Of a stretch of 64,000 nt of DNA, positions 1 to 64,000 are shown one piece after another (the stretch's first letter is position 1; each line of letters opens with the position of its first letter). The notes beneath the pieces were generated by a model. That model had not been told where the DNA came from and searched no databases. It saw only the letters and a program-made list of their open reading frames with translations. Source of the stretch: Mesorhizobium sp. ZC-5 (GTDB lineage: Bacteria; Pseudomonadota; Alphaproteobacteria; Rhizobiales; Rhizobiaceae); assembly GCF_025753855.1 (NCBI RefSeq), contig NZ_JAOWPT010000002.1, positions 434,001 through 498,000 of the forward strand, read 5' to 3'. The position numbers were made by a program, and so were the translations under genes.

Positions 1-65
1 CGGGCGGCATCCCAGATGAATTGGGGCGGCGCCTCGATGAATATCTCGACGCGGATGGAAGCCAT
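1..65 (-). CDS. SRPBCC (polyketide cyclase-like) family protein, N-terminal fragment
   Basis: Only the first 21 codons lie in the window; the gene runs off the left edge. The peptide starts MASIRVEIFIEAPPQFIWD, which resembles the first strand and helix of SRPBCC/START-like proteins. A GGGAGG ribosome-binding site lies 5 nt upstream of the ATG. The start is 14 nt after the stop of the VOC gene, so the two are probably one transcript. The fold call rests on a short segment; ligand and role cannot be told. Confidence 0.6.
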   Translation of the reverse strand, partial: MASIRVEIFIEAPPQFIWDAA

Positions 66-79
66 GATCGCCTCCCCGC

Positions 80-457
80 TCAGCTTGCGTTGCCGCAATA
101 GGCCTCGATGCGATAGCCGTCGGGATCGACGACGAACGCGGCGTAATAGTTCGGGCCGTAATTGTCGCGCAGGCCGGGGCCGCCATTGTCGCTGCCGCCG
201 GCCTTGAGCGCAGCCGCATGGAAAGCGTCGACGCTGCCACGGTTCGGCGCATCGAAGCAGAAATGCAGATGCGAGCCGGCGTCGGCTTCGACGGGACGTT
301 CGGCCTTATCGATCAGGAAGACGGAAACATCGCCGCCATAACCAAGCGATGTTCCGCTGGCATCGAGGCAACGGTAGCCGAGCGGCTGCAGCGCCGCATC
401 GTAAAACCGCTTGGCGCGGTTGATATCGCGCACGCCGATGGAAACATGGTTGAGCAT
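80..457 (-). CDS. VOC family protein (glyoxalase/bleomycin-resistance fold)
   Basis: A 125-residue single-domain vicinal-oxygen-chelate protein. It opens with MLNHVSIGVRDINRAKRFY, the usual first beta-alpha unit, and ends with DPDGYRIEAYC, where families of this fold place the metal-binding glutamate. Histidines near residues 4 and in SHLHF are plausible metal ligands. The start at 457 is chosen because GGAGGAGAAA immediately precedes it; an upstream in-frame ATG has no such site. Substrate is unknown. It probably forms an operon with the SRPBCC gene downstream and is divergent from the CGNR regulator. Confidence 0.85.
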   Translation of the reverse strand: MLNHVSIGVRDINRAKRFYDAALQPLGYRCLDASGTSLGYGGDVSVFLIDKAERPVEADAGSHLHFCFDAPNRGSVDAFHAAALKAGGSDNGGPGLRDNYGPNYYAAFVVDPDGYRIEAYCGNAS

Positions 458-512
458 TTTCTCCTCCATATGCAGATAACCAGCTTGGGGGTTAAACAAC
501 CACGCGCCGGAC

Positions 513-548
513 TTGTCAACCGGCATGGGGGTTAGCTATAGCTCGCTC
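513..548 (+). promoter_or_regulatory. candidate promoter of the CGNR regulator gene
   Basis: TTGTCA (513-518) and TATAGC (537-542) resemble -35 and -10 boxes with an 18-base spacer. A start about 7 bases past the -10 would fall at the ATG at 549, so the message could be leaderless; no ribosome-binding site is visible before that ATG. The direct repeat TGGGGGTTA occurs at 486-494 and 526-534, exactly 40 bases apart, in the same divergent interval. All of this is by eye. Confidence 0.25.
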
Positions 549-1172
549 ATGACAGTCTCCCGACACCAGGCCGTCACCACGGTGATCGTAGCGCCCCCCG
601 AAGGGCTCTGCCTCGACTTCGTCAACACGCGCTACTGGCGGGGGAGCCCTGTTCCGACGGACGAGCTGACGAGCTTTCCGCCGCTGCTCGGCTGGCTGAA
701 GGCAAAAAGCGGCGTCGATGAAACATTGCTGAAGTCGGCCGATGCGCAGTCGAAAACAGAACCGGCGAAAGCTGAAGATCTGCTGAGCGAAGCGATCAGC
801 CTGCGCGAGGCGCTGCATCGCCTGTTCGCCGCCGCGGCGACGGACAGGCCTTTGCTGGCGGCGGATTTCATCGTCGTGAACAGCGCGCTCGCGGAAGCCC
901 CGCCGCGCCGCAAGCTGGCCTCGGCCGATGGCGGTTGGGAAGTCTCCTGGTCGAGCGTGTCGATGCCGGCGCTGCTCGCCTCGGTGCTGTGGTCCGCCGC
1001 CGATCTGCTTTTGGCGCGCAACGACAGGCGAATCCGCCAATGCGCCAACGAAAAGTGCCGTTTCCTGTTCATCGACGAGAGCAAGAACGGCACCAGGCGC
1101 TGGTGCGACATGTCCTCCTGCGGCAACCGCGCCAAGGCGCGCCGGCATCTCCTGAAGAAGAAGCAGGCCTAA
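549..1172 (+). CDS. CGNR zinc-finger (ABATE-domain) putative transcriptional regulator
   Basis: A 207-residue protein. The N-terminal part contains LCLDFVNTRYWRG, typical of the ABATE putative stress-response domain. The C-terminus carries a four-cysteine zinc finger: CANEKC near residue 165, then the CDMSSCGNRAKARRH segment that names the CGNR family. Such proteins are thought to be DNA-binding regulators; targets are not known. The start at 549 gives the usual family N-terminus; in-frame ATGs at 513 and 525 would add residues without resemblance. It is divergent from the VOC gene, a plausible target. Confidence 0.85.
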   Translation: MTVSRHQAVTTVIVAPPEGLCLDFVNTRYWRGSPVPTDELTSFPPLLGWLKAKSGVDETLLKSADAQSKTEPAKAEDLLSEAISLREALHRLFAAAATDRPLLAADFIVVNSALAEAPPRRKLASADGGWEVSWSSVSMPALLASVLWSAADLLLARNDRRIRQCANEKCRFLFIDESKNGTRRWCDMSSCGNRAKARRHLLKKKQA

Positions 1173-1274
1173 ACCCCGGCGTTGAACGCACTGTCGCGGA
1201 ATGGACTGCTCGACGCGGGGCGCTTGGGCAATCAGTATGGCGCGATGAACCGCGCAGCGGCAGGGAGAACCGTG

Positions 1275-1982
1275 ATGGCAAACGAATTCGAGGGCAAGCA
1301 TGTCGTGGTGACCGGCGGCACCGGGGCGTTGGGCAACGCGGTGGTGGCGCGGCTGCTCGAGGCCGGAGCCATATGCCATGTGCCGGTGAACCATGATGCG
1401 GCGCCGTCCGGATTTGCCCTGTCCGGCCACGAACGGGTCCGCGTCGCGCCGAATGTCGATCTGACCGATGCCGGGGCAGTCGATGCGTTCTACACGGCGA
1501 TCCCCGGCCTTTGGGCGTCGGTCCATACCGCAGGCGGTTTTGCGATGGCGCCGATCGACAAAATGGAACCCGGAGATTTTGCCGCGATGATGAATATCAA
1601 TGCCACGACCGTCTTTCTGTGCAGCCGGGCGGCGGCAACGGCAATGCTCGTATCGGGGGCGGGCGGGCGTATCGTCAATGTCGCGGCGCGCGCCGCACTC
1701 GAGCCGCGCAAGGGTGCCGGCATGGTCGCCTACACGGCGAGCAAGGCGGCGGTGGCCGCGATGACCGTCGCACTGGCGGAAGAGTTGAAATCGGCAGGCA
1801 TCCTGGTCAATGCGGTGGCGCCCTCGACGCTGGATACGCCGGTGAACCGCGCCGCCATGCCCAAGGCGGATTTTTCGAAATGGGTGAGCCTCGAAGCGGC
1901 CGCGGAGGCAATCGTCCATCTCGCATCGCCCGCCAACCTGGTGGCGAGCGGCGCCGTCGTGCCGATCTACGGCAAAGCCTGA
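1275..1982 (+). CDS. SDR family NAD(P)-dependent oxidoreductase
   Basis: A 235-residue classical short-chain dehydrogenase. The glycine-rich nucleotide motif VVVTGGTGALGNAVV lies near residues 10-24. The catalytic YTASK (Tyr-x-x-x-Lys) is near residue 155, followed by ILVNAVAPSTLDTP. The start at 1275 is preceded by GGGAGA; earlier in-frame starts add a non-conserved leader. Substrate is not evident. It ends in front of a bidirectional terminator shared with rpsA. Confidence 0.87.
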   Translation: MANEFEGKHVVVTGGTGALGNAVVARLLEAGAICHVPVNHDAAPSGFALSGHERVRVAPNVDLTDAGAVDAFYTAIPGLWASVHTAGGFAMAPIDKMEPGDFAAMMNINATTVFLCSRAAATAMLVSGAGGRIVNVAARAALEPRKGAGMVAYTASKAAVAAMTVALAEELKSAGILVNAVAPSTLDTPVNRAAMPKADFSKWVSLEAAAEAIVHLASPANLVASGAVVPIYGKA

Positions 1983-2005
1983 GCGAGGACTGGAACGCCG
2001 AATGC

Positions 2006-2038
2006 AAAAAACCCGCCGGATCGCTCCGGCGGGTTTTT
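2006..2038. terminator. bidirectional rho-independent terminator between the SDR gene and rpsA
   Basis: A perfect hairpin, AACCCGCCGGA / TCCGGCGGGTT with a TCGC loop, is flanked by an A run on the left and a T run on the right. It can therefore stop transcription in either direction, as expected between convergent genes. Confidence 0.88.
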
Positions 2039-2071
2039 CGTTTCAGGCCGCAATGCGGCGCAGCGACAAGC

Positions 2072-3769
2072 TTACTTGTCGCGGCCCTTGAGCGCGGCGC
2101 CCAGGATGTCGCCGAGCGAAGCGCCGGAGTCGGTCGAGCCGTACTGGGCGACCGCTTCCTTCTCTTCGGCGATTTCCAGCGCCTTGATCGAGACCTGCAG
2201 CTTGCGGGTCTTCTTGTCGAAGGCGATGACGCGCGCGTCGACCTTCTGGCCGACCGAGAAACGCTCGGGGCGCTGCTCGTCGCGATCGCGCGACAGGTCG
2301 GAACGCTTGATGAAGGTCTCGATGTCGTGGTCGACGAGCCGGACTTCCAGGCCGCCGTCCTTGACGCCGGTGACTTCGCAGGTGACGACCGCGTTCTTGC
2401 GCAGTTCACCCGACGTTGCCGCTTCGCCGACCGCATCGCGCGCCATCTGCTTGACGCCGAGCGAGATGCGCTCCTTCTCGATGTCGACATCGAGAACCTG
2501 CGCCTTCACCATGTCGCCACGGTTGTACTCCTCGATGACCTGCTCGCCCGGACGGTTCCAGTCGAGGTCGGAGAGGTGGACCATGCCGTCCACATCGCCT
2601 TCGAGGCCGATGAACAGGCCGAACTCGGTCTTGTTCTTGACCTCGCCCTCGACCTGGCTGCCGACCGGATGGGTGCGCGCGAAGGCTTCCCACGGATTCT
2701 CCAGCGTCTGCTTGAGGCCGAGCGAGATGCGGCGCTTGGCCGGGTCGACTTCGAGCACGACGACATCGACCTGCTGGGTGGTCGACAGGATCTTGCCGGG
2801 GTGCACGTTCTTCTTGGTCCACGACATTTCCGAAACGTGGATGAGACCCTCGATGCCGGGCTCCAGTTCGACGAAGGCGCCGTAATCGGTGATGTTGGTC
2901 ACCGTGCCGGAGATCTTCTTGCCGAGCGGGTACTTGGCGCCGATGCCCTCCCACGGATCCGACTCGAGCTGCTTCATGCCGAGCGAGATGCGGTGGGTTT
3001 CCTGGTTGATGCGGATGATCTGCACCTTGACCGTCTGGCCGATGTTGAGGATTTCGGTCGGATGGTTGACGCGGCGCCAGGCCATGTCGGTGACATGCAG
3101 CAGGCCGTCGATGCCGCCGAGGTCGACGAACGCACCGTAGTCGGTGATGTTCTTGACGACGCCTTCGACAACCTGGCCCTCTTCGAGGTTCTGCACGATC
3201 TCCGAACGCTGTTCGGCGCGGCTCTCCTCGAGCACGGTGCGGCGCGACACGACGATGTTGCCGCGGCGGCGATCCATCTTGAGGATCTCGAAGGGCTGCG
3301 GGTTGTGCATGAGCGGGGTGACGTCGCGGATCGGGCGGATGTCGACCTGGCTGCGCGGCAGGAAGGCCACGGCGCCGTCGAGATCCACGGTGAAGCCGCC
3401 CTTGACCTGGTTGAAGATGACGCCTTCGACGCGCTCGCCCTTGTTGAACTTCTCTTCGAGCTTGACCCAGCTCTCTTCGCGGCGAGCCTTCTCTCTGCTC
3501 AGCATCGCTTCGCCAAGTGCGTTTTCGATGCGCTCGACATAGACTTCGACGGTGTCGCCGACCTTCAGCTGGCCGTCCTTGGACTTGGCGCCGAATTCCT
3601 TCAGCGGCACGCGACCTTCGACCTTGAGGCCGACGTCGATGATGGCCATGTCTTTTTCGATGGCGGTGATCAGACCTTTGACGACCTGGCCTTCACCCGA
3701 ATGGCCGTCGGAAAACGACTCTTCGAGCAGCGCGGAAAAATCGTCGCGGGTGGGATTTGCTTGTGACAT
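2072..3769 (-). CDS. rpsA: 30S ribosomal protein S1
   Basis: A 565-residue S1 protein with six S1 (OB-fold) repeats. Recurring [12 protein letters not shown] and [17 protein letters not shown]-type segments mark repeats three and four; HVSEM or HLSDL recurs at the repeat ends. S1 binds mRNA on the small subunit and helps initiation. The start [10 protein letters not shown] at 3769 has AGGAGA five bases upstream. The length is normal for Rhizobiales. It lies downstream of cmk in the usual cmk-rpsA order. Confidence 0.97.
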
Positions 3770-3976
3770 ATGTTCTCCTGGAAAGTCCCGCATCGCGGGA
3801 CCGGCGCCGTGGGTTTGTGTTGCGTTGACCTGACCAGCGTTCCGGCCCTTTGGGGCCTGGTGCCGCTTTCGAGCGGCGGTTCCGGCGCAAAAGAATGCTG
3901 GCAGGCGGCTTTTCACCCGACGCCCGAAAATGGATCGCGACACCGCCCTGGCGGCTGCAGCGAGAATTTTGAGGCT

Positions 3977-4627
3977 TCAGGCTGTGCTTCCGGAAGACAG
4001 GGCCTTGTCGATCAGGGCTTTGGCCGCCAGAAACGCGGTCTCTATAGACATTTCCGACGTATCGAGCAAGTGCGCGTCTTCCGCCGGCCTGAGTGGCGAG
4101 TCTTCGCGGCCCATGTCGCGCGCGTCGCGGCGCTCGATGTCGGCAAGGATTTCGGCGAAATCGGCGCTGCCGCCGCGCGATTCGATGTCGCGCAAGCGGC
4201 GCATTGCCCGCACCTTTGCGCTTGCCGTGACGTAGAGTTTCACATTGGCGTCGGGGCAGACCACCGTGCCGATGTCGCGGCCGTCGAGCACCGCGCCTGA
4301 AGGCTGCCGGGCGAAGGCGCGCTGCTTCCCGACCAAGATCTTTCGCACCTCGGGGATGACCGCGACGCGCGAGGCGGCGTCGCCGACGGCGTGCGCCGAC
4401 AAGGCATGCTTGTCGAGCCTGCCGAGATCGACCAGCTTCGCCGCCTCGATGGCGTGGGCTTCGTCGTCCAGCGGCCAGCCTTTTTCCATGAGCATGTGCG
4501 CGACGGCGCGGTAGGTCAGCCCGGTGTCGAGATGCGGCAGATGGAAATAGTCGGCTAGCCGGCGGGCCAGCGTTCCCTTGCCGGACGCGGCCGGACCGTC
4601 GATGGCGATGAGGAGAGGTCGGGTCAT
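3977..4627 (-). CDS. cmk: (d)CMP kinase
   Basis: A 216-residue cytidylate kinase that phosphorylates CMP/dCMP with ATP. The P-loop is [16 protein letters not shown] at residues 7-22. [15 protein letters not shown] and [15 protein letters not shown] are the CMP-binding and Asp-Gly-Arg-Asp motifs of the family. The start at 4627 gives the usual N-terminus, though its ribosome-binding site is weak. In most relatives aroA lies directly upstream; here about 1.9 kb of other genes lies between. Confidence 0.95.
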
Positions 4628-4771
4628 GCAGAGGCTTGAAGCGGAGAAGCAGCCGGAAGGCAAGGGGGATCAGGCCGGCAGCTTTTGAAGAGAAAGAAGA
4701 AGCCCCCTGTGAAAACCGAGCAAGAAGATATTTAGCGCTTGCTAATTCAGTTCTGCATCCGTTCCAATGAA

Positions 4772-4802
4772 AACGGCGGCGAATCGGAAGTTCGCCGCCG
4801 TT
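4772..4802. terminator. strong inverted repeat upstream of cmk, possible minus-strand terminator
   Basis: Perfect 12-base arms (AACGGCGGCGAA / TTCGCCGCCGTT) flank a 7-base loop. Read on the minus strand the second arm ends in TTTT. It stands between the accessory block and cmk and could separate their transcripts. No other role is visible in the 285-base interval 4628-4912. Confidence 0.45.
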
Positions 4803-4912
4803 AATGCAACCAAGCCACAGGACGGCTCAGCACATGAAACTCGATCACCACACTACTCCCAAGGGTGATTCCGTCAAGGCGTCCTGCGGCTCTTTTCGAA
4901 GAAAGAACCGAT

Positions 4913-5188
4913 ATGACAGGCACATACCAAGTTACTTGCCACACCCCCGACAACGCTGACAAAGACCGCCGCCTACAGGGGGTGGGCGGACCCGGCGGCG
5001 ACGGATGGTACCGAACTGTTGACCAGATGATCGCCCATATAGAAGGCGGCGACCGCTTCTGGACTGTCGATCAGCACGGCAATTCTGTTTGGCTGATGGT
5101 GTCCTCCCGGAATGGCCGAAAGTACATCAAAACCGAGTCGGACGGGGTGGAGCCGAACAACCTTTTGGCACTCCCTCACTGTCGCTAG
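4913..5188 (+). CDS. DUF3892-family small protein
   Basis: A 91-residue protein matching DUF3892 by pattern: YQVTCHTPDN at the start, then GGDGWYRTVDQMIAHIEGG, and a C-terminal KYIKTESDGVEPNNLLALP. The function of this family is unknown. The start at 4913 follows GAAAGAA and gives the family N-terminus. It is on the strand opposite to the flanking aroA and cmk and belongs to a block that interrupts their usual neighbourhood. Confidence 0.75.
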   Translation: MTGTYQVTCHTPDNADKDRRLQGVGGPGGDGWYRTVDQMIAHIEGGDRFWTVDQHGNSVWLMVSSRNGRKYIKTESDGVEPNNLLALPHCR

Positions 5189-5303
5189 ACCATCAGGCGC
5201 TACCCGCTTTCTGCCCTCTCGGTCTTATGATCGGGAGGGTTTTCAGAAGGCGGTGCAATACCTGTTCTCCCTTTCCTAGTCTTTGTCTTTAGGGAGTTCT
5301 GAC

Positions 5304-6074
5304 ATGGCGAATGTGGATTTTTATGGTCCATATCTAAAGGTGGAACGGGCCGAACATCACGTTCGCCAGCTGGAAACCATCTTCCGGCACTACATCGCGG
5401 ATAACATGAAACGACTGCGCCCCAAGCGCAATCACAGATCGTTGAACCACGCCACGCCTAAACGGGTCGCGTTCCCCAAACACACATCCACCGTGCTGGG
5501 TGATGCGCTCCATAATCTCCGGGCGTCCCTCGACCATGCGTACTGTACCCTTGTCGAAGCCAACGGGGGCACCGTCACCAGGGATGTCTATTTTCCGTTC
5601 CGCAAGGACCGGCAATCGGGTGAAGCTTCCATCGAGAGACATAAAGAGAAAGGATTGGCTCCCTCCGATAAAGTGTGCCGGGTCATCTTTGATGATATAC
5701 AGCCCTATGACGGTGGGAAACTGGGGCTGTACGATCTACATCTGCTAGACATTACCGACAAGCACCGGGTGCTCATTCCCACCATGAGTGTGGAAAAAGT
5801 TGAGAGGCTCGATTTCCTCGATAGTGCCGGAAACAAAGCAGGTGGGGGGATCAGACATATTACCTTCTTGGACAAGTACCCCCAAGACGGAAGCGGAGGG
5901 CTCCTCAGTTCTCTCTTGCCCCATGGGACGATACTTCAAGGCGACCCTAAGAACGCCTTCTATATAGCGTTCGACCTGGGACAGCCCTTTGCAGGACAAG
6001 GCGTTCTGGACACCCTGAACGACCTCCGTATGAAGGTAGGGAATGCGCTGAAGCTTCTTGAAGCTGCGGCCTGA
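5304..6074 (+). CDS. hypothetical protein in the aroA-cmk accessory block
   Basis: A 256-residue protein I do not recognise. It is soluble, with no signal peptide or membrane segment. The N-terminal half is basic and histidine-rich (residues about 20-65, including MKRLRPKRNHRSLNH). The middle contains LHNLRASLDHAYCTLVE, and the C-terminus DTLNDLRMKVGNALKLL looks helical. AGGGAG sits 7 bases before the start. Its base composition and codon choice look less GC-biased than the surrounding housekeeping genes, which suggests transfer. Confidence 0.7.
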   Translation: MANVDFYGPYLKVERAEHHVRQLETIFRHYIADNMKRLRPKRNHRSLNHATPKRVAFPKHTSTVLGDALHNLRASLDHAYCTLVEANGGTVTRDVYFPFRKDRQSGEASIERHKEKGLAPSDKVCRVIFDDIQPYDGGKLGLYDLHLLDITDKHRVLIPTMSVEKVERLDFLDSAGNKAGGGIRHITFLDKYPQDGSGGLLSSLLPHGTILQGDPKNAFYIAFDLGQPFAGQGVLDTLNDLRMKVGNALKLLEAAA

Positions 6075-6114
6075 AACGGCCGCCGCCCAAACAAAACGAC
6101 ATCGATGTCGAAAC

Positions 6115-6477
6115 TCACCCTGCCCGGCGCGCCTTGTCGCGGCCGAGCAGCCAGCCGAGCCCGTAGCCGGCGATCAGGCCGAAACAGGGCGACAGGATGA
6201 GGAACAGCACCTGCCCCCATTCGTCTGCGGCATTGCCGTCATTGGGAACGTCGAACCCGCGAAACAGAGCGTAGGCGATAAGGCAGGCCGGCAGGACGAC
6301 CAGCCAGAGCGTCGCGGCAAATCCGGGGCGCGGTTTGCCTTTGCTATCGGGCGCCGAAGCGCTGGCCAGAACGCCGGCATAGACGGCGCGGCCCGACCAG
6401 ACGGCGAACGGCACGGCTCCCATCACATAGAGGAAGCCGGTCGTCAGGGCCGCGGCGAGCCAGCTTAAGAGCGTCAT
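6115..6477 (-). CDS. small integral membrane protein, unknown function
   Basis: A 120-residue protein with about three hydrophobic segments: residues 3-25, 54-72 and 88-110, the last ending GLGWLLGRDKARR. The positively charged end suggests a cytoplasmic C-terminus. No catalytic motif is seen. It lies 76 bases downstream of aroA on the same strand and could be co-transcribed with it. Confidence 0.7.
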   Translation of the reverse strand: MTLLSWLAAALTTGFLYVMGAVPFAVWSGRAVYAGVLASASAPDSKGKPRPGFAATLWLVVLPACLIAYALFRGFDVPNDGNAADEWGQVLFLILSPCFGLIAGYGLGWLLGRDKARRAG

Positions 6478-6553
6478 CGGACGGTTCGCCGGTCAGTGCA
6501 GCGCGTCGCTGCAACCGACAGTGCGTCCGCGAACGACATCCGGGCCGTCATCG

Positions 6554-8008
<1,455 letters not shown>

Positions 8009-8121
8009 TCATCCGGAAAAAAGCGTTGGGGCCGGCACGTTTTGCGGCGTGGTCTTTTGGCTTTGACAGGGCGGCAAAGCTTGGCTATGGGGACCAACCT
8101 TTTTATGACGAGGCTGGACCC

Positions 8122-8514
8122 GTGGTGAAACCCGAACTTGGCACAAAACGCATCGACCCGGAGACGGGCCGGAAATTCTACGATCTGAACAAGGATCCGA
8201 TCGTTTCGCCGTATACAGGCAAGTCTTATCCGCGCACCTACTTCGAATCCGCTTCCGAGAGCGCCGTCGAGGAAGAAGAAGTCGAAGAGAAGGAAGTGGA
8301 CGCCGAGGAAGAGGCCCCCGAGGTGGTTTCGCTCGAGGAAGCTGACGACGAGGCCAAGGGCGAAAGCGACGACCTGCCCGATCTCGGCGATGACGACGAC
8401 GACGTCGACCTGGGCGACGACGATGACGACGACACCTTCCTTGCCGACGAGGAAGAAGAAGACGACGATGTTGCCGACATCATCGGCGTCGGCGACGACG
8501 ACGACGAAATCTGA
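8122..8514 (+). CDS. TIGR02300 family protein with long acidic tail, lacking zinc-ribbon cysteines
   Basis: A 130-residue protein. The first 40 residues (KPELGTKRIDPETGRKFYD, then a PYTGKSYPRTYF segment) match the TIGR02300 family, which often starts with a short zinc ribbon. Here the positions expected to be cysteine are Asp/Glu/Pro/Thr, and the protein has no cysteine at all. From about residue 48 onward it is almost entirely Glu and Asp. The GTG start at 8122 has GAGG eight bases upstream; GTG 8125 is an alternative. Function is unknown. A position divergent from aroA is usual in Rhizobiales. Confidence 0.85.
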   Translation: MVKPELGTKRIDPETGRKFYDLNKDPIVSPYTGKSYPRTYFESASESAVEEEEVEEKEVDAEEEAPEVVSLEEADDEAKGESDDLPDLGDDDDDVDLGDDDDDDTFLADEEEEDDDVADIIGVGDDDDEI

Positions 8515-8681
8515 CCGGCGGCGGCACGGCACGTTAGCCGGTTCGCCGCTGCTTTCGCCTGAAAAGGCGGATTTGCGGGCTTGATATTGACGAGAGGCGG
8601 GTTTAGAAGCCGCCTGCGACAACGGCGGGGACCAGACCTCGCCGGACTTTGCCGGAAACGGCGCCGGCCACGGCCGGATGT

Positions 8682-8757
8682 GGGGCCATAGCTCAGCTGG
8701 GAGAGCGTCTGCATGGCATGCAGAAGGTCAGCGGTTCGATCCCGCTTGGCTCCACCA
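8682..8757 (+). tRNA. tRNA-Ala (anticodon GGC)
   Basis: A complete cloverleaf of 76 bases including the encoded CCA. The acceptor pair is GGGGCCA/TGGCTCC. The anticodon stem is TCTGC/GCAGA with loop ATGGCAT, so the anticodon is GGC. The T loop is GGTTCGATCC. ORFs crossing it on the minus strand are spurious. Confidence 0.96.
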
Positions 8758-8881
8758 AATTTTCTCTCCTCTAAAATCTCATGCAAGTCGCCGGTCCTGG
8801 CGGCCACATGGTCGCGACCGCGTCGCGCCGATGGAGAATCCGTGATTTGAAATCACCGGCCCTGATGCCTATACATCCGGG

Positions 8882-9169
8882 ATGCGATCAGCGTGGAAGA
8901 CATCACCGGGGATAGTCGCCTTGCTCGCGGGCGCGGCCTGTCTCGGCCTGTGCAGCGCCAGTGCGCTCGCTCAATCGTCGAAGCCGAGCAATGATCTGCC
9001 GGGTGTGGAGGGCGACTTCCGTATCGTGAAGCCGCGGGCGGAAGTCCTCGAGCCGGAGCCCGACACACCTTTGCAGAATGGCGTGGTGAAGGTGGGCGAC
9101 TGGGACGTCAGGATATCGGGCAGCGTCATCGTCGACATTGGCACGATGAAACCGCGTTCGAACCGCTAG
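8882..9169 (+). CDS. small exported protein, unknown function
   Basis: A 95-residue protein with a clear signal peptide: a basic start, hydrophobic residues about 10-28, and probable cleavage after SASALAQ near residue 31. The mature part is about 64 residues, contains VGDWDVRISGSVIVDIGT, and has no cysteine. I do not recognise a family. No strong ribosome-binding site is visible before the ATG. Confidence 0.6.
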   Translation: MRSAWKTSPGIVALLAGAACLGLCSASALAQSSKPSNDLPGVEGDFRIVKPRAEVLEPEPDTPLQNGVVKVGDWDVRISGSVIVDIGTMKPRSNR

Positions 9170-9375
9170 GGCGGCAGGCCTGAACGGCATCGTCATGCCG
9201 CTCTACATCCTTCGCGCATCGGATTCATCCGAACACCGCTTCGCACCTTTCGGTCCGATGCCGTGGGCGAATTGGTGGCCGCGACGGCCTGTTGCCTGAT
9301 CCGGTCCGGTAGTCCATCCATTCCCGATCGGCCGTCGCGGCCGGGCAGCGCCTGCGCCACCCTGATCCCGCAGAA

Positions 9376-9588
9376 TCAAAGACTGTAATCGACAGCTCTC
9401 GTCCCGAAGCTGTCATCCTCCCGCAGGCGTATGCCGTCCTGCACCGCCCGCGCGCGAATTCCGATGCGGGTGCGCCCCAGCTTCCTGGCAATGGAACCGA
9501 TGCGCTCATTATGAGCGGCCAGTTGCCTGAGCCTTTCGAGCTCTTCTTCAGTCCAGGGCACCAGAAATCTTGTCAGCGGATCGTCCAT
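9376..9588 (-). CDS. small SANT/Myb-like helix-turn-helix protein
   Basis: A 70-residue protein containing WTEEELERLRQLAAHNER followed by IGSIARKLGRTRIGIRARA. This is the layout of a three-helix SANT/Myb-like or GcrA-type DNA-binding domain, with a tryptophan at the start of helix 1 and a basic third helix. GAGGGA lies 6 bases before the ATG. It is probably a small DNA-binding protein; targets unknown. Confidence 0.65.
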   Translation of the reverse strand: MDDPLTRFLVPWTEEELERLRQLAAHNERIGSIARKLGRTRIGIRARAVQDGIRLREDDSFGTRAVDYSL

Positions 9589-9705
9589 GACGCTTCCCTC
9601 TTACGCCATCGAACAGAAGATCACGGGGCTCGTGACAGGCGCGTGAATCCTGCGTCGGGCGCCAACGCTCATGGCGACGCCGGAAGCTGCTGGACGAAGG
9701 GTGGT

Positions 9706-10089
9706 CTACTGGCAGACGACTCGAATGCGGCCGTTGGCGGTTGTTTCATTCCGGCATGCGACCGGGCGCGACGGGTCGGAGCGCGCGAAGGGTGCCCTCA
9801 CCACCGCCGGCTTCCATACCTTGACGCCGGCTTGCCTCGATCGCGCCGGCGCCCGTGGCGGGGCCGGGGCGGCGAAACTCGGTTCGGACGCGACGGGAGC
9901 CGGTCCGGCGGGTGGGGGAAGCTGCTGGAGCGAAGGGGCTGTATAGGAAGGCGCAGGCGTCCCCCCGAGGGCGCGCGGCAGCGACATCTGCCTGGCCAGC
10001 ACGACGGAGCCGTCGGAGGTGCGGGTGCAGCCGGCGGTCATGCTACAGCACGCCGCCGCGGCGATGGGAAGCCATATGAGCTTGCTCAT
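9706..10089 (-). CDS. small proline/alanine-rich lipoprotein
   Basis: A 127-residue protein with a lipoprotein signal: MSKLIWLPIAAAACCSM leads to the lipobox TAGC, with the acylated Cys near residue 22. The mature part is rich in Pro and Ala, probably extended, and ends in VACRNETTANGRIRVVCQ with two cysteines that could pair. GGAGGG directly abuts the ATG, which is unusually close; an ATG at 10113 is possible but would bury the signal. Function unknown. Confidence 0.6.
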   Translation of the reverse strand: MSKLIWLPIAAAACCSMTAGCTRTSDGSVVLARQMSLPRALGGTPAPSYTAPSLQQLPPPAGPAPVASEPSFAAPAPPRAPARSRQAGVKVWKPAVVRAPFARSDPSRPVACRNETTANGRIRVVCQ

Positions 10090-10214
10090 CCCTCCGACAT
10101 AGCGCGGGCGCATGATGCGGCAATATTGTTCCATGAGATTCGCGTGCGCACAAAGCGCGGCGAAAATTTGACGAAACCGTTCAATGCGGGACCGGGACCG
10201 CCGATTGTCGAGGA

Positions 10215-10454
10215 TTAGTCCTCTTCGTCGCCGGATGTCCAGGAATGCGGGGTGATCCGCTTCTGGGTGTCGCTGTCGACAAACGCCCACCAGCCGGCAT
10301 CGCTTTCGTCCCATTCGCCGCCGGCCGCCTTGAGCCGCTCGAGCGACCGGTATTGCGCGATTGACTCGTTCTCCTGGCCGTCGGCGTCGATCCAATAGAC
10401 CTGCACCTTCCGGCCATCCTTCGGGGCCGTGTCGATGGGTTTCCTGGCTGCCAT
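10215..10454 (-). CDS. conserved hypothetical small protein (IDTAPKDG motif)
   Basis: A 79-residue protein starting MAARKPIDTAPKDGRKVQV. The I-D-T-A-P-K-D-G motif occurs in small phage and bacterial proteins of unknown role, often followed by a tryptophan-rich segment, here SDAGWWAFV. The acidic C-terminus ends GDEED. GAGG lies seven bases before the ATG. It is 125 bases upstream of the lipoprotein gene on the same strand. Confidence 0.65.
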   Translation of the reverse strand: MAARKPIDTAPKDGRKVQVYWIDADGQENESIAQYRSLERLKAAGGEWDESDAGWWAFVDSDTQKRITPHSWTSGDEED

Positions 10455-10650
10455 TTATTTGCCTCGCCGGTTCGGAATGAGCGCGCCCGCCGGCCCCACA
10501 ATCGGCTGTCCTGATCTCGTTAGCAAGCGGGTGTCAGCGGCGCCGATCCGCGAGGTTGGCCGATTTCGGGATGTTAAGCCACTGGTAATCCTATCGAAAT
10601 ATTATCCACGCAACGGGTTTACGGGGGCTCTGTATGCACGGAGCGTGCCT

Positions 10651-10800
10651 TTGCTGCACAGAATTGGAATCGTCTGCCTTCTTTCGGCGGCGTTCGCTGG
10701 CGCTTTCGCCAGCATCGTCCAGCATTCCGGCTCCAGGAGTTTCGATGCCGAATGCAGGGTTTCCACCAACCCGGCCTGCTTCGGGCCGTATCTGAAATAG
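10651..10800 (+). CDS. possible 49-residue membrane or exported peptide, TTG start
   Basis: A short frame opening at TTG 10651, seven bases after GGAG. It begins LHRIGIVCLLSAAFAGAF, a hydrophobic signal or anchor, then a polar tail with two cysteines (AECRVSTNPACFGPYLK). Its stop is immediately followed by the ATG of the next gene, which lacks its own ribosome-binding site. That junction suggests translational coupling and is the best support for both frames. Confidence 0.42.
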   Translation: MLHRIGIVCLLSAAFAGAFASIVQHSGSRSFDAECRVSTNPACFGPYLK

Positions 10801-11046
10801 ATGACGAAGAGCGACAACGAACAGTTGCAAATGGCGCTCATCGAGATCGCCATATGCATTGCTCAAGCTCTCCATGAAACCGATGCCGGTGCCACGCAGC
10901 GCATGAATTTCGCCGCCGGAAAGGCCTATAACCGGCTGAAAAGTCGCGGAGACGACGCAGCTGCGGACATGCTTTACCAGTTCGGCCGCGCCCTGCTCGA
11001 TCACGATCTGTTTCCGGAAACCGGGGCCAAACCGGGCTCCGAGTGA
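10801..11046 (+). CDS. hypothetical small helical protein
   Basis: An 81-residue, probably all-helical soluble protein (LQMALIEIAICIAQALHET, then RGDDAAADMLYQFGRALLD). No family is recognised. The ATG directly follows the stop codon of the preceding short frame and has no ribosome-binding site of its own, so coupled translation is likely. Confidence 0.55.
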   Translation: MTKSDNEQLQMALIEIAICIAQALHETDAGATQRMNFAAGKAYNRLKSRGDDAAADMLYQFGRALLDHDLFPETGAKPGSE

Positions 11047-11142
11047 AAGGTTTGCCGTCAAATCTGTCGATAAAAGCGGGACCACCTTGTAATCGTTGAG
11101 TTTCGCGCGATACTTGCAACCGAGGAGAAGGGGTAAATCGCC

Positions 11143-11760
11143 ATGGTCAAGAAACCAGCAGCAAAGTCGGGTAAAGCGGGTACCGGAGCCGCAGCGGCAG
11201 TCGCCGCGCGGTCGAAGGATGCGAAGAAGACAGTCGCCAAGATGCCGGCGGCTGCCACCAAACCAGCCGCCAAACCGGCTGCTGCCAAGGCAGCGAGCAA
11301 ATCCGCAGCACCGGCCAAGAAGCCTGCTGCGGCCAAGTCCAACGGCAAGGCGGCAAAGCCTGCCGCGAAGGCCGCCGCCAAGGCTCCTGCAAAAGCCGCC
11401 AAGCCGGCGGCCGCGAAGAAGCCCGCAGCTGCGAAAAAACCCGCGGCCAAGCCCGCTGCCGCCAAGGCGGCCAGCAAATCGGCTCCCGCGAAAAAGCCGG
11501 CCGCCAAGTCCAACGGCAAGGCGGCAGCCAAGCCAGCGGCGAAAGCTGCTTCGGCCAAATCCGCCAAGCCGGCAGCTGCGAAAAAACCTGCTGCAAAATC
11601 GGCAGCCGCCAAGCCGAAAGCCGGCAAGTCGGTAGCGTCGAAGGTTGCGAAGGGCGTAAAGACTGCGGCAACGAGCGCGCTCGGAGCTGTTTCGATCGCC
11701 GCAAAAGCACTGACGTCCGACAAGAAGTCGTCGGCCAAGAAGCCGGCCAAGTCGAAGTAG
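11143..11760 (+). CDS. histone H1-like lysine/alanine/proline-rich protein
   Basis: A 205-residue protein made almost wholly of Lys, Ala and Pro, with AAAKKPAAK-like units repeated through residues 30-165. A less repetitive end (VAKGVKTAATSALGAVSI) follows, then a basic tail. This composition matches eukaryote-H1-like bacterial nucleoid proteins, which bind DNA through an unstructured basic chain. AAGGGG lies nine bases before the ATG. No globular domain is visible. A role in DNA compaction or stress is inferred. Confidence 0.75.
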   Translation: MVKKPAAKSGKAGTGAAAAVAARSKDAKKTVAKMPAAATKPAAKPAAAKAASKSAAPAKKPAAAKSNGKAAKPAAKAAAKAPAKAAKPAAAKKPAAAKKPAAKPAAAKAASKSAPAKKPAAKSNGKAAAKPAAKAASAKSAKPAAAKKPAAKSAAAKPKAGKSVASKVAKGVKTAATSALGAVSIAAKALTSDKKSSAKKPAKSK

Positions 11761-11974
11761 CGCCAGGCTTCGAATCAGAAGACCGGCTGCTCGTTCTCGA
11801 GCAGTCGGCTTTCGTTGATCTCGGCTTAACGCCGGAAGTTCAGCCTCATTGGGGGCTGTTTATCCATTCCAGATACATCGATCGGGACGCCCAGCGATGG
11901 TGGCGCCAACATGCGTGGCGTCTCTATGCTCGCCGGGGTCGCGTCCTGCCATTCAGTAAGCAAGGCGCGCTGCA

Positions 11975-12014
11975 GAATGAAAACGGCGTGGAAAAATTCC
12001 CGCCGTTTTCATTC
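11975..12014 (-). terminator. terminator of the carbohydrate operon
   Basis: Perfect 14-base arms (GAATGAAAACGGCG / CGCCGTTTTCATTC) around a 12-base loop, starting 10 bases after the stop of the Gfo/Idh/MocA gene. The arms carry A and T runs, so it could work in both directions and also serve the H1-like gene upstream. The rest of 11761-12023 holds nothing else I can call. Confidence 0.75.
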
Positions 12015-12023
12015 TCCCAGAAA

Positions 12024-13196
12024 TCAGAGTTTCGTCCAGGCCGCGTTCTTCCTGGACGAGCGCACGCAGGCTTCGACAAAGGCAACGCCTTCGACGCCGT
12101 CGGCGACGGTCGGGAAGATGACATCCTTCGCCGGTTTGCCGTTTTTCTTGCGGGCGGCGCGGATGGCGCGCGCTGCTTCGGCGTAGATGTTGGCGAAACC
12201 TTCCAGATAGCCCTCGGGGTGGCCCGACGGCACGCGGCTGACGCGGGCTGCCGCGGGCCCGGCGCCGGCACCGGCGCGGGTGAGCAACTGCTTTGGCTGA
12301 CCGAATGGCGTGAACCACAGATAGTTCGGATCGGCCTGCACCCATTCGATGCCGCCCTTGGTGCCGTAGACGCGCAGCTTCAGGCCGTTCTCGTGACCTG
12401 GCGCCACCTGGCTTGCCCAGATCATGCCCTTGGCGCCGCCCTTGAAACGCAGCATGACATTGGCGTTGTCGTCGAGCTTGCGGCCAGGCACGAAGGCATC
12501 GAGATCGGCGGAAAGGCTGTCGAGCTCCAGTCCGGAAACGAAGCGGGCGAGATTGTAGGCATGGGTGCCGATGTCGCCGGTGGCGCCGCCAGCGCCCGAT
12601 TGTTTCGGATCGGAACGCCACGAGGCCTGCTTCTGGCCGGTGGCGGCAAGATCTTCGGTCAGCCAGTCCTGCGGGTACTCGGCCTGGACGATGCGGATAT
12701 CGCCGAGCTGCCCCTTCTGGACCATCTCGCGGGCCTGCCGGATCATCGGATAGGCGGTGTAGTTGTGGGTGAGCACGAAGACCTTGCCGGTTTTCTCGAC
12801 GAGTGCTGCGAGCTTCTTCGCCTCGGCGAGCGTCGCCGTCAGCGGCTTGTCGCAGATGACATGGATGCCGGCTTCCAGGAATGCCTTGGCGGCCGGGAAG
12901 TGGACGTTGTTCGGCGTGACGATGGCGACCGCTTCGATGCCGTCGGGGCGTTTGGCTTCCGCCTTGGCCATCTCGGCGTAGGAGGCGTAGCTGCGCTCCG
13001 GGTCGAGCCCGATCTCGGCGGCCGATGCCCTGGCGCGCGCCGGGTCGGAAGACAGGGCTCCGGCCACCAGCTGGAACTCGCCATCCATGCGTGCCGCGAT
13101 GCGATGCACCGCGCCGATGAAGGCGCCCTGGCCGCCGCCGACCATGCCGTAGCGGATCGGTCCGCTGCCTGATTCCACTTTCGTTGCCCCGACCAT
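12024..13196 (-). CDS. Gfo/Idh/MocA family oxidoreductase
   Basis: A 390-residue NAD(P)-dependent sugar or inositol dehydrogenase-type protein. The Rossmann motif GMVGGGQGAFIGAVHR is at residues 17-32. The family EKP motif appears as CDKPLTATL near residue 115. Downstream, GATGDIGTHAYNLARFVSG carries the Asp and His expected in the active site. GGAGAG precedes the ATG. It is the last gene of the sugar cluster, 40 bases after the 351-residue TIM-barrel gene, with which it probably acts. Substrate not determined. Confidence 0.85.
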   Translation of the reverse strand: MVGATKVESGSGPIRYGMVGGGQGAFIGAVHRIAARMDGEFQLVAGALSSDPARARASAAEIGLDPERSYASYAEMAKAEAKRPDGIEAVAIVTPNNVHFPAAKAFLEAGIHVICDKPLTATLAEAKKLAALVEKTGKVFVLTHNYTAYPMIRQAREMVQKGQLGDIRIVQAEYPQDWLTEDLAATGQKQASWRSDPKQSGAGGATGDIGTHAYNLARFVSGLELDSLSADLDAFVPGRKLDDNANVMLRFKGGAKGMIWASQVAPGHENGLKLRVYGTKGGIEWVQADPNYLWFTPFGQPKQLLTRAGAGAGPAAARVSRVPSGHPEGYLEGFANIYAEAARAIRAARKKNGKPAKDVIFPTVADGVEGVAFVEACVRSSRKNAAWTKL

Positions 13197-13236
13197 CGCT
13201 CTCTCCGTCGTCTTGTGTTGATGCCGCTTGCGGCGA

Positions 13237-14292
13237 TCAGATTCCCATCATCGCCCTGAGCAGCTTCCTGTCAGTCGTGCCGCCGGCGAAATCGTCGAAT
13301 GCCTTTTCCGTGACCCGGATGATGTGGTGCTGGATGAAGGGAGCACCCTCCGCCGCGCCGTCTTCCGGGTGCTTCAGGCAGCATTCCCATTCGAGCACTG
13401 CCCAGCTGTCATAGCCATATTGCGTGAGCTTGGAAAAGATGCCGCCGAAATCGACCTGGCCGTCGCCGAGCGAGCGGAAGCGGCCGGCGCGGTTGGTCCA
13501 GCCCTGATAGCCGGAATAGACACCCTGGCGGCCGGTTGGGTTGAACTCGGCGTCCTTGACGTGAAACGCCTTGATGCGCTCGTGATAGATGTCGATGAAC
13601 TCGAGGTAGTCGAGCTGCTGCAGCAGGAAGTGCGACGGGTCGTAGTTGATGTTGCAGCGTTTGTGGCCGCCGACCGCGTCGAGGAACATTTCGAATGTGG
13701 CGCCGTCGAAGACATCCTCGCCGGGATGGATCTCGTAGCCGACATCGACGCCGTTGTCCTCGTAGACGTCGAGGATCGGCTTCCAGCGCTTGCCGAGTTC
13801 GGCGAAGGCTTCCTCGATCAGGCCGGCCGGACGCTGCGGCCACGGATATAGATAGGGGAAAGCGAGCGCGCCGGAGAAGGTGACGGAGGCGTCGAGGCCG
13901 AGATTGCGCGATGCCTTGGCGCCGAACTTCATCTGCTCGACCGCCCACTTCTGCCGCGCCTTGGGATTGTTGTGGACGGATGGCGGCGCGAAGCCGTCGA
14001 ACTGGCTGTCATAGGCCGGATGCACGGCGACGAGTTGACCTTGCAGATGGGTCGAAAGCTCGGTGATCTCGACGCCGGCATCGGCGCAGATGCCCTTCAC
14101 TTCGTCGCAATAGGCTTTGGACGACGCAGCCTTCTTGAGGTCGAACAGGCGGCTGTCCCAGGTGGGTATCTGCACGCCCTTGTAGCCGAGCCCAGCGGCC
14201 CAGGCAGCGATGCTCTTCAGCGAATTGAACGGCGCCGCATCGCCTGCGAACTGCGCCAGGAAAATTGCCGGCCCCTTGATCGTCGTCGCCAT
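13237..14292 (-). CDS. sugar phosphate isomerase/epimerase family TIM-barrel protein
   Basis: A 351-residue xylose-isomerase-like TIM-barrel protein. Plausible metal ligands are Glu in VGYEIHPGED, Asp and His in NINYDPSHF, His in IKAFHVKD and Glu in AVLEWECC. These occur in the order found in AP-endonuclease-2 fold isomerases. GGAGGAACAAGG precedes the ATG. Pairing with the adjacent Gfo/Idh/MocA gene is common in keto-sugar metabolism. The reaction (isomerase, epimerase or lyase) is not determined. Confidence 0.83.
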   Translation of the reverse strand: MATTIKGPAIFLAQFAGDAAPFNSLKSIAAWAAGLGYKGVQIPTWDSRLFDLKKAASSKAYCDEVKGICADAGVEITELSTHLQGQLVAVHPAYDSQFDGFAPPSVHNNPKARQKWAVEQMKFGAKASRNLGLDASVTFSGALAFPYLYPWPQRPAGLIEEAFAELGKRWKPILDVYEDNGVDVGYEIHPGEDVFDGATFEMFLDAVGGHKRCNINYDPSHFLLQQLDYLEFIDIYHERIKAFHVKDAEFNPTGRQGVYSGYQGWTNRAGRFRSLGDGQVDFGGIFSKLTQYGYDSWAVLEWECCLKHPEDGAAEGAPFIQHHIIRVTEKAFDDFAGGTTDRKLLRAMMGI

Positions 14293-14325
14293 CCTTGTTC
14301 CTCCCCGATTTTTCCTGGCCGGCGG

Positions 14326-15966
14326 TCAGCCGTCGCGGCCTGCATAGCTGAAATAGTCGAAATCCGCCGGACATGCCGCGCCGCTCGTATCGAAGGCGGC
14401 CATGCCGACGAAAGCGCCGGTAAAGGAACCGTGCTCGCCGCGGCCACCTTCGTCCGAGATCACGCTGGCGTCAAGAACTGGTCCTACCAGATTCCATCTT
14501 TCGGCGTCCCAAACGAAGAATTTCAGCGCTGCGCCGTCAACATCAAGCGCCAGGCGAACGGGACCATCACCGGTAAGGGGCAACGGCTCGCTCAGGGGAA
14601 ACGAAAGCTTGCCGTTCGGCCAGTCTCCCGGACAGCTCAGAATAGTCAGCACGCGGCCCTTTTCAGAATCGTGGGTTACGGCAAGGAAGTGGAATTTGTG
14701 GCGGTTGTAATAGTGCACCAGTCCCGCGGCCTGCTGGAAGGTCGAGGGGTTGAAACTGAGTTCGGTTTCGGCGCGAAAGGAAAAATGCTCCTGCCGGCGC
14801 GCGACAAGCGATTGGTCATACCAGCTGCCAATCGATTCCCGCCCGAACAGCCGAAGCGCGCCTGGCTTTTCGGTAAGCGAAAACAGGCGCTCCGGGTATG
14901 GCGTGCGCAGCCACTGGAAGCCCAGCGGCAGGACAGGGTCGTCGAAGTCGTCGCGAATCTCCCCAGGCTTTTCCGTCGTGATTTCCGGGATGCCCGAGGG
15001 CGCGGGTACGGTGAGGCGCGGCACAGGTGCGTTGCCGGAAAGCCGCAGCCAGCCATCGGCGCCCCATTCGCATTTCTGGATGGCCGTCTCGCGGCCGAGC
15101 GGCGAGCGCCGCACGCCGGGCAGCGGCCGCGAGCAGAGATGCGTGTGGTAAACCTCGCCGTCCGGCGTCTCGACGATCTGGCCGTGCCCGGCGCGCTGCA
15201 ATGGTGCGTCGGGCGCGTCCTTGGACGTGATGAGGTGGATGTCGGGATGCAACTCGTACGGCCCGTCGATCGTTTTCGACCGCGCCATGGTGACGGCATG
15301 GTCGTAGCCGGTACCGCCTTCGGCGGTGGTGAGATAATACCAGTCGTTCCTCTTGAGGAGATGCGGACCCTCGACGAGCCCGTGGTCGCTGCCGGCAAAG
15401 ATGTTCTTCACCGGACCGATGAGCTTGCCGGCCTCGGCGTCGTATTCCTGTAGCAGGATGCCGGCGAAGGACGGGTGTTTCGGACTGCCGCCGACGCCAT
15501 GCGAGACATGGTTCCACAGCATGTTGAGGAACCATTTTTTCCCGTCGTCGTCATGGAAGAGCGAGGGATCGAAACCCGACGAATTGACATAGGTCGGCTC
15601 AGACCACGGGCCTTCGATGGCAGGCGCGGTGACGATATAGTTATGCGCGTCCTTGAAGTTGCCGTCGATCCGTTTGACGTCGGTGTAGACCAGCCAGAAC
15701 TTGCCGTCGGCATAGGACAGGCACGGCGCCCAGACGCCGCCGGAATCCGGATTGCCGCGCATGTCGAGTTGGCTGGCGCGGTCGAGCGGCCGCTTGACCA
15801 GTCGCCAATTCACCAGGTCGGTTGAGTGATGAATTTGCACACCCGGATACCACTCGAAGGTGGACGTGGCGATGTAATAGTCCAGCCCCACCCGGCAGAT
15901 CGACGGATCGGGATTGAAGCCGGGCAGGATCGGATTGCGGACCATTGGCATTGCTGGGGCAGGCAC
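14326..15966 (-). CDS. GH43 family glycoside hydrolase (beta-xylosidase/arabinofuranosidase type)
   Basis: A 546-residue protein. The N-terminal five-bladed propeller shows NPILPGFNPDPS with the general-base Asp near residue 20, GFDPSLFHDDDG with the pKa-tuning Asp, and LVEGPHLLKR with the acid Glu. The C-terminal about 200 residues form the beta-sandwich typical of the xylosidase branch. No signal peptide is seen, so it is probably cytoplasmic and acts on imported oligosaccharides. The GTG at 15966 starts 3 bases after the upstream stop; ATGs at 15951 or 15945 are alternatives. Confidence 0.87.
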   Translation of the reverse strand: MPAPAMPMVRNPILPGFNPDPSICRVGLDYYIATSTFEWYPGVQIHHSTDLVNWRLVKRPLDRASQLDMRGNPDSGGVWAPCLSYADGKFWLVYTDVKRIDGNFKDAHNYIVTAPAIEGPWSEPTYVNSSGFDPSLFHDDDGKKWFLNMLWNHVSHGVGGSPKHPSFAGILLQEYDAEAGKLIGPVKNIFAGSDHGLVEGPHLLKRNDWYYLTTAEGGTGYDHAVTMARSKTIDGPYELHPDIHLITSKDAPDAPLQRAGHGQIVETPDGEVYHTHLCSRPLPGVRRSPLGRETAIQKCEWGADGWLRLSGNAPVPRLTVPAPSGIPEITTEKPGEIRDDFDDPVLPLGFQWLRTPYPERLFSLTEKPGALRLFGRESIGSWYDQSLVARRQEHFSFRAETELSFNPSTFQQAAGLVHYYNRHKFHFLAVTHDSEKGRVLTILSCPGDWPNGKLSFPLSEPLPLTGDGPVRLALDVDGAALKFFVWDAERWNLVGPVLDASVISDEGGRGEHGSFTGAFVGMAAFDTSGAACPADFDYFSYAGRDG

Positions 15967-15969
15967 TTT

Positions 15970-17019
15970 CTACTTCTTGCGCGCCGGACCCTTGCGCTCC
16001 GCCGACGCGGCCCAGAGGTTGATGTCGGCCTCGCGGGCGTACTGGTCGATCTCGGCCAGTTCCGCGTCGCTGAAGTCGCGGTTGTTCAGGGCGCCAACGC
16101 AATCCTCGACCTGTTCGGGCCGGCTTGCGCCGATCAGCGCGGAGGTGACGCGGCCGCGGCGCAGCACCCAGGCCAGCGCCATCTGCGCCAGCGTCTGGCC
16201 GCGCTTGCCGGCGATCTTGTTGAGCGCCTTGATGTTCTTGACCGTGGTTTCGTTGATGAAGGATTGCCGCAGCGACTTGCCCTGGCTGGCGCGGCTGTCG
16301 TCGGGAATGCCCTTCAGGTATTTCGACGTCAGCATGCCCTGTGCCAGCGGCGAAAAGACGATCGAGCCTATTCCCTCGCCTTCCAGCGTGTCGAGCAGGC
16401 CGTCATCCTCGACCCAGCGGTTGATCATCGAATAGCTCGGCTGATGGATCACGCAGGGCGTGCCGAGCTGGCGCAGGATCGCCGCCGCCTCGCGGGTGCG
16501 CTGCGAATTGTAGGACGAGATGCCGGCATAGAGCGCCTTGCCGGAACGCACCGCATGGTCGAGCGCCATCATGGTTTCTTCGAGCGGCGTCTCGGGATCG
16601 AAGCGATGCGAGTAGAAGATGTCGACGTAGTCGAGACCCATGCGCTTCAAGCTCTGGTCGAGGCTGGCCAGCACATATTTGCGGCTGCCCCATTCGCCGT
16701 AAGGCCCCGGCCACATCAGGTAGCCCGCCTTGCTGGAAATGATCAGTTCGTCGCGATATCCGGCGAAGTCGGTGCGCAGGATTTCGCCGAAGGCGGTTTC
16801 GGCCGAGCCGGGCGGCGGACCGTAATTGTTGGCAAGATCGAAATGCGTGATGCCGAGGTCGAAGGCTTTCTGGCAGATCGCCCGCTTCCGCTCATGCGGC
16901 GTGTCTTCGCCGAAATTGTGCCACAGGCCGAGCGAAATCGCCGGCAGCTTCAGGCCGGAATTGCCGCAGCGGTTGTAGGTCATGGTTTGATAGCGATTGT
17001 CGGCGGGCTGCCAGGGCAT
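15970..17019 (-). CDS. aldo/keto reductase (L-glyceraldehyde-3-phosphate reductase type)
   Basis: A 349-residue AKR barrel. The tetrad is visible: Asp and Tyr in HFDLANNYGPP, Lys in ISSKAGY and His in IFYSHRFDPETP. The N-terminus (YNRCGNSGLKLPAISLGLWHNFG) resembles YghZ/Gpr-type L-glyceraldehyde-3-phosphate reductases. NADPH is the expected cofactor. Within this operon it more likely reduces a sugar-derived carbonyl than detoxifies; that is inference. Confidence 0.85.
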   Translation of the reverse strand: MPWQPADNRYQTMTYNRCGNSGLKLPAISLGLWHNFGEDTPHERKRAICQKAFDLGITHFDLANNYGPPPGSAETAFGEILRTDFAGYRDELIISSKAGYLMWPGPYGEWGSRKYVLASLDQSLKRMGLDYVDIFYSHRFDPETPLEETMMALDHAVRSGKALYAGISSYNSQRTREAAAILRQLGTPCVIHQPSYSMINRWVEDDGLLDTLEGEGIGSIVFSPLAQGMLTSKYLKGIPDDSRASQGKSLRQSFINETTVKNIKALNKIAGKRGQTLAQMALAWVLRRGRVTSALIGASRPEQVEDCVGALNNRDFSDAELAEIDQYAREADINLWAASAERKGPARKK

Positions 17020-17083
17020 GTTCGAATTCCTTGGAAGGAGTCGGGAGAGCGAAGCGCGGGAAAGCGCCTCGCCTCCTTTAGCG

Positions 17084-18226
17084 CTATTTCTTCCTGGCCA
17101 GAAGAGCCTTTGCGTCCTTGATGCCGAGGGCGGCCGGCCGCTCGCAGGTGGTCTGCATGTCGACGAACTTGCCGGTCTCTCCCGACTTCAGGATGCCGGT
17201 CATCACGTCGATGGCATGCAGTGCCGCCTCCAGCGAGCAACGATGCGGCCGGCCTTCGGCAATCGCGATCGCCATGTCGGCGAGGCCGGCCGTGCGGTAG
17301 TTGGCCATCGCTCCCTGCTTGTGCTTCTGGTTCGGAATGCCGAACGGGTGGTCCCATTTCGGCGCCTTCTTCACCGGCTTGCCGGTCTTCGAATAACGCA
17401 CGGTGCCGCCGAAAAAATTCGGATCGGGAACGTGGATCGTGCCGGCCTCGCCGTACAGTTCCATCGGCGCGTGGCCGTGGTCCCAGACGTCCCAGCTGGC
17501 GTTGAAGGTGACGGCAGCACCGCTTTCGAATTCGAGTAGCGCCAGGATGGTCGTCGGCGTGTTCACCGGCACCTTCTCACCGAAACGCGGCTTCGAGGTG
17601 ATGGTGCGTTCCTTGGCCGGGATGGTGGCAAGCGCCGCCACACGCTTCACGGGCCCGATGAGCTGGATCAGGTTCGAGATGTAATACGGCCCGAGGTCAA
17701 GGATCGGCCCGCCGCCCGGCTGGAAGAAGAAGTCGGGGTTGGGATGCCAGTGTTCCATTCCGTGGCTCATCACATGGCAGGTGCCGCTGGTGATGCGGCC
17801 AAGCTTGCCGCTGTCGATGAGATTGCGGGCAAGCTGGTGGGCGCCGCCGAGGAAGGTGTCGGGCGCCGAGCCGACCCGCAGGCCCTTTTTCTCGGCGCGC
17901 TTTTTCAGGTCGAGACCTTCCTTGACCGACAGCACGAACGGCTTTTCGGAGTAGACGTGCTTGCCGGCGTCGAGCGCCTGCTTCGACACCTCGTAGTGGA
18001 CCGCCGGCACCGTCAGGTTGACGACGATGTCGATGTCGTCGGATTTCAGCAGGTCGTCCACCGTCTCGGCGCGCACGCCGTATTCCTTGGCGCGTGCCTT
18101 CGCCGCGTCCATGTTGATGTCGGCGCCGGCTCGCACCTCGATGCCCTTGAACAGCGGTGCAAGTCCGAAATAGGTCGTCGAGATATTGCCGCAGCCGATG
18201 ATGCCTACGCCAAGTTTCTTAGCCAT
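17084..18226 (-). CDS. Gfo/Idh/MocA family oxidoreductase
   Basis: A 380-residue dehydrogenase. The Rossmann motif VGIIGCGNIS is at residues 6-15, and the EKP motif is SEKPFVLSVKEG near residue 95. GGGPILDLGPYYISNLIQL carries the catalytic-region Asp of the family. The start at 18226 is chosen because the chain then begins directly with the Rossmann strand; upstream frame extension overlaps the previous gene. It is 8 bases after that gene and the second Gfo/Idh/MocA protein of the cluster, of a different subfamily from 12024-13196. Confidence 0.87.
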   Translation of the reverse strand: MAKKLGVGIIGCGNISTTYFGLAPLFKGIEVRAGADINMDAAKARAKEYGVRAETVDDLLKSDDIDIVVNLTVPAVHYEVSKQALDAGKHVYSEKPFVLSVKEGLDLKKRAEKKGLRVGSAPDTFLGGAHQLARNLIDSGKLGRITSGTCHVMSHGMEHWHPNPDFFFQPGGGPILDLGPYYISNLIQLIGPVKRVAALATIPAKERTITSKPRFGEKVPVNTPTTILALLEFESGAAVTFNASWDVWDHGHAPMELYGEAGTIHVPDPNFFGGTVRYSKTGKPVKKAPKWDHPFGIPNQKHKQGAMANYRTAGLADMAIAIAEGRPHRCSLEAALHAIDVMTGILKSGETGKFVDMQTTCERPAALGIKDAKALLARKK

Positions 18227-18234
18227 GATTGTCC

Positions 18235-18993
18235 TCAAAGAGCCTGTGCCGAAGCAAGCGACCGGCGTGCGAAACGCTCGATGTCGTTCGGATTGTCCTG
18301 TTCCATCACGTAGTAGCGGGCGGCGGTCTTGGTTCCGAACGCCTTCATCAGCCCGGCCCAGTCGACCGTGCCATGGCCGACGTCGGACCAGCCGTCCTCG
18401 TCGAGGCCTTCGCCCGGCTTGGCGATGTCCTTGACATGAACGGCGACGATGCGCCGGCCGTGCCGGTCGATCCATGGCATCGGATCGGCGCCGCCGCGGA
18501 TGACCCAGGCGACGTCCATCTCCCAGCCGACGTCGGGCGCGGCGGACAGGATATGGTCCTGCGGCACCGAGCCGTCGGCGAGCGGCTGGAACTCGAAATC
18601 ATGGTTGTGCCAGGCGAATTCGTAACCCGCCGCCTTGGCGGTTTCGCCGACCTTGGCAAGGCGTTCGCCGAAACCACGCCAGCCGGCGGCATCGGCGGGA
18701 CGCAGGTCGGCGGCGATGTGCGGGCAGATGACGATCTTCATGCCGAGCGTTTCGGCGATCTTCTGCGCGCCGCCGAAATCATTCTCGAGCATGTCGAGCG
18801 AGAAATGGCCGGTCGGCATGGTGAGCCCGTTCTTGTCGAGCTCGGCGCGCAGAGCCGCCGGATCGTCATAGACGCCGCCAAACCCTTCGACCTGCTTGTA
18901 ACCCTGCTCGCCGAGCATCTTGAGCACCTTGTCCCAGGGCTGGAAGTTGCGTGCGCTGTAAAGTTGAAATGACCAATTCATCGTATCGTCCAT
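18235..18993 (-). CDS. sugar phosphate isomerase/epimerase family TIM-barrel protein
   Basis: A 252-residue compact TIM barrel of the AP-endonuclease-2 / xylose-isomerase-like group. It starts MNWSFQLYSAR. The motifs FAWHNHDFEF, VGWEMDVAWV, VAVHVKD and YYVMEQDN supply the His, Asp and Glu residues expected at the metal site. Both ATG 18993 and ATG 18981 are usable. It is followed directly by a Gfo/Idh/MocA gene, as is the other barrel protein of this cluster. Substrate unknown. Confidence 0.82.
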   Translation of the reverse strand: MDDTMNWSFQLYSARNFQPWDKVLKMLGEQGYKQVEGFGGVYDDPAALRAELDKNGLTMPTGHFSLDMLENDFGGAQKIAETLGMKIVICPHIAADLRPADAAGWRGFGERLAKVGETAKAAGYEFAWHNHDFEFQPLADGSVPQDHILSAAPDVGWEMDVAWVIRGGADPMPWIDRHGRRIVAVHVKDIAKPGEGLDEDGWSDVGHGTVDWAGLMKAFGTKTAARYYVMEQDNPNDIERFARRSLASAQAL

Positions 18994-19018
18994 CCATTCC
19001 GTCGTCTTGGGGGTGAAG

Positions 19019-20098
19019 TCAGATGCGGTTGCCCGCCGCCGTGTCGAAGATCGAGGCGCGTGCGGGATCGAAACCGATCAGCACCTGATCTCCGACATTC
19101 AGAGGCTTTTCGGCCTCGACCCGGAAAGACAGGTTGTGGCCGCCGAATTTTGTCCACACCAGCGTGTCCGAGCCCATCGGCTCGACCAGCTCGACCTGGA
19201 CCTGCTGCGAGAAGGGTGCGCTCTTGGCCGCGTCGCCGAAGCTGATGTGCTCGGGCCGGATGCCGAGGACCGCCGGCCCGGTGTGGCTGTCGGCGCCGTC
19301 GAATGTGTAGCGGTCTAGCGGCACCGAAATCGATCCTGTCTTGAAGGCCGGACCGGTGCCGACTTCGCCGTCAATGAAATTCATCGCGGGCGAGCCGAGG
19401 AACCCGGCGACGAAGCGGTTGACCGGGCGGTTGTAGATCGCCTGCGGCGCGTCGAGCTGCTGGATCACCCCGCCCTTCATCACCGCGATGCGGTCGGCCA
19501 GCGTCATTGCCTCGATCTGGTCGTGGGTGACATAGATCATCGTGTTGGCGAGCCGCTGGTGCAGCCGCTTGATCTCGACGCGCAGTTCGGAACGCAGCTT
19601 GGCGTCCAGGTTCGACAGCGGCTCGTCGAACAGGAATACATCGACATCGCGCACCAGCGCACGGCCGATGGCGACGCGCTGCCGCTGGCCGCCGGAAAGC
19701 TGGGAAGGCTTGCGTTCGAGCAGCGGCCCGATCTGCAGGATCTCGGCGGTGCGTGCGATGCGCTTCTCGATCTCGTCTTTCGGCACGCCGGCGTTCTTCA
19801 GGCCGAAGGAGAGATTGCCCTTCACGGTCATCTGCGGATAGAGCGCGTAGGACTGGAACACCATGCCGATGCCGCGGTCCTTGGGCTCCTCCCAGGTGAC
19901 GTTCTTGCCCTTGATGAAGATCTGTCCGGCGCTGACGTCGAGCAGGCCCGCCACGCAGTTGAGCAAAGTCGACTTGCCGCAGCCGGACGGACCGAGCAGG
20001 ACCAGGAATTCGCCTTCGGGCACATCCAGGTTGAGCGATTTGAGCACCTCAACCGAACCGAAGTTCAGCGATACGTCACGCACGAGAACACTGGTCAT
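19019..20098 (-). CDS. sugar ABC transporter ATP-binding protein (UgpC/MsmK type)
   Basis: A 359-residue ATPase of a carbohydrate importer. Walker A is GPSGCGKST near residues 37-45, the signature LSGGQRQR near 135, and Walker B is DVFLFDEPLSNLD. The C-terminal about 120 residues form the OB-fold regulatory domain (VLGIRPEHISF). It energises the two permeases encoded just upstream, starting 4 bases after the second permease stop. Confidence 0.92.
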   Translation of the reverse strand: MTSVLVRDVSLNFGSVEVLKSLNLDVPEGEFLVLLGPSGCGKSTLLNCVAGLLDVSAGQIFIKGKNVTWEEPKDRGIGMVFQSYALYPQMTVKGNLSFGLKNAGVPKDEIEKRIARTAEILQIGPLLERKPSQLSGGQRQRVAIGRALVRDVDVFLFDEPLSNLDAKLRSELRVEIKRLHQRLANTMIYVTHDQIEAMTLADRIAVMKGGVIQQLDAPQAIYNRPVNRFVAGFLGSPAMNFIDGEVGTGPAFKTGSISVPLDRYTFDGADSHTGPAVLGIRPEHISFGDAAKSAPFSQQVQVELVEPMGSDTLVWTKFGGHNLSFRVEAEKPLNVGDQVLIGFDPARASIFDTAAGNRI

Positions 20099-20102
20099 CG
20101 GG

Positions 20103-21020
20103 TCAACCCTTCACCGCGCCCGCGGCGATGCCACGCACGAAAAGCTTGCCGGAAACGAAATAGACGATGAGCGGGACGAGGCCGGTGAGAATGGTCGCGG
20201 CCATGTTGACATTGTACTCCTTCACGCCTTGCACCGAGTTGACGATGTTGTTGAGCTGCACGGTCATCGGATAGGTATCCGGGCGCGTGTAGACGACGCC
20301 GAACAGGAAGTCGTTCCAGATGCCGGTGACCTGCAGGATGATGGCGACGACGAAGATGGGCAGCGACATCGGCAGCATGATCTTGAGATAGATGGCCCAG
20401 AAGCCGGCGCCATCGACACGCGCCGCCTTGAACAGCTCTTCCGGTACCGAGGTGAAATAGTTGCGGAAAAGCAGCGTCAGGATCGGCATGCCAAAGATCG
20501 AATGCACGATCACCAGCCCCCACAGATTTCCGTAGAGACCGATCTCGCGCAGCATGATGACGATCGGATAGATCATCACCTGATAGGGGATGAACGCCCC
20601 GACGATGAGGATAGTGAAGAAGATGTCGGCGCCCTTGAAGCGCCAGTTCGCGAGCGCGTAGCCGTTCACCGAGGCGATGGCGATCGACAAGATGACCGAC
20701 GGCACCGTGATGCGCACGGAGTTCCAGAAGCCGCGGCTGAGGCCGTCGCAATTGAGGCCGGTACAGGCGGTGGCCCAGGCCTTCACCCACGGCTCGAAGG
20801 TGATCTCCATCGGCGGCGAGAAGATGTTGCCCAAGCGGATTTCCGGCATGCCCTTCAGCGAGGTGACCACCATCACGTAGAGCGGCAGCAGGTAATAGAC
20901 GGCGACGACGATCAGCGTGCCGTAGAGAAAGATGTTGCGCGGCGAAAAGACAGCCCGCGGCCGCGGCCCGTAGGGCTCCGACGCAGCAATGGCGGAAGGG
21001 TCGAGTGTCGTGTCAGCCAC
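20103..21020 (-). CDS. carbohydrate ABC transporter permease (MalG-like)
   Basis: A 305-residue inner-membrane protein with about six membrane segments; the first is near residues 30-55 (NIFLYGTLIVVAVYYLLPLY). The ATPase-contact EAA loop reads EELFKAARVDGAGFWAIYLK near residue 205. It overlaps the partner permease by 8 bases. Confidence 0.92.
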   Translation of the reverse strand: MADTTLDPSAIAASEPYGPRPRAVFSPRNIFLYGTLIVVAVYYLLPLYVMVVTSLKGMPEIRLGNIFSPPMEITFEPWVKAWATACTGLNCDGLSRGFWNSVRITVPSVILSIAIASVNGYALANWRFKGADIFFTILIVGAFIPYQVMIYPIVIMLREIGLYGNLWGLVIVHSIFGMPILTLLFRNYFTSVPEELFKAARVDGAGFWAIYLKIMLPMSLPIFVVAIILQVTGIWNDFLFGVVYTRPDTYPMTVQLNNIVNSVQGVKEYNVNMAATILTGLVPLIVYFVSGKLFVRGIAAGAVKG

Positions 21021-21912
21021 GCTGCCGCCTCCCGAATTCGAGATAGGCCCACGGCACCACCACGATGATCACGGTGACCAGCATCATTGTCGACGCGGCA
21101 AAACCCTGGCCGAGATTCTGGGCGTGGAACATGTAGTCGTAGACGTATTTGGCCGGCACTTCGGAGGCGATGCCAGGCCCGCCGCTGGTCTGCGCGACGA
21201 CCAGGTCGTAGACCTTGACGATACCGGCGGCGATGATGACCAGCGTTGTGATGAAGACCGGCCGCATCATCGGGATGATAATGAAAAGATAGGTCTTCCA
21301 GGTCGGGATGCCGTCGACGCGCGCCGCCTTCCAGATGTCCTCGTCGATGCCGCGAAGGCCGGCCAGCATCAGGCACATGATGAGCCCCGTGCCTTGCCAG
21401 AGCGCGGCGATCAGGATGCCGTAGATGACGATCTGGGCGTTGTAGAGCGGGTTGAAGTCGAAGCCCGTCCAGCCGAGGCTGCGCACGACGGCCTGAACGC
21501 CGAAATCGGGATTGAGCAGCCACTGCCAGACCAGGCCTGTGACGATGAAGGAAAGCGCGAACGGGTAGAGGAAGATGGTGCGGAAGGTGTCCTCGAAGCG
21601 GATCTTCTGGTCGAGCATGGCAGCCAGCAGGAAGCCGATGACCAGCGAGAAGACCAGAGAGAACACGCCGTAGATGGCGAGGTTCTCGATCGCTACCTGC
21701 CAGCGGGGTGCTGCCCACAGGCGCTCGTACTGATCAATGCCGACGAAGTTGAGGCGCGGCAGGAGCTTCGAATTGGTGAAGGAATAGAAGATCGTCCAGG
21801 CCGTGCCGCCGACGAAGACGAACACCGCCGTCAGGATCATCGGCACCGAGGCGATCTTGGCGCTCAGGTTCCGGAACAGCTGGCTGGGGCGCTTTGTGTC
21901 GGTTTCGCTCAC
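21013..21912 (-). CDS. carbohydrate ABC transporter permease (MalF-like)
   Basis: A 299-residue inner-membrane protein with about six membrane segments. The EAA loop is DEDIWKAARVDGIPTWKTYL. I use the GTG at 21912, five bases after AAGGA; an upstream start at 21936 has no such site. It forms the channel with the MalG-like permease and lies 73 bases after the binding-protein gene, with a hairpin between. Confidence 0.9.
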   Translation of the reverse strand: MSETDTKRPSQLFRNLSAKIASVPMILTAVFVFVGGTAWTIFYSFTNSKLLPRLNFVGIDQYERLWAAPRWQVAIENLAIYGVFSLVFSLVIGFLLAAMLDQKIRFEDTFRTIFLYPFALSFIVTGLVWQWLLNPDFGVQAVVRSLGWTGFDFNPLYNAQIVIYGILIAALWQGTGLIMCLMLAGLRGIDEDIWKAARVDGIPTWKTYLFIIIPMMRPVFITTLVIIAAGIVKVYDLVVAQTSGGPGIASEVPAKYVYDYMFHAQNLGQGFAASTMMLVTVIIVVVPWAYLEFGRRQRG

Positions 21913-21941
21913 GGCGATCCTTTTCGGATGCAGCAAAGGAG

Positions 21942-21967
21942 CGGACCGGCCGGGGACGGCCGATCCG
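21942..21967 (-). promoter_or_regulatory. intercistronic hairpin between binding-protein and permease genes
   Basis: Ten-base arms CGGATCGGCC and GGCCGGTCCG (minus strand, one U-G pair) around a 6-base loop follow the binding-protein stop. There is no T run, so full termination is unlikely. Such hairpins often protect upstream mRNA and keep binding protein in excess over permease. Confidence 0.5.
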
Positions 21968-21985
21968 TGTCTTTGGAGGAGAGTT

Positions 21986-23224
21986 TTAGTCAGCCGAAGC
22001 GATGATCTCTGCGAAGCGCTTCTGCGCGTCTTCCGGGGTCAAGCCCTGGTTGGAGAAGAACTCCGAGAACAGGTCTTCCTTCTGCTTCTGGGTGTCCTGC
22101 GACATCAGCTGATCGGTGCCGGGAATCACATTGCCCTTCGCCAGGATATCGAGACCTTTTTTCATGCAGTCGTTGGCTGCATTGAGATCGACATCGCCGC
22201 GCACCGGCAGCGAGCCCTTCTTCAGGTTGAAGGCGACCTGGGTCTTCGGATCGAGCAGTGTCGAGGCGAGCGCTTCCTGAGCTTTCGCCTTTTCCTCATC
22301 CTTCAGCAGCGGGAAGTAGAAAGCATCGCCGCCGGTTGAGATGATCTCGTTGACGCCGAGCCCGGGCAGGCAAGTGTAATCCTTGCCCGCCACCTGGCCG
22401 GCAACCTGGAACTCGCCTTGCGCCCAATCACCCATGATCTGGCCGGCGGCCTTGCCGGTGATGACCAAGTTGGTCGCCTGGTTCCAGTCCTGCACATTGG
22501 TGTTCTTCGACATCTTGCGGGCGTCGTCCGCCGCCTTGAACACCTTGGCGATTTCGGGCCCGGCGGCGACAGTTTCGTCCTTGTCGCCGAACACCTTCAT
22601 GAAGACATCCTTGCCGGCAATCGCGACCATCAGCACATCGAAGGCGCCCGCCGATTGCCAGGGCTGGCCGCCGACGGCCAGCGGAACGATGCCGGCTTTT
22701 TCGAGCGCGGGACCGGCCGCGACGAATTCATCCCAGTTCTTCGGAACGGCGACGCCGGCCTTTTCGAACGCCGCGTTGGAGAGCCACAGCCACTGCCACG
22801 AATGGATATTGACCGGCACGCAGTAGATCTTGCCGTCCAGCGTGCAGGAATCGAGCAGGCTCGCGGGCTTGATGATGTCCTTCCAGCCTTCCTTGGTGGC
22901 GAGGTCGGTGAGGTCGCGCATCAGGCCGGCCTCGACGAGTTCCTCGGCCTGGCGGCCGTGGTTGAATTGCGTGGCGCCCATCGGGTCGCCGCCGGTGATG
23001 CGGCTGATCATGATGGGTCGGGCGGTACCGCCCGAGCCAGCGATGGCGCCGTCCACCCATTTGTTGCCGGTGGCGTCGAATGCCTTGGCGAATTCACCGA
23101 CAGCAGCCGCTTCGCCGCCGGATGTCCACCAATGGGTTACTTCGAGATCGGTGGCCGAGGCCGGAGCTGTGACACAAAAGGCAACACTCGCGGCAAGCAC
23201 GGCACGAGAAAATCCAAAACGCAT
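21986..23224 (-). CDS. carbohydrate ABC transporter substrate-binding protein
   Basis: A 412-residue periplasmic binding protein. The signal peptide is residues 1-23 (MRFGFSRAVLAASVAFCV then APASA). The mature start TDLEVTHWWTSGGEAAAV is typical of the family 1 extracellular sugar-binding proteins. It also contains GNKWVDGAIAGSGGTARP and FLKDE-like C-terminal helices. GGAGG precedes the ATG. A LacI-type operator overlaps the leader 18 bases upstream. The ligand is probably an oligosaccharide or glycoside, given the GH43 gene. Confidence 0.92.
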   Translation of the reverse strand: MRFGFSRAVLAASVAFCVTAPASATDLEVTHWWTSGGEAAAVGEFAKAFDATGNKWVDGAIAGSGGTARPIMISRITGGDPMGATQFNHGRQAEELVEAGLMRDLTDLATKEGWKDIIKPASLLDSCTLDGKIYCVPVNIHSWQWLWLSNAAFEKAGVAVPKNWDEFVAAGPALEKAGIVPLAVGGQPWQSAGAFDVLMVAIAGKDVFMKVFGDKDETVAAGPEIAKVFKAADDARKMSKNTNVQDWNQATNLVITGKAAGQIMGDWAQGEFQVAGQVAGKDYTCLPGLGVNEIISTGGDAFYFPLLKDEEKAKAQEALASTLLDPKTQVAFNLKKGSLPVRGDVDLNAANDCMKKGLDILAKGNVIPGTDQLMSQDTQKQKEDLFSEFFSNQGLTPEDAQKRFAEIIASAD

Positions 23225-23241
23225 CGATATTCCTCCCAGAA

Positions 23242-23255
23242 CTGAAACGTTACAG
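23242..23255. promoter_or_regulatory. LacI-type operator, copy 1 (ABC operon side)
   Basis: CTGAAACGTTACAG is a near-perfect palindrome around AACGTT and the exact reverse complement of copy 2. It sits between the promoter region and the start of the binding-protein gene, where a bound repressor would block transcription. Confidence 0.75.
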
Positions 23256-23452
23256 ATTTTGCATATTGGATTTATCGGCATGGCGCAACCCGAGCCTCGG
23301 TATTTTTTCGACATTCGAATTATTTCGCGAACCCAGAGCAGGTTGCGATGCGGCATTTCATGCTGCGCCGCGTCAACAATCGCCCTGAAGCAGCCCAGCG
23401 TTTCAGCCGCGAGCCCCGTACCAACGACACATTTCGCCAGCCTCGTTGAAAC

Positions 23453-23466
23453 CTGTAACGTTTCAG
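23453..23466. promoter_or_regulatory. LacI-type operator, copy 2 (regulator side)
   Basis: CTGTAACGTTTCAG lies 78 bases upstream of the LacI-family start and is the exact reverse complement of copy 1. The pair, 211 bases apart, brackets the divergent promoter interval and could support looping and autoregulation. Nothing else is seen in the 320-base interval 23225-23544. Confidence 0.75.
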
Positions 23467-23544
23467 ATTATGAAGCCTCCAGCGGCAACTCCTTCATATC
23501 GCGGGAATTGCCGTCTGGCTGGGGAGCCTGATAAGGCGAGTTGC

Positions 23545-24588
23545 ATGGACATGAGGGGCGACAATGACGATGCCATCGATCGAGTGGAAGGTGCCGCGCG
23601 CCCGACGCTGAAGACCATCGCTTTCATGACCGGGCTCGGCGTGACCACCGTGTCGCGTGCCCTGAAGGACGCCCCGGAAATCGGCGAGGAAACAAAGAAA
23701 CGCGTCCAGCTGGTGGCACGGCAGGTCGGCTACCGGCCGAACCGCGCCGGCGTGCGCCTGCGCACCGGCAAGACCAACGTGATCAGCCTCGTGCTCAACA
23801 CCGAGGAGCAGGTGGGCGGCTTCGTTTCCGACCTGATCTACGGCATTTCCGAGCATCTGGCGCAGACGCCCTACCACTTGATCGTGACGCCCTATTCGCG
23901 GACCAACGACCCGCTCGAGCCGGTGCGCTATGTCGTCGACACAGGGTCGGCGGACGGCATAATCATCTCGCGCACCGAGCCGAAAGACGCGCGGGTGCGC
24001 TACATGACCGAGCGCGGCTTTCCCTTCGCCACCCATGGCCGCACCGACATGGGCATCGAGCATCCTTTCCACGATTTCGACAATCATGCCTACGCGGTGG
24101 AGGCTGTGGGCAAGCTCGCGGCGCTCGGCCGTAAACGGCTGGCATTGCTCGCGCCGCCGCCCAACCTCGCGTACCACCACCACATGCGCAATGGCTTCCT
24201 CGAGGCGCTCGGCGATACCGGGCTGGCGGAAATCCCCTTTACCGGCGCGACCATCGACCACTCGATCGACGAGATCAGGGCGCGTACTGTCGAACTGCTG
24301 CGGCGGCCGAGCCGGCCGGACGGCATCGTCTCGGGCAGCGGCCAGGCGACCTTCGCCCTGGTGGCGGCCGTCGAGGATGCCGGGCTTCTGGTCGGCGAGG
24401 ATATCGACATCGTCTCGAAGCAGTCGGCGCGACTGCTGCATCTGCTCAGGCGGCCGATCTATGTCGTCAACGAGAGCGTCAGGCTGGCCGGCCGGGAACT
24501 CGCCCGTTCGATTCTGGGCGCTATCGAAAGCGAGAACGTCAAGAACCTGCAGAGCCTTTCGGCACCGTCGCCGGCAGAGCTGCAATAA
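23545..24588 (+). CDS. LacI family transcriptional regulator of the sugar cluster
   Basis: A 347-residue LacI/GalR regulator. The helix-turn-helix is TLKTIAFMTGLGVTTVSRAL (residues 20-39), with the hinge RPNRAGVRLRTGKTN. A periplasmic-binding-like ligand domain follows (IISRTEPKDARVRYMTERGFPF). The ATG at 23545 follows an AAGGCGAG site. Divergence from the ABC operon and the paired operators indicate repression of the sugar cluster, relieved by the imported sugar or a derivative; this is inferred. Confidence 0.9.
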   Translation: MDMRGDNDDAIDRVEGAARPTLKTIAFMTGLGVTTVSRALKDAPEIGEETKKRVQLVARQVGYRPNRAGVRLRTGKTNVISLVLNTEEQVGGFVSDLIYGISEHLAQTPYHLIVTPYSRTNDPLEPVRYVVDTGSADGIIISRTEPKDARVRYMTERGFPFATHGRTDMGIEHPFHDFDNHAYAVEAVGKLAALGRKRLALLAPPPNLAYHHHMRNGFLEALGDTGLAEIPFTGATIDHSIDEIRARTVELLRRPSRPDGIVSGSGQATFALVAAVEDAGLLVGEDIDIVSKQSARLLHLLRRPIYVVNESVRLAGRELARSILGAIESENVKNLQSLSAPSPAELQ

Positions 24589-24625
24589 GCCGGTACCGCA
24601 GCAGGCCGGCGTGCCCTTTCCGCAA

Positions 24626-24641
24626 TTGTAATCGCTTTGCA
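24626..24641. promoter_or_regulatory. weak LacI-like site upstream of the second LacI gene
   Basis: TTGTAATCGCTTTGCA is an imperfect match to the LacI pattern TGNAANCG..TTNCA and to the better site at 24660. It lies 33 bases (about three helical turns) from that site. Confidence 0.35.
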
Positions 24642-24659
24642 GACCACCTAGGGTCGGCT

Positions 24660-24673
24660 TGCAATCGATTACA
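24660..24673. promoter_or_regulatory. LacI-type operator upstream of the second LacI gene
   Basis: TGCAATCGATTACA is a palindrome with one mismatch between the arms TGCAATC and GATTACA, 79 bases upstream of the regulator start. It is distinct from the operator of the sugar cluster, so the two LacI proteins probably read different sites. Autoregulation is inferred. Confidence 0.55.
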
Positions 24674-24752
24674 CCTGCTCCGATCATCGCTGCTCGACAG
24701 AAAGAGGCTGCATTCGGAGGCCGGGCAAGTGCCGGGGAGGCGCGGAGGGATC

Positions 24753-25778
24753 GTGAACAAGGCGTCGCCGACCATCCAGGACGTCGCGCGGATGGCGAAC
24801 GTGTCGACAGCGACGGTCAGCCGCGCATTGTCGGCGCCGGCCAGCGTTGCCGAGGAAACACGCCGCCTCGTGATCGAGGCGGTCGAGCGCAGCGGCTACC
24901 GGGTCAACCAGACGGCACGCAACCTCCGCCGCAAGCAGGCCGGCGCCATCGTCGTTCTGGTGCCGAATATCGGCAATCCCTTTTTCTCGCGCATCCTTGC
25001 CGGTATCGAGGCGACGGCGTCGAAAGCGGGCCTCAACGTGCTGATCGCCGACACAAGGCAGCCGCGTGCGCATGAGGGTCCGCTCAGCGAATATCTGCAC
25101 AACAACCGCGCCGACGGCATCCTGGTGCTGGACGGTTCGCTGCCGGACCGTTTCTTCTCGGCCGGTAACCGTTCGCATCCGCCGATCGTCTACGCCTGCG
25201 AATGGAGCGAGGGCACCAGGCTTCCGTCGATCCGCTTCGACAATGCCGGTGGCGCGGCACTCGCGGTCGAGCACCTGGCAGATCTTGGTCACAAAAGTAT
25301 CGGCCACATCCTGGGACCGCTCGACAATGTGCTGACCCGCGAGCGCCGGCGCGGCTTCGACAATGCCTTGAAAGCGCGTGGGCTGCCGATGCGGCCGGAC
25401 TGGTATTTCGATGGCGATTTCACGCTGGCCACAGGCGCCAATGCTGCCTTGCGTTGGCTCGAATTGCCGGAACGGCCGACCGCCGTCACCGCCTCGAGCG
25501 ACGAAATGGCGTGCGGCTTCATGTCGGAACTCTATCGCAACGGCGTCAAGGTACCGGAAGACGTTTCGGTTGTCGGCTTCGACGACATCGACATCGCCGA
25601 ACGGTTCATCCCGGCGCTGACCACGATAAGCCAGCCGCGCATGGAAATCGGCGAGACCGCCGCAAACGCGCTGATCGATCTGATCCGCAATCCGGACCGG
25701 AAGCCAACCGGAACCGGTTTCACCAGATTGCTGGACGCCAGGCTTGTCGTCCGCTCAAGCACGCGGGCCGTGGCATAG
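24753..25778 (+). CDS. LacI family transcriptional regulator (second)
   Basis: A 341-residue LacI/GalR regulator. The helix-turn-helix is TIQDVARMANVSTATVSRAL near the N-terminus, with the hinge YRVNQTARNLRRKQ. The ligand domain ends VVGFDDIDIAERFIPALTTI, the classic C-terminal subdomain. The GTG start at 24753 follows GGAGGG. It is convergent with gnd (12-base gap). Its target is not evident in the window apart from its own upstream site. Confidence 0.9.
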   Translation: MNKASPTIQDVARMANVSTATVSRALSAPASVAEETRRLVIEAVERSGYRVNQTARNLRRKQAGAIVVLVPNIGNPFFSRILAGIEATASKAGLNVLIADTRQPRAHEGPLSEYLHNNRADGILVLDGSLPDRFFSAGNRSHPPIVYACEWSEGTRLPSIRFDNAGGAALAVEHLADLGHKSIGHILGPLDNVLTRERRRGFDNALKARGLPMRPDWYFDGDFTLATGANAALRWLELPERPTAVTASSDEMACGFMSELYRNGVKVPEDVSVVGFDDIDIAERFIPALTTISQPRMEIGETAANALIDLIRNPDRKPTGTGFTRLLDARLVVRSSTRAVA

Positions 25779-25790
25779 CCTGACCGAAGC

Positions 25791-27209
<1,419 letters not shown>

Positions 27210-27342
27210 CGTGTTCTGTCCGTGGCGGTTGTTGGCCGGAGCTGTCGCTTGGCGTGGGAGCGGGATGTTTGACCGGGCATTCGCGCCGCGTCAACCGTGA
27301 GCGGCCAGCCGGCGCGGGGCCGGTGCTCGCCTGGTTGCGAAA

Positions 27343-27966
27343 TCATGCACGCTGGGATCGGATGACCAGGTCCGGCTGCCGGCGCTTCTCCAGCACCCGG
27401 TCGACATTAGGCATGTCGTTGGAGGCGACCCAGGCGCGGGCATCGTCATCGGAGCGGCCGTGCTCGTGCCAGCGGCGCAGCAGCCGCCGCTCGAGTTCGT
27501 CGCGCGGAACGTCGAGAAAGACCGCAAGGTCGAAGAGCGGCGCGAGAGCCGACCACGGCTGCTCGTCGAGCAACAGGTAGTTGCCTTCCGCAAGGATGAA
27601 CTTGATGTCGCCGCCGATGATCGCCGCGCCGGCGCGCGCAAGTTCGATGCTGCGGTCGAAGACGGGAATCGCGATATCCGGTTCGGCGTCGCGGATGCGT
27701 TTCAAGAGATGTCCGAAACCGGCGAGGTCGAAAGTTTCGGGGGCGCCCTTGCGGCTGCGCAGGCCGCGCTGGTCCAGGATAGCATTGTCGTAGTGGAAGC
27801 CGTCCATCGGCACCACGACCGCCGAATCCTGCGGCAGCAGTGCGCGCAGCTCTTCCGCGATGGTCGACTTGCCGGCGCCGGGCGGTCCGGCGATGGCGAC
27901 AATGAAGCGCTTCGTTCCGGCGGCGCGCTTGAAGATGGTGGCGGCGAGGGTGGCGATTTCGGACAT
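27343..27966 (-). CDS. nucleoside/nucleotide kinase family protein (uridine-kinase-like P-loop)
   Basis: A 207-residue P-loop kinase. Walker A is VAIAGPPGAGKSTIAEEL near residues 20-37. VVPMDGFHYDNAIL resembles the substrate loop of the uridine kinase / pantothenate kinase group. The start at 27966 gives MSEIATLAATIFKR; an ATG further upstream is not supported. It lies 133 bases downstream of gnd's start, on the same strand. The phosphate acceptor is unknown; in rhizobia relatives often sit in sugar loci. Confidence 0.8.
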   Translation of the reverse strand: MSEIATLAATIFKRAAGTKRFIVAIAGPPGAGKSTIAEELRALLPQDSAVVVPMDGFHYDNAILDQRGLRSRKGAPETFDLAGFGHLLKRIRDAEPDIAIPVFDRSIELARAGAAIIGGDIKFILAEGNYLLLDEQPWSALAPLFDLAVFLDVPRDELERRLLRRWHEHGRSDDDARAWVASNDMPNVDRVLEKRRQPDLVIRSQRA

Positions 27967-28115
27967 GGACAAAGCTCGCTGGTCGGGCGGCATCCTTGTA
28001 GGCATCGCCGGGAAGTTCAAGTCCGAAAATGCAAGCTCCCGGCCGGCATGGGCGGAACCGGCGAACCTCCAGTTCCGCCGCACGGAGACGCTTGAGCCTC
28101 GTGCCGACAAACGGC

Positions 28116-29147
28116 TTACATGCCGTTCGCGTGTTTCTCGATCAGCAGGCGGGCTTCCTCGACGAGCGCCTTGCCATCCATCCCCTTGGCGGTCATTTCC
28201 GCCTCCCAGGCCTCGATGAGCGGTGTGGCCGTGTCCTGCCAGCGCTTCGTTTCCGCATCGTCGAGTACGATGATGTTATTGCCCGCCTTCTGCGCGATCT
28301 CGAGGCCGACCTTGTCGCCCTCGTCCATCGCCCTGCCCATCATGGCGGCGGCGGCCACACCGGAATTCGCGTCGATGACCTTCTTCAGATCGTCAGGCAG
28401 TTTTTCGTATGAGCCCGGGTTCATCGCGAACACGAAAGTGGCCGTGTAGAGGCCGTGCTCTCCGGAAAAGCCTGTGTGATTGGTCACCAGTTCCGCGACC
28501 TTGAGGGAAGGCGTCACCTCCCAAGGAATGGTCGCTCCGTCGATGACGCCCTTCGAGAGCGATTCCGGCACGGCCGGAACCGGCATGCCGATCGGCGCCG
28601 CGCCGAGCTTCTCCAGCATCTGGTTGATCACCCGCGACGCGCCGCGCAGCTTCATGCCGTTGAGGTCTTCCAGCTTGTTGACGGCATTTCTCGAATGGAT
28701 CAGGCCGGGACCATGGGTGTGCCAAGCGATGACCTTCACCCCCTCGAATTCCTTGGCGCAGTGTTTCTCGCAATATTCGTGGAAGGCTTTCGATGTCGCC
28801 TCTCCGGTGGTCACCATGAACGGCAATTCGAACGCCTCGGTAGTCGGGAATCGGCCTGGCGTGTAGCCGATGACGGTCCAGGTAAGGTCGACGACGCCGT
28901 CCTTGACCTGATCGTAGAGCTCCGGCGGTTTGCCGCCGAGTTGCATTGCCGGGTAGAGCTCGACCTTGATGCGGCCGCCGGAGTCGGCCATCACTTTCTC
29001 GGCCCAAGGCGTCAGTGCCTTGGCCGGTATCGTCGCTTGCGCCGGCAGCATCTGGTGGAGCCTGAGCGTCACTTCCTGTGCCAGGGTTGCGACCGTCATG
29101 GCGGCGAATGCGAGCATGGCGGAAATTATGAATGCCAGTCTGTTCAT
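28116..29147 (-). CDS. TRAP transporter substrate-binding protein (DctP family), orphan
   Basis: A 343-residue exported protein with signal peptide residues 1-22 (MNRLAFIISAMLAFAAM...). The family segments are LRLHQMLPAQATIPAKAL, GGRIKVELYPAMQLGG, and LNGMKLRGASRVINQMLEKLGA, which includes the arginine that commonly binds a carboxylate. GGGAGGA precedes the ATG. No DctQ or DctM membrane subunits are encoded nearby, so it must work with partners elsewhere or in sensing. It is divergent from the MetE-like gene. Confidence 0.9.
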   Translation of the reverse strand: MNRLAFIISAMLAFAAMTVATLAQEVTLRLHQMLPAQATIPAKALTPWAEKVMADSGGRIKVELYPAMQLGGKPPELYDQVKDGVVDLTWTVIGYTPGRFPTTEAFELPFMVTTGEATSKAFHEYCEKHCAKEFEGVKVIAWHTHGPGLIHSRNAVNKLEDLNGMKLRGASRVINQMLEKLGAAPIGMPVPAVPESLSKGVIDGATIPWEVTPSLKVAELVTNHTGFSGEHGLYTATFVFAMNPGSYEKLPDDLKKVIDANSGVAAAAMMGRAMDEGDKVGLEIAQKAGNNIIVLDDAETKRWQDTATPLIEAWEAEMTAKGMDGKALVEEARLLIEKHANGM

Positions 29148-29283
29148 GTGTTCCTCCCGTTGCTTTTCGTCGTTTGTTTTCCTTTCGTTATACTGCAGGA
29201 CGATTTTGCAGAACAGCACCGGCTTCGCTACGGTGGCGACAGCACACGATGGCCCGTACAGAGGTCAGATGGAGGAGTATCAG

Positions 29284-30414
29284 ATGCCGACCGCCACCAC
29301 TTCAAAGCCGCCTTACCGCGCCGACCACGTCGGCAGCCTGCTGCGTCCGGCAGCGGTCAAGGAAGCCCGCAAGCGCTACTTCGAAGACAAGGTGATCGAC
29401 AGGGAAGAGCTGCGCGAAATCGAGGATGCGGCGATCCGCGACGCGGTGAGGATGCAGGAAAACGCCGGCCTGATGGCGGTGACCGACGGCGAATATCGCC
29501 GCTCCTTCTGGCACTACGATTTCATGGGCGGACTGACCGGCTTCGAAATGGAGGAACGGACGGACGGCGTCCAGTTCCACGGCGCAACCCTGCGGCCGAT
29601 CTTTCCGACCATCAAGGAAAAGCTCGATTTTCCGGACGACCACCCGATGCTGGAGCATTACCGCTATCTGGCGTCGGTGACCGGGGTGACGCCGAAAATC
29701 TCGATTCCCGGGCCGAGTTGCTGTCATTTCCGCACGGCGAAGGAGGACATCCATCCCAAGGAGTATCAGGATCTCGAGTTCCTTTTCGCCGATCTTGCCA
29801 GAACCTACGCCAAGGCGGTCAAGGCATTCTACGACGCGGGCTGCCGTTACCTGCAGATGGACGATATCTTCTTCGCTTACCTGTGCGATCCGAAGATCCG
29901 TGCCCAGAAGGCCGCTGACGGCCTCGATCCCGACTGGCTTATCGAACAATACGCCGGGATGATGCATGACGCGATCGCCGCCAGGCCCGACGACATGCTG
30001 ATCGGCATGCATATGTGCCGCGGCAACTTCCAGTCGACCTGGGTGGCCGAGGGCGCCTACGACCCGGCCGCAGATGCCGTGTTCAACCAGACCGGCGTCG
30101 ACATCTATTTCATGGAATACGATTCCGACCGTGCCGGCGGACTGGAGCCGCTGCGGCTGTTGCCGAAGGGCGCGAAACGCGTCCTGCCGGGCTTCATCAC
30201 CACCAAGACCGGCGACCTGGAAAGACTGGACGACCTGAAGCGCAAGTTCGACGCCGCATCGAAATTCGCCGACATCGGCCAGCTCGGCATCGCGCCGCAG
30301 TGCGGCTTCGCCTCGACCGAGGAAGGCAATAAGATTACCGAAGACGACCAGAAGCGGAAACTCGATCTCGTCGTCCGGACCGCCGAGGCGATCTGGGGCG
30401 GCGTCGACAAGTAA
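29284..30414 (+). CDS. cobalamin-independent methionine synthase II (MetE C-terminal-like) family protein
   Basis: A 376-residue protein related to the catalytic half of MetE. It opens with YRADHVGSLLRPAAVKEAR. Zinc ligands are suggested by His and Cys in IGMHMCRGNFQST and Cys in APQCGFAS near the C-terminus. It lacks the N-terminal MetE half, so it may move a methyl group from a donor other than methyltetrahydrofolate or catalyse another thiol alkyl transfer. GGAGGAG precedes the ATG. Divergent from the orphan TRAP binding protein. Confidence 0.87.
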   Translation: MPTATTSKPPYRADHVGSLLRPAAVKEARKRYFEDKVIDREELREIEDAAIRDAVRMQENAGLMAVTDGEYRRSFWHYDFMGGLTGFEMEERTDGVQFHGATLRPIFPTIKEKLDFPDDHPMLEHYRYLASVTGVTPKISIPGPSCCHFRTAKEDIHPKEYQDLEFLFADLARTYAKAVKAFYDAGCRYLQMDDIFFAYLCDPKIRAQKAADGLDPDWLIEQYAGMMHDAIAARPDDMLIGMHMCRGNFQSTWVAEGAYDPAADAVFNQTGVDIYFMEYDSDRAGGLEPLRLLPKGAKRVLPGFITTKTGDLERLDDLKRKFDAASKFADIGQLGIAPQCGFASTEEGNKITEDDQKRKLDLVVRTAEAIWGGVDK

Positions 30415-30444
30415 AACGGGCGCAAGGCGGTTGCGCTGGGGGCA

Positions 30445-31428
30445 CTACTCCGCTTCGAAAAAGCTGAAACGGCTGCGGCCGCCCGACTTGCTGCGATAGA
30501 GAGCGGTGTCGGCCTTGACCAGGATGTCGTCGGTTGTCGTTCCATCCTTCGGCGCGAGGGCGATGCCGATGCTCATGCCGATCTTGACCTGGCTGCCGCC
30601 AACGCTGAACGGCGCCGCGAACTTCGACATTACCCGACGGGCAAGCACGGCCGCATCGGCCTGCTCGCGGATGCCGGTCTGGACGATGGCGAATTCGTCG
30701 CCGCCGAGCCGCGCCACGGTATCGTTTTCGCGAACCGATTCCTTCAGTCTTTCCGCTATGGCGACCAGCAGTTCATCGCCGCCCTTGTGGCCGAGCGTGT
30801 CATTGACCGGCTTGAAGTTGTCGACGTCGAGGCAGTGCACCGCCATCAACCCGCCGCGCTTGGCGAGCGCGATCGCGGTTCGCAACCGGTCAGTGAAGAG
30901 CACCCGGTTGGGCAGGTCGGTCAGGCCGTCATGATGCGCCATGTGGGCGATCATCGCCTGGTTGCGGCGCTGCTCGGTGACGTCGAGATAGGTGGTGACA
31001 AACCCGCCCCCTTCCAGCGGCGCGCCACGGATCTCGACGATCATGCCGTTCGGCCGGGTGCGCTCATAGACGTGGGGGTGGCGTTTCTTCACCAGCGCGA
31101 TGCGCCGCGCCACATGGTCGTCGGGATTGCCCGGACCGTATTCGCCACGCGCCGCGTTGAAGCGGAACAGGTCCTCCAGGGTCGGGTTGCCGTTGGCGAA
31201 GAGCTCGGCCGGATATTCCAGCATCGCCTTCTGCTGCTCGTTGCAGAGCACCATTTCCAGATTGTTGTCGAACAGAGAAAGGCCGCCGGGGAAATTCTCG
31301 ATGACGGCTTCCAGGAGGCGGATGCGCTCGCGCAGCGTATCGACATAGGCGCCCATGTGGCGGATCGCCGTGGCCAGGTCGTTAAGACCGCCGGCTGATA
31401 TCGACTCGATCTGTTCGGCTCGCCCCAT
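30445..31428 (-). CDS. diguanylate cyclase with N-terminal PAS-like domain
   Basis: A 327-residue soluble protein. Residues about 30-150 form a PAS-like sensor (AVIENFPGGLSLFDNNLEMV). Residues about 160-325 form the GGDEF domain, with active-site motif RLGGDEFAIV. REND five residues before it is an intact RxxD inhibitory site. It should make c-di-GMP from two GTP and be feedback-inhibited. No membrane segment or EAL domain is present. AAGGAAAG precedes the start. Convergent with the MetE-like gene. Confidence 0.92.
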   Translation of the reverse strand: MGRAEQIESISAGGLNDLATAIRHMGAYVDTLRERIRLLEAVIENFPGGLSLFDNNLEMVLCNEQQKAMLEYPAELFANGNPTLEDLFRFNAARGEYGPGNPDDHVARRIALVKKRHPHVYERTRPNGMIVEIRGAPLEGGGFVTTYLDVTEQRRNQAMIAHMAHHDGLTDLPNRVLFTDRLRTAIALAKRGGLMAVHCLDVDNFKPVNDTLGHKGGDELLVAIAERLKESVRENDTVARLGGDEFAIVQTGIREQADAAVLARRVMSKFAAPFSVGGSQVKIGMSIGIALAPKDGTTTDDILVKADTALYRSKSGGRSRFSFFEAE

Positions 31429-31558
31429 CGTCTTTCCTTCGACCGCCGCGGCACTGCGGCACATGGCAGTCGTTTCCAGGATGGATCGTAGGCGATGAAA
31501 ATTGCATTTGAATTAATTTAGGGCCTGTCCGCCGGAACGGTCGCCCAGCGGACGGGGC

Positions 31559-33129
31559 TCAGCGTTTGAACGAGCGCACCGGCGACTGGGTGCCGTCCGA
31601 ATAGGTGATCTGCATCGACATCGACGTGATGTCGTCGCCGACCTTGAAATACGGCATGTAGTTGTCCGGGATCGAATAGGGATTTTGCGCGTCGCAGGCC
31701 GGCATCTCGATGGCCTTGTCCAGTGGGCCATCGTTGAGCCCGTAACGGACATCCTTGATCGCGCAACGGTAAGACAGGATGTGGGTGAAATAGACGAGCC
31801 CCTGGTTGCCGCCGGCATCGAAGGCGATCCACGAGGTCCAGAACTGGTCGAGGATCTGCTTGTTGCCGTCGGAAAGCGCGGTGTCCGGATTGAAGGGTAT
31901 CTCGAACGGTCCCACCTCGCGGGCGCGCAGATCGAGATATTTGAGCGCGATCGTGCCGGCAGGCGTGTCGGCGGGCAGCATGAAGCTCGGATTGGGCATC
32001 GGCTTGCCGGTGCGCTGGTCGTTCGTGGCAAGCAGGCCGGTGTCGGTAAACGGACCTTCCTTGCCGAGCCGCCACGAAATGCCGGTTGCCGCTTCTGGCA
32101 GTGAAATCGCCATCATCCACTCCGAATTCGACCGGGTCGGGCTGAGTGTCGGCATGAAGCGGGACGGATCGAGCACGTCGCCGATGGCCGCCAGCCGGTT
32201 GCGCGCACGGTCCAGCCAATCCGCCAGCACGGCGTGATCGACGAAATATTTAACCAGTCCGCCATCCTTCTCCTGCGCAAGGAATTTGGTCAGGGCCTCC
32301 GCCTCGCCGCGCTTGTCGGACAGCGCCTGCTGGCCGAGACGGTCTTCCGAAAACTCTTCCGAGAGCAGGAAATAGGCCGGTGCATAGCCGGGGTTGGCGG
32401 CAATGAAGGCGCTAAGCTTGTCGAGCCGCTGCTGGTCCTCGAACTGCAGTGCGTGAACGAGCTGCAACGCCAGCGTCTTGTTCTTGGCCGCGAGCGCACC
32501 GAACACCTCGCGGGCGCCCGCCTTGCCGTCCTGCACACGCAGCAGCGTGGCGAAGCGGATGTAGGGATCGATGGCATCGACATCGAAGCCGGCAAAGGCA
32601 AGGTAGCTGCGCCGCGCATTCAGCATGTCGCCGGACAGCTCGTGCAGCCGGGCATTGTGGTAGAACTCGTCCGGGCGCTTGGGATTGGCGATGACGCCGC
32701 CTTGCACCGCGAGCGCGGCGAAGCCGTCCGCCATCTTTTCGATGGATTGCGCGATCTCCTCGGTCGTGGCTTGCAGTCTGTCCGCCTGCTGCTGCTGTTT
32801 TTCCTGGTTCTCGGCAATCTTCTGCGTCTGCGTCCCCACGGTTTCCGTCGCTTTCTGCAATTCGTCGGCCTGCTTCCGCTGCTGCTCCTGACCGGCGACG
32901 ATCCTGGTGGTCTGCTGCTGGACGTCCTCCACAGTTTTCTGCGTTGCCGTCACCGTCTGCTCGATCCTGTCCACCTTGGCCGCGACGACGCCCATCGTTT
33001 GCTGCAGTTCGGCCACCGCGGGTACCAGCCGCCCAGGAAGGCGATGCCGCTCGCCCATTTGCCGCTGCGGGCAAGCGAGGCTCGCAACAAGGAAGATCCC
33101 GCCGCGGCTGCGTCAGTTATGTCGGACAT
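31559..33129 (-). pseudogene. coiled-coil protein of unknown function, interrupted by an apparent single-base frameshift
   Basis: The natural start is ATG 33129 (MSDITDAAAAGSSLLRAS), preceded by GGGGGAA. That frame runs through a hydrophobic GIAFLGG and then turns into a poor sequence. Shifting frame near 33025-33033 continues as LVPAVAELQQTMGVVAAKVD, a good coiled coil, to the stop at 31559 (499-codon frame). One missing C in the GGCGGC-CTGG context would explain this. The long part has a Gln/Glu-rich coiled coil (about 120 residues) and a C-terminal domain I do not recognise. It is either a real mutation or a sequencing error. Confidence 0.68.
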
Positions 33130-33334
33130 TGCATTCCCCCAAATACAACCGGCGCTATCGTAGCGTGGCGCCAACTGCTAGGGAAGCGGGCGTGCTACCC
33201 GGTTGACCTTCGCCATGCAGTTGCTATGTCAGCGCGTAAATAGACTGGCAATCTGTGTTGCGTTAGATTGCGGCGGGTCTTGGGCGCTCTCTGCCGCCGT
33301 CACGTATCATCATCGTCTTTCGGGCAGGTATTTC

Positions 33335-34240
33335 TTGGGCAGCATCATTCGAAACATCCGGTCGGGCCTCCATCCGGTCGCGGCAGTGCTTCTGATCGTT
33401 TTCCTTGCCGGCTGCTCGACCACCGAGACGTTGCGGCCGCCCGCGCCGACGGTAAGTTTCGCGCCGACGTCGAAATATGCCGCGATCGTCGTTGACGCCA
33501 ACAACGGCAACACGCTGTTCCAGTCGAGCGCCACGGCGCCGCGTTACCCCGCATCGCTCACCAAGATGATGACGCTCTACATGCTGTTCGAGGCGATGGA
33601 GCAGGGCCGGGTCTCGAACGCGACGCTGATCCCGGTATCGGCCTATGCCGCCGCGCGCCCGCCTTCAAAGCTGGGGTTCAGGGCGGGCGAGACGATTTCG
33701 GTGCAGTCGGCGATCCAGGCGCTGTGTACCAAGTCGGCCAACGACGTCGCAGCGGCGGTCGCCGAATATCTGGGTGGCACCGAGGATCAGTTCGCCGCCC
33801 AGATGACGGCAAAGGCACGCCAGCTCGGCATGAGCGGCACGGTTTTCCGCAACGCTTCGGGCCTGCCCGACGACGGTCAGCGCACGACGGCGCGCGACAT
33901 GGCGGTGCTCGGCATCGCGCTGCGCAACCGCTTCCCCAACCAGTATGCGAATTTTTCGGCGCGGGAATTCGCCTTCCGTGGCAAGCTGGTGAAGGGCCAC
34001 AACGACATGCTGGGCCGGGTGCGCGGCGTCGACGGCATCAAGACCGGCTATATCCGGGCTTCCGGCTACAATATCGTGACCTCCGTTCAGGCCGACGGCC
34101 GCGGGCTGGTCGTCGTGGTGATGGGCGGCCAAAGCGCCAAGGCCCGCAACGCCCATGTCGAGGAGCTGATCGCCCGCTATCTTCCGGCGGCTTCACGGCG
34201 CGGCGGCGGCGGTGGTGGTGGCCTCTTCGCTCGCAACTGA
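33335..34240 (+). CDS. D-alanyl-D-alanine carboxypeptidase (penicillin-binding protein), lipoprotein
   Basis: A 301-residue serine peptidase of the S11 family that trims peptidoglycan stem peptides in the periplasm. All three motifs are present: SLTK (active-site Ser), SAN, and [11 protein letters not shown]. The signal [17 protein letters not shown] has a lipobox LAGC, so it is likely membrane-anchored. The end is a glycine run (RRGGGGGGG). I use TTG 33335, six bases after GCAGG; an ATG at 33215 would add an implausible leader in front of the signal. Confidence 0.88.
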
Positions 34241-34368
34241 TGTCCTAGGCATCGCCACCGAGGCAGGCACTTGCCGGTTGAAGCCCGGCACGGCTTCGGA
34301 TATGAAGCCCGAGGTCCGGGCCTGTTCCGGATCGGCATTCGCCTGAAACGAGCAATCGGTTCAGGCTG

Positions 34369-34445
<77 letters not shown>

Positions 34446-34968
34446 AAAATCAAATGGTACAGCCCCTCGTACGCAAGAGCCGTCACCTCCACAATCGTAG
34501 TGAGTGAAATCATCGGCGCCGCGCAACAATGATAAGGCCGGCGCCGCAAGGCAGGGAGGAGCCTTATCGGCACCGGCCAGGCGAATCCCCCTCAGGTCCG
34601 CCGCATCCTCAGCCTAACGCAACGTCAAGTTGTGACAACCGCGAATAACGACCAATGCACAGGAAACATGCCTGATCGACGCAGGCAGGTGTTTGAACAC
34701 TTCGCCCGTGTCGAAGACACAAATCGTCATTACTGCTCCGATCCGACTCGCCATAGTCTCAACCATGGGCGCGGTGGCGAACCGTTTCGGCAACATCCGA
34801 TGCGGCGGTTTCAGGCAGCAGCTGCCGCGTCCGCCACCAATATCGCGGGCTCGGCTGCCCGCACGGCGGAGGTCCAGAGGTTTTGGCCGATCAGGAGGCT
34901 GTCGCCCAAGGAAATAACCGGCCCGCCGTAGGTTTCACTGTCGATTCAGGTTCTGCTACGAAAACTGC
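34446..34968. other. 523-base interval without a supported gene
   Basis: I see no convincing gene here; short frames lack ribosome-binding sites and recognisable segments. One inverted repeat, GATAAGGC (34531-34538) and GCCTTATC (34561-34568), could form an 8-base stem with a 22-base loop and may end transcription from the tRNA. The interval next to a tRNA gene is a usual place for element integration, but no attachment-site repeat or integrase is seen. Confidence 0.4.
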
Positions 34969-35130
34969 ATGGCCATCCGAATGATCTTAGTCGCGGCGCT
35001 ACTCGCTGCGTTCGCCTATGGATTCGCTGCACTCGTGGACCAATCCGGTGGTACCGGCGATCAGTTGTCGCCATGCCAGGAATGGTCGAATCCGAGATGC
35101 GTTCGGCCAGGCACCCCGCCTTCCAATTAG
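34969..35130 (+). CDS. possible 53-residue secreted peptide
   Basis: A short frame with MAIRMILVAALLAAFAYGF as a signal-like start. A polar mature part follows, with two cysteines (SPCQEWSNPRCVRPGTPP), the pattern of small exported disulphide peptides. The stop is TAG at 35128. No good ribosome-binding site is visible. It is a separate transcription unit, convergent with the HtrA-like gene. Function unknown. Confidence 0.45.
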   Translation: MAIRMILVAALLAAFAYGFAALVDQSGGTGDQLSPCQEWSNPRCVRPGTPPSN

Positions 35131-35232
35131 CAAAGTGCCCGCTGAGAACCGCGATTTCAGCGTGGAGAAAAATCTCTCAAATCGACCTTGCCGATTGCAT
35201 CGTCGCGGGTGCGCGGAAGGATCGGCCGTTTC

Positions 35233-36138
35233 CTATTGCAGTTGCGGCTTTTTGAGAAAGCTGCCGCGGTCAGCCGACTTGAGGCGCAGCCACGTCTCGC
35301 GGCCATCGCGCACGATCCGCATGGGAACCGAGGTGCCCGCGGGACCGCTGCTCCAGAGCTTGCGGTAGAAGTCCGCCAGACTGTCGACCTCCTCGTCACG
35401 CACATCCGAAATGATGTCGCCGCGACGCAACCCCGCTTGAGCCGCGGGGCCTCCCTCGGCCACGCTCATGACCACGACCCGGCCGTTGCTCTCGGCCGAG
35501 AACGCGCCGAGCCAGGGCCGTGGCGGCTTGTTGACCTGGCCAAGAGTAAGCAGGTCCTCGAGGATCGGCGGCAACAGGTTGATTGGCACGACCATGTTGA
35601 TGTCCGCGGTCTGCCCATCCTGGCTCATTTGCAGGCGCAGCGAACCGATGCCCAGGAGCTTGCCGTCCTCGCCAATGAGCGCCGCACCGCCCCACGAGGA
35701 GTGGGCAGGCGTGATGAATATCGCCTCGTCCAGCAGATATTCCCAATAGCCCGCGAATTCCTGCTTGGTGACGATGTTGGCTTGAACGGATTGGCCGATG
35801 CCGTCGGCAAGCACGACGGCATCGCCGGCCCTGGCCTGAGCCGCATCACCGAATTCCACCGCGGCAAGGCCGAGCGGCGCAAGCGCCTGCACCAGGCCGA
35901 ATCCCGTTTCCTGGTCGTAGGCAAGCGCATGCGCGGGAACCACCCGGCCGTCATGGCTGGTCAGCCAGACTTCTTCCGCCTCGGTGATAAGATAACCGAT
36001 GGTGAGCACCAGCCCATCGTCGCGAATGACGACACCGCTGCCTTCCCTATGTGTACCCAATGTCGTTGCCGTGAAGGCGTCTTCCGGAACGAGGCTGCGC
36101 ACGCCCACGATGGACTTTAAGATTGGATCGATGTTCAT
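35233..36138 (-). CDS. HtrA/DegP-like protein with PDZ domain, catalytic triad lost
   Basis: A 301-residue protein with the trypsin-like fold of S1C proteases and a C-terminal PDZ domain (residues about 205-290, GGPAAQAGLRRGDIISDV). Aligning by eye, the His of the TNNHV motif is Tyr49 (TIGYLI), the catalytic Asp is Gly79 (DQETGFGL) and the Ser of GNSGG is Trp149 (HSSWGGAAL). No signal peptide is present. It is probably a non-proteolytic binding protein. AGGACGAG precedes the ATG. Confidence 0.82.
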   Translation of the reverse strand: MNIDPILKSIVGVRSLVPEDAFTATTLGTHREGSGVVIRDDGLVLTIGYLITEAEEVWLTSHDGRVVPAHALAYDQETGFGLVQALAPLGLAAVEFGDAAQARAGDAVVLADGIGQSVQANIVTKQEFAGYWEYLLDEAIFITPAHSSWGGAALIGEDGKLLGIGSLRLQMSQDGQTADINMVVPINLLPPILEDLLTLGQVNKPPRPWLGAFSAESNGRVVVMSVAEGGPAAQAGLRRGDIISDVRDEEVDSLADFYRKLWSSGPAGTSVPMRIVRDGRETWLRLKSADRGSFLKKPQLQ

Positions 36139-36363
36139 GCTCTCGTCCTGGGAAGATCGTATGTCTTTTGAGGATTATGCATTCCCTATAGGTATGAACC
36201 GCATGGATGGGGACAAGGCCCCGGCCGAATTGGAAGGCGCAAACGCCATTGTGTCTCGCGAGACACCAGGGTCCACCGCGCCTAATACGGAGGGCCAAGC
36301 GGAAAGTCCGCTTGAATTCCGGAAACCTACTCTCCAACTGGTGCAGGTCACGAGGAGCTTAAA

Positions 36364-37227
36364 ATGACTGGTTCGTCCGAATACACGCCGCCGAAAGTCT
36401 GGACCTGGGACAAAGCGAACGGCGGTGCCTTTGCCAACATCAATCGCCCTGTTTCAGGCGCCACGCATGAAAAGGAGTTGCCGGTCGGCAAGCATCCCTT
36501 GCAGCTCTATTCGTTGGGAACGCCGAATGGCGTCAAGGTCACCGTGATGCTGGAAGAGTTGTTGGCGCTGGGGCATTCCGGCGCCGAATACGACGCCTGG
36601 CTGATCAAGATCGGCGACGGCGACCAGTTTGGAAGCGGCTTCGTGGCGGTGAACCCCAACTCCAAGATCCCAGCGCTCATGGATCGAAGCGGCCCAAAGC
36701 CGATCCGGGTTTTCGAGTCCGGCGCGATCCTGATGTATCTGGCCGAGAAGTTCGGGGCTTTCCTGCCGACCGAGGCCGCTGCGCGCGCCGAATGCCTGTC
36801 ATGGCTGTTCTGGCAGATGGGAAGCGCGCCTTACCTGGGCGGAGGCTTCGGCCATTTCTATGCTTACGCGCCGACCAAGATCGAATATGCAATCGACCGT
36901 TTCGCCATGGAGACGAAGCGCCAGCTCGACGTGCTCGACCGACGCCTGGCGGAAACCGAATATCTGGCAGGCAGCGACTACACGATCGCGGATATGGCCG
37001 TCTGGCCTTGGTATGGCGGGCTGGTGAAGGGCCGGGCCTATGACGCGGCGGAGTTCCTGCAGGTCCAGGATTACAAGAATGTCCTGCGCTGGGCCGATGC
37101 GATCGACGCCCGCCCTGCCGTGAAGCGCGGACGCATGGTCAACCGCACCTCTGGCGAGCCGTCAGGCCAGCTGCATGAGCGTCATGACGCCGCCGATTTT
37201 GACAAGCTGCCGGGCCGGACAGAATAG
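36364..37227 (+). CDS. yghU: glutathione S-transferase family, YghU-type disulfide-bond oxidoreductase
   Basis: A 287-residue GST-fold protein. The N-terminus (SEYTPPKVWTWDKANGGAFANINRP) is distinctive of YghU-like proteins, which bind two glutathiones and reduce disulphides. The thioredoxin-like domain is about residues 45-130 (LYSLGTPNGVKVTVMLEEL) and the helical domain follows (DYTIADMAVWPW). GAGGAG precedes the ATG. It ends 6 bases from the convergent GntR gene. Confidence 0.88.
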   Translation: MTGSSEYTPPKVWTWDKANGGAFANINRPVSGATHEKELPVGKHPLQLYSLGTPNGVKVTVMLEELLALGHSGAEYDAWLIKIGDGDQFGSGFVAVNPNSKIPALMDRSGPKPIRVFESGAILMYLAEKFGAFLPTEAAARAECLSWLFWQMGSAPYLGGGFGHFYAYAPTKIEYAIDRFAMETKRQLDVLDRRLAETEYLAGSDYTIADMAVWPWYGGLVKGRAYDAAEFLQVQDYKNVLRWADAIDARPAVKRGRMVNRTSGEPSGQLHERHDAADFDKLPGRTE

Positions 37228-37233
37228 TCGTAG

Positions 37234-37929
37234 CTATTCGGCAGCTTCGCGGATCGGGATCAGCCGTCGTTCGACCTGCTGCAGATGCAGCCGCATGGCC
37301 GCGGCGGCGCCGCCGAGGTCGCGTTCGGCAATAGCTTCTACAATCCGGTCGTGGTCGGCAAAGCTGTGATGGTCGGACGGCGGTCTCGCGCCGTCTGAAC
37401 GGAGGCGCCCCCACACCACGGTGCGGCGCACCGCGTTCAGCACGTCGAACAGGCCGAGAAGCACATTGTTGCGGCTGGCCTGCGCGATCTGCCGGTGCAG
37501 CAAATTGTCGACGTTCTCATATTGCCGCCAGGTTGCGGCTTCCTTTGTCTGCACCAGCGATTGCCGCATGGCGGCGATATCGGAGAGCGTCGCGTGCAGC
37601 GCCGCCTCGCGGGCGATCTCCGGTTCTATGATCAAGCGTGCCCGCATGACATCGGCGGGATTGGTTCGCCCGGCGATCTCGGAAATCCCTATGGTCTCCT
37701 CGACCGGGCCGCTGCCGACGAACGTGCCCTTGCCGACGTGGCGCCAGATGCGTCCATCCTTCTCGAGTACGGCCAGTGCCTTGCGCAGGTCGCCGCGCGA
37801 CACCCCCAGGCTCTCGCACAATTCGCGCTCGGCCGGCAGCCGGCTTTCGCCGGAAAGGTCCATCTGCGCGAGATAGGCCTGAAGTTGTACCAGGGCGGCG
37901 TGGCCGCCATTCCCGCCATCATCGATCAT
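37234..37929 (-). CDS. GntR family regulator (FadR/FCD subfamily)
   Basis: A 231-residue regulator. The winged helix is SRLPAERELCESLGVSRGDL (residues 29-48) with the wing GKGTFVG. The FCD ligand domain follows, with His residues in DNLLHRQIA and DHDRIVEAI fitting a metal or carboxylate site. No ribosome-binding site precedes the ATG; instead an operator palindrome lies 3 bases upstream, so repression of its own gene is likely. It is divergent from the NitT/TauT-type ABC operon, which has the same palindrome. Confidence 0.88.
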   Translation of the reverse strand: MIDDGGNGGHAALVQLQAYLAQMDLSGESRLPAERELCESLGVSRGDLRKALAVLEKDGRIWRHVGKGTFVGSGPVEETIGISEIAGRTNPADVMRARLIIEPEIAREAALHATLSDIAAMRQSLVQTKEAATWRQYENVDNLLHRQIAQASRNNVLLGLFDVLNAVRRTVVWGRLRSDGARPPSDHHSFADHDRIVEAIAERDLGGAAAAMRLHLQQVERRLIPIREAAE

Positions 37930-37932
37930 TTT

Positions 37933-37954
37933 TGACCAATTCGTATATTGATTT
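37933..37954. promoter_or_regulatory. GntR operator, regulator side
   Basis: TGACCAAT and ATTGATTT, separated by 6 bases, form an imperfect copy of the perfect palindrome at 38062 with the same 8-6-8 spacing. It directly precedes the regulator start codon. Confidence 0.65.
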
Positions 37955-38038
37955 CAGATTCCGGTGTTAAAGTGATTGACGGGAGCCGTCAACTGTTGGG
38001 TTTCGGCGTCAACCGGTCATTTATGCCCTAGTTTGGCC

Positions 38039-38050
38039 TTGACCAATCAG
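38039..38050. promoter_or_regulatory. GntR half-site
   Basis: TTGACCAATCAG repeats the left half of the operator 22 bases (about two helical turns) before the same half in the site at 38062, so an extra dimer could bind cooperatively. Confidence 0.4.
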
Positions 38051-38061
38051 CGGTTTCTATC

Positions 38062-38083
38062 TAACCAATTAGGATATTGGTTA
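38062..38083. promoter_or_regulatory. GntR operator, ABC operon side
   Basis: TAACCAAT and ATTGGTTA are perfect inverted arms around TAGGAT. The site ends 21 bases before the start of the binding-protein gene and would block transcription when bound. Confidence 0.75.
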
Positions 38084-38104
38084 TAAGAACGGGAGGAAAA
38101 ACAA

Positions 38105-39100
38105 ATGACCAGCCTTTCCAGACGTAACGTCCTGGCAGCGGTTTTCGCTGCCCTCTTGGGGAGCGCGATGCCGCTTTCGGCCGCCAGTGCCGGGGACATG
38201 CGCATTGCATTCGGCGATCTGCCGGGAATCGAATCCATCCAGACGCTCACCGCGATCGAACGCGCCAAGGAGCGCGGCGTGAACGTCGAATTGATCATCC
38301 TTAACGACGAAGACCTGGCGACCCAGGCGATTGTCGGCGGCCAGGCCGATGTCGGCATCGGCGCGCCCTACACGCTGATCCAGAAAGTCGGTGTGCCTAT
38401 CCGCATCTTCGCGCAGATTTCGACGCAGCGTTTCTTCCCCGTCGTCAACAGTGAGTTCTACAAGACCTGGAAGGATCTCGACGGACAGGACGTCGCCGTC
38501 CAGGCGCGCGGCTCGGGCACGGAAGCCGTCATGCTGCTGATGGCCAAGAACAACGGCATCACACTCGGCACCGTCAGCTATGTTCCCGGCTCCGAGGTGC
38601 GCCGCAACGCGTTGATTCAGGGAACGCTGAAAGCTTCGATCGTCGATGCCGCCAACCGCCGCGCGCTTGAAGCCGAAGCACCCGGCAAGTTCGTCGTGCT
38701 CCCGGTCGAGAATGTCAGCGCGTCGGACGAGACGGTGTTCGCCACCGCCGACTATCTCAAGAACAATGCCGCCGATGTCGATATCCTCGTCGAGGAACTG
38801 ATCAAGACCGGACGCGAGATCACCGAAAACCCCGCTGCGGCAGTGGAGTTCCGCAACAAGTACAAGCTGTTGCCGGATCTCGGCGCGGAAGCCGACACGG
38901 AAATCACCGAATACTACAAGGAGACGGCTGAAGCCGGCGCGCTCGCGCTGAACGGCGGTGGCGCCGAGGCTGCAGCCGGCGACTTCGCCTTTTTTAGCGC
39001 GGCGGGCCAGATCGAAGGTGATCCTGCGAGCCTGAAGGTCGAGGATTTCTGGGATGTCGGCGCGATCGATCGCGCTGTTGCCAAGCTCGGCAAGAAGTAG
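38105..39100 (+). CDS. NitT/TauT-type ABC transporter substrate-binding protein
   Basis: A 331-residue exported protein. The signal is twin-arginine-like or Sec (TSLSRRNVLAAVFAALLG, cleavage near residue 29). The mature part AFGDLPGIESIQTLTAIE, GGQADVGIGAPYTLIQK and VAVQARGSGTEAVMLL match the SsuA/TauA/ThiY-like group. GGGAGGA precedes the ATG. It is the first gene of a five-gene operon. The ligand is probably an organic anion; the downstream hydrolase suggests an aromatic or keto acid. Confidence 0.88.
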   Translation: MTSLSRRNVLAAVFAALLGSAMPLSAASAGDMRIAFGDLPGIESIQTLTAIERAKERGVNVELIILNDEDLATQAIVGGQADVGIGAPYTLIQKVGVPIRIFAQISTQRFFPVVNSEFYKTWKDLDGQDVAVQARGSGTEAVMLLMAKNNGITLGTVSYVPGSEVRRNALIQGTLKASIVDAANRRALEAEAPGKFVVLPVENVSASDETVFATADYLKNNAADVDILVEELIKTGREITENPAAAVEFRNKYKLLPDLGAEADTEITEYYKETAEAGALALNGGGAEAAAGDFAFFSAAGQIEGDPASLKVEDFWDVGAIDRAVAKLGKK

Positions 39101-39111
39101 CCGGCTGCCAG

Positions 39112-39939
39112 ATGACGACAGGTATCAGAACCGAGAGCGAGGCCGCCGGCCTCGCTCCCCTCGCGAGGCGCGGCGAGGCGACGGGCTGGCAAGACAAGCC
39201 GGTCCTGCTTCGCCTGCTGTCGATCGCCCTTTTTGCCGGCGCATGGGAAATCGCGGGACGCATTCCCGTCAGCTTTGCATTCCCGACCTTTTCCGACACG
39301 ATGATCGCATTTTTCGGACTGATCGCCGACGGAAGCATGCCAAGCGCCTATCTGTCGACCTTGCAGCCGCTTGTGCTCGGCGTTGTCCTGTCGACCTTTC
39401 TCGGCGTCGGCCTCGGTACGCTGTGCGGCCTTTGGCGCACCGGAGAGTGGTTGTTGATCCCGGTGTTCATCGTGCTTCAGGCGGCACCCGTCGCGGCCTT
39501 CATTCCCATGGTGACCTTCATCTACGGCATCGGCATGACCGCCAAGACGCTCGCCGTGATGATCCTGGCGCTGCCAGTGATCGTGCTCAACACCTACAAG
39601 GCGGTGCGCAACGTCAACGAGTCGCTGCTCGTCATGTGCCGTTCCTTTCTCGGGACGCGCTGGCAGACGGTTGCCAAGATCATACTTCCCGACGCCAGCC
39701 CGGTCATCTTCGCCGGATTGCGCCTCGGCGTTGCGGCGGGTTTTGTCGGCGTCGTGCTGGCCGAGCTGCTGATCACGCCGACAGGCATCGGCGACCTCAT
39801 AACTTTCCACCGCTCGCGCGCCGATTACGCCGAGATGTATGCAACGATTGGCTCGATAATCGCCCTTTCGACCCTGACGCTGGTATTTCTGCAATGGATC
39901 GAGGTTCGTGTTTTCAGGCCCGAAAAGAGAGGGACCTGA
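39112..39939 (+). CDS. ABC transporter permease (SsuC/TauC-like)
   Basis: A 275-residue inner-membrane protein with about six membrane segments, the first near residues 30-50 (LLRLLSIALFAGAWEIAG). The ATPase-contact loop is VNESLLVMCRSFLGTRWQTV. It starts 11 bases after the binding-protein stop. A second, different permease follows the ATPase gene, so the channel is probably a heterodimer. Confidence 0.9.
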   Translation: MTTGIRTESEAAGLAPLARRGEATGWQDKPVLLRLLSIALFAGAWEIAGRIPVSFAFPTFSDTMIAFFGLIADGSMPSAYLSTLQPLVLGVVLSTFLGVGLGTLCGLWRTGEWLLIPVFIVLQAAPVAAFIPMVTFIYGIGMTAKTLAVMILALPVIVLNTYKAVRNVNESLLVMCRSFLGTRWQTVAKIILPDASPVIFAGLRLGVAAGFVGVVLAELLITPTGIGDLITFHRSRADYAEMYATIGSIIALSTLTLVFLQWIEVRVFRPEKRGT

Positions 39940-39940
39940 G

Positions 39941-40744
39941 ATGCGCGACGCGGTTTTGCGAAACGGACTGAAGCCGATACCCGCAGCGGTCGATTCGATC
40001 GTGGAGGTACGAGGGATTTCAAAAACCTACGGGGATGTCGAGGCCCTGCGCGGCATCGACCTCGACTTTCCCAGGGGCAAGCTGACCAGCCTGCTCGGGC
40101 CAAGCGGCTGCGGGAAGACAACCCTTCTCAAGATCATAGCCGGCCTCATAAGCGCCGATGCCGGGACGATCACGGTGGACGGGAAGCAGGTCAGCGCGCC
40201 CGGACCGGAACGCGCCTTCGTCTTCCAGGATTTCGCCCTGATGCCGTGGGCAACGGTAATGCGCAACGTGGCGTTCGGCCTCGAACTGCGCGGTATCGGC
40301 AAGGCTGAACGGGAGGACAAGGCGCGTCACTACATCGCCGAGGTCGGCCTCGCCGGTTTCGAAAACAAATATCCTCACGAACTCTCGGGCGGCATGCGTC
40401 AGCGGGTCGGCCTGGCACGGGCGCTGTCGGTGGATGCCGACGTGCTGCTCCTCGACGAACCGTTTTCGGCCGTCGACGAACAGAACCGACGCAAATTCCA
40501 GGAAGACCTGATCCGGTTGCGCACCACCCAGAACAAGACGTTCATCTTTGTGACGCACTCCATTGAGGAGGCGGTCTACATCTCCGACCGCATCGTGCTT
40601 CTGTCGCCGAGGCCGGGCCGGGTTTCCCGCATCATCGAGCCGGAAGTTGACCGCTCCGGCGATCCCGAACGCATACACCGCGACAAGCACTATCTCGATA
40701 CGGTCGACGAGATATGGCAGGGGCTGAAGCAATATGTCGACTGA
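39941..40744 (+). CDS. ABC transporter ATP-binding protein (SsuB/TauB-like)
   Basis: A 267-residue ATPase. Walker A is GPSGCGKTT near residues 55-63, the signature LSGGMRQRVGLARAL, and Walker B VLLLDEPFSAVD. The start at 39941 is one base after the permease stop and uses the GAGAGGGA site before it. It energises the importer formed with the two flanking permeases. Confidence 0.92.
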   Translation: MRDAVLRNGLKPIPAAVDSIVEVRGISKTYGDVEALRGIDLDFPRGKLTSLLGPSGCGKTTLLKIIAGLISADAGTITVDGKQVSAPGPERAFVFQDFALMPWATVMRNVAFGLELRGIGKAEREDKARHYIAEVGLAGFENKYPHELSGGMRQRVGLARALSVDADVLLLDEPFSAVDEQNRRKFQEDLIRLRTTQNKTFIFVTHSIEEAVYISDRIVLLSPRPGRVSRIIEPEVDRSGDPERIHRDKHYLDTVDEIWQGLKQYVD

Positions 40745-40753
40745 GGCTCGGTC

Positions 40754-41509
40754 ATGAAGATTTTCGGTTATCGCGTGCCGATGATGGCATCGTTGCTCGT
40801 GTGGTGCATCGTCTGGGAGATCGTCGGGCGGCTCGACCTGATGCTGATGCTGCCGCCTTTCAGCGACGTGCTAGCTGCCGCCTTCGAACTCGTGCAGACA
40901 CCGTCCTGGCAGGGCGCGACGGTTACCACCCTTCGCGCCTTCGTCACCGGCATGGTCCTGGCGATCGCCGTCGGCATACCTCTCGGCATCTTGATGGGAC
41001 GTTCGAAGATTGCCGACGATCTGCTCGGCATGTGGGTCAACATCTTTTCCAGCGCGCCGCTCTCCGCGATCGTGCCGGTGCTGATGATCCTGTTCGGCTT
41101 CGGCGAGAAGACGATCGTGGCGGCGGTGTTCCTGTTTGCGATCTGGATCATCGTGCTCGATACCCGAGCCGGCGTGCGCCACATCTCGCCGTCGCTGATC
41201 GAGATGGCGCGCTCCTACGGAGCTTCGCGCCGCGTCCTTTATGCCAAGATCATCCTTTGGGCCGCACTCCCGGAAATCCTAGCCGGAATCCGGCTTGGCC
41301 TCATTCGCGGCGTAAAGGGCGTGGTCATCGGTCAGCTGCTCGTCGCCATCGTCGGTTACGGCGCGCTTTTCGAAACCTTCTCACGGAATTTCCGCATGGC
41401 CGAGTTCTGGGCCCTCACCATCATCCTTTTCGCATTCGCTCTGGTGATCGCCGAGCTGATCGAACGGGCAGAAGCCAAAGTCGAATATTACGCAGGAGCT
41501 AGACAGTGA
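40754..41509 (+). CDS. ABC transporter permease (SsuC/TauC-like), second
   Basis: A 251-residue inner-membrane protein with about six membrane segments. The ATPase-contact loop is SPSLIEMARSYGASRRVLYA. It differs clearly from the first permease of the operon, so this is not a recent duplication. Its stop overlaps the GTG start of the hydrolase gene. Confidence 0.9.
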   Translation: MKIFGYRVPMMASLLVWCIVWEIVGRLDLMLMLPPFSDVLAAAFELVQTPSWQGATVTTLRAFVTGMVLAIAVGIPLGILMGRSKIADDLLGMWVNIFSSAPLSAIVPVLMILFGFGEKTIVAAVFLFAIWIIVLDTRAGVRHISPSLIEMARSYGASRRVLYAKIILWAALPEILAGIRLGLIRGVKGVVIGQLLVAIVGYGALFETFSRNFRMAEFWALTIILFAFALVIAELIERAEAKVEYYAGARQ

Positions 41510-42210
41510 ACATGCATGGAACGGCCTCAAACTATGTGATCGAACCGCTCTCCATCCCGGCGATACCGGTGGTGGGGACCGACAAGCTGTTTCCGGTGCA
41601 TCGGGTGTATTGCGTCGGCCGGAACTATGCCGCGCATGCCGTCGAAATGGGGCATGACCCGAACAAGGAACCGCCATTCTTCTTCCAGAAGAATCCCGAC
41701 AATCTGGATACAAGCGGCGCGTTTCCCTATCCATCCGCTTCGAGCGACGTCCATCACGAGATCGAGATGGTGGTCGCGCTGAAGAGCGGCGGCACCGACA
41801 TTCCTGTCGAGAAGGCGCTGGACTGCGTCTACGGCTACGGCGTCGGCCTCGATATGACGCGCCGCGACCTGCAGGGGAAAGCCAAGGACATGGGCCGCCC
41901 CTGGGAAGTCGGCAAGGCGTTCGAAGCCTCGGGCCCATGCACCGCGCTTGTTCCAGCGAGCACGATCGGCCATCCCATCCAGGGCGAGATCTGGCTCGAC
42001 GTCAACGGCACGCGCAGGCAGACGGGCGACCTCAACCAGATGATCTGGAAGGTGCCTGAAATGATCAGCTACCTGTCTGGGCTGTTCACGCTGATGCCCG
42101 GCGACATCATCATGTCAGGCACGCCATCGGGCGTCGCCGCCGTCAACCGCGGCGATGTACTCAAGGGCCATGTCGACGGGGTAGGTGACATTGAGGTCCG
42201 TGTTGTCTGA
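41506..42210 (+). CDS. fumarylacetoacetate hydrolase family protein
   Basis: A 234-residue FAH-fold enzyme. The N-terminal HRVYCVGRNYAAHAVEMG and metal-site residues Glu-x-Glu in HHEIEMVVALK plus Asp in YGVGLDMTRRDLQ are all present. The C-terminus PGDIIMSGTPSGVAAV is the family signature. Relatives cleave acylpyruvates or decarboxylate/hydrate keto acids in aromatic catabolism, using Mg or Mn. The GTG start overlaps the permease stop (GTGA) after AGGAG. Being inside the transporter operon, it probably acts on the imported compound or a product. Confidence 0.9.
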   Translation: MNMHGTASNYVIEPLSIPAIPVVGTDKLFPVHRVYCVGRNYAAHAVEMGHDPNKEPPFFFQKNPDNLDTSGAFPYPSASSDVHHEIEMVVALKSGGTDIPVEKALDCVYGYGVGLDMTRRDLQGKAKDMGRPWEVGKAFEASGPCTALVPASTIGHPIQGEIWLDVNGTRRQTGDLNQMIWKVPEMISYLSGLFTLMPGDIIMSGTPSGVAAVNRGDVLKGHVDGVGDIEVRVV

Positions 42211-42367
42211 ACGGCCGCCGGTCGTCGAACGGATCGTCGCCGGCGCCGATGACGCGCTGGCGATTGCCATCTCCTGCGAGGGACGCGCTCACCCGGGGCG
42301 GCTGAGCCGTCAGGAAATCGATGCTCTGGTGACGGGGTGCAAGAACTCGGCCGACTTGCGGGGTCAA
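42200..42367 (+). pseudogene. possible remnant of an acyl-CoA synthetase (AMP-binding) gene
   Basis: A GTG at 42200 overlaps the end of the hydrolase gene by 11 bases, as a coupled operon gene would. The peptide VLSERPPVVERIVAGADDA, then IAISCEGRAHPGRLSRQEID, resembles the extreme N-terminus of AMP-dependent ligases. Resemblance fades after about 55 codons and the frame then runs antisense to the desaturase. The rest of the gene is missing. This rests on pattern only. Confidence 0.35.
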
Positions 42368-42444
42368 GCCGGCACCCGCCATCGACCTGGTGCTGGCGCG
42401 ACGCCTCGCTATCGAACGCAGCTGTTATCCGCGGTAGGGCGACG

Positions 42445-43470
42445 TCAAGCCAGGGCGCGTGCCTCACGAAACGAGACGAGACGTTGGCCCTGCTCGTCCC
42501 AGAGCACGAGCTTCACACAGCGGAAGCTTTCCATGATGGTGATGCGGCCAATTCCCTGCAGCTCCGGATAATCAGTCAACACCTCCGGAAGGCGGTAGTA
42601 CGGGATCCTGCTCGACAGGTGGTGAACGTGATGGATGCCGATGTTGCCGGACAGCCATTGCAGCATCCGTGGCAGATCGTAGTGCGACGAACCATGCAAG
42701 GCTGCCTGCTGGAACTGCCATTCGGGCGGCTGCGACCAGTGGGTATCCTCGAATTGATGCTGCACGTAAAACAGCCAGACCCCGGCGGTGCTTGCCAGGA
42801 CGACGATCGGCATGTGCACCAGCAGGAAAGTTCCGAGGCCGGTGAGCCATATCAGGCCCGTGACCAGCACTATGATGCCGAGGTTGGTCGCCATGGTGGA
42901 AATCCACGGCTGCGCGCCTGACTGCATCATGCCGAAAGGCAGCCGGTGCTTGAAAACGAAAAGCCACGCCGGACCGATCCCGAACATGACGATTGGGTTG
43001 CGGTAGAGACGATATTGGAGCCGGCCCCAGCGGGACATGGCACGATATTCCGCGACCGTCAGCGTCGTTATGTCGCCCACGCCGCGTTCGTCCAGGTTGC
43101 CGGCCGAAGCGTGATGCGTGGCGTGCGCGCGGCGCCAGTAGTCGTAGGGTGTGAGCGTCAGGACGCCCAGCACGCGGCCCGTCCAGTCGTCGGCATGGCG
43201 GTGTGCGAAGAAAGCCCCGTGGCCGCAATCGTGCTGGATCATGAACAGCCTGAGCAGGAAGCCCGCCGCCGGGATGGTCAGGAGCAGACCCCACCAGAAA
43301 CCGTAGTGGACCGCCGCATAGGAAAGAGCCCAGAGGACGACGAGCGGAATGACCGTTATCGCCAACTCGAATGCGCTGCGCCCTCGATGCGGTTGCCGGT
43401 AACCAGAGAGGATTTTGAGCCACGCACGATCATCGATAGCAGCGGCGGAATTGAGGGAAGCAGTGTTCAT
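42445..43470 (-). CDS. fatty acid desaturase family protein (membrane di-iron)
   Basis: A 341-residue membrane enzyme with the three histidine boxes of acyl-lipid desaturases: HDCGH near residue 80, HATHH near 115 and HHVHH near 280. About four hydrophobic segments flank them (residues 35-75 and 190-235). It introduces a double bond using O2 and reduced ferredoxin or similar. No redox partner gene is adjacent. AGGGATC precedes the ATG. It is on the opposite strand to the ABC operon and its end abuts the ligase remnant. Confidence 0.9.
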   Translation of the reverse strand: MNTASLNSAAAIDDRAWLKILSGYRQPHRGRSAFELAITVIPLVVLWALSYAAVHYGFWWGLLLTIPAAGFLLRLFMIQHDCGHGAFFAHRHADDWTGRVLGVLTLTPYDYWRRAHATHHASAGNLDERGVGDITTLTVAEYRAMSRWGRLQYRLYRNPIVMFGIGPAWLFVFKHRLPFGMMQSGAQPWISTMATNLGIIVLVTGLIWLTGLGTFLLVHMPIVVLASTAGVWLFYVQHQFEDTHWSQPPEWQFQQAALHGSSHYDLPRMLQWLSGNIGIHHVHHLSSRIPYYRLPEVLTDYPELQGIGRITIMESFRCVKLVLWDEQGQRLVSFREARALA

Positions 43471-43566
43471 CCGCGATCCCTATCTGACCGGTTCTTTATA
43501 TACAACTACGGTGGAGCAAGGGATTAGTCTAACCCGCATGGGACAGCGGGAGGCCATGCGGAGCAG

Positions 43567-43592
43567 GCGCTACCTTAGGCTGAAGGTAGCGC
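43567..43592 (-). terminator. hairpin at the end of the molybdenum hydroxylase operon
   Basis: Perfect 10-base arms GCGCTACCTT and AAGGTAGCGC around a 6-base loop lie 4 bases after the amidohydrolase stop. There is no T run, so it may end transcription weakly or protect the 3' end of the message. Confidence 0.5.
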
Positions 43593-43596
43593 TCAG

Positions 43597-44481
43597 CTAC
43601 AGCCTGTAAACCGTGGTGGCGTTGTCCGCGAGGATCGCCCTTTGCGTTGCCTCCGGATAGGACGACAGGGCATCCTGGTATGCGGCGACAAGATCGGCGT
43701 AACCGGTCCACAGCTTTTCGATGGGAAAGTTGCTGCCGAAGAGGCAGCGCTTGTCGCCAAAAATCGCGATCGTTTCGTGCACCACGTCGGCGATATGCGC
43801 GGCATCGTTGCGATGGATGAAGGTGCCGAGCCCGGAAAGCTTGGAGACGATGTTCGGCTGCTCCGCCAGTCGCTTCATGCCGTCCCGCCATGCCGCCCGG
43901 CCCGGTTCGGAGAGATCTTCGAGCATGCCCGCGTGCAGCAGGATGAAGGTGATGTCGGGATTGTCCGAAGCGAGTTTCGCCGCTCCCGCCATTTGCGACG
44001 TGAAGACCTGCAGGTCGAAAGACCAGCCATGATCCGCAACCAGGCGGAGGTTGTCGCGGAAGCGCGTCTCGTCGAAAATATCCGGGCTGGCGGCGAAACG
44101 ATACATTTCGTTTTCGTGCCAGTGGAGCTGCATGCGGATACCGCGCATCAGCGGGAAGGCCGCCTGCTTTTTCAGCGTCTCGCCGGCGTTTCCGTCAAGA
44201 AGGTCGGCATAACCTACAATGGCGTGCGGCCAGCCATGCCCGTCCGCAACGCTCTGCACCCAAGCCACCTCGTCGACGGCGCCGGTTTTCGCCCAGTTGG
44301 TCTGCACATAGACGGATTTCTCGACGCCTGAACCGGCGATATCGGCCAGGAATTCTTCGATCGGATAATCGCGGCGTATCGCATCGTAGGGACCGAAGAT
44401 GCGCGGCACCATCGGCCCCTGCAGCCACGGCAGGTCGGCCTGCCGCCAGATGTGATGATGGGCATCGACAATTCCGGTCAT
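43597..44481 (-). CDS. amidohydrolase family protein (fuconolactonase-like TIM barrel)
   Basis: A 294-residue metal-dependent hydrolase of the amidohydrolase-2 group. It starts TGIVDAHHHIWRQADLPWL, with the H-x-H metal pair. His in LLHAGM and Asp or Asn in LFGSNFPIEK complete the usual site; in many relatives the last motif is GSDxP, here Asn replaces Asp. Relatives are lactonases and decarboxylases. AAGGA precedes the ATG, which overlaps the VWA stop by 4 bases. Last gene of the molybdenum hydroxylase operon. Confidence 0.87.
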   Translation of the reverse strand: MTGIVDAHHHIWRQADLPWLQGPMVPRIFGPYDAIRRDYPIEEFLADIAGSGVEKSVYVQTNWAKTGAVDEVAWVQSVADGHGWPHAIVGYADLLDGNAGETLKKQAAFPLMRGIRMQLHWHENEMYRFAASPDIFDETRFRDNLRLVADHGWSFDLQVFTSQMAGAAKLASDNPDITFILLHAGMLEDLSEPGRAAWRDGMKRLAEQPNIVSKLSGLGTFIHRNDAAHIADVVHETIAIFGDKRCLFGSNFPIEKLWTGYADLVAAYQDALSSYPEATQRAILADNATTVYRL

Positions 44482-45653
44482 GCTGCGATCCTTCCATTTT
44501 GGAACCGGTGGCCGGCCTGGCCGCGTCCCATCCTTTCGGTGGTTTCGAGCCCCACGATCATGCGGTCGAGCGCCGCCAGGCTGCTGCCGTCGCACAGCGC
44601 GTCGAGCAGCGGCAGAACGCCGGCCATGCCGCGCGTCGCCGGCCGGTAGCGCGGATCGGCTGCAAGCGGCGTTGCCCAGATCAGCCGATGGCTGAGGCGG
44701 GCCAGCCGGCCGACCGAATGGATCATCAAGGCGGGATCGCCGCGTTCGAGTCCGTCCGAGAAGATGACCGTCACCGCGCCGCGCACCAGCGCAGCATGCC
44801 GCGACACCGACAGAAACGCATCCAGGGACGTTCCGATCAGCGTGCCGCCGTCGAAGTCGGACACGATGTCCGACAGGCGCTCCAACGCCACGTCCGCACT
44901 GCGATGCTTCAGGATCGAAGTCACGCGCGAGAGCCTTGTTCCGAAGCAGAAGGTCTCGACTTTTGGCAGGCGCCGGGTCGCCAGTTGGGCGAACCGCAAG
45001 GTGAGTTCCGATTGGATTTTCATCGAACCGGACACGTCGATGAGAAAGAGCAGACGCCGTGGTTTTTCCGGCCTGTCTTCTCGCGTCAGGCACAGCGTCT
45101 CGCCAAACGTCCGCCGCGCCGCGCGCGTCGTGCCGGCGAGGTTTATCCGCGTGCCGCGCGACGAGGCGGTCCAGTTCCGCCGCAAGACCTTGGGCATGTC
45201 GTCCAGCCGGCGGCCGAGCCGGGCCAATGCCTCGCGGTCGTCACTGGCCAAGCGCGAAAAGATCTTGCGGTTGCGCAACTCGTCCTCGGATGCGTCCTGT
45301 CCGGCGGCCTCGCCATCGAGAATTCGGGTCAAGGCCTGCTCGCCCCGAGGGTGTGCGGGCCGCGGCGCCCGGTCGTCTTCGGGATCGTTCACCCTTCCGG
45401 AGACCGTCGCTTCGCCGAAGAAATTCTCGAACACCGCATCGAAGACCGGGAAATCCTCTGGCGACCCGGTCAATGTCACCCGTCCTATGCGAGAGAGGTC
45501 GGCGGGACCACTCAGCCTGCATATGGTCACGGCCCTCAGAAAAGCCTTGGCCCGCCCCGGATCCACCATCAGCCCGGCCGCCCGCAGCGCGGCGGGAAAA
45601 CCGGTCAGGAGGTCGGCCGCAATGGAAACGGATTCCTTGATGTTCGCCGTCAC
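44478..45653 (-). CDS. VWA domain-containing protein (CoxE-like)
   Basis: A 391-residue protein. The C-terminal half is a von Willebrand A domain with the metal motif LFLIDVSGSMK and the later VIFSDGLERGD. The N-terminal half has a charged helical region. CoxE-type proteins work with a MoxR/CoxD ATPase to mature molybdenum hydroxylases of the CO dehydrogenase family. The GTG start overlaps the ATPase stop (GTGA), so the two are coupled. Position in the hydroxylase operon supports the maturation role. Confidence 0.88.
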   Translation of the reverse strand: MTANIKESVSIAADLLTGFPAALRAAGLMVDPGRAKAFLRAVTICRLSGPADLSRIGRVTLTGSPEDFPVFDAVFENFFGEATVSGRVNDPEDDRAPRPAHPRGEQALTRILDGEAAGQDASEDELRNRKIFSRLASDDREALARLGRRLDDMPKVLRRNWTASSRGTRINLAGTTRAARRTFGETLCLTREDRPEKPRRLLFLIDVSGSMKIQSELTLRFAQLATRRLPKVETFCFGTRLSRVTSILKHRSADVALERLSDIVSDFDGGTLIGTSLDAFLSVSRHAALVRGAVTVIFSDGLERGDPALMIHSVGRLARLSHRLIWATPLAADPRYRPATRGMAGVLPLLDALCDGSSLAALDRMIVGLETTERMGRGQAGHRFQNGRIAA

Positions 45654-46504
45654 AGGACCGCTGCTTCCTCTATCACCGCGAAGTCCTCCTGGTCCTTGAC
45701 CAGCAATCCGAGCGACCGTTTCAACGCTTCCGGCCACGACGCTCCGTCGCGGTGGAGCACGCCCGCGGCGCGCGCCCAATCGATGGATTCAGCGATGCCT
45801 GGACGCTTGATCAGCGGCAGCCGGCGCACCACCGCGACTGCCTCGACCAGATGCTCGGCGGCTTCAGCGGCGATGCCAGGCGCGTGCAGTTCGATGATGG
45901 CGCGCTCCCGGGCACGCTCCGGATAATCGATCCAGTGATAGAGGCAGCGCCGCCGCAGCGCGTCGTGCAGTTCGCGGGTCCGGTTTGAGGTCAGGATCGT
46001 GATGACCGGCTGGCTGGCCCTCACGGTTCCGATCTCCGGTATGGAGATCTGGAAGTCCGACAGGAACTCAAGCAGGAAAGCTTCGAAAGCGTCGTCGGCG
46101 CGGTCGATCTCGTCGATCAACAGGATGCTCGTTTCCGCTTTGCGGAGCGCCTTCAACAACGGCATCTCGATCAGGAATTTTTCCGCGTAGAGCTCGGACA
46201 TTTCGACACCGCCGCCGCGCTCGGCGACGCGCACCTGAAGCAGCTGGCGCGCATGATCCCAGTCGTAGAGGGCCTTCGTGGCATCGATGCCCTCGTAGCA
46301 TTGAAGCCGGATGCACTGCCGGCCGAGCATGGCCGCCAGCTTGTTGGCGACCTCGGTCTTGCCGACGCCCGGCACCCCTTCGAGCAGCAGCGGCTTGCCC
46401 AGCTCAAGTGCGAGATACAGCGCCGTCACCAGCGTCTCGTCAGCCAGATAGCCCGCCGCGGCGAGCGATGCGTCGAGTTGGTCCTGTGTCAATGGCGACG
46501 GCAT
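45650..46504 (-). CDS. MoxR-type AAA+ ATPase (CoxD-like)
   Basis: A 284-residue AAA+ protein. Walker A is LLEGVPGVGKTEVANKL near residue 45, Walker B ILLIDEIDRADDAFE, sensor 1 ITILTSNRTREL, and arginine finger region DALRRRCLYHW. CoxD-like chaperone ATPases insert sulphur or metal into molybdenum hydroxylases together with a VWA partner, here encoded next with a 4-base overlap. Confidence 0.9.
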   Translation of the reverse strand: MPSPLTQDQLDASLAAAGYLADETLVTALYLALELGKPLLLEGVPGVGKTEVANKLAAMLGRQCIRLQCYEGIDATKALYDWDHARQLLQVRVAERGGGVEMSELYAEKFLIEMPLLKALRKAETSILLIDEIDRADDAFEAFLLEFLSDFQISIPEIGTVRASQPVITILTSNRTRELHDALRRRCLYHWIDYPERARERAIIELHAPGIAAEAAEHLVEAVAVVRRLPLIKRPGIAESIDWARAAGVLHRDGASWPEALKRSLGLLVKDQEDFAVIEEAAVL

Positions 46505-46515
46505 CAGATCGAGCC

Positions 46516-46824
46516 CTAGAACTGCTGCTTCTCCTCGCAGACCATCCGGAAGCGGTTGGAGCAGTGCGCGGCGGCGTCACCGCCGGCCGCCTTGCCGGCA
46601 TCGGTAGCGAAGGCTGCGGCCATGGCGGCCTCGTCGTCGAAATACATTTCGGAAACGCCGTCGAAGGGTGCGTCGGGATTTTCGCTCAGAAGGACGTTCG
46701 ATGTGTATTTCTTAAGGCCGGGCAGGTTCTTGGCGAAGGCGACGTGGTCGACCATGATCCATTGCTTGAAATCGCCGAAGCTCATGTCCGCGCGGCGCTT
46801 CATCAGAGCCATGACCTTGATCAT
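46516..46824 (-). CDS. EthD-like (dimeric alpha/beta barrel) protein
   Basis: A 102-residue protein starting MIKVMALMKRRADMSFGDF, which matches EthD-type ferredoxin-like proteins (KxxMSxxxF). The segment DHVAFAKNLPGLKKY is the typical helix with its histidine. Family members are found in ring-degradation operons as small isomerases or accessory factors. AAGGA precedes the ATG. It lies between the hydroxylase subunits and the maturation genes. Exact role unknown. Confidence 0.8.
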   Translation of the reverse strand: MIKVMALMKRRADMSFGDFKQWIMVDHVAFAKNLPGLKKYTSNVLLSENPDAPFDGVSEMYFDDEAAMAAAFATDAGKAAGGDAAAHCSNRFRMVCEEKQQF

Positions 46825-46856
46825 TTTTTATCCTTTCAACGATGGGGAGGAAGCGG

Positions 46857-47867
46857 TCAGTTCGCGATTCCGCGCAAGGCGTCGAGCCCGCGCAGGATCT
46901 TTTCCGGGGTGAACGGCATCGATGTCACCCGCACACCGCAGGCATCGAAGATCGCGTTGGCGATCGCCGGGATCGGCGAATTCGCCGTCATCTCGCCGAT
47001 GCCCTTGGCGCCATAGGGGCCATTCGAAGACGGCCGCTCTATGATCACCGAGTCCATCTCGGCGATGTCGCCCGGGCCGGGCATCAGATATTGCGAAAAA
47101 TCGGTCGGGCCGTGTGCGCGGTCCGGATAATAAGGCTCGGTCGTCTCGTAGAGCGCATGGCTGATGCCCATCCACGCACCGCCCACGATCTGCTGGTGCG
47201 CCAGCGCCGGATTCATGGCGCGGCCGATTTCGTAGGCGTTGGTCATCTTGAGAACGCGCACCTCGCCGGTCTCGTCGTCGACCTCGACATCTGCCACGGT
47301 GCAGGCATGCGCCTGGCAGGAATCCGGGTCCATCTCGCCGGTTTCAGGGACCACCTCGCTCTTCGGCTTCATGTACATGCCTCGCCCGGAAATGGTCTTG
47401 CCGAGCTTGAAATGAGCGGCGAGAGCCACGTCGACGACCGACATGCCCTTGTCGGGCGCGCCGTTGACATGGATGCGGCCCTTGCCGTCGGTGACGAGAT
47501 CGCCCGGATCGACTTCCAGTTCGGTCGCCGCCACGCTCATCATCACCTCGCGGGCTTCCCGCGCCGCCATCATGATGGCGTTGCCAATGCGGTGGGTGCC
47601 TCGGCTTGCGAAAGTGCCCATGCAGTGCGGCCCGGTGTCGGTATCGGCGGTGTCGATCACCACATTCTCGTACGGCACGCCGAGCGTCTCGGCGGCAATC
47701 TGCGCGCCGACGGTCTTGATGCCCTGGCCAAGATCGACCGAGGAGAGCGTGATAACGAACCCGCCCGTCGTGGTGGCGTGGATCAGCGCTTGGCTGGGGT
47801 CGCCGCCAAGGTTCATGCCCGTCGGATAATTCACAGCGGCGACGCCGCGTCCTTTCAGCCACGCCAT
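46857..47867 (-). CDS. molybdenum hydroxylase, molybdopterin subunit, C-terminal polypeptide
   Basis: A 336-residue protein equal to the C-terminal part of XdhB/CoxL-type large subunits. It starts GRGVAAVNYPTGMNLGGDP and has the cofactor segments SSVDLGQGIKTV and FASRGTHRIGNA. PYGAKGIGEMTANSP supplies the catalytic Glu that activates water. It begins one base after the stop of the N-terminal polypeptide and has its own GGGAGG site six bases upstream, so the split looks designed, not a frameshift. Together the two chains total the normal large-subunit length. Confidence 0.9.
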   Translation of the reverse strand: MAWLKGRGVAAVNYPTGMNLGGDPSQALIHATTTGGFVITLSSVDLGQGIKTVGAQIAAETLGVPYENVVIDTADTDTGPHCMGTFASRGTHRIGNAIMMAAREAREVMMSVAATELEVDPGDLVTDGKGRIHVNGAPDKGMSVVDVALAAHFKLGKTISGRGMYMKPKSEVVPETGEMDPDSCQAHACTVADVEVDDETGEVRVLKMTNAYEIGRAMNPALAHQQIVGGAWMGISHALYETTEPYYPDRAHGPTDFSQYLMPGPGDIAEMDSVIIERPSSNGPYGAKGIGEMTANSPIPAIANAIFDACGVRVTSMPFTPEKILRGLDALRGIAN

Positions 47868-47868
47868 C

Positions 47869-49230
47869 TCACGCCTCCCGCTCGAAAGAAGACATCTTTG
47901 CGAAACGCGGCGCCAACGTCGTGCCGGTCTGGTGGGCAGCCGCCTGGATGACTTCGACAAGGGCGGCACCTTCGACCTTCTTGCGATGCGCCTTCATGTC
48001 GCCGTCGCGGTAGGCGTTGATCAGGCGAAGCTCCATGGGATCCATGTTGAGGTAGCGCGCCACCTGGTCCATCTGCGATTCCAGCGCGAAATCGCCGATC
48101 GTCACGCCGAAGCCGCGCATCGCCGATGACGGCGTGCGGTTGGTGTAGACGCAGTAGGCATCGACATGGACGTTGGGGATGGAATACGGCCCCGGCATGT
48201 GCGCCGCCGCCTTGGTGGTGCCGTAGGTCGAGTGGCGGCAATAGGCGCCCGCGTCGACGTAGAGCGTTATTTTCCGCGCAACGATGCGCCCGTCGTTCAT
48301 CACGCCGTCCTTGATGTAGAGGCGTTCGGATGCGCGCGGCGACGAAACCTGCATCTCCTCGGCGCGCGAGTAGGCATACTTCACCGGCCGGTTGGTCAGC
48401 ATCGCACCCAGTGCCGCGATCGGCTCGACGATGACGTCCACCTTGCCGCCGAACCCGCCGCCGACAGTGCCTCCGACCAGCCGCAGCTTGTTGAACGGCA
48501 CGCCGAGGATCAGCGCCATGTTGTCGAGCGTGAAATAGAGCGCCTGCGTGTTGGAGTACACTGTGACGCGGCCGTTGCCTTCGGGCTTCGCCGTGCAGCC
48601 GGTTGTCTCGGTCGGCGCGTGTTCGATCGGCGCGGATTCGTAACGATGCTCGATGATGTGGTCGGCTGCCGCAAAACCCTTGTCGACATCGCCGAAACGG
48701 ATGCGCCGACAGTTGTGGCCCTCATAGACGAAATAGTTGGTGCCGTGCTGCTTGAACGGCGTCGAGGTCATCGCCTCCTCGACATCGAAGATGGGTGGCA
48801 GGTCCTCGTAGTCGACGACCACGCGGCGGGCGCCTTCAAGGGCCGCCTGCGGCGTCTCCGCCAGCACCGCGCAGATCTGCTCGCCCATGAACAGCACGCG
48901 GTCCTCCGGCAACACCGGCTCGTCGTCGGGACCGACACCGATCAGCTTTAGGATGGTGTACCAGTTGTTGGGCACGTCCTTGTGGGTGAGCACGCGAACC
49001 ACGCCCGGCACGTTCATGGCCGCGTCTGTGTTGATGTCCTTGATCAGTGCGTGATGGCGCGTCGACCGGACCATCTTCAAATGCAGCGTGTTGGGAAACG
49101 TCACGTCCTCGTAGAACTGCGTCTGTCCGGTGACATGACCGCGCGCGTCGGCGCGCTGCACGCTTTCACCGACGACCGAGAGTTCGGCCTCGCGTTCCTT
49201 GGTGAAAAAGCTGGTGTCGATCTTTTCCAT
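47869..49230 (-). CDS. molybdenum hydroxylase, molybdopterin subunit, N-terminal polypeptide
   Basis: A 453-residue protein equal to the N-terminal part of XdhB/CoxL-type large subunits. An a/b hammerhead domain lies near residues 20-130 (GESVQRADARGHVTG). The first Mo-binding domain has VGGTVGGGFGGKVD, and SSAMRGFGV is the active-site loop. That loop is of the xanthine/aldehyde/nicotinate type, not the AYRCSFR of CO dehydrogenase. It ends where single-chain homologues continue. GAGGG precedes the ATG. Confidence 0.9.
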   Translation of the reverse strand: MEKIDTSFFTKEREAELSVVGESVQRADARGHVTGQTQFYEDVTFPNTLHLKMVRSTRHHALIKDINTDAAMNVPGVVRVLTHKDVPNNWYTILKLIGVGPDDEPVLPEDRVLFMGEQICAVLAETPQAALEGARRVVVDYEDLPPIFDVEEAMTSTPFKQHGTNYFVYEGHNCRRIRFGDVDKGFAAADHIIEHRYESAPIEHAPTETTGCTAKPEGNGRVTVYSNTQALYFTLDNMALILGVPFNKLRLVGGTVGGGFGGKVDVIVEPIAALGAMLTNRPVKYAYSRAEEMQVSSPRASERLYIKDGVMNDGRIVARKITLYVDAGAYCRHSTYGTTKAAAHMPGPYSIPNVHVDAYCVYTNRTPSSAMRGFGVTIGDFALESQMDQVARYLNMDPMELRLINAYRDGDMKAHRKKVEGAALVEVIQAAAHQTGTTLAPRFAKMSSFEREA

Positions 49231-49240
49231 TGTCTTGCCC

Positions 49241-49735
49241 TCAAGCCGCTTCCGAGCGTTGCGCTGCCTGCATCCGCTTGGCGGCGTCCAGCACCGCGTC
49301 GATGATCGCTTCGTAGCCGGTGCAGCGGCAGATGTTGCCGGAGATGGCGCGGACAGCATCGTCGCGCGATGGATTGGGATTCCTGGCCAGCAGGCCGGCG
49401 GTCGCCATGATCATGCCCGAGGTGCAGAAGCCGCATTGGGTGGCGAAGCCTTCGAGGAATGCTTCCTGGATCGGGTGCAGGCCCTGCATCGGCGTCAGCC
49501 CCTCGATGGTCTCGACCCTTGCGCCCTCGATGGTTTCCACCGGCAGCAGGCAGGACATCATCGCCTTACCGTCGACCAGCACGGTGCAGGTGCCGCAGGC
49601 CCCCTGGTCGCAGCCGCGCCGCGTCCCGGCGAGGCCCTGATTCTCGCGCAGCACCTCGACCAGCGTCGTGCCGGGCGCGACGAGCATCTGGCGCTCAGTG
49701 CCGTTGATGGTGAGCGAGACGACGGAATGTTTCAT
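49241..49735 (-). CDS. molybdenum hydroxylase, [2Fe-2S] subunit
   Basis: A 164-residue iron-sulphur subunit that passes electrons from the Mo site to FAD. The N-terminal plant-type cluster uses GCDQGACGTCTVLVDG plus a later MMSC. The C-terminal helical domain binds the second cluster with ATQCGFCTSGM and GNICRCTGY. The start MKHSVVS is chosen for its GGGAGGG site; a longer frame to 49777 is not supported. Ends 10 bases before the N-terminal Mo polypeptide. Confidence 0.94.
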   Translation of the reverse strand: MKHSVVSLTINGTERQMLVAPGTTLVEVLRENQGLAGTRRGCDQGACGTCTVLVDGKAMMSCLLPVETIEGARVETIEGLTPMQGLHPIQEAFLEGFATQCGFCTSGMIMATAGLLARNPNPSRDDAVRAISGNICRCTGYEAIIDAVLDAAKRMQAAQRSEAA

Positions 49736-49789
49736 GGCTACCCTCCCGGTGGCTCTGATTTTCTTGCGCTGGGCCACGTCCGGCCACGC

Positions 49790-50599
49790 CTACTCCCCGA
49801 TCAGCGCGCGCCTGATGTGGACCGGCGCCACCCGCGCCCTGTACCAGGCACTGGCATAGGCGTCGTCGGATGGATCGATGTCGCGGGTCGCCTCTTTGGC
49901 CGCCCGCTCGACGCTGACGCGGTCGAAGGAGTTGCCGCTCAGCGCCTTTTCAACCGAAGCCGCGCGGACAGCGCTTTTCGCCACGCCACCCAGCCCGATG
50001 CTGACGCGGGTCACCCTGCCGGCGGCAGTCTCGACGACGGCCGCGACTGTGACGATCGCCGCGGCGTTGAGCGCCTTGCGTCCTGCCTTGGCAAACTTGA
50101 AGCTGCCGGCTTCCGGCAGCGGGAACGAGACATGGGTGACGATTTCGCCCTGCTTCAGGCCCGACGAAACGACAGTCTCGATCGCTTCGACGCGGGCCGT
50201 CGTGCCGTTCGACACCATGGCACTCGCACCAAGTGCAATGAGGCAGGCGGCGAAGTCGCCATAAGGCTGCTTGACGAACAGATTGCCGCCGACGGTCGCC
50301 ATGTTGCGGATGGTCGGCGAGGCGATGGCGTCGAGCGCGGCGCGCAGGAAAGCCAGTGCGCGCTCGTCCTCGAGTTCGGCAAGCGTCGTTGCCGCACCGA
50401 TCGTGACCACGCCGTCCTTCACATTTACCCCGGTCAGGCCGACATGGCGCAGGCTGACGAGGCTGGTGAAATCGTCGGTGCCGTAGTTCAGCACCGGGAC
50501 CAGGGCGGTCCCGCCGGCGAGGAGCCTCGCGTCGGGCAGCCTGGAGAGTGCGGCATGAGCCTCGGCCAATGAGCCGGGTGTGGCAATCGCTTGAAGCAT
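49790..50599 (-). CDS. molybdenum hydroxylase, FAD-binding subunit
   Basis: A 269-residue FAD subunit. LLAGGTALVPVLNYG and ATVGGNLFVKQPYGD are the two FAD-binding segments of the family. The C-terminal domain (GRVTRVSIGLGGVAKSAVRA) is the CO dehydrogenase flavoprotein C domain. GGAGGAGACG precedes the ATG. First gene of the eight-gene operon, divergent from a GntR gene. Confidence 0.93.
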   Translation of the reverse strand: MLQAIATPGSLAEAHAALSRLPDARLLAGGTALVPVLNYGTDDFTSLVSLRHVGLTGVNVKDGVVTIGAATTLAELEDERALAFLRAALDAIASPTIRNMATVGGNLFVKQPYGDFAACLIALGASAMVSNGTTARVEAIETVVSSGLKQGEIVTHVSFPLPEAGSFKFAKAGRKALNAAAIVTVAAVVETAAGRVTRVSIGLGGVAKSAVRAASVEKALSGNSFDRVSVERAAKEATRDIDPSDDAYASAWYRARVAPVHIRRALIGE

Positions 50600-50653
50600 C
50601 GTCTCCTCCCAGAGATTGTGCGTCCCGGGTCTTTTCGACCTCTTGATTATCTA

Positions 50654-50663
50654 TTATCGATAA
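50654..50663. promoter_or_regulatory. candidate operator between hydroxylase operon and GntR gene
   Basis: TTATCGATAA is a perfect 10-base palindrome in the AT-rich middle of the 150-base divergent interval. It is well placed to control both directions, but no second copy was found. Confidence 0.35.
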
Positions 50664-50749
50664 ATGAGAATCGTTTTGTCAACCGCGGTCCGGGCAAATA
50701 AGATGCTGCGGTGCCAAATACTTAAGCCCGCAAAATCAGCGAAAAGCAG

Positions 50750-51445
50750 ATGAACGAAACACGCTATGTCCAAACTAATATGACGGAAGAAGCGCGGGCA
50801 GACTTCGCCAATGCGCCGCTTCGCCAGAAAATCAAGGAAGCCCTGCTGAGGCGTATCCTGAGCGGGCGCTACGATGCCGGCGAGCGTCTGGTCGAGTTGC
50901 GTATAGCGGAAGAGTTCGGCACCAGCCAGGGTCCGGTGCGCGAAGCGTTGCGGGAACTCGAGGCAACCGGTCTCGTCACCAATATACCGCGCCGTGGCAC
51001 CTATGTTTCGGAAGTCATGGGTGAAGGTCTGCGCGAAATATATACGGTGCGCGGCGCGCTCGAGGAACAGGCGACGCGCATTGCCACGAAGCAGCGCGCC
51101 TGCGATCTCGACCTCCTGCAGCGCGAGGTCGATCTGATGCACCAGTCAGCGGTGGCCGGCGATATCCACGGCGTGATCGAACATTCGGTCACCTTTCACC
51201 GTTCGATCATGGAAGCGGCGAAGAACCGGTTGCTTCTCAACATCTGGCAGTCGCTGCAGATCGAGACCCGCACCACCATCACCATGTTGGTAGAAGGGCT
51301 GGATCTGGTGGAGATCGCCGACAGTCATCAGCCGATCGTCGATGCCATTCGCAGCGGTGATGCCGAGGAGGCTGCGCGCGTCGCCCGCGAGCACCAGGAT
51401 TATTTCGAACGGCTTCCCGTACCAGCCCGCTCGCGCGCCCCCTAA
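50750..51445 (+). CDS. GntR family regulator (FCD subfamily) of the molybdenum hydroxylase operon
   Basis: A 231-residue regulator. The winged helix is LRIAEEFGTSQGPVREALRE (residues 64-83) followed by IPRRGTYVSEV. The FCD domain includes VEHSVTFHRSIMEAAKN-like and ADSHQPIVDAIRSGD segments with metal-site histidines. It is divergent from the hydroxylase operon, its likely target. Its stop overlaps that of the convergent oxidoreductase gene. Confidence 0.88.
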   Translation: MNETRYVQTNMTEEARADFANAPLRQKIKEALLRRILSGRYDAGERLVELRIAEEFGTSQGPVREALRELEATGLVTNIPRRGTYVSEVMGEGLREIYTVRGALEEQATRIATKQRACDLDLLQREVDLMHQSAVAGDIHGVIEHSVTFHRSIMEAAKNRLLLNIWQSLQIETRTTITMLVEGLDLVEIADSHQPIVDAIRSGDAEEAARVAREHQDYFERLPVPARSRAP

Positions 51446-52536
51446 TCGGCCTTGGGGTCTGGCACCACCACCAGTTTGCCGACGAAATCCTTCGCCATGA
51501 AGTCTGTCTGCGCCCGGTGGAACTCTGAGAGCTTGTAGACGCCGCCGACCAGCGGCTTGATCTTGCCCTGCTCGATATAGCGGACGATGCGACGGAAATC
51601 GGCGCGGGTGCCCTGGCTGGAGCCGTGCAGTTGCAACTGTTTCAGATACATGGTCCGGAGATCGAGCTGAACCACCGGTCCGGCGATGGCGCCAGCGGTC
51701 GTGTAGCGGCCTTCAGGCCTGAGGATACGCAGCAGATCGTTGAAGATCTTGCCGCCGACAAGGTCTGCGACGACGTCGATCGGCTGGCCTCCGGTCGCCT
51801 CGTCGACGGCGGCGATCAGGTCGGATACGCCCCGAGTGATGACCGCTTCAGCGCCGAGATCGAGCAATGCCTGCTCCTTGCCGGGACCGACCACCGCGTA
51901 GGGAATGGCGCCACGGGCGCGGGCAAGTTGCACGATGCCGGAACCGACGCCGCCTGACGCACCGGTGACCAGCACGCGCTCACCTTCTTTCAGGCCGGCC
52001 CGTTCCAGCATCTGTTCGCCGGTGAGGTAAGCGCAGCAGAAGGTAGCCAGCTCGATGTCGGTGAGACTGGTGTCGACGACATGGGCGTTTTCAGCCGGCA
52101 GCGCTTGGTATTCGGCATAGCCGCCGTCGCGGCCATGACCCATGTAATCGATGTCGGCGAGGGAATCGTCGTCGCGATTGTAGATCGAAAAATCGACCAT
52201 CACGCGCTCGCCGATTCGGCTCTCCGAAACGCCCTCGCCGACGGCCACGATATGGCCGACCGTGTCCGTTCCCTGGATGCGCGGGAAGGTCAGCGTGTTG
52301 CCCTGACGGCGCCAGGTCGAGACGGCAGCGGCATCTTCCTCCGTGCCGTAGGCGCCTTGGCGCACCCATACATCGGTGTTGTTCATGCCGCAGGCGGTGA
52401 CCTCGACCAGCACCTCGCCTGCTGCCGGAGCCGGCACCGGAACGTCCTGACGGTAGACGAGTTTTTCAAGCCCGCCATGGCCGGTGAGGAGTACGGCGCG
52501 CATTTTCTGGGGAACGGTTTTGGTCATCGCGTTCAT
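51442..52536 (-). CDS. zinc-type alcohol dehydrogenase-like / quinone oxidoreductase family protein
   Basis: A 364-residue MDR-superfamily protein. The N-terminal GroES-like domain includes EVTACGMNNTDVWVRQG, and the Rossmann motif is LVTGASGGVGSGIVQLARA. Structural-zinc cysteines are absent, pointing to the quinone reductase/enoyl reductase branch. I take ATG 52536 (MNAMTKT); ATG 52527 is possible. It starts 9 bases after the aminotransferase stop, so it shares that operon. NADPH-dependent reduction of a carbonyl or enone is expected. Confidence 0.85.
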   Translation of the reverse strand: MNAMTKTVPQKMRAVLLTGHGGLEKLVYRQDVPVPAPAAGEVLVEVTACGMNNTDVWVRQGAYGTEEDAAAVSTWRRQGNTLTFPRIQGTDTVGHIVAVGEGVSESRIGERVMVDFSIYNRDDDSLADIDYMGHGRDGGYAEYQALPAENAHVVDTSLTDIELATFCCAYLTGEQMLERAGLKEGERVLVTGASGGVGSGIVQLARARGAIPYAVVGPGKEQALLDLGAEAVITRGVSDLIAAVDEATGGQPIDVVADLVGGKIFNDLLRILRPEGRYTTAGAIAGPVVQLDLRTMYLKQLQLHGSSQGTRADFRRIVRYIEQGKIKPLVGGVYKLSEFHRAQTDFMAKDFVGKLVVVPDPKAD

Positions 52537-52545
52537 AGGCAACTC

Positions 52546-53928
52546 TCAGATATTGGCGAAGACGCTGTTCACCGCGTCGGCGGTCTTCGAAACGATGATG
52601 TCCGCCTCTTCCCTCGTCAGGCAGAGCGGCGGTGCGAAGCCGAGGATATCGCCCTGCGGCATCGCGCGCCCGATCACGCCGCTTGCCGCTAGTGCCGTTG
52701 CCACTTGCGGGCCGATCTTTTCCGATGCGTCGAAGAACGCGCGTTCATCCTTGTCCGCGACGAATTCCACCGCAGCCAGCATGCCGTCGCCACGCACGTC
52801 GCCGACGTTTTTATGGCCACCGACAGCCTTGGCCAGTTCGGCGCGGAAATAGGCGCCGGTCTCGCCGGCATTCGTCACCAGATCGAGTTCGTCGATCAGT
52901 TCCAGGTTGGCGATACCGGCCGCGGCGCAGATCGGATGCGCCGAATAGGTCCAGCCATGTCCGAGCGAGCCCAGCTTGTCGGACCCTTCGACCAGCACCT
53001 TCCACATGCCATCGGAGACGATGACGCCGGAGAGTGGCGCGTAGGCCGAGGTCAGGCCCTTGGCGATGGTGATGAGGTCGGGTTTCATGCCGTAGTGGTC
53101 GGAGCCGAACATGGTGCCGAGCCGGCCGAAGCCGGTCACAACCTCGTCGGCGACCAGCAGCACGTCGTATTTTTTCAGCACCGCCTGGATCTTTTCCCAG
53201 TAGCCTGCCGGCGGCGGCACGATGCCGCCTGTGCCGAGGATCGGCTCGCCGATGAAGGCGGCGACGGTTTCCGGACCTTCGGCCAGGATCATTTCCTCAA
53301 GCTTGTCGGCGCAATGCTGCGAGAACTGTTCTTCGCTCATCGAGCGGTCGGCGCGGCGGAAATAATAAGGCGCTTCCGTATGCAGGATCGGCGCCCGCGG
53401 CAGGTCGAAGGCGTTGTGGAAAAGCTCGAGCCCGGTCAGCGAACCGGTCATGACGCCCGAGCCGTGATAGCCGCGCCAGCGCGAGATGATCTTCTTCTTC
53501 TCCGGCCGGCCAAGCACGTTGTTGTAGTACCAGATCAGCTTGATGTTGGTTTCGTTGGCGTCCGATCCGGACAGGCCGAAATAGACTCTGGACATGTCCT
53601 CAGGCGCGCGGTCAATGATCATCTTGGCGAGCGTGATCGACGCTTCCGTGCCATGGCCGACATAGGCGTGGTAATAGGCGAGTTCCTTCGCCTGTTCAGC
53701 GATTGCATCGGCAATCTTCTGACGGCCGTAACCGACATTGACGCAATAAAGCCCGGCAAAGGCGTCCAGGCTGCGACGACCGCTGGTATCGGTGATGTAC
53801 ACGCCCTCGCCGCCCGCGATGACCCGCGTCGGTGATTCGCCGCGTGCATGCGTGCCCATATGGGTCGACGGATGGAAAAAGTGGTCACGGTCCCAGGCGG
53901 TAAGTTCGTTCGAGCGGTCGAGCATCAT
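52546..53928 (-). CDS. class III aminotransferase (omega-amino acid type)
   Basis: A 460-residue PLP enzyme. It has FAGLYCVNVGYGRQKIADAI near residue 57 and FGLSGSDANETNIKL for phosphate binding. VLLVADEVVTGFGRLG carries the PLP-ring Asp, and LITIAKGLTSAYAPLSG the Schiff-base Lys. Relatives transfer terminal amino groups of omega-amino acids or diamines to pyruvate or 2-oxoglutarate, giving semialdehydes. A semialdehyde dehydrogenase is encoded directly upstream, fitting that pairing. Confidence 0.9.
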   Translation of the reverse strand: MMLDRSNELTAWDRDHFFHPSTHMGTHARGESPTRVIAGGEGVYITDTSGRRSLDAFAGLYCVNVGYGRQKIADAIAEQAKELAYYHAYVGHGTEASITLAKMIIDRAPEDMSRVYFGLSGSDANETNIKLIWYYNNVLGRPEKKKIISRWRGYHGSGVMTGSLTGLELFHNAFDLPRAPILHTEAPYYFRRADRSMSEEQFSQHCADKLEEMILAEGPETVAAFIGEPILGTGGIVPPPAGYWEKIQAVLKKYDVLLVADEVVTGFGRLGTMFGSDHYGMKPDLITIAKGLTSAYAPLSGVIVSDGMWKVLVEGSDKLGSLGHGWTYSAHPICAAAGIANLELIDELDLVTNAGETGAYFRAELAKAVGGHKNVGDVRGDGMLAAVEFVADKDERAFFDASEKIGPQVATALAASGVIGRAMPQGDILGFAPPLCLTREEADIIVSKTADAVNSVFANI

Positions 53929-53949
53929 TCTACTCCGGATTTGAACTGG

Positions 53950-55443
53950 TCAGGCTGCGTCGAGGCAGAGATATTTGAGGTCGGTGAAGGCTTCGAGGCC
54001 GTGGCGCGATCCTTCGCGCCCGATGCCGGACTGCTTCACGCCACCGAACGGGATTGGTGCGCCGGTGATCTTCACGCGGTTGATCGCCACCATTCCGTAT
54101 TCGAGTGCGCGACCCATGCGCAACTGGCGGGAGCCGCCTTCGGTGACCACATAGGCAACGAGACCGTATTCGGTGTCGTTAGCCCGCGTCACGACTTCCT
54201 CTTCCGTGTCGAACGGCGTGACTGCGGCTACCGGCCCGAAAGTCTCTTCGCGCATGATCAGGGCATCGGCGGGAACATCGACAAGCAGCGTCGGCTCGTA
54301 GAACAGCTTGCCGGCCGGGTGCAGCTTGCCGCCGGTCAGGCAGCGGGCGCCCCGCTTCGTTGCATCGGTGACGTGTTCCTCGACCTTGGCGATGGCCCGG
54401 TCATGCATGAGCGGACCGATATCGATGTCTTCGTTCAGGCCGGCGCCAACCTTGAGCGTGGCGATCTTTTTGGCGTAGGCATCGCAGAACGCGTCGTAGA
54501 TGCCGCGCTGCACATAGATGCGGTTCGCCGCGAGGCAGTCCTGACCGGATGTGGCGAACTTCGCGTCGATCGCGACGGCCACGGCTTTATCGAGATGGGC
54601 ATCGTCAAAGACGATCAGCGGTGCATGACCACCGAGCTCCATGACCAGCCGCTTCATCGTCGGGGCGCATTGCGCGGCGATCAGCTGGCCGACCTCGGTC
54701 GATCCGGTGAAGCTCATGGCGCGGACGCGGTTGTCCTCGCACATGCGGCCGACGATCGTCGAAGCATTGCCGGTAACGATGTTGAAGACACCGGCGGGCA
54801 GGCCGGCGCGTTCGCCGAGTTCGGCCAGGGCCAGCGCCGAAAGCGGTGTTTCGGAGGAAGGATGCGCCACGATCGTGCAGCCTGCGGCGAGCGCCGCCGC
54901 GGCCTTGCGGGTCAGCATCGCCGACGGAAAATTCCACGGCGTCACCACGCCGACCACGCCGAGCGCCTCGCGCCGCACGATCATCTCGGTTTCCGGCAGG
55001 TGACTGGTCACGCTTTCGGCGTTCAGCCGTCTGGCTTCCTCGGCGTACCACTCGACGAAGGACGCCGCGTAGTCGATTTCTCCTCGCGATTCCGCCAGCG
55101 GCTTGCCTTGCTCCAGCGTCATCAGCAACGCCAGGTCCTGCTTGGCCGCCACGATCAGGTCGAACCATTTTCGCAGGATTTTTCCACGCTCCTGCGGCAG
55201 CAGGGCTTTCCATTGCGGCAGTGCGCGGGATGCGGCGTCGATGGCGGTTGTCGTCTGCGCCGCGTCGAGCGATGCCACCCAGGCGACCGTCTCGCCATTG
55301 GCCGGGTCCCGCACCTCGAATGTGCGGCCTTCGTCGCCGGCCGTCCAATGCCCGTCGACATAGGCAAGTTCACGCAGCAACCGGCGATCGGCGAGCCTGG
55401 ACAGGCCGTCGTCGCGTTGGGGTCGGGCGAAATGTACTGACAT
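53950..55443 (-). CDS. NAD(P)-dependent succinate-semialdehyde dehydrogenase family protein
   Basis: A 497-residue aldehyde dehydrogenase of the GabD group. GVVGVVTPWNFPSAMLTRK lies near residue 155. FTGSTEVGQ is the NAD turn, MELGGHAPLIVF holds the general-base Glu, and SGQDCLAANRIYVQ the catalytic Cys. Succinate semialdehyde or a related omega-semialdehyde is the likely substrate. GGAGG precedes the ATG. First gene of the three-gene operon with the aminotransferase and oxidoreductase. Confidence 0.9.
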   Translation of the reverse strand: MSVHFARPQRDDGLSRLADRRLLRELAYVDGHWTAGDEGRTFEVRDPANGETVAWVASLDAAQTTTAIDAASRALPQWKALLPQERGKILRKWFDLIVAAKQDLALLMTLEQGKPLAESRGEIDYAASFVEWYAEEARRLNAESVTSHLPETEMIVRREALGVVGVVTPWNFPSAMLTRKAAAALAAGCTIVAHPSSETPLSALALAELGERAGLPAGVFNIVTGNASTIVGRMCEDNRVRAMSFTGSTEVGQLIAAQCAPTMKRLVMELGGHAPLIVFDDAHLDKAVAVAIDAKFATSGQDCLAANRIYVQRGIYDAFCDAYAKKIATLKVGAGLNEDIDIGPLMHDRAIAKVEEHVTDATKRGARCLTGGKLHPAGKLFYEPTLLVDVPADALIMREETFGPVAAVTPFDTEEEVVTRANDTEYGLVAYVVTEGGSRQLRMGRALEYGMVAINRVKITGAPIPFGGVKQSGIGREGSRHGLEAFTDLKYLCLDAA

Positions 55444-55568
55444 GGCAGGCCTCCGCATTGTTCATACGAGAGCCTATTCAAACCCGGTGGAGAGAGGGGC
55501 TGTTTCGCGTGGCTTCGGCGGAGAGACTGCCTAAATCCTGGCAGTTGGATAGAGAGATTGTCTATGGC

Positions 55569-56057
55569 TCAGATAGGCTGCACGAGCGCGCCTATCGGCA
55601 GCACGATGTCGTCCTTGACCGTCTTGGTGACGATGTAGGTGAAGTAGCGGTCGATACCGATTTCGCGCTCGAGCAGGCTGTCGACCAGCCGCTGGTAGGC
55701 GTCGATGTCGCGCGTCATCACCTTCAGGATGTAGTCGACCCCGCCGCCCAGCGACCAGCAGGCGATGATTTCCGGGATGTCGCGGATCGCCTTTTCGAAG
55801 CGGTCGAAATCCGCTTGGCGGTGATTGGCCAACGTCACCTCCATCATCACGGTTGCCACCGGCGCGATCGAGCGGATCGCCACCTTGGCATGGTAACCGC
55901 TGACGATGCCCGCCTTCTCCAGCTTCCTGAGCCGCATCCAGCATGGGGTCGGCGACAGGCCGACCGCCTCCGCCAGCGCCAGCTTGGTGATGCGGCCATC
56001 GCGCTGAATGGCGTCCAGGATCCTGATATCGATGGCGTCGAGTCTGGCTGCTGTCAT
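55569..56057 (-). CDS. Lrp/AsnC family transcriptional regulator
   Basis: A 162-residue regulator. The helix-turn-helix is ITKLALAEAVGLSPTPCWMR after LDAIDIRILDAIQRDGR. The RAM ligand domain follows (IACWSLGGGVDYILKVMTRD). ATG 56057 gives the family N-terminus; ATG 56090 has an AAGGG unusually close and would add 11 residues. It lies 125 bases upstream of the semialdehyde dehydrogenase operon on the same strand, and is divergent from a MocR gene. Confidence 0.88.
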   Translation of the reverse strand: MTAARLDAIDIRILDAIQRDGRITKLALAEAVGLSPTPCWMRLRKLEKAGIVSGYHAKVAIRSIAPVATVMMEVTLANHRQADFDRFEKAIRDIPEIIACWSLGGGVDYILKVMTRDIDAYQRLVDSLLEREIGIDRYFTYIVTKTVKDDIVLPIGALVQPI

Positions 56058-56143
56058 GGCCGGGCTGTGAATTGTATCGCGCCGAACCATGCCCTTTCAT
56101 TTTTCCGATTGTCAATTGCACTGATTTTGATCTCTTATGAGTC

Positions 56144-57529
56144 ATGACATTGTGGAGCCCCGATCCGGCGCTGCTGAAGCGGCCTGCCTATCTCTCGCTC
56201 GCCGACCAGATCGATCGGGCGATTCATGACGGCAGCCTGGAGGCTGGTCGTCGTTTGCCGACGCATCGGAAATTGGCCGACGACCTGGGACTGTCGGTGC
56301 AGACGGTGAGCCGCGCCTATGAGGAGCTGATCCGCCGCGGGCTGATCTCGGGCGAGATCGGCCGCGGCAGCTTCGTGCAGGTGCAGCGGCGCGAGCCGGA
56401 CCCGCCCTATTTGCCCGAGCGCCTTGGCGAACTGATCGACCTGTCGATCCTCAAGCCCGCCTGCGAGCCGATGCATCTGGAGAAGATGCGAGAGGCGCTG
56501 GGCTGGCTCGCCGAAAACCTGCCGTCGAGTTCGGCGCTGTCGTTCCGCCCCAACGTGGTATTCCCGCGCCACCGGGCCATCGGCGTCGAATGGCTGAAAC
56601 ACTGCGGCCTCGACGTCGCACCGCAGAACATCAGCCTGACCAACGGCGCCACAGCCGGCATGACGGTGGCGCTGATGACCGCAGCACCCCCCGGCTCCAC
56701 CGTCGCCACCGAGGCGATCGGCCACCACACGCTGGTGCCGCTCGCCACCTATCTCGGCTTTTCGCTGGAAGGCCTGCCGATCGACGACGACGGTATTTTG
56801 CCCGACGCGCTCGACGCCGCCTGCCGCGAGCAGGCGATCCGCGCGGTGTTCGTACAGCCCTCGGTGATCAACCCGACCGCCAGCCTGATGGGTTTACAGC
56901 GTCGCGAGGCGATTGCCGCGGTGGCCCGGAAGCACGACATCGCCATCATCGAGAACGACGTGCTCGGCCCGCTGGTCAAAGACCGCGCGCCGCCGGTCGC
57001 CGCCTTTGCGCCCGAACGCACGCTCTACGTCACCAGCTTCACCAAGATCGTGGTGCCGGGCCTGCGCATCGGCTACCTCGTCGCGCCCGACCGCTATGTC
57101 GCGGCGGTGGCCAACCGGCACCTCGTCTCCAACTGGATGGCCACCCCGATGGTGGCCGAGATCGCCTCACGCTGGGTGGCCGACGGCACCGCGATGGAAC
57201 TGGTCGAGTGGCAGCGCGCCGCGCTCCAGCGCCGCCACGAGATCGCCGCTGAGGTGCTCGGCGGGCTATCCTATCGCTCGCACCCGCAGAGCCTGCATGT
57301 GTGGATGCCGCTGACCGGCGGCCGCACCGAGGACGGTTTTGTCGCGCAGGCGCGCCTGCAGGGCGTGGCGATCGCGCCCGGCGCCTCCTTCCGCACCTCC
57401 GAGGCCGAGTGGCAGCCGGCGGTACGCATTTCGCTGGGTTCGACGACCGAGCAGGAATTGCGCACCGGGCTGGGCATCGTCGCACGGCTGCTGCTCGGCG
57501 ATCCGGAGCATTTGTTGCTGGCGATTTAG
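56144..57529 (+). CDS. MocR-type regulator (GntR HTH fused to aminotransferase-like domain)
   Basis: A 461-residue fusion. The N-terminal GntR winged helix (RRLPTHRKLADDLGLSVQTV) is followed from about residue 110 by a fold-type I PLP domain. SLTNGATAGMTVALM lies there, and the PLP Lys is in YVTSFTKIVVPGLRIGY. MocR proteins such as GabR sense amino compounds with PLP and control gab-type genes. The neighbouring aminotransferase and semialdehyde dehydrogenase genes are candidate targets. Confidence 0.9.
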   Translation: MTLWSPDPALLKRPAYLSLADQIDRAIHDGSLEAGRRLPTHRKLADDLGLSVQTVSRAYEELIRRGLISGEIGRGSFVQVQRREPDPPYLPERLGELIDLSILKPACEPMHLEKMREALGWLAENLPSSSALSFRPNVVFPRHRAIGVEWLKHCGLDVAPQNISLTNGATAGMTVALMTAAPPGSTVATEAIGHHTLVPLATYLGFSLEGLPIDDDGILPDALDAACREQAIRAVFVQPSVINPTASLMGLQRREAIAAVARKHDIAIIENDVLGPLVKDRAPPVAAFAPERTLYVTSFTKIVVPGLRIGYLVAPDRYVAAVANRHLVSNWMATPMVAEIASRWVADGTAMELVEWQRAALQRRHEIAAEVLGGLSYRSHPQSLHVWMPLTGGRTEDGFVAQARLQGVAIAPGASFRTSEAEWQPAVRISLGSTTEQELRTGLGIVARLLLGDPEHLLLAI

Positions 57530-57727
57530 GGGGAGTGGGAAGAGGGCTGGTTTTGATCCGAAGCCCCTCTTCACAGGCTCATTCGCTGCGCGAAAGCCGA
57601 CCTTCAAAGCAACCGATGCTGACGACCTTCGACAAGTTTCGGCGCTCTGGCGCTGCCATGCGCGCGGTCCCAAACCGATGTCGACAGCGTGGAATGCCCT
57701 GTTCGAGACGCGCGCCGTACCGTTTCC

Positions 57728-57940
57728 TCAGGCCCTGCCGACGTGCGCCTGCTCCGCCTTGCCGCCGGCCGCCTTTCCTGCGAACTGCGGCGTGGCGCCC
57801 GCGGCTTCCTCGCAGAGTTCCAGATGTTTCGCCAGCGCCTGGTTGGACAGGACCGCGCTGATCGTTGTGATGTCTCGTCCCTGATATCTGGGCATTTGCT
57901 GGACTTCCTTGAGTCTTTCCAGAAGCGCTAACCGGGTCAT
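57728..57940 (-). CDS. small unknown protein downstream of minE
   Basis: A 70-residue protein with a strong GGAGGG site before the ATG. It starts MTRLALLERLKEVQQMPRYQ and looks mainly helical, with a flexible Gly/Ala-rich C-terminus. No family is recognised and no signal is seen. It lies 121 bases after minE on the same strand and may be read through from the min operon. Confidence 0.6.
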   Translation of the reverse strand: MTRLALLERLKEVQQMPRYQGRDITTISAVLSNQALAKHLELCEEAAGATPQFAGKAAGGKAEQAHVGRA

Positions 57941-58061
57941 GATATCCCTCCTGTGCTGTTGGGGGCGATTTGGGCTTCGACCGGAGCCGAAGGTTTTCGA
58001 TGCTCTTTCAAGGCGTCGGACCGTTGCTTCGTGAGCGGCGCGATCCGATGGTGAGCCGCCG

Positions 58062-58340
58062 TCAGGCAGCCTTCTTCCGGGTTGCCTTCCTGGCGGCATC
58101 CAGCGGGATCTCGATGTCGACGGCAAGGGTCGAGACCTTTGCGCCGCGTTCCATCTTGACGCTGACCTTGTCGTTGTCGATCTGAACGTGCCTGGCGATG
58201 ACCGCCAGGATTTCGTCACGAAGCTTGGTGACCAGATCCGAGTCGCCGACGGTTGCCCGCTCATGGGCGAGCAGCACCTGCAACCGCTCGCGGGCAGCGG
58301 GAGCCGAAGGGGGCCGGGAAAAGAAACGGAGAAGATTCAT
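58062..58340 (-). CDS. minE: cell division topological specificity factor MinE
   Basis: A 92-residue MinE. The N-terminal amphipathic segment [20 protein letters not shown] binds membrane and MinD. The [19 protein letters not shown] region and the dimer domain ([19 protein letters not shown]) follow. It stimulates MinD ATP hydrolysis to drive Min oscillation. The ATG overlaps the minD stop (ATGA). The C-terminus is basic. Confidence 0.94.
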
Positions 58341-59152
58341 GCCGCTTTCCTCCCGAAGATCTTGCCGAAGAAGCCGCGCCTTTCGCCCGGGACGTTGACC
58401 GGCAGCGTTTCGCCGTTGAGCCGGCGCGCGGCGTCGAAATAGGCCATCGCCGGCGCGCATTTGCCGTCCGCCAGTGTGACCGGCGAGCCGAGATTGGAGG
58501 CGCGCAGCACGTCCATGCTCTCGGGTATGATGCCAAGCAGCGGAATCGACAGGATTTCCAGCACGTCGTCCACCTTCAGCATGTCGCCACGCTGGGCGCG
58601 TACCGGATCGTAGCGGGTAAGGAGCAAATGTTTCTCCATCCGCTCGCCGTTCTCCGCCCTGAGGGTCTTGGAATCGAGCAGCCCGATTATGCGGTCGGAA
58701 TCGCGTACCGAGGAAACTTCCGGATTGGTCACCACGATGGCGATATCGGCATGGCGCATGGCGAGCGTCGCGCCGCGCTCGATGCCGGCGGGGCTGTCGC
58801 AGATGACCCAGTCGAAGGTTTTCTTCAGCGCGGCGATAACCTTCTCGACGCCCTCCGAGGTGAGATTGTCCTTGTCGCGGGTTTGCGAGGCGGGCAGCAG
58901 GTACAGCGTCTCCAGCCGCTTGTCGCGGATCAGCGCCTGGGTGAGCTTGGCTTCGCCCTGGATGACATTGACCAGATCATAGACGACCCGCCTCTCGGCG
59001 CCCATGACGAGGTCGAGATTGCGCAGGCCGACGTCGAAATCGACGACAACGACCTTGTCGCCGTTTTGCGCAAGTGCGGCGCCCAGTGCGGCGGAAGAGG
59101 TCGTCTTGCCGACACCGCCCTTGCCAGATGTGACTACGATTACCTTGCCCAT
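58337..59152 (-). CDS. minD: septum site-determining ATPase MinD
   Basis: A 271-residue ParA/MinD ATPase. The deviant Walker A is [19 protein letters not shown] near residues 7-25. [17 protein letters not shown] and [14 protein letters not shown] are further family motifs. The C-terminal amphipathic helix [14 protein letters not shown] binds membrane. It recruits MinC at the poles to block FtsZ. Confidence 0.96.
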
Positions 59153-59186
59153 TGACCACTCCTGTTTTTGTGGACGCGCCTTCGGT

Positions 59187-59912
59187 TCAGCCGAGTATTC
59201 CGGTGTTGATCGCTTCGCCTTCGAGCCAGATCTGGACGGCCTTTCCGCGCAGGTTTGGCTCCATGTCCTCGGCCGTCTTGTAGAAGCCGTCGATGGCGAT
59301 CAGTTCCGCTTCGAGCTTGCGGCAGAAGATGCGCGCGGAAGCGTTTCCCGTCGTCCCCGCCATCGCGCGTCCCCGCAGCGTGCCGTAAATGTGGATCGAT
59401 CCGCCGGCGACGATCTCCGCGCCCGACGCGACCGACCCGACGACGGTCACATCGCCTTCGGGAAAGAAGAGTGACTGTCCCGACCGCACCGGCTGGGTAA
59501 TGACGATCGAAGGTGTGGCCTTGGCCGGCAACGACTCGGGTGGAACTGCGGCTTCGGTGCCGTCGGCTTCTTCCATGTCCTCCGCAACGGGCACCTCGAG
59601 GTCTGAGGCCGGCCGCCCGTCGGTCATCGCGGGAGGCAGGTCCGAAGCCAGCAAAGAGGCGCGCGCGCCTTCGATGCCCATGATCCGCACGTTGCGCGTC
59701 CCGAGCTGATCGACGAGCTCGCGAAGCTGCGGCCGGTCGATGTCGAGGCCTTCGACATCGAGCACCACCGGCCGGCGCAGGAAGAATCCAGCCGAACGGG
59801 CAGCAAGATCGTCGAGCCGCGCCAACCAGTCTTCGAAGGGCAGTTCCGGGGTAAGCGCGAGCGCAAGGAAGGATCGCCCCTTGAGGCGGATGGGCCGGGG
59901 TTGGGTTAACAC
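59187..59912 (-). CDS. minC: septum site-determining protein MinC
   Basis: A 241-residue FtsZ-ring inhibitor. The N-terminal domain (IRLKGRSFLALALTPELP) contacts FtsZ, and an acidic linker spans about residues 110-130. The C-terminal beta-helix (FPEGDVTVVGSVASGAEIVAGG) binds MinD. The GTG at 59912 (VLTQPRPIRLKG) is chosen; a TTG at 59969 would add 19 residues that do not look conserved. It is first in minC-minD-minE. Confidence 0.92.
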   Translation of the reverse strand: MLTQPRPIRLKGRSFLALALTPELPFEDWLARLDDLAARSAGFFLRRPVVLDVEGLDIDRPQLRELVDQLGTRNVRIMGIEGARASLLASDLPPAMTDGRPASDLEVPVAEDMEEADGTEAAVPPESLPAKATPSIVITQPVRSGQSLFFPEGDVTVVGSVASGAEIVAGGSIHIYGTLRGRAMAGTTGNASARIFCRKLEAELIAIDGFYKTAEDMEPNLRGKAVQIWLEGEAINTGILG

Positions 59913-60274
59913 ATCAGTTATCTTTGTAAATTTTCCGTTGCTTCGGTGTATCGAGGAAATGGTTAACAACTGGTTAATATGCGGAGTGAGCCAGCGGGAA
60001 AACGCATCCCGAAAAGTCGGGAGTCGATCAAAAAGAACCTTTTATATCAATTTGTTAGGTTGCGGCTAAGATTGAAACCAAAAGTTATCATAGCCTCTTG
60101 AGCCGGTGTTGCAGATGGTTGGACGCCGCCGCTTGCCAATGCCCTTTAGTAGCTGCCGGGTCATCTCCCCCAGGTGGGAAATCAGTCTCATCGATCGTTG
60201 TGTGGTGGCGCGCACTAGCGGCGTTTTTGCCGGTTCCCAAAAGCCTGTGTGCGGGAGGCGGCCTTGGCGCAAAC

Positions 60275-60287
60275 ATGCAGGCTGCAT
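60275..60287. promoter_or_regulatory. palindrome upstream of the ehu operon, copy 1
   Basis: ATGCAGGCTGCAT is a perfect palindrome with one central base, further flanked by CAAAC and GTTTG. A closely related copy begins 55 bases downstream. Possibly the operator of an ectoine-responsive regulator encoded outside the window. Confidence 0.5.
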
Positions 60288-60324
60288 GCGGGTTTGTGGT
60301 TGTCGGCAGGTACTGTCGCCCTAG

Positions 60325-60347
60325 TTTGCATGCAGGCTGCAGGCAAA
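60325..60347. promoter_or_regulatory. palindrome upstream of the ehu operon, copy 2
   Basis: A 23-base near-perfect palindrome with arms TTTGC and GCAAA and core ATGCAGGCTGCAG at 60330-60342, which matches copy 1 at 12 of 13 positions. The cores are 55 bases apart, about five helical turns. Confidence 0.5.
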
Positions 60348-60491
60348 TTGTACCTTGCGGCGGTTGCCCGATGGTCCGGACAAATCCCGTCAAAGCTGAA
60401 AAATTGTCATGATTTTATTTTATGAATTGACATGATTTAGCAAGTTCCGCATCGTCAGGGCATAAAGCTGTCTCAACAGGGAGAGACATGC

Positions 60492-61277
60492 ATGCCAGAA
60501 CCCATCATCAAGGTCGACGGGATCACCAAGAGTTTCGGCTCCTTCAAGGTGCTGGACGGCCTGTCGATGACGGTGATGCCCGGCGAGAAGCTGGCGCTGA
60601 TCGGTCCGTCCGGCTCCGGCAAGACGACGATCCTGCGCATCCTGATGACGCTGGAGCGCATCGACGGCGGTCATATCCAGATCGAAGGCGAGCACCTCTA
60701 CCACATGGAGCGCAACGGCCAGCTGATGGCCGCCGACGAAAAGCACCTGGCCAGGATGCGGCAGAAGATCGGCATGGTGTTCCAGCTGTTCAACCTGTTC
60801 CCGCACAAATGCGTCATCGACAATGTGACGCTGGCGCCGATGCTGACCAAGGGCACGCCGAAGGCCGCCGCCGAGAAGCGGGCGATGGAACTGCTCGACA
60901 TGGTCGGCATGGCCGACAAGGCCAAAAACATGCCGGCGCAGCTTTCCGGCGGCCAGAAGCAGCGGGTGGCGATCGCTCGCGCGCTGGCGCTGTCGCCCAG
61001 GATCATGCTGTTCGACGAGGTGACCTCCGCTCTCGACCCGGAACTGGTCGAGGAAGTGCTGAACGTCATGCGCAAACTCGCCGCCGAAACCGACATGACG
61101 ATGCTGCTGGTCACCCACGAGATGGGCTTCGCGCACGATTTCGCCGACCGGGTGCTGTTCTTCGACCGCGGCAGGATCGTCGAGGAAGGCAAGCCGGACG
61201 AGATTTTCCGCCATCCGAAGCAGGAGCGCACGCAGACGTTCCTGAAGAAGATCATCGCGGCCGGGCACCGGGTCTGA
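60492..61277 (+). CDS. ehuA: ectoine/hydroxyectoine ABC transporter ATP-binding protein EhuA
   Basis: A 261-residue polar-amino-acid-type ATPase. Walker A is [16 protein letters not shown], the signature [15 protein letters not shown], and Walker [16 protein letters not shown]. The unusual insert [19 protein letters not shown] after the Walker A region, and the gene order ATPase, binding protein, two permeases, EutA, identify the ehu system. It energises uptake of ectoines as osmolytes and nutrients. Confidence 0.93.
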
Positions 61278-61340
61278 CCGCCATGGCGCGGCCCACGTGC
61301 CGCTAGACGACATAGAAGAAAACCAGAGGAGTTGGGAACT

Positions 61341-62192
61341 GTGAAAACAATGGAAAAAATTCTAGCCGGCGTCGCCGGCGCAGCCGTTATTGCGGCATTC
61401 GTGGCGGCGGTGCCTGCCGCGGCGCAGGACAAGCTTGAAGAACTGAAGGCGCAGGGCTTTGCCCGCATCGCCATTGCCAACGAGCCGCCGTTCACCGCGG
61501 TCGGCGCAGACGGCAAGGTCTCGGGCGCGGCCCCCGACGTGGCGCGCGAAGTGTTCAAGCGTCTGGGCGTCGCCGATGTCGTCGCCTCGATCTCCGAATA
61601 CGGCGCCATGATTCCAGGCCTGCAGGCGGGACGTCACGACGCCGTCACCGCCGGCCTGTTCATGAAGCCGGAGCGCTGCGCGGCGGTCGCCTATTCCGAG
61701 CCGGTGCTGTGCGACGCCGAGGCCTTCCTGCTCAAGAAGGGCAACCCGAAGGGCTTCAAGAGCTACGCCGACATCGCCAAGGATCCGTCGGGCACCATCG
61801 GCGCGCCGGGCGGCGGCACCGAGGAGAAGCTGGCGCTGGAAGCCGGCGTGCCGCGCGAACGTGTCATCGTGGTGCCGGACGGCCAGAGCGGCCTGAAGAT
61901 GGTGCAGGACGGCCGCATCGACGTCTATTCGCTGCCGGTCCTGTCGATCAACGACCTCGCCAAGAAGGCCAACGACCCGAACATGGAAGTGGTGGCGCCG
62001 GTTGAAGGCGCGCCGGTCTATTGCGACGGCGCCGCCTTCAAGAAGGGCGACGAGGCGCTGCGTGACGCGTTCGACGTGGAACTCGCCAAGCTGAAGGAAA
62101 GCGGCGAGTTCGCCAAGATCATCGAGCCGTACGGCTTCTCGGCGCAGGCAGCGATGTCGACGACGCGCGAAAAGCTCTGCGCGGCGCAGTAA
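61341..62192 (+). CDS. ehuB: ectoine/hydroxyectoine ABC transporter substrate-binding protein EhuB
   Basis: A 283-residue periplasmic binding protein. The signal is KILAGVAGAAVIAAFVAAV ending PAAAQ near residue 27. ARIAIANEPPFTAVGADGKV starts the mature fold, and PGLQAGRHDAVTAGLFMKPE is a ligand-site segment. The GTG at 61341 is chosen because AGAGGAG lies nine bases upstream; ATG 61350 is too far from it. Two cysteines near residues 113 and 124 could pair. Confidence 0.92.
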   Translation: MKTMEKILAGVAGAAVIAAFVAAVPAAAQDKLEELKAQGFARIAIANEPPFTAVGADGKVSGAAPDVAREVFKRLGVADVVASISEYGAMIPGLQAGRHDAVTAGLFMKPERCAAVAYSEPVLCDAEAFLLKKGNPKGFKSYADIAKDPSGTIGAPGGGTEEKLALEAGVPRERVIVVPDGQSGLKMVQDGRIDVYSLPVLSINDLAKKANDPNMEVVAPVEGAPVYCDGAAFKKGDEALRDAFDVELAKLKESGEFAKIIEPYGFSAQAAMSTTREKLCAAQ

Positions 62193-62204
62193 TCAGCGCG
62201 ATTG

Positions 62205-62335
62205 CCTTCTCCCCTTGTGGGAGAAGGTGTCGCCGCAGGCGACGGATGAGGGGTATTCATCAAGCTGGACACCCCTCATCCGACCTCCCCTTCGACAAGC
62301 TCAGGGTCGGCCATCTTCTCCCACAAGGGGAGAAG
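62205..62335. repeat. palindromic intergenic repeat element between ehuB and ehuC
   Basis: The outer arms, TTCTCCCCTTGTGGGAGAAG (from 62207) and its reverse complement ending at 62334, each also fold on themselves. The inner arms are GGATGAGGGGT (62234-62244) and ACCCCTCATCC (62271-62281). This is the style of short mobile palindromic repeats scattered in Rhizobiales intergenic regions. As RNA it would form a long hairpin and could keep binding protein in excess over the permeases. Confidence 0.8.
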
Positions 62336-62382
62336 GTGGCCGACAGGACCGGAGCACAAGTTAACCGGGAACATCCAACTCC

Positions 62383-63045
62383 ATGACCGACTGGTCCGGC
62401 TACATAGGTCTGATCCTGCAGGGCGCCCTGGTGACCATCGAGCTCACCATACTGGGGTCGGCGCTGGCGCTGGTCATGGCCTTCCTGGCAGGCATGGGGA
62501 GGCTGTCACGGTTCTTCGCGGTGCGCGCGCTGGCAACGGCCTACATCGAATTCTTCCGCGGCACCTCAATCTTCGTCCAGCTTTTCTGGGCCTATTTCGT
62601 GCTGCCCTTCTTCGGCGTTTCGCTGACGCCGCTGCAGGCGGGCGTGCTGGCGCTCGGCCTCAATGTCGGCGCCTACGGCGCCGAAGTGGTGCGCGGCGCG
62701 ATCAAGTCGGTCGGCAAGGAACAGTATGAAGCCTGTGTGGCGCTCAACCTCGGCCGCTGGCAGACGATGCGCCACATCGTCCTGCCGCAGGCGCTGCTGG
62801 TGATGCTGCCGACCTTCGGCAACAACGCCATCGAACTACTGAAGGCGACCGCCGTGGTGTCGCTGATATCGCTCACCGACATGACCTTCCAGGCGCAGGT
62901 GGTGCGGGCCCAGACCGGCAACACGCTGGTGCCGTTCTCCACCATCCTATTCCTTTATTTCATCATGGCGCTGGCGATCTCCTACGGCATGCGCGCCCTG
63001 GAGCGCCGCATGGCGCGCGGGCTCGACGGCGTGAGGACCGCCTGA
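62383..63045 (+). CDS. ehuC: ectoine/hydroxyectoine ABC transporter permease EhuC
   Basis: A 220-residue inner-membrane permease of the polar amino acid type with about five membrane segments, the first near residues 9-37. YIEFFRGTSIFVQLFW is the family N-terminal signature. The ATPase-contact loop is EQYEACVALNLGRWQTMRHI. Its stop overlaps the ehuD start (TGATG). Confidence 0.93.
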   Translation: MTDWSGYIGLILQGALVTIELTILGSALALVMAFLAGMGRLSRFFAVRALATAYIEFFRGTSIFVQLFWAYFVLPFFGVSLTPLQAGVLALGLNVGAYGAEVVRGAIKSVGKEQYEACVALNLGRWQTMRHIVLPQALLVMLPTFGNNAIELLKATAVVSLISLTDMTFQAQVVRAQTGNTLVPFSTILFLYFIMALAISYGMRALERRMARGLDGVRTA

Positions 63046-63704
63046 TGGAATGGGATTGGGAATTCGTCCGCCAGATCTTTCCGACGCTGCTGCAGGGCGT
63101 CAAGATCACCATTCTCGCCACCATACTCGGCTCGGTGCTGGCGGCGGTGGTTGGTCTCGGCATAGCGCTGCTCAGGCGCTCGCCGAGCCGGTGGATTTCG
63201 CGCACGACCGGCTTTATCGCCGAGTTCATCCGCGGCACGCCGCTTCTGGTGCAGCTCTATTTCATCTTCTACGTGCTGCCCGACATCGGCATCCTTTTGC
63301 CGCCGCTGGTGGCGGGCGTTATCGGGCTTGGCCTGCACTACGGCACCTACACGGCCGAGGTCTACCGCGCCGGCATCGACAATGTGGCGCGCGGCCAGTG
63401 GGAGGCGGCGAAGGCCTGCAACCTCAATCCGCGCCAGACCTGGACGCACATCATCCTGCCGCAGGCATTGCCGCCGATGATCCCGGCGCTCGCCAACTAC
63501 TTCATCGCCATGTTCAAGGAAACGCCGCTGCTGTCGGCGATCACCGTGCTGGAGTTGATGAACCAGGCCAAGAGCGTGGCGAATTCGAGCTATCGCTACA
63601 TCGAGCCGATGACGCTTGTCGGCGCCTTCTTCCTCGTCATCAGCCTGTTCTCCGTTGTCCTGCTGCGCTGGTTGGAACGCCGCTACGGCCGCATCGAGCA
63701 GTAG
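63045..63704 (+). CDS. ehuD: ectoine/hydroxyectoine ABC transporter permease EhuD
   Basis: A 219-residue permease partner of EhuC, with about five membrane segments. EFIRGTPLLVQLYFIFY is the family signature and GQWEAAKACNLNPRQTWTHI the ATPase-contact loop. The ATG shares a base with the ehuC stop, so the two are translated together. Confidence 0.93.
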   Translation: MEWDWEFVRQIFPTLLQGVKITILATILGSVLAAVVGLGIALLRRSPSRWISRTTGFIAEFIRGTPLLVQLYFIFYVLPDIGILLPPLVAGVIGLGLHYGTYTAEVYRAGIDNVARGQWEAAKACNLNPRQTWTHIILPQALPPMIPALANYFIAMFKETPLLSAITVLELMNQAKSVANSSYRYIEPMTLVGAFFLVISLFSVVLLRWLERRYGRIEQ

Positions 63705-63712
63705 TGGTTCCG

Positions 63713-64000
63713 ATGTCAGTGCCTGAAATATATTCGAGGCAAGGCGAGGATCGGCCTGTGAGCATTCCCATTGATATCCGCCTTCGCGCTGAGCGTCCGG
63801 AGCTTGATGACCGCCCGCTGAAAAAGTGCGTCGGGCTGATCATCCTGGCGACCGACCACACGACCGAGCCGGACTACCAGCGCATGGTGGCAGGCCCGGA
63901 TATCGGCGTCTATGTCGCGCGGATCCCGTTCGCCAACCCGGTGACGCCTGACAATCTGCGCGCCATGCAGCCGTCGCTGACCGAGGCGGCAAAGCTGATC
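63713..64000 (+). CDS. eutA: ectoine utilization protein EutA, N-terminal part (runs off window)
   Basis: The first 96 codons of an open frame with no stop before the window end. KKCVGLIILATDHTTEPDYQ and DIGVYVARIPFANPVTPDNL match EutA, an Asp/Glu racemase or maleate-isomerase-fold protein of the ectoine degradation operon. The ATG at 63713 is 8 bases after ehuD but has a weak ribosome-binding site; the GTG at 63758 follows GAGGAT and is an alternative start. Confidence 0.82.
   Translation, partial: MSVPEIYSRQGEDRPVSIPIDIRLRAERPELDDRPLKKCVGLIILATDHTTEPDYQRMVAGPDIGVYVARIPFANPVTPDNLRAMQPSLTEAAKLI

What the first reader, a model, noticed from the sequence alone, without database searches (positions are those of the whole stretch)
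43597..50599. Eight-gene operon: four-polypeptide molybdenum hydroxylase with EthD-like protein, CoxD/CoxE maturation pair and amidohydrolase
Seen: FAD, 2Fe-2S and two Mo-subunit polypeptides, EthD-like, AAA+, VWA and amidohydrolase genes, all on one strand. Gaps run from 4-base overlaps to 54 bases, with a hairpin at the end and a divergent GntR regulator. Known: CoxD/CoxE-type proteins mature CO dehydrogenase-family enzymes. The active-site loop (SAMRGFG) is not that of CO dehydrogenase. Inference: a dedicated hydroxylase for an N-heterocycle or aromatic compound, followed by hydrolysis by the amidohydrolase, with EthD as an auxiliary step. I cannot name a characterised system with exactly this gene set.
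Basis: partly seen in the sequence, partly recalled or inferred. Interest (0 to 1): 0.75.

Follow-up and report, generated by a model that had tools for sequence, protein, structure and literature searches.

The report
Widespread uncharacterised molybdenum-hydroxylase catabolic operon
This is a real, regulated block of eight genes, with relatives from soil bacteria to a salt-loving archaeon, that probably oxidises and then opens a still unknown ring-shaped compound; its core enzyme type is known, but the family looks unstudied and has a small helper protein that different lineages replace with other ones.

Summary
In detail: eight contiguous minus-strand genes (43597-50599), gaps of -4 to +54 bases, a divergent GntR/FCD gene and a terminal hairpin. 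The four-polypeptide core is a known kind: both Mo halves match the split subunits of Eubacterium barkeri nicotinate dehydrogenase (PDB 3hrd) best, and the split is natural (0 of 91 loci fused).
The operon is conserved in Alphaproteobacteria and Actinobacteria (Solirubrobacter included), with reduced forms in Chloroflexi and a haloarchaeon. I add: (1) a likely operator, TATCGATA, in 55 of 63 GntR-FAD intergenic regions (shuffles: mean 0.16, max 2); its window form TTATCGATAA occurs once in the 6.34-Mb assembly and overlaps the -10 box; (2) an invariant signature (GGFGGKVD, AMRGFG, 100 of 100 loci) without the Glu802/Arg880 pair of xanthine dehydrogenase; (3) a swap slot: of 79 evaluable loci each has at most one of four small-protein types (EthD 28, YciI 23, SRPBCC 18, ABM 6, none 4).
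Best reading: an inducible catabolic operon; the hydroxylase product is handled by the small protein and opened by a hydrolase (COG3618-like, or a cyclase). Substrate unknown; lactam and lactone routes both remain open. Ten searches of an open-licence library found no description.

The parts
50750..51445 (+). divergent GntR/FCD regulator
   Evidence: Pfam GntR + FCD; a divergent GntR stands before FAD in 52 of 79 evaluable loci
50654..50663 (.). proposed operator TTATCGATAA, overlapping the -10 box of the operon promoter
   Evidence: only exact copy in the assembly
50653..50682 (-). sigma70-like promoter TTGACA-18-GATAAT
   Evidence: pattern match only, no excess over shuffles in the region
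49790..50599 (-). FAD subunit (NdhF/CoxM-like)
   Evidence: PF00941, PF03450
49241..49735 (-). [2Fe-2S] subunit (NdhS/CoxS-like)
   Evidence: PF00111, PF01799
47869..49230 (-). Mo subunit, N-half (NdhL-like), with GGFGGKVD, Lys340, SAMRGFG
   Evidence: PF01315, PF02738; best PDB 3hrd_A E 1.6e-68; signature invariant
46857..47867 (-). Mo subunit, C-half (NdhM-like), carries the GIGE motif of the catalytic Glu (motif recalled)
   Evidence: PF20256; best PDB 3hrd_B E 4e-50
46516..46824 (-). EthD-family small protein (swap slot)
   Evidence: PF07110, TIGR02118; His27/Tyr40 align with 2ifx, recalled as 4-methylmuconolactone methylisomerase
45650..46504 (-). MoxR-type AAA+ ATPase (CoxD-like)
   Evidence: PF00004/PF07728; NF047784 MadB E 4.2e-79, 266 bits against a cut-off of 475
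44478..45653 (-). VWA protein (CoxE-like)
   Evidence: PF05762 VWA_CoxE
43597..44481 (-). Amidohydro_2 hydrolase, L-fuconolactonase-like (COG3618, label recalled), Asn at the beta-8 position
   Evidence: PF04909, NF052480 far below cut-off, 4dlf E 5.9e-13, AlphaFold2 model mean pLDDT 94.7
43567..43592 (-). terminal hairpin, 10-bp perfect stem, no T-run

Best explanation
An inducible catabolic operon controlled by its own divergent GntR repressor. Its product is a four-polypeptide (FAD, 2Fe-2S, split Mo) xanthine-oxidase-family hydroxylase of the NdhFSLM type. CoxD/CoxE-like AAA+ and VWA proteins mature (sulfurate) its molybdenum site. The hydroxylase oxidises an electrophilic C-H of a small ring compound. 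The EthD-type barrel protein handles the product, most likely by tautomerising or isomerising it, and the amidohydrolase opens the resulting lactam or lactone. Shown by sequence: the gene set, its co-conservation, the split, the operator candidate, the invariant signature, at most one type of small protein per operon. Inferred: catalysis, maturation role, repression, order of steps. Unknown: the substrate.
For: Conserved gene order and strand. Operator in 55 of 63 intergenics against a shuffle mean of 0.16, one exact copy in the assembly. Split in 91 of 91 loci, 0 fused. Best PDB match of both halves is nicotinate dehydrogenase. GGFGGKVD and AMRGFG in 100 of the 100 loci that hold an N-half, out of 101. 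AmH in 74 of 79 evaluable loci, cyclase instead in 2, which points to a hydrolysis step; three contig-cut Chloroflexi loci (L078, L084, L088) also have the cyclase. At most one of the four small-protein types in 79 of 79, no weak second one. CoxD is reported to be needed for sulfuration of Mo in CO dehydrogenase (abstract and passages of PMC4240915).
Against: No substrate, no expression or enzyme data. AmH has Asn where 4dlf has the beta-8 Asp (63 of 64 rows), so hydrolysis is not certain, though 6uvz also has Asn. CoxD/E are absent from 8 of 79 evaluable loci (7 without XdhC, 1 with it), so they are not required in cis. The divergent GntR is absent from 27 of 79, so the regulation is not shared by the whole family. 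L091 has EthD and also a CoxG-type protein of the SRPBCC superfamily, which my SRPBCC profile does not score. Flanking transporters differ between lineages (by eye). Correlated protein distances (0.77-0.93) have no species-tree control.
Confidence: 0.6

Rival explanations
1. Substrate is an N-heterocycle (pyridine, pyrimidine, imidazole type), hydroxylated next to nitrogen to a lactam that the amidohydrolase opens.
For: Closest solved enzyme is nicotinate dehydrogenase. An NMT1-type ABC transporter with an FAH gene lies beside the operon in the window, and an ABC transporter precedes the archaeal operon.
Against: Arg in NDH and XDH is Lys here and XDH Glu802 is Val. Relatives carry lactonase-type extra genes; the isochorismatase domain there seems to lack the usual Cys (read by eye, motif recalled).
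Confidence: 0.4
2. Substrate is a lactol, cyclic aldehyde or sugar-like compound oxidised to a lactone; AmH is a lactonase, with FAH or HpcH/HpaI aldolase downstream as in sugar-acid pathways.
For: AmH resembles L-fuconolactonase. A metallo-beta-lactamase-fold gene and an SMP-30/gluconolactonase-isochorismatase fusion follow the operon in much of the SRPBCC lineage (Pfam checked in L121; others by eye), with SDR and FAH genes in Yoonia and an HpcH/HpaI gene in L121. FAH homologues lie near the operon in L028, L047, L062, L064, L078, L082, L083, L088, L092 and L101.
Against: AmH is far below the fuconolactonase cut-off (97.5 against 400 bits). No sugar kinase or dehydratase set was seen to be conserved.
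Confidence: 0.3
3. The small protein is not an enzyme of the pathway but a carrier or electron-transfer partner of the hydroxylase (like CoxG, an SRPBCC-type protein linked to membrane-bound CO dehydrogenase).
For: SRPBCC is one of the four alternatives; a true CoxG (PF06240) precedes the operon in L091; particulate CO dehydrogenase is reported absent in the coxG mutant (passage of PMC4240915).
Against: The other three families are dimeric alpha/beta-barrel proteins with isomerase or monooxygenase members (recalled); L091 has EthD as well as CoxG.
Confidence: 0.2
4. Aerobic CO dehydrogenase-like enzyme with a Mo-Cu site.
For: CoxD/CoxE-type genes present.
Against: Loop is AMRGFG, not the CO dehydrogenase loop (recalled); no CoxF among the eight genes, the protein reported to supply copper (passage); CO dehydrogenase models score 172 bits or less against cut-offs of 950 or more.
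Confidence: 0.02

Closest known systems
Eubacterium barkeri nicotinate dehydrogenase NdhF-S-L-M (PDB 3hrd)
   Same: four polypeptides, Mo subunit split between the two Mo-cofactor domains; best PDB match of both halves
   Different: its Arg is Lys340 here, its SAFRGFG is SAMRGFG; the passages seen mention no EthD, CoxD/E or Amidohydro_2 gene with it; NDH is a selenium enzyme (recalled)
Aerobic CO dehydrogenase cluster coxMSLDEFG
   Same: AAA+ and VWA genes next to FAD/FeS/Mo genes
   Different: no CoxF among the eight genes, different active-site loop, split Mo subunit, hydrolase in the operon
Xanthine dehydrogenases (XdhABC, PucCDE)
   Same: domain set and cofactors
   Different: Glu802 and Arg880 equivalents are Val and Lys; far below the xanthine dehydrogenase equivalog cut-offs
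L-fucono-1,5-lactonase (4dlf, name recalled; NF052480)
   Same: Amidohydro_2 family, HxH motif, alignment over 280 residues
   Different: beta-8 Asp replaced by Asn in 63 of 64 rows
EthD family / 4-methylmuconolactone methylisomerase (2ifx, name recalled)
   Same: family TIGR02118/PF07110; His27 and Tyr40 align
   Different: weak similarity (E 0.003); activity untested

Membership tests
Xanthine oxidase family Mo hydroxylases | FAD_binding_5, Fer2/Fer2_2, Ald_Xan_dh_C, MoCoBD_1 and MoCoBD_2 domains | tested here: met
   each above its gathering score
NdhFSLM-type (split Mo subunit) hydroxylases | Mo subunit on two polypeptides divided between MoCoBD_1 and MoCoBD_2 | tested here: met
   0 of 91 loci fused
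NdhFSLM-type (split Mo subunit) hydroxylases | common origin of the split with NdhL/NdhM | not tested
   no tree with NdhL/NdhM was built
Nicotinate dehydrogenase | nicotinate hydroxylation; substrate-pocket residues | tested here: inconclusive
   an Arg of NDH is Lys340 here, invariant; activity not testable here
Xanthine dehydrogenase | Glu802 and Arg880 equivalents (numbers recalled) | tested here: not met
   Val264 and Lys340 in 91 of 91 rows (alignment)
Aerobic CO dehydrogenase | Cys-bearing CoxL loop (recalled) and CoxF | tested here: not met
   AMRGFG in 100 of 100; no CoxF among the eight genes
CoxD/CoxE maturation pair | MoxR-type AAA+ plus VWA_CoxE next to the Mo genes | tested here: met
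   both in 71 of 79 evaluable loci
CoxD/CoxE maturation pair | sulfuration of the Mo site | not testable with these tools
   reported for CoxD with CO dehydrogenase only
Amidohydrolase-superfamily hydrolase | beta-8 catalytic Asp | tested here: not met
   Asn251 in 63 of 64 rows, the other a gap, 26 of 26 in A1; 6uvz also has Asn
EthD family | PF07110/TIGR02118 above cut-off | tested here: met

The most novel reading that the evidence does not exclude
A previously unnamed family of split molybdenum hydroxylases whose pathway has one nearly obligatory small-protein step, for which evolution has recruited four distant or unrelated families (EthD, YciI, ABM, SRPBCC), with at least six switches on the hydroxylase tree, as well as two hydrolase types (AmH, cyclase) and two maturation types (CoxDE, XdhC). 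This would assign one chemistry to several function-unknown small families at once.
Probability: 0.35. Interest if true: 0.7.

Novelty: new variant of a known kind. Interest (0 to 1): 0.5.

Why it matters
EthD, YciI and ABM proteins are common small bacterial proteins of mostly uncertain function. A conserved operon in which they replace one another beside a single enzyme gives a direct way to find what they do. The operator and dedicated regulator also give a handle for finding the inducer, and so the substrate, of a hydroxylase found in several phyla.

Tried and rejected
Mo split as a frameshift or assembly error: rejected, 0 fused in 91 loci. FAH, ABC transporter, desaturase, quinone reductase and aminotransferase neighbours as parts: in the flanks held of the nearest relatives L013-L020 (some of them short) no homologue above 33% identity was seen; FAH recurs near more distant copies and is left open. 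Regulon search for substrate clues: one exact operator in the assembly; the 2-mismatch hits were not followed. Substrate from neighbours: transporters differ by lineage, judged by eye, no answer. Promoter/terminator scan: no excess over shuffles. Literature: searches gave 0 papers; of 30, 34, 50, 51, 78 and 79 I saw listings with titles and starts of abstracts, and none of those titles describes this operon; passages were read of PMC4240915 and PMC10331938 only. A 3-hydroxypyridine dehydrogenase with a separate SRPBCC subunit (recalled) was not in that library.
Full report
What is there. Eight genes lie head to tail on the minus strand from 50599 to 43597, with intergenic distances of 54, 10, 1, 32, 11, -4 and -4 bases. 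Pfam identifies FAD, 2Fe-2S, Mo N-half (Ald_Xan_dh_C + MoCoBD_1), Mo C-half (MoCoBD_2), EthD, AAA+, VWA_CoxE and Amidohydro_2. A GntR/FCD gene is divergent at 50750-51445. A 10-bp hairpin follows the last stop.

The four-polypeptide core. Both Mo halves have E. barkeri nicotinate dehydrogenase (3hrd_A, E 1.6e-68; 3hrd_B, E 4e-50) as best solved relative, ahead of the xanthine dehydrogenases. That enzyme is reported to be made of NdhF, S, L and M, with two Mo polypeptides (passages of PMC10331938). The architecture is therefore a known kind. In our loci the split is conserved: 91 have the halves on separate frames, none fused.

Distribution. Of 61 genomes (own, genus, family, order), 12, own included, have a match at 62% identity or more; the next matches are at 36-38%. 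Of 385 genomes drawn from the class, 8, own included, have one at E 1e-100. The genome-contig scan gave 201 relatives, of which the 80 most similar were kept: Mesorhizobium and other Hyphomicrobiales, Nonomuraea, Asanoa, Actinoplanes relatives, Solirubrobacter, two MAGs labelled Thermomicrobiales, and other Chloroflexi. Plasmid records add Sinorhizobium, Shinella, Yoonia and the haloarchaeon Salinigranum.

Conserved unit. Among the 80 loci, 26 have the full window order and 20 the same with YciI after AmH instead of EthD. Of these, 79 have at least 4 kb before and 4.8 kb after the Mo C-half and were counted: AmH 74, cyclase 2, neither 3; CoxD/E alone 64, CoxD/E and XdhC 7, XdhC alone 1, none 7; divergent GntR 52, without it 27. 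Distance matrices of the operon proteins correlate at 0.77-0.93, without a species-tree control.

Operator. The palindrome TATCGATA occurs in 55 of 63 GntR-FAD intergenic regions, the window included, against a mean of 0.16 and a maximum of 2 in 200 dinucleotide shuffles. Most of the 8 misses show near variants such as CGATAATCGATAA (by eye). In the window TTATCGATAA is at 50654-50663, overlapping the -10 hexamer 50658-50653. It occurs nowhere else exactly in the 6.34-Mb, 68-contig assembly. I read this as the binding site of a dedicated repressor; that is inference. It holds for the EthD and YciI branches. The SRPBCC and ABM branches have no divergent GntR; some have an AraC-type gene upstream (Pfam checked in L112; others by eye) and Solirubrobacter a GntR on the operon's own strand.

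Active site. Aligned with rat xanthine dehydrogenase and NDH, the position of Glu802 is Val264 and that of Arg880 is Lys340 (residue numbers recalled). Val264 and Lys340 are invariant in 91 of 91 rows (the window is there twice), and the motifs GGFGGKVD and AMRGFG occur in 100 of 100 loci with an N-half, the 101st (L117) having none on its contig. A purine hydroxylase is thus unlikely; a substrate with an acidic or polar group for Lys340 is possible. The loop is not that of CO dehydrogenase, and no CoxF is among the eight genes.

The swap slot. Of the 79 loci, 28 have EthD, 23 YciI, 18 SRPBCC, 6 ABM, 4 none, and none has two of these types. Several loci of the SRPBCC branch have two SRPBCC copies. 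A search at full sensitivity found no weak second type within 7 kb, but the SRPBCC profile does not pick up the CoxG-type protein that accompanies EthD in L091, so exclusivity is not strict at the level of the superfamily. Independence would give about 19 loci with two or more types; that figure ignores relatedness. On a FastTree tree of the joined Mo halves (100 rows; 93 with a label, contig-cut loci included; 28 of 96 inner branches weak; the haloarchaeal row on a long branch of unsure place) the four types need at least 6 changes, 10 with none as a state. Both EthD and YciI forms occur in Nonomuraea. EthD, YciI and ABM belong to the dimeric alpha/beta-barrel superfamily (recalled); SRPBCC has another fold, so the slot is defined by co-occurrence, not homology. 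The positions differ: SRPBCC mostly before FAD (after the cyclase in Salinigranum), EthD after the Mo C-half, YciI and ABM after AmH. The simplest reading is one step that several families can do. A carrier or assembly role is the rival.

The hydrolase. AmH is of the Amidohydro_2 family, best solved match 4dlf (E 5.9e-13; recalled as L-fuconolactonase, and the NCBIfam match has that name, far below cut-off). The AlphaFold2 model is confident (mean pLDDT 94.7), but fold comparison was not available. The beta-8 Asp of 4dlf is Asn in 63 of 64 rows. 6uvz, another Amidohydrolase 2, also has Asn, so this need not abolish activity, but it is the main point against a standard hydrolase. A cyclase-family hydrolase (PF04199, checked in L078) stands in for AmH in L091 and in Salinigranum (L099); L078, L084 and L088 have it too but are cut before AmH could be excluded.

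Substrate. In much of the SRPBCC branch a metallo-beta-lactamase-fold protein and an SMP-30/isochorismatase fusion follow the operon (Pfam in L121; others by eye); Yoonia adds SDR and FAH genes and L121 an HpcH/HpaI gene. Those fit a lactone pathway as well as or better than an amide one. The nearest solved enzyme acts on a pyridine. I cannot choose, and give 0.4 to N-heterocycle and 0.3 to lactol/lactone.

Maturation. CoxD is reported to be needed for sulfuration of the Mo site of CO dehydrogenase, and CoxE with CoxF for copper (abstract and passages of PMC4240915). By analogy the AAA+/VWA pair should sulfurate this enzyme. XdhC, the usual chaperone of the family according to the same paper, lies in the operon region in 8 of 79 loci.

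Novelty. Core enzyme: known kind. Gene set, operator and swap slot: not found described in ten searches of an open-licence library. New variant of a known kind.

Noticed in passing
window 37234-42210: A separate cluster: a GntR gene on the minus strand, then on the + strand an NMT1-type binding protein, permease, ATPase, permease and an FAH-family hydrolase, converging on the desaturase gene. FAH genes recur near more distant copies of the hydroxylase operon.
   Followed up: partly
window 51442-55458: Zinc-binding dehydrogenase (Pfam), class III aminotransferase and aldehyde dehydrogenase genes (named by eye) in a row on the minus strand, reading towards the GntR gene.
   Followed up: no
window 56144-63704: MocR-type regulator and a polar amino acid/ectoine-like ABC transporter gene set (names by eye).
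   Followed up: no
L100, L101, L114-L116, L118-L125 upstream of the SRPBCC genes: A long flotillin/SPFH gene, roughly 870-1170 aa by my own gene calls (Pfam checked in L121; annotated so in L101), and in most of them a PEP_hydrolase-like gene, some with a Tm-1-like gene (by eye); an odd, repeated association.
   Followed up: partly
L121:13373-14989: Fusion of SMP-30/gluconolactonase with an isochorismatase domain that appears to lack the usual Cys (motif recalled).
   Followed up: partly
L091:6114-6584: True CoxG (PF06240) just before the cyclase and FAD genes in a Chloroflexi locus that also has EthD.
   Followed up: no
L100, L115, L116, L118-L125 Mo N-half: N-half of about 530-585 aa instead of about 455: an extra stretch of about 100 residues, unidentified; gene starts are my own calls.
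   Followed up: no
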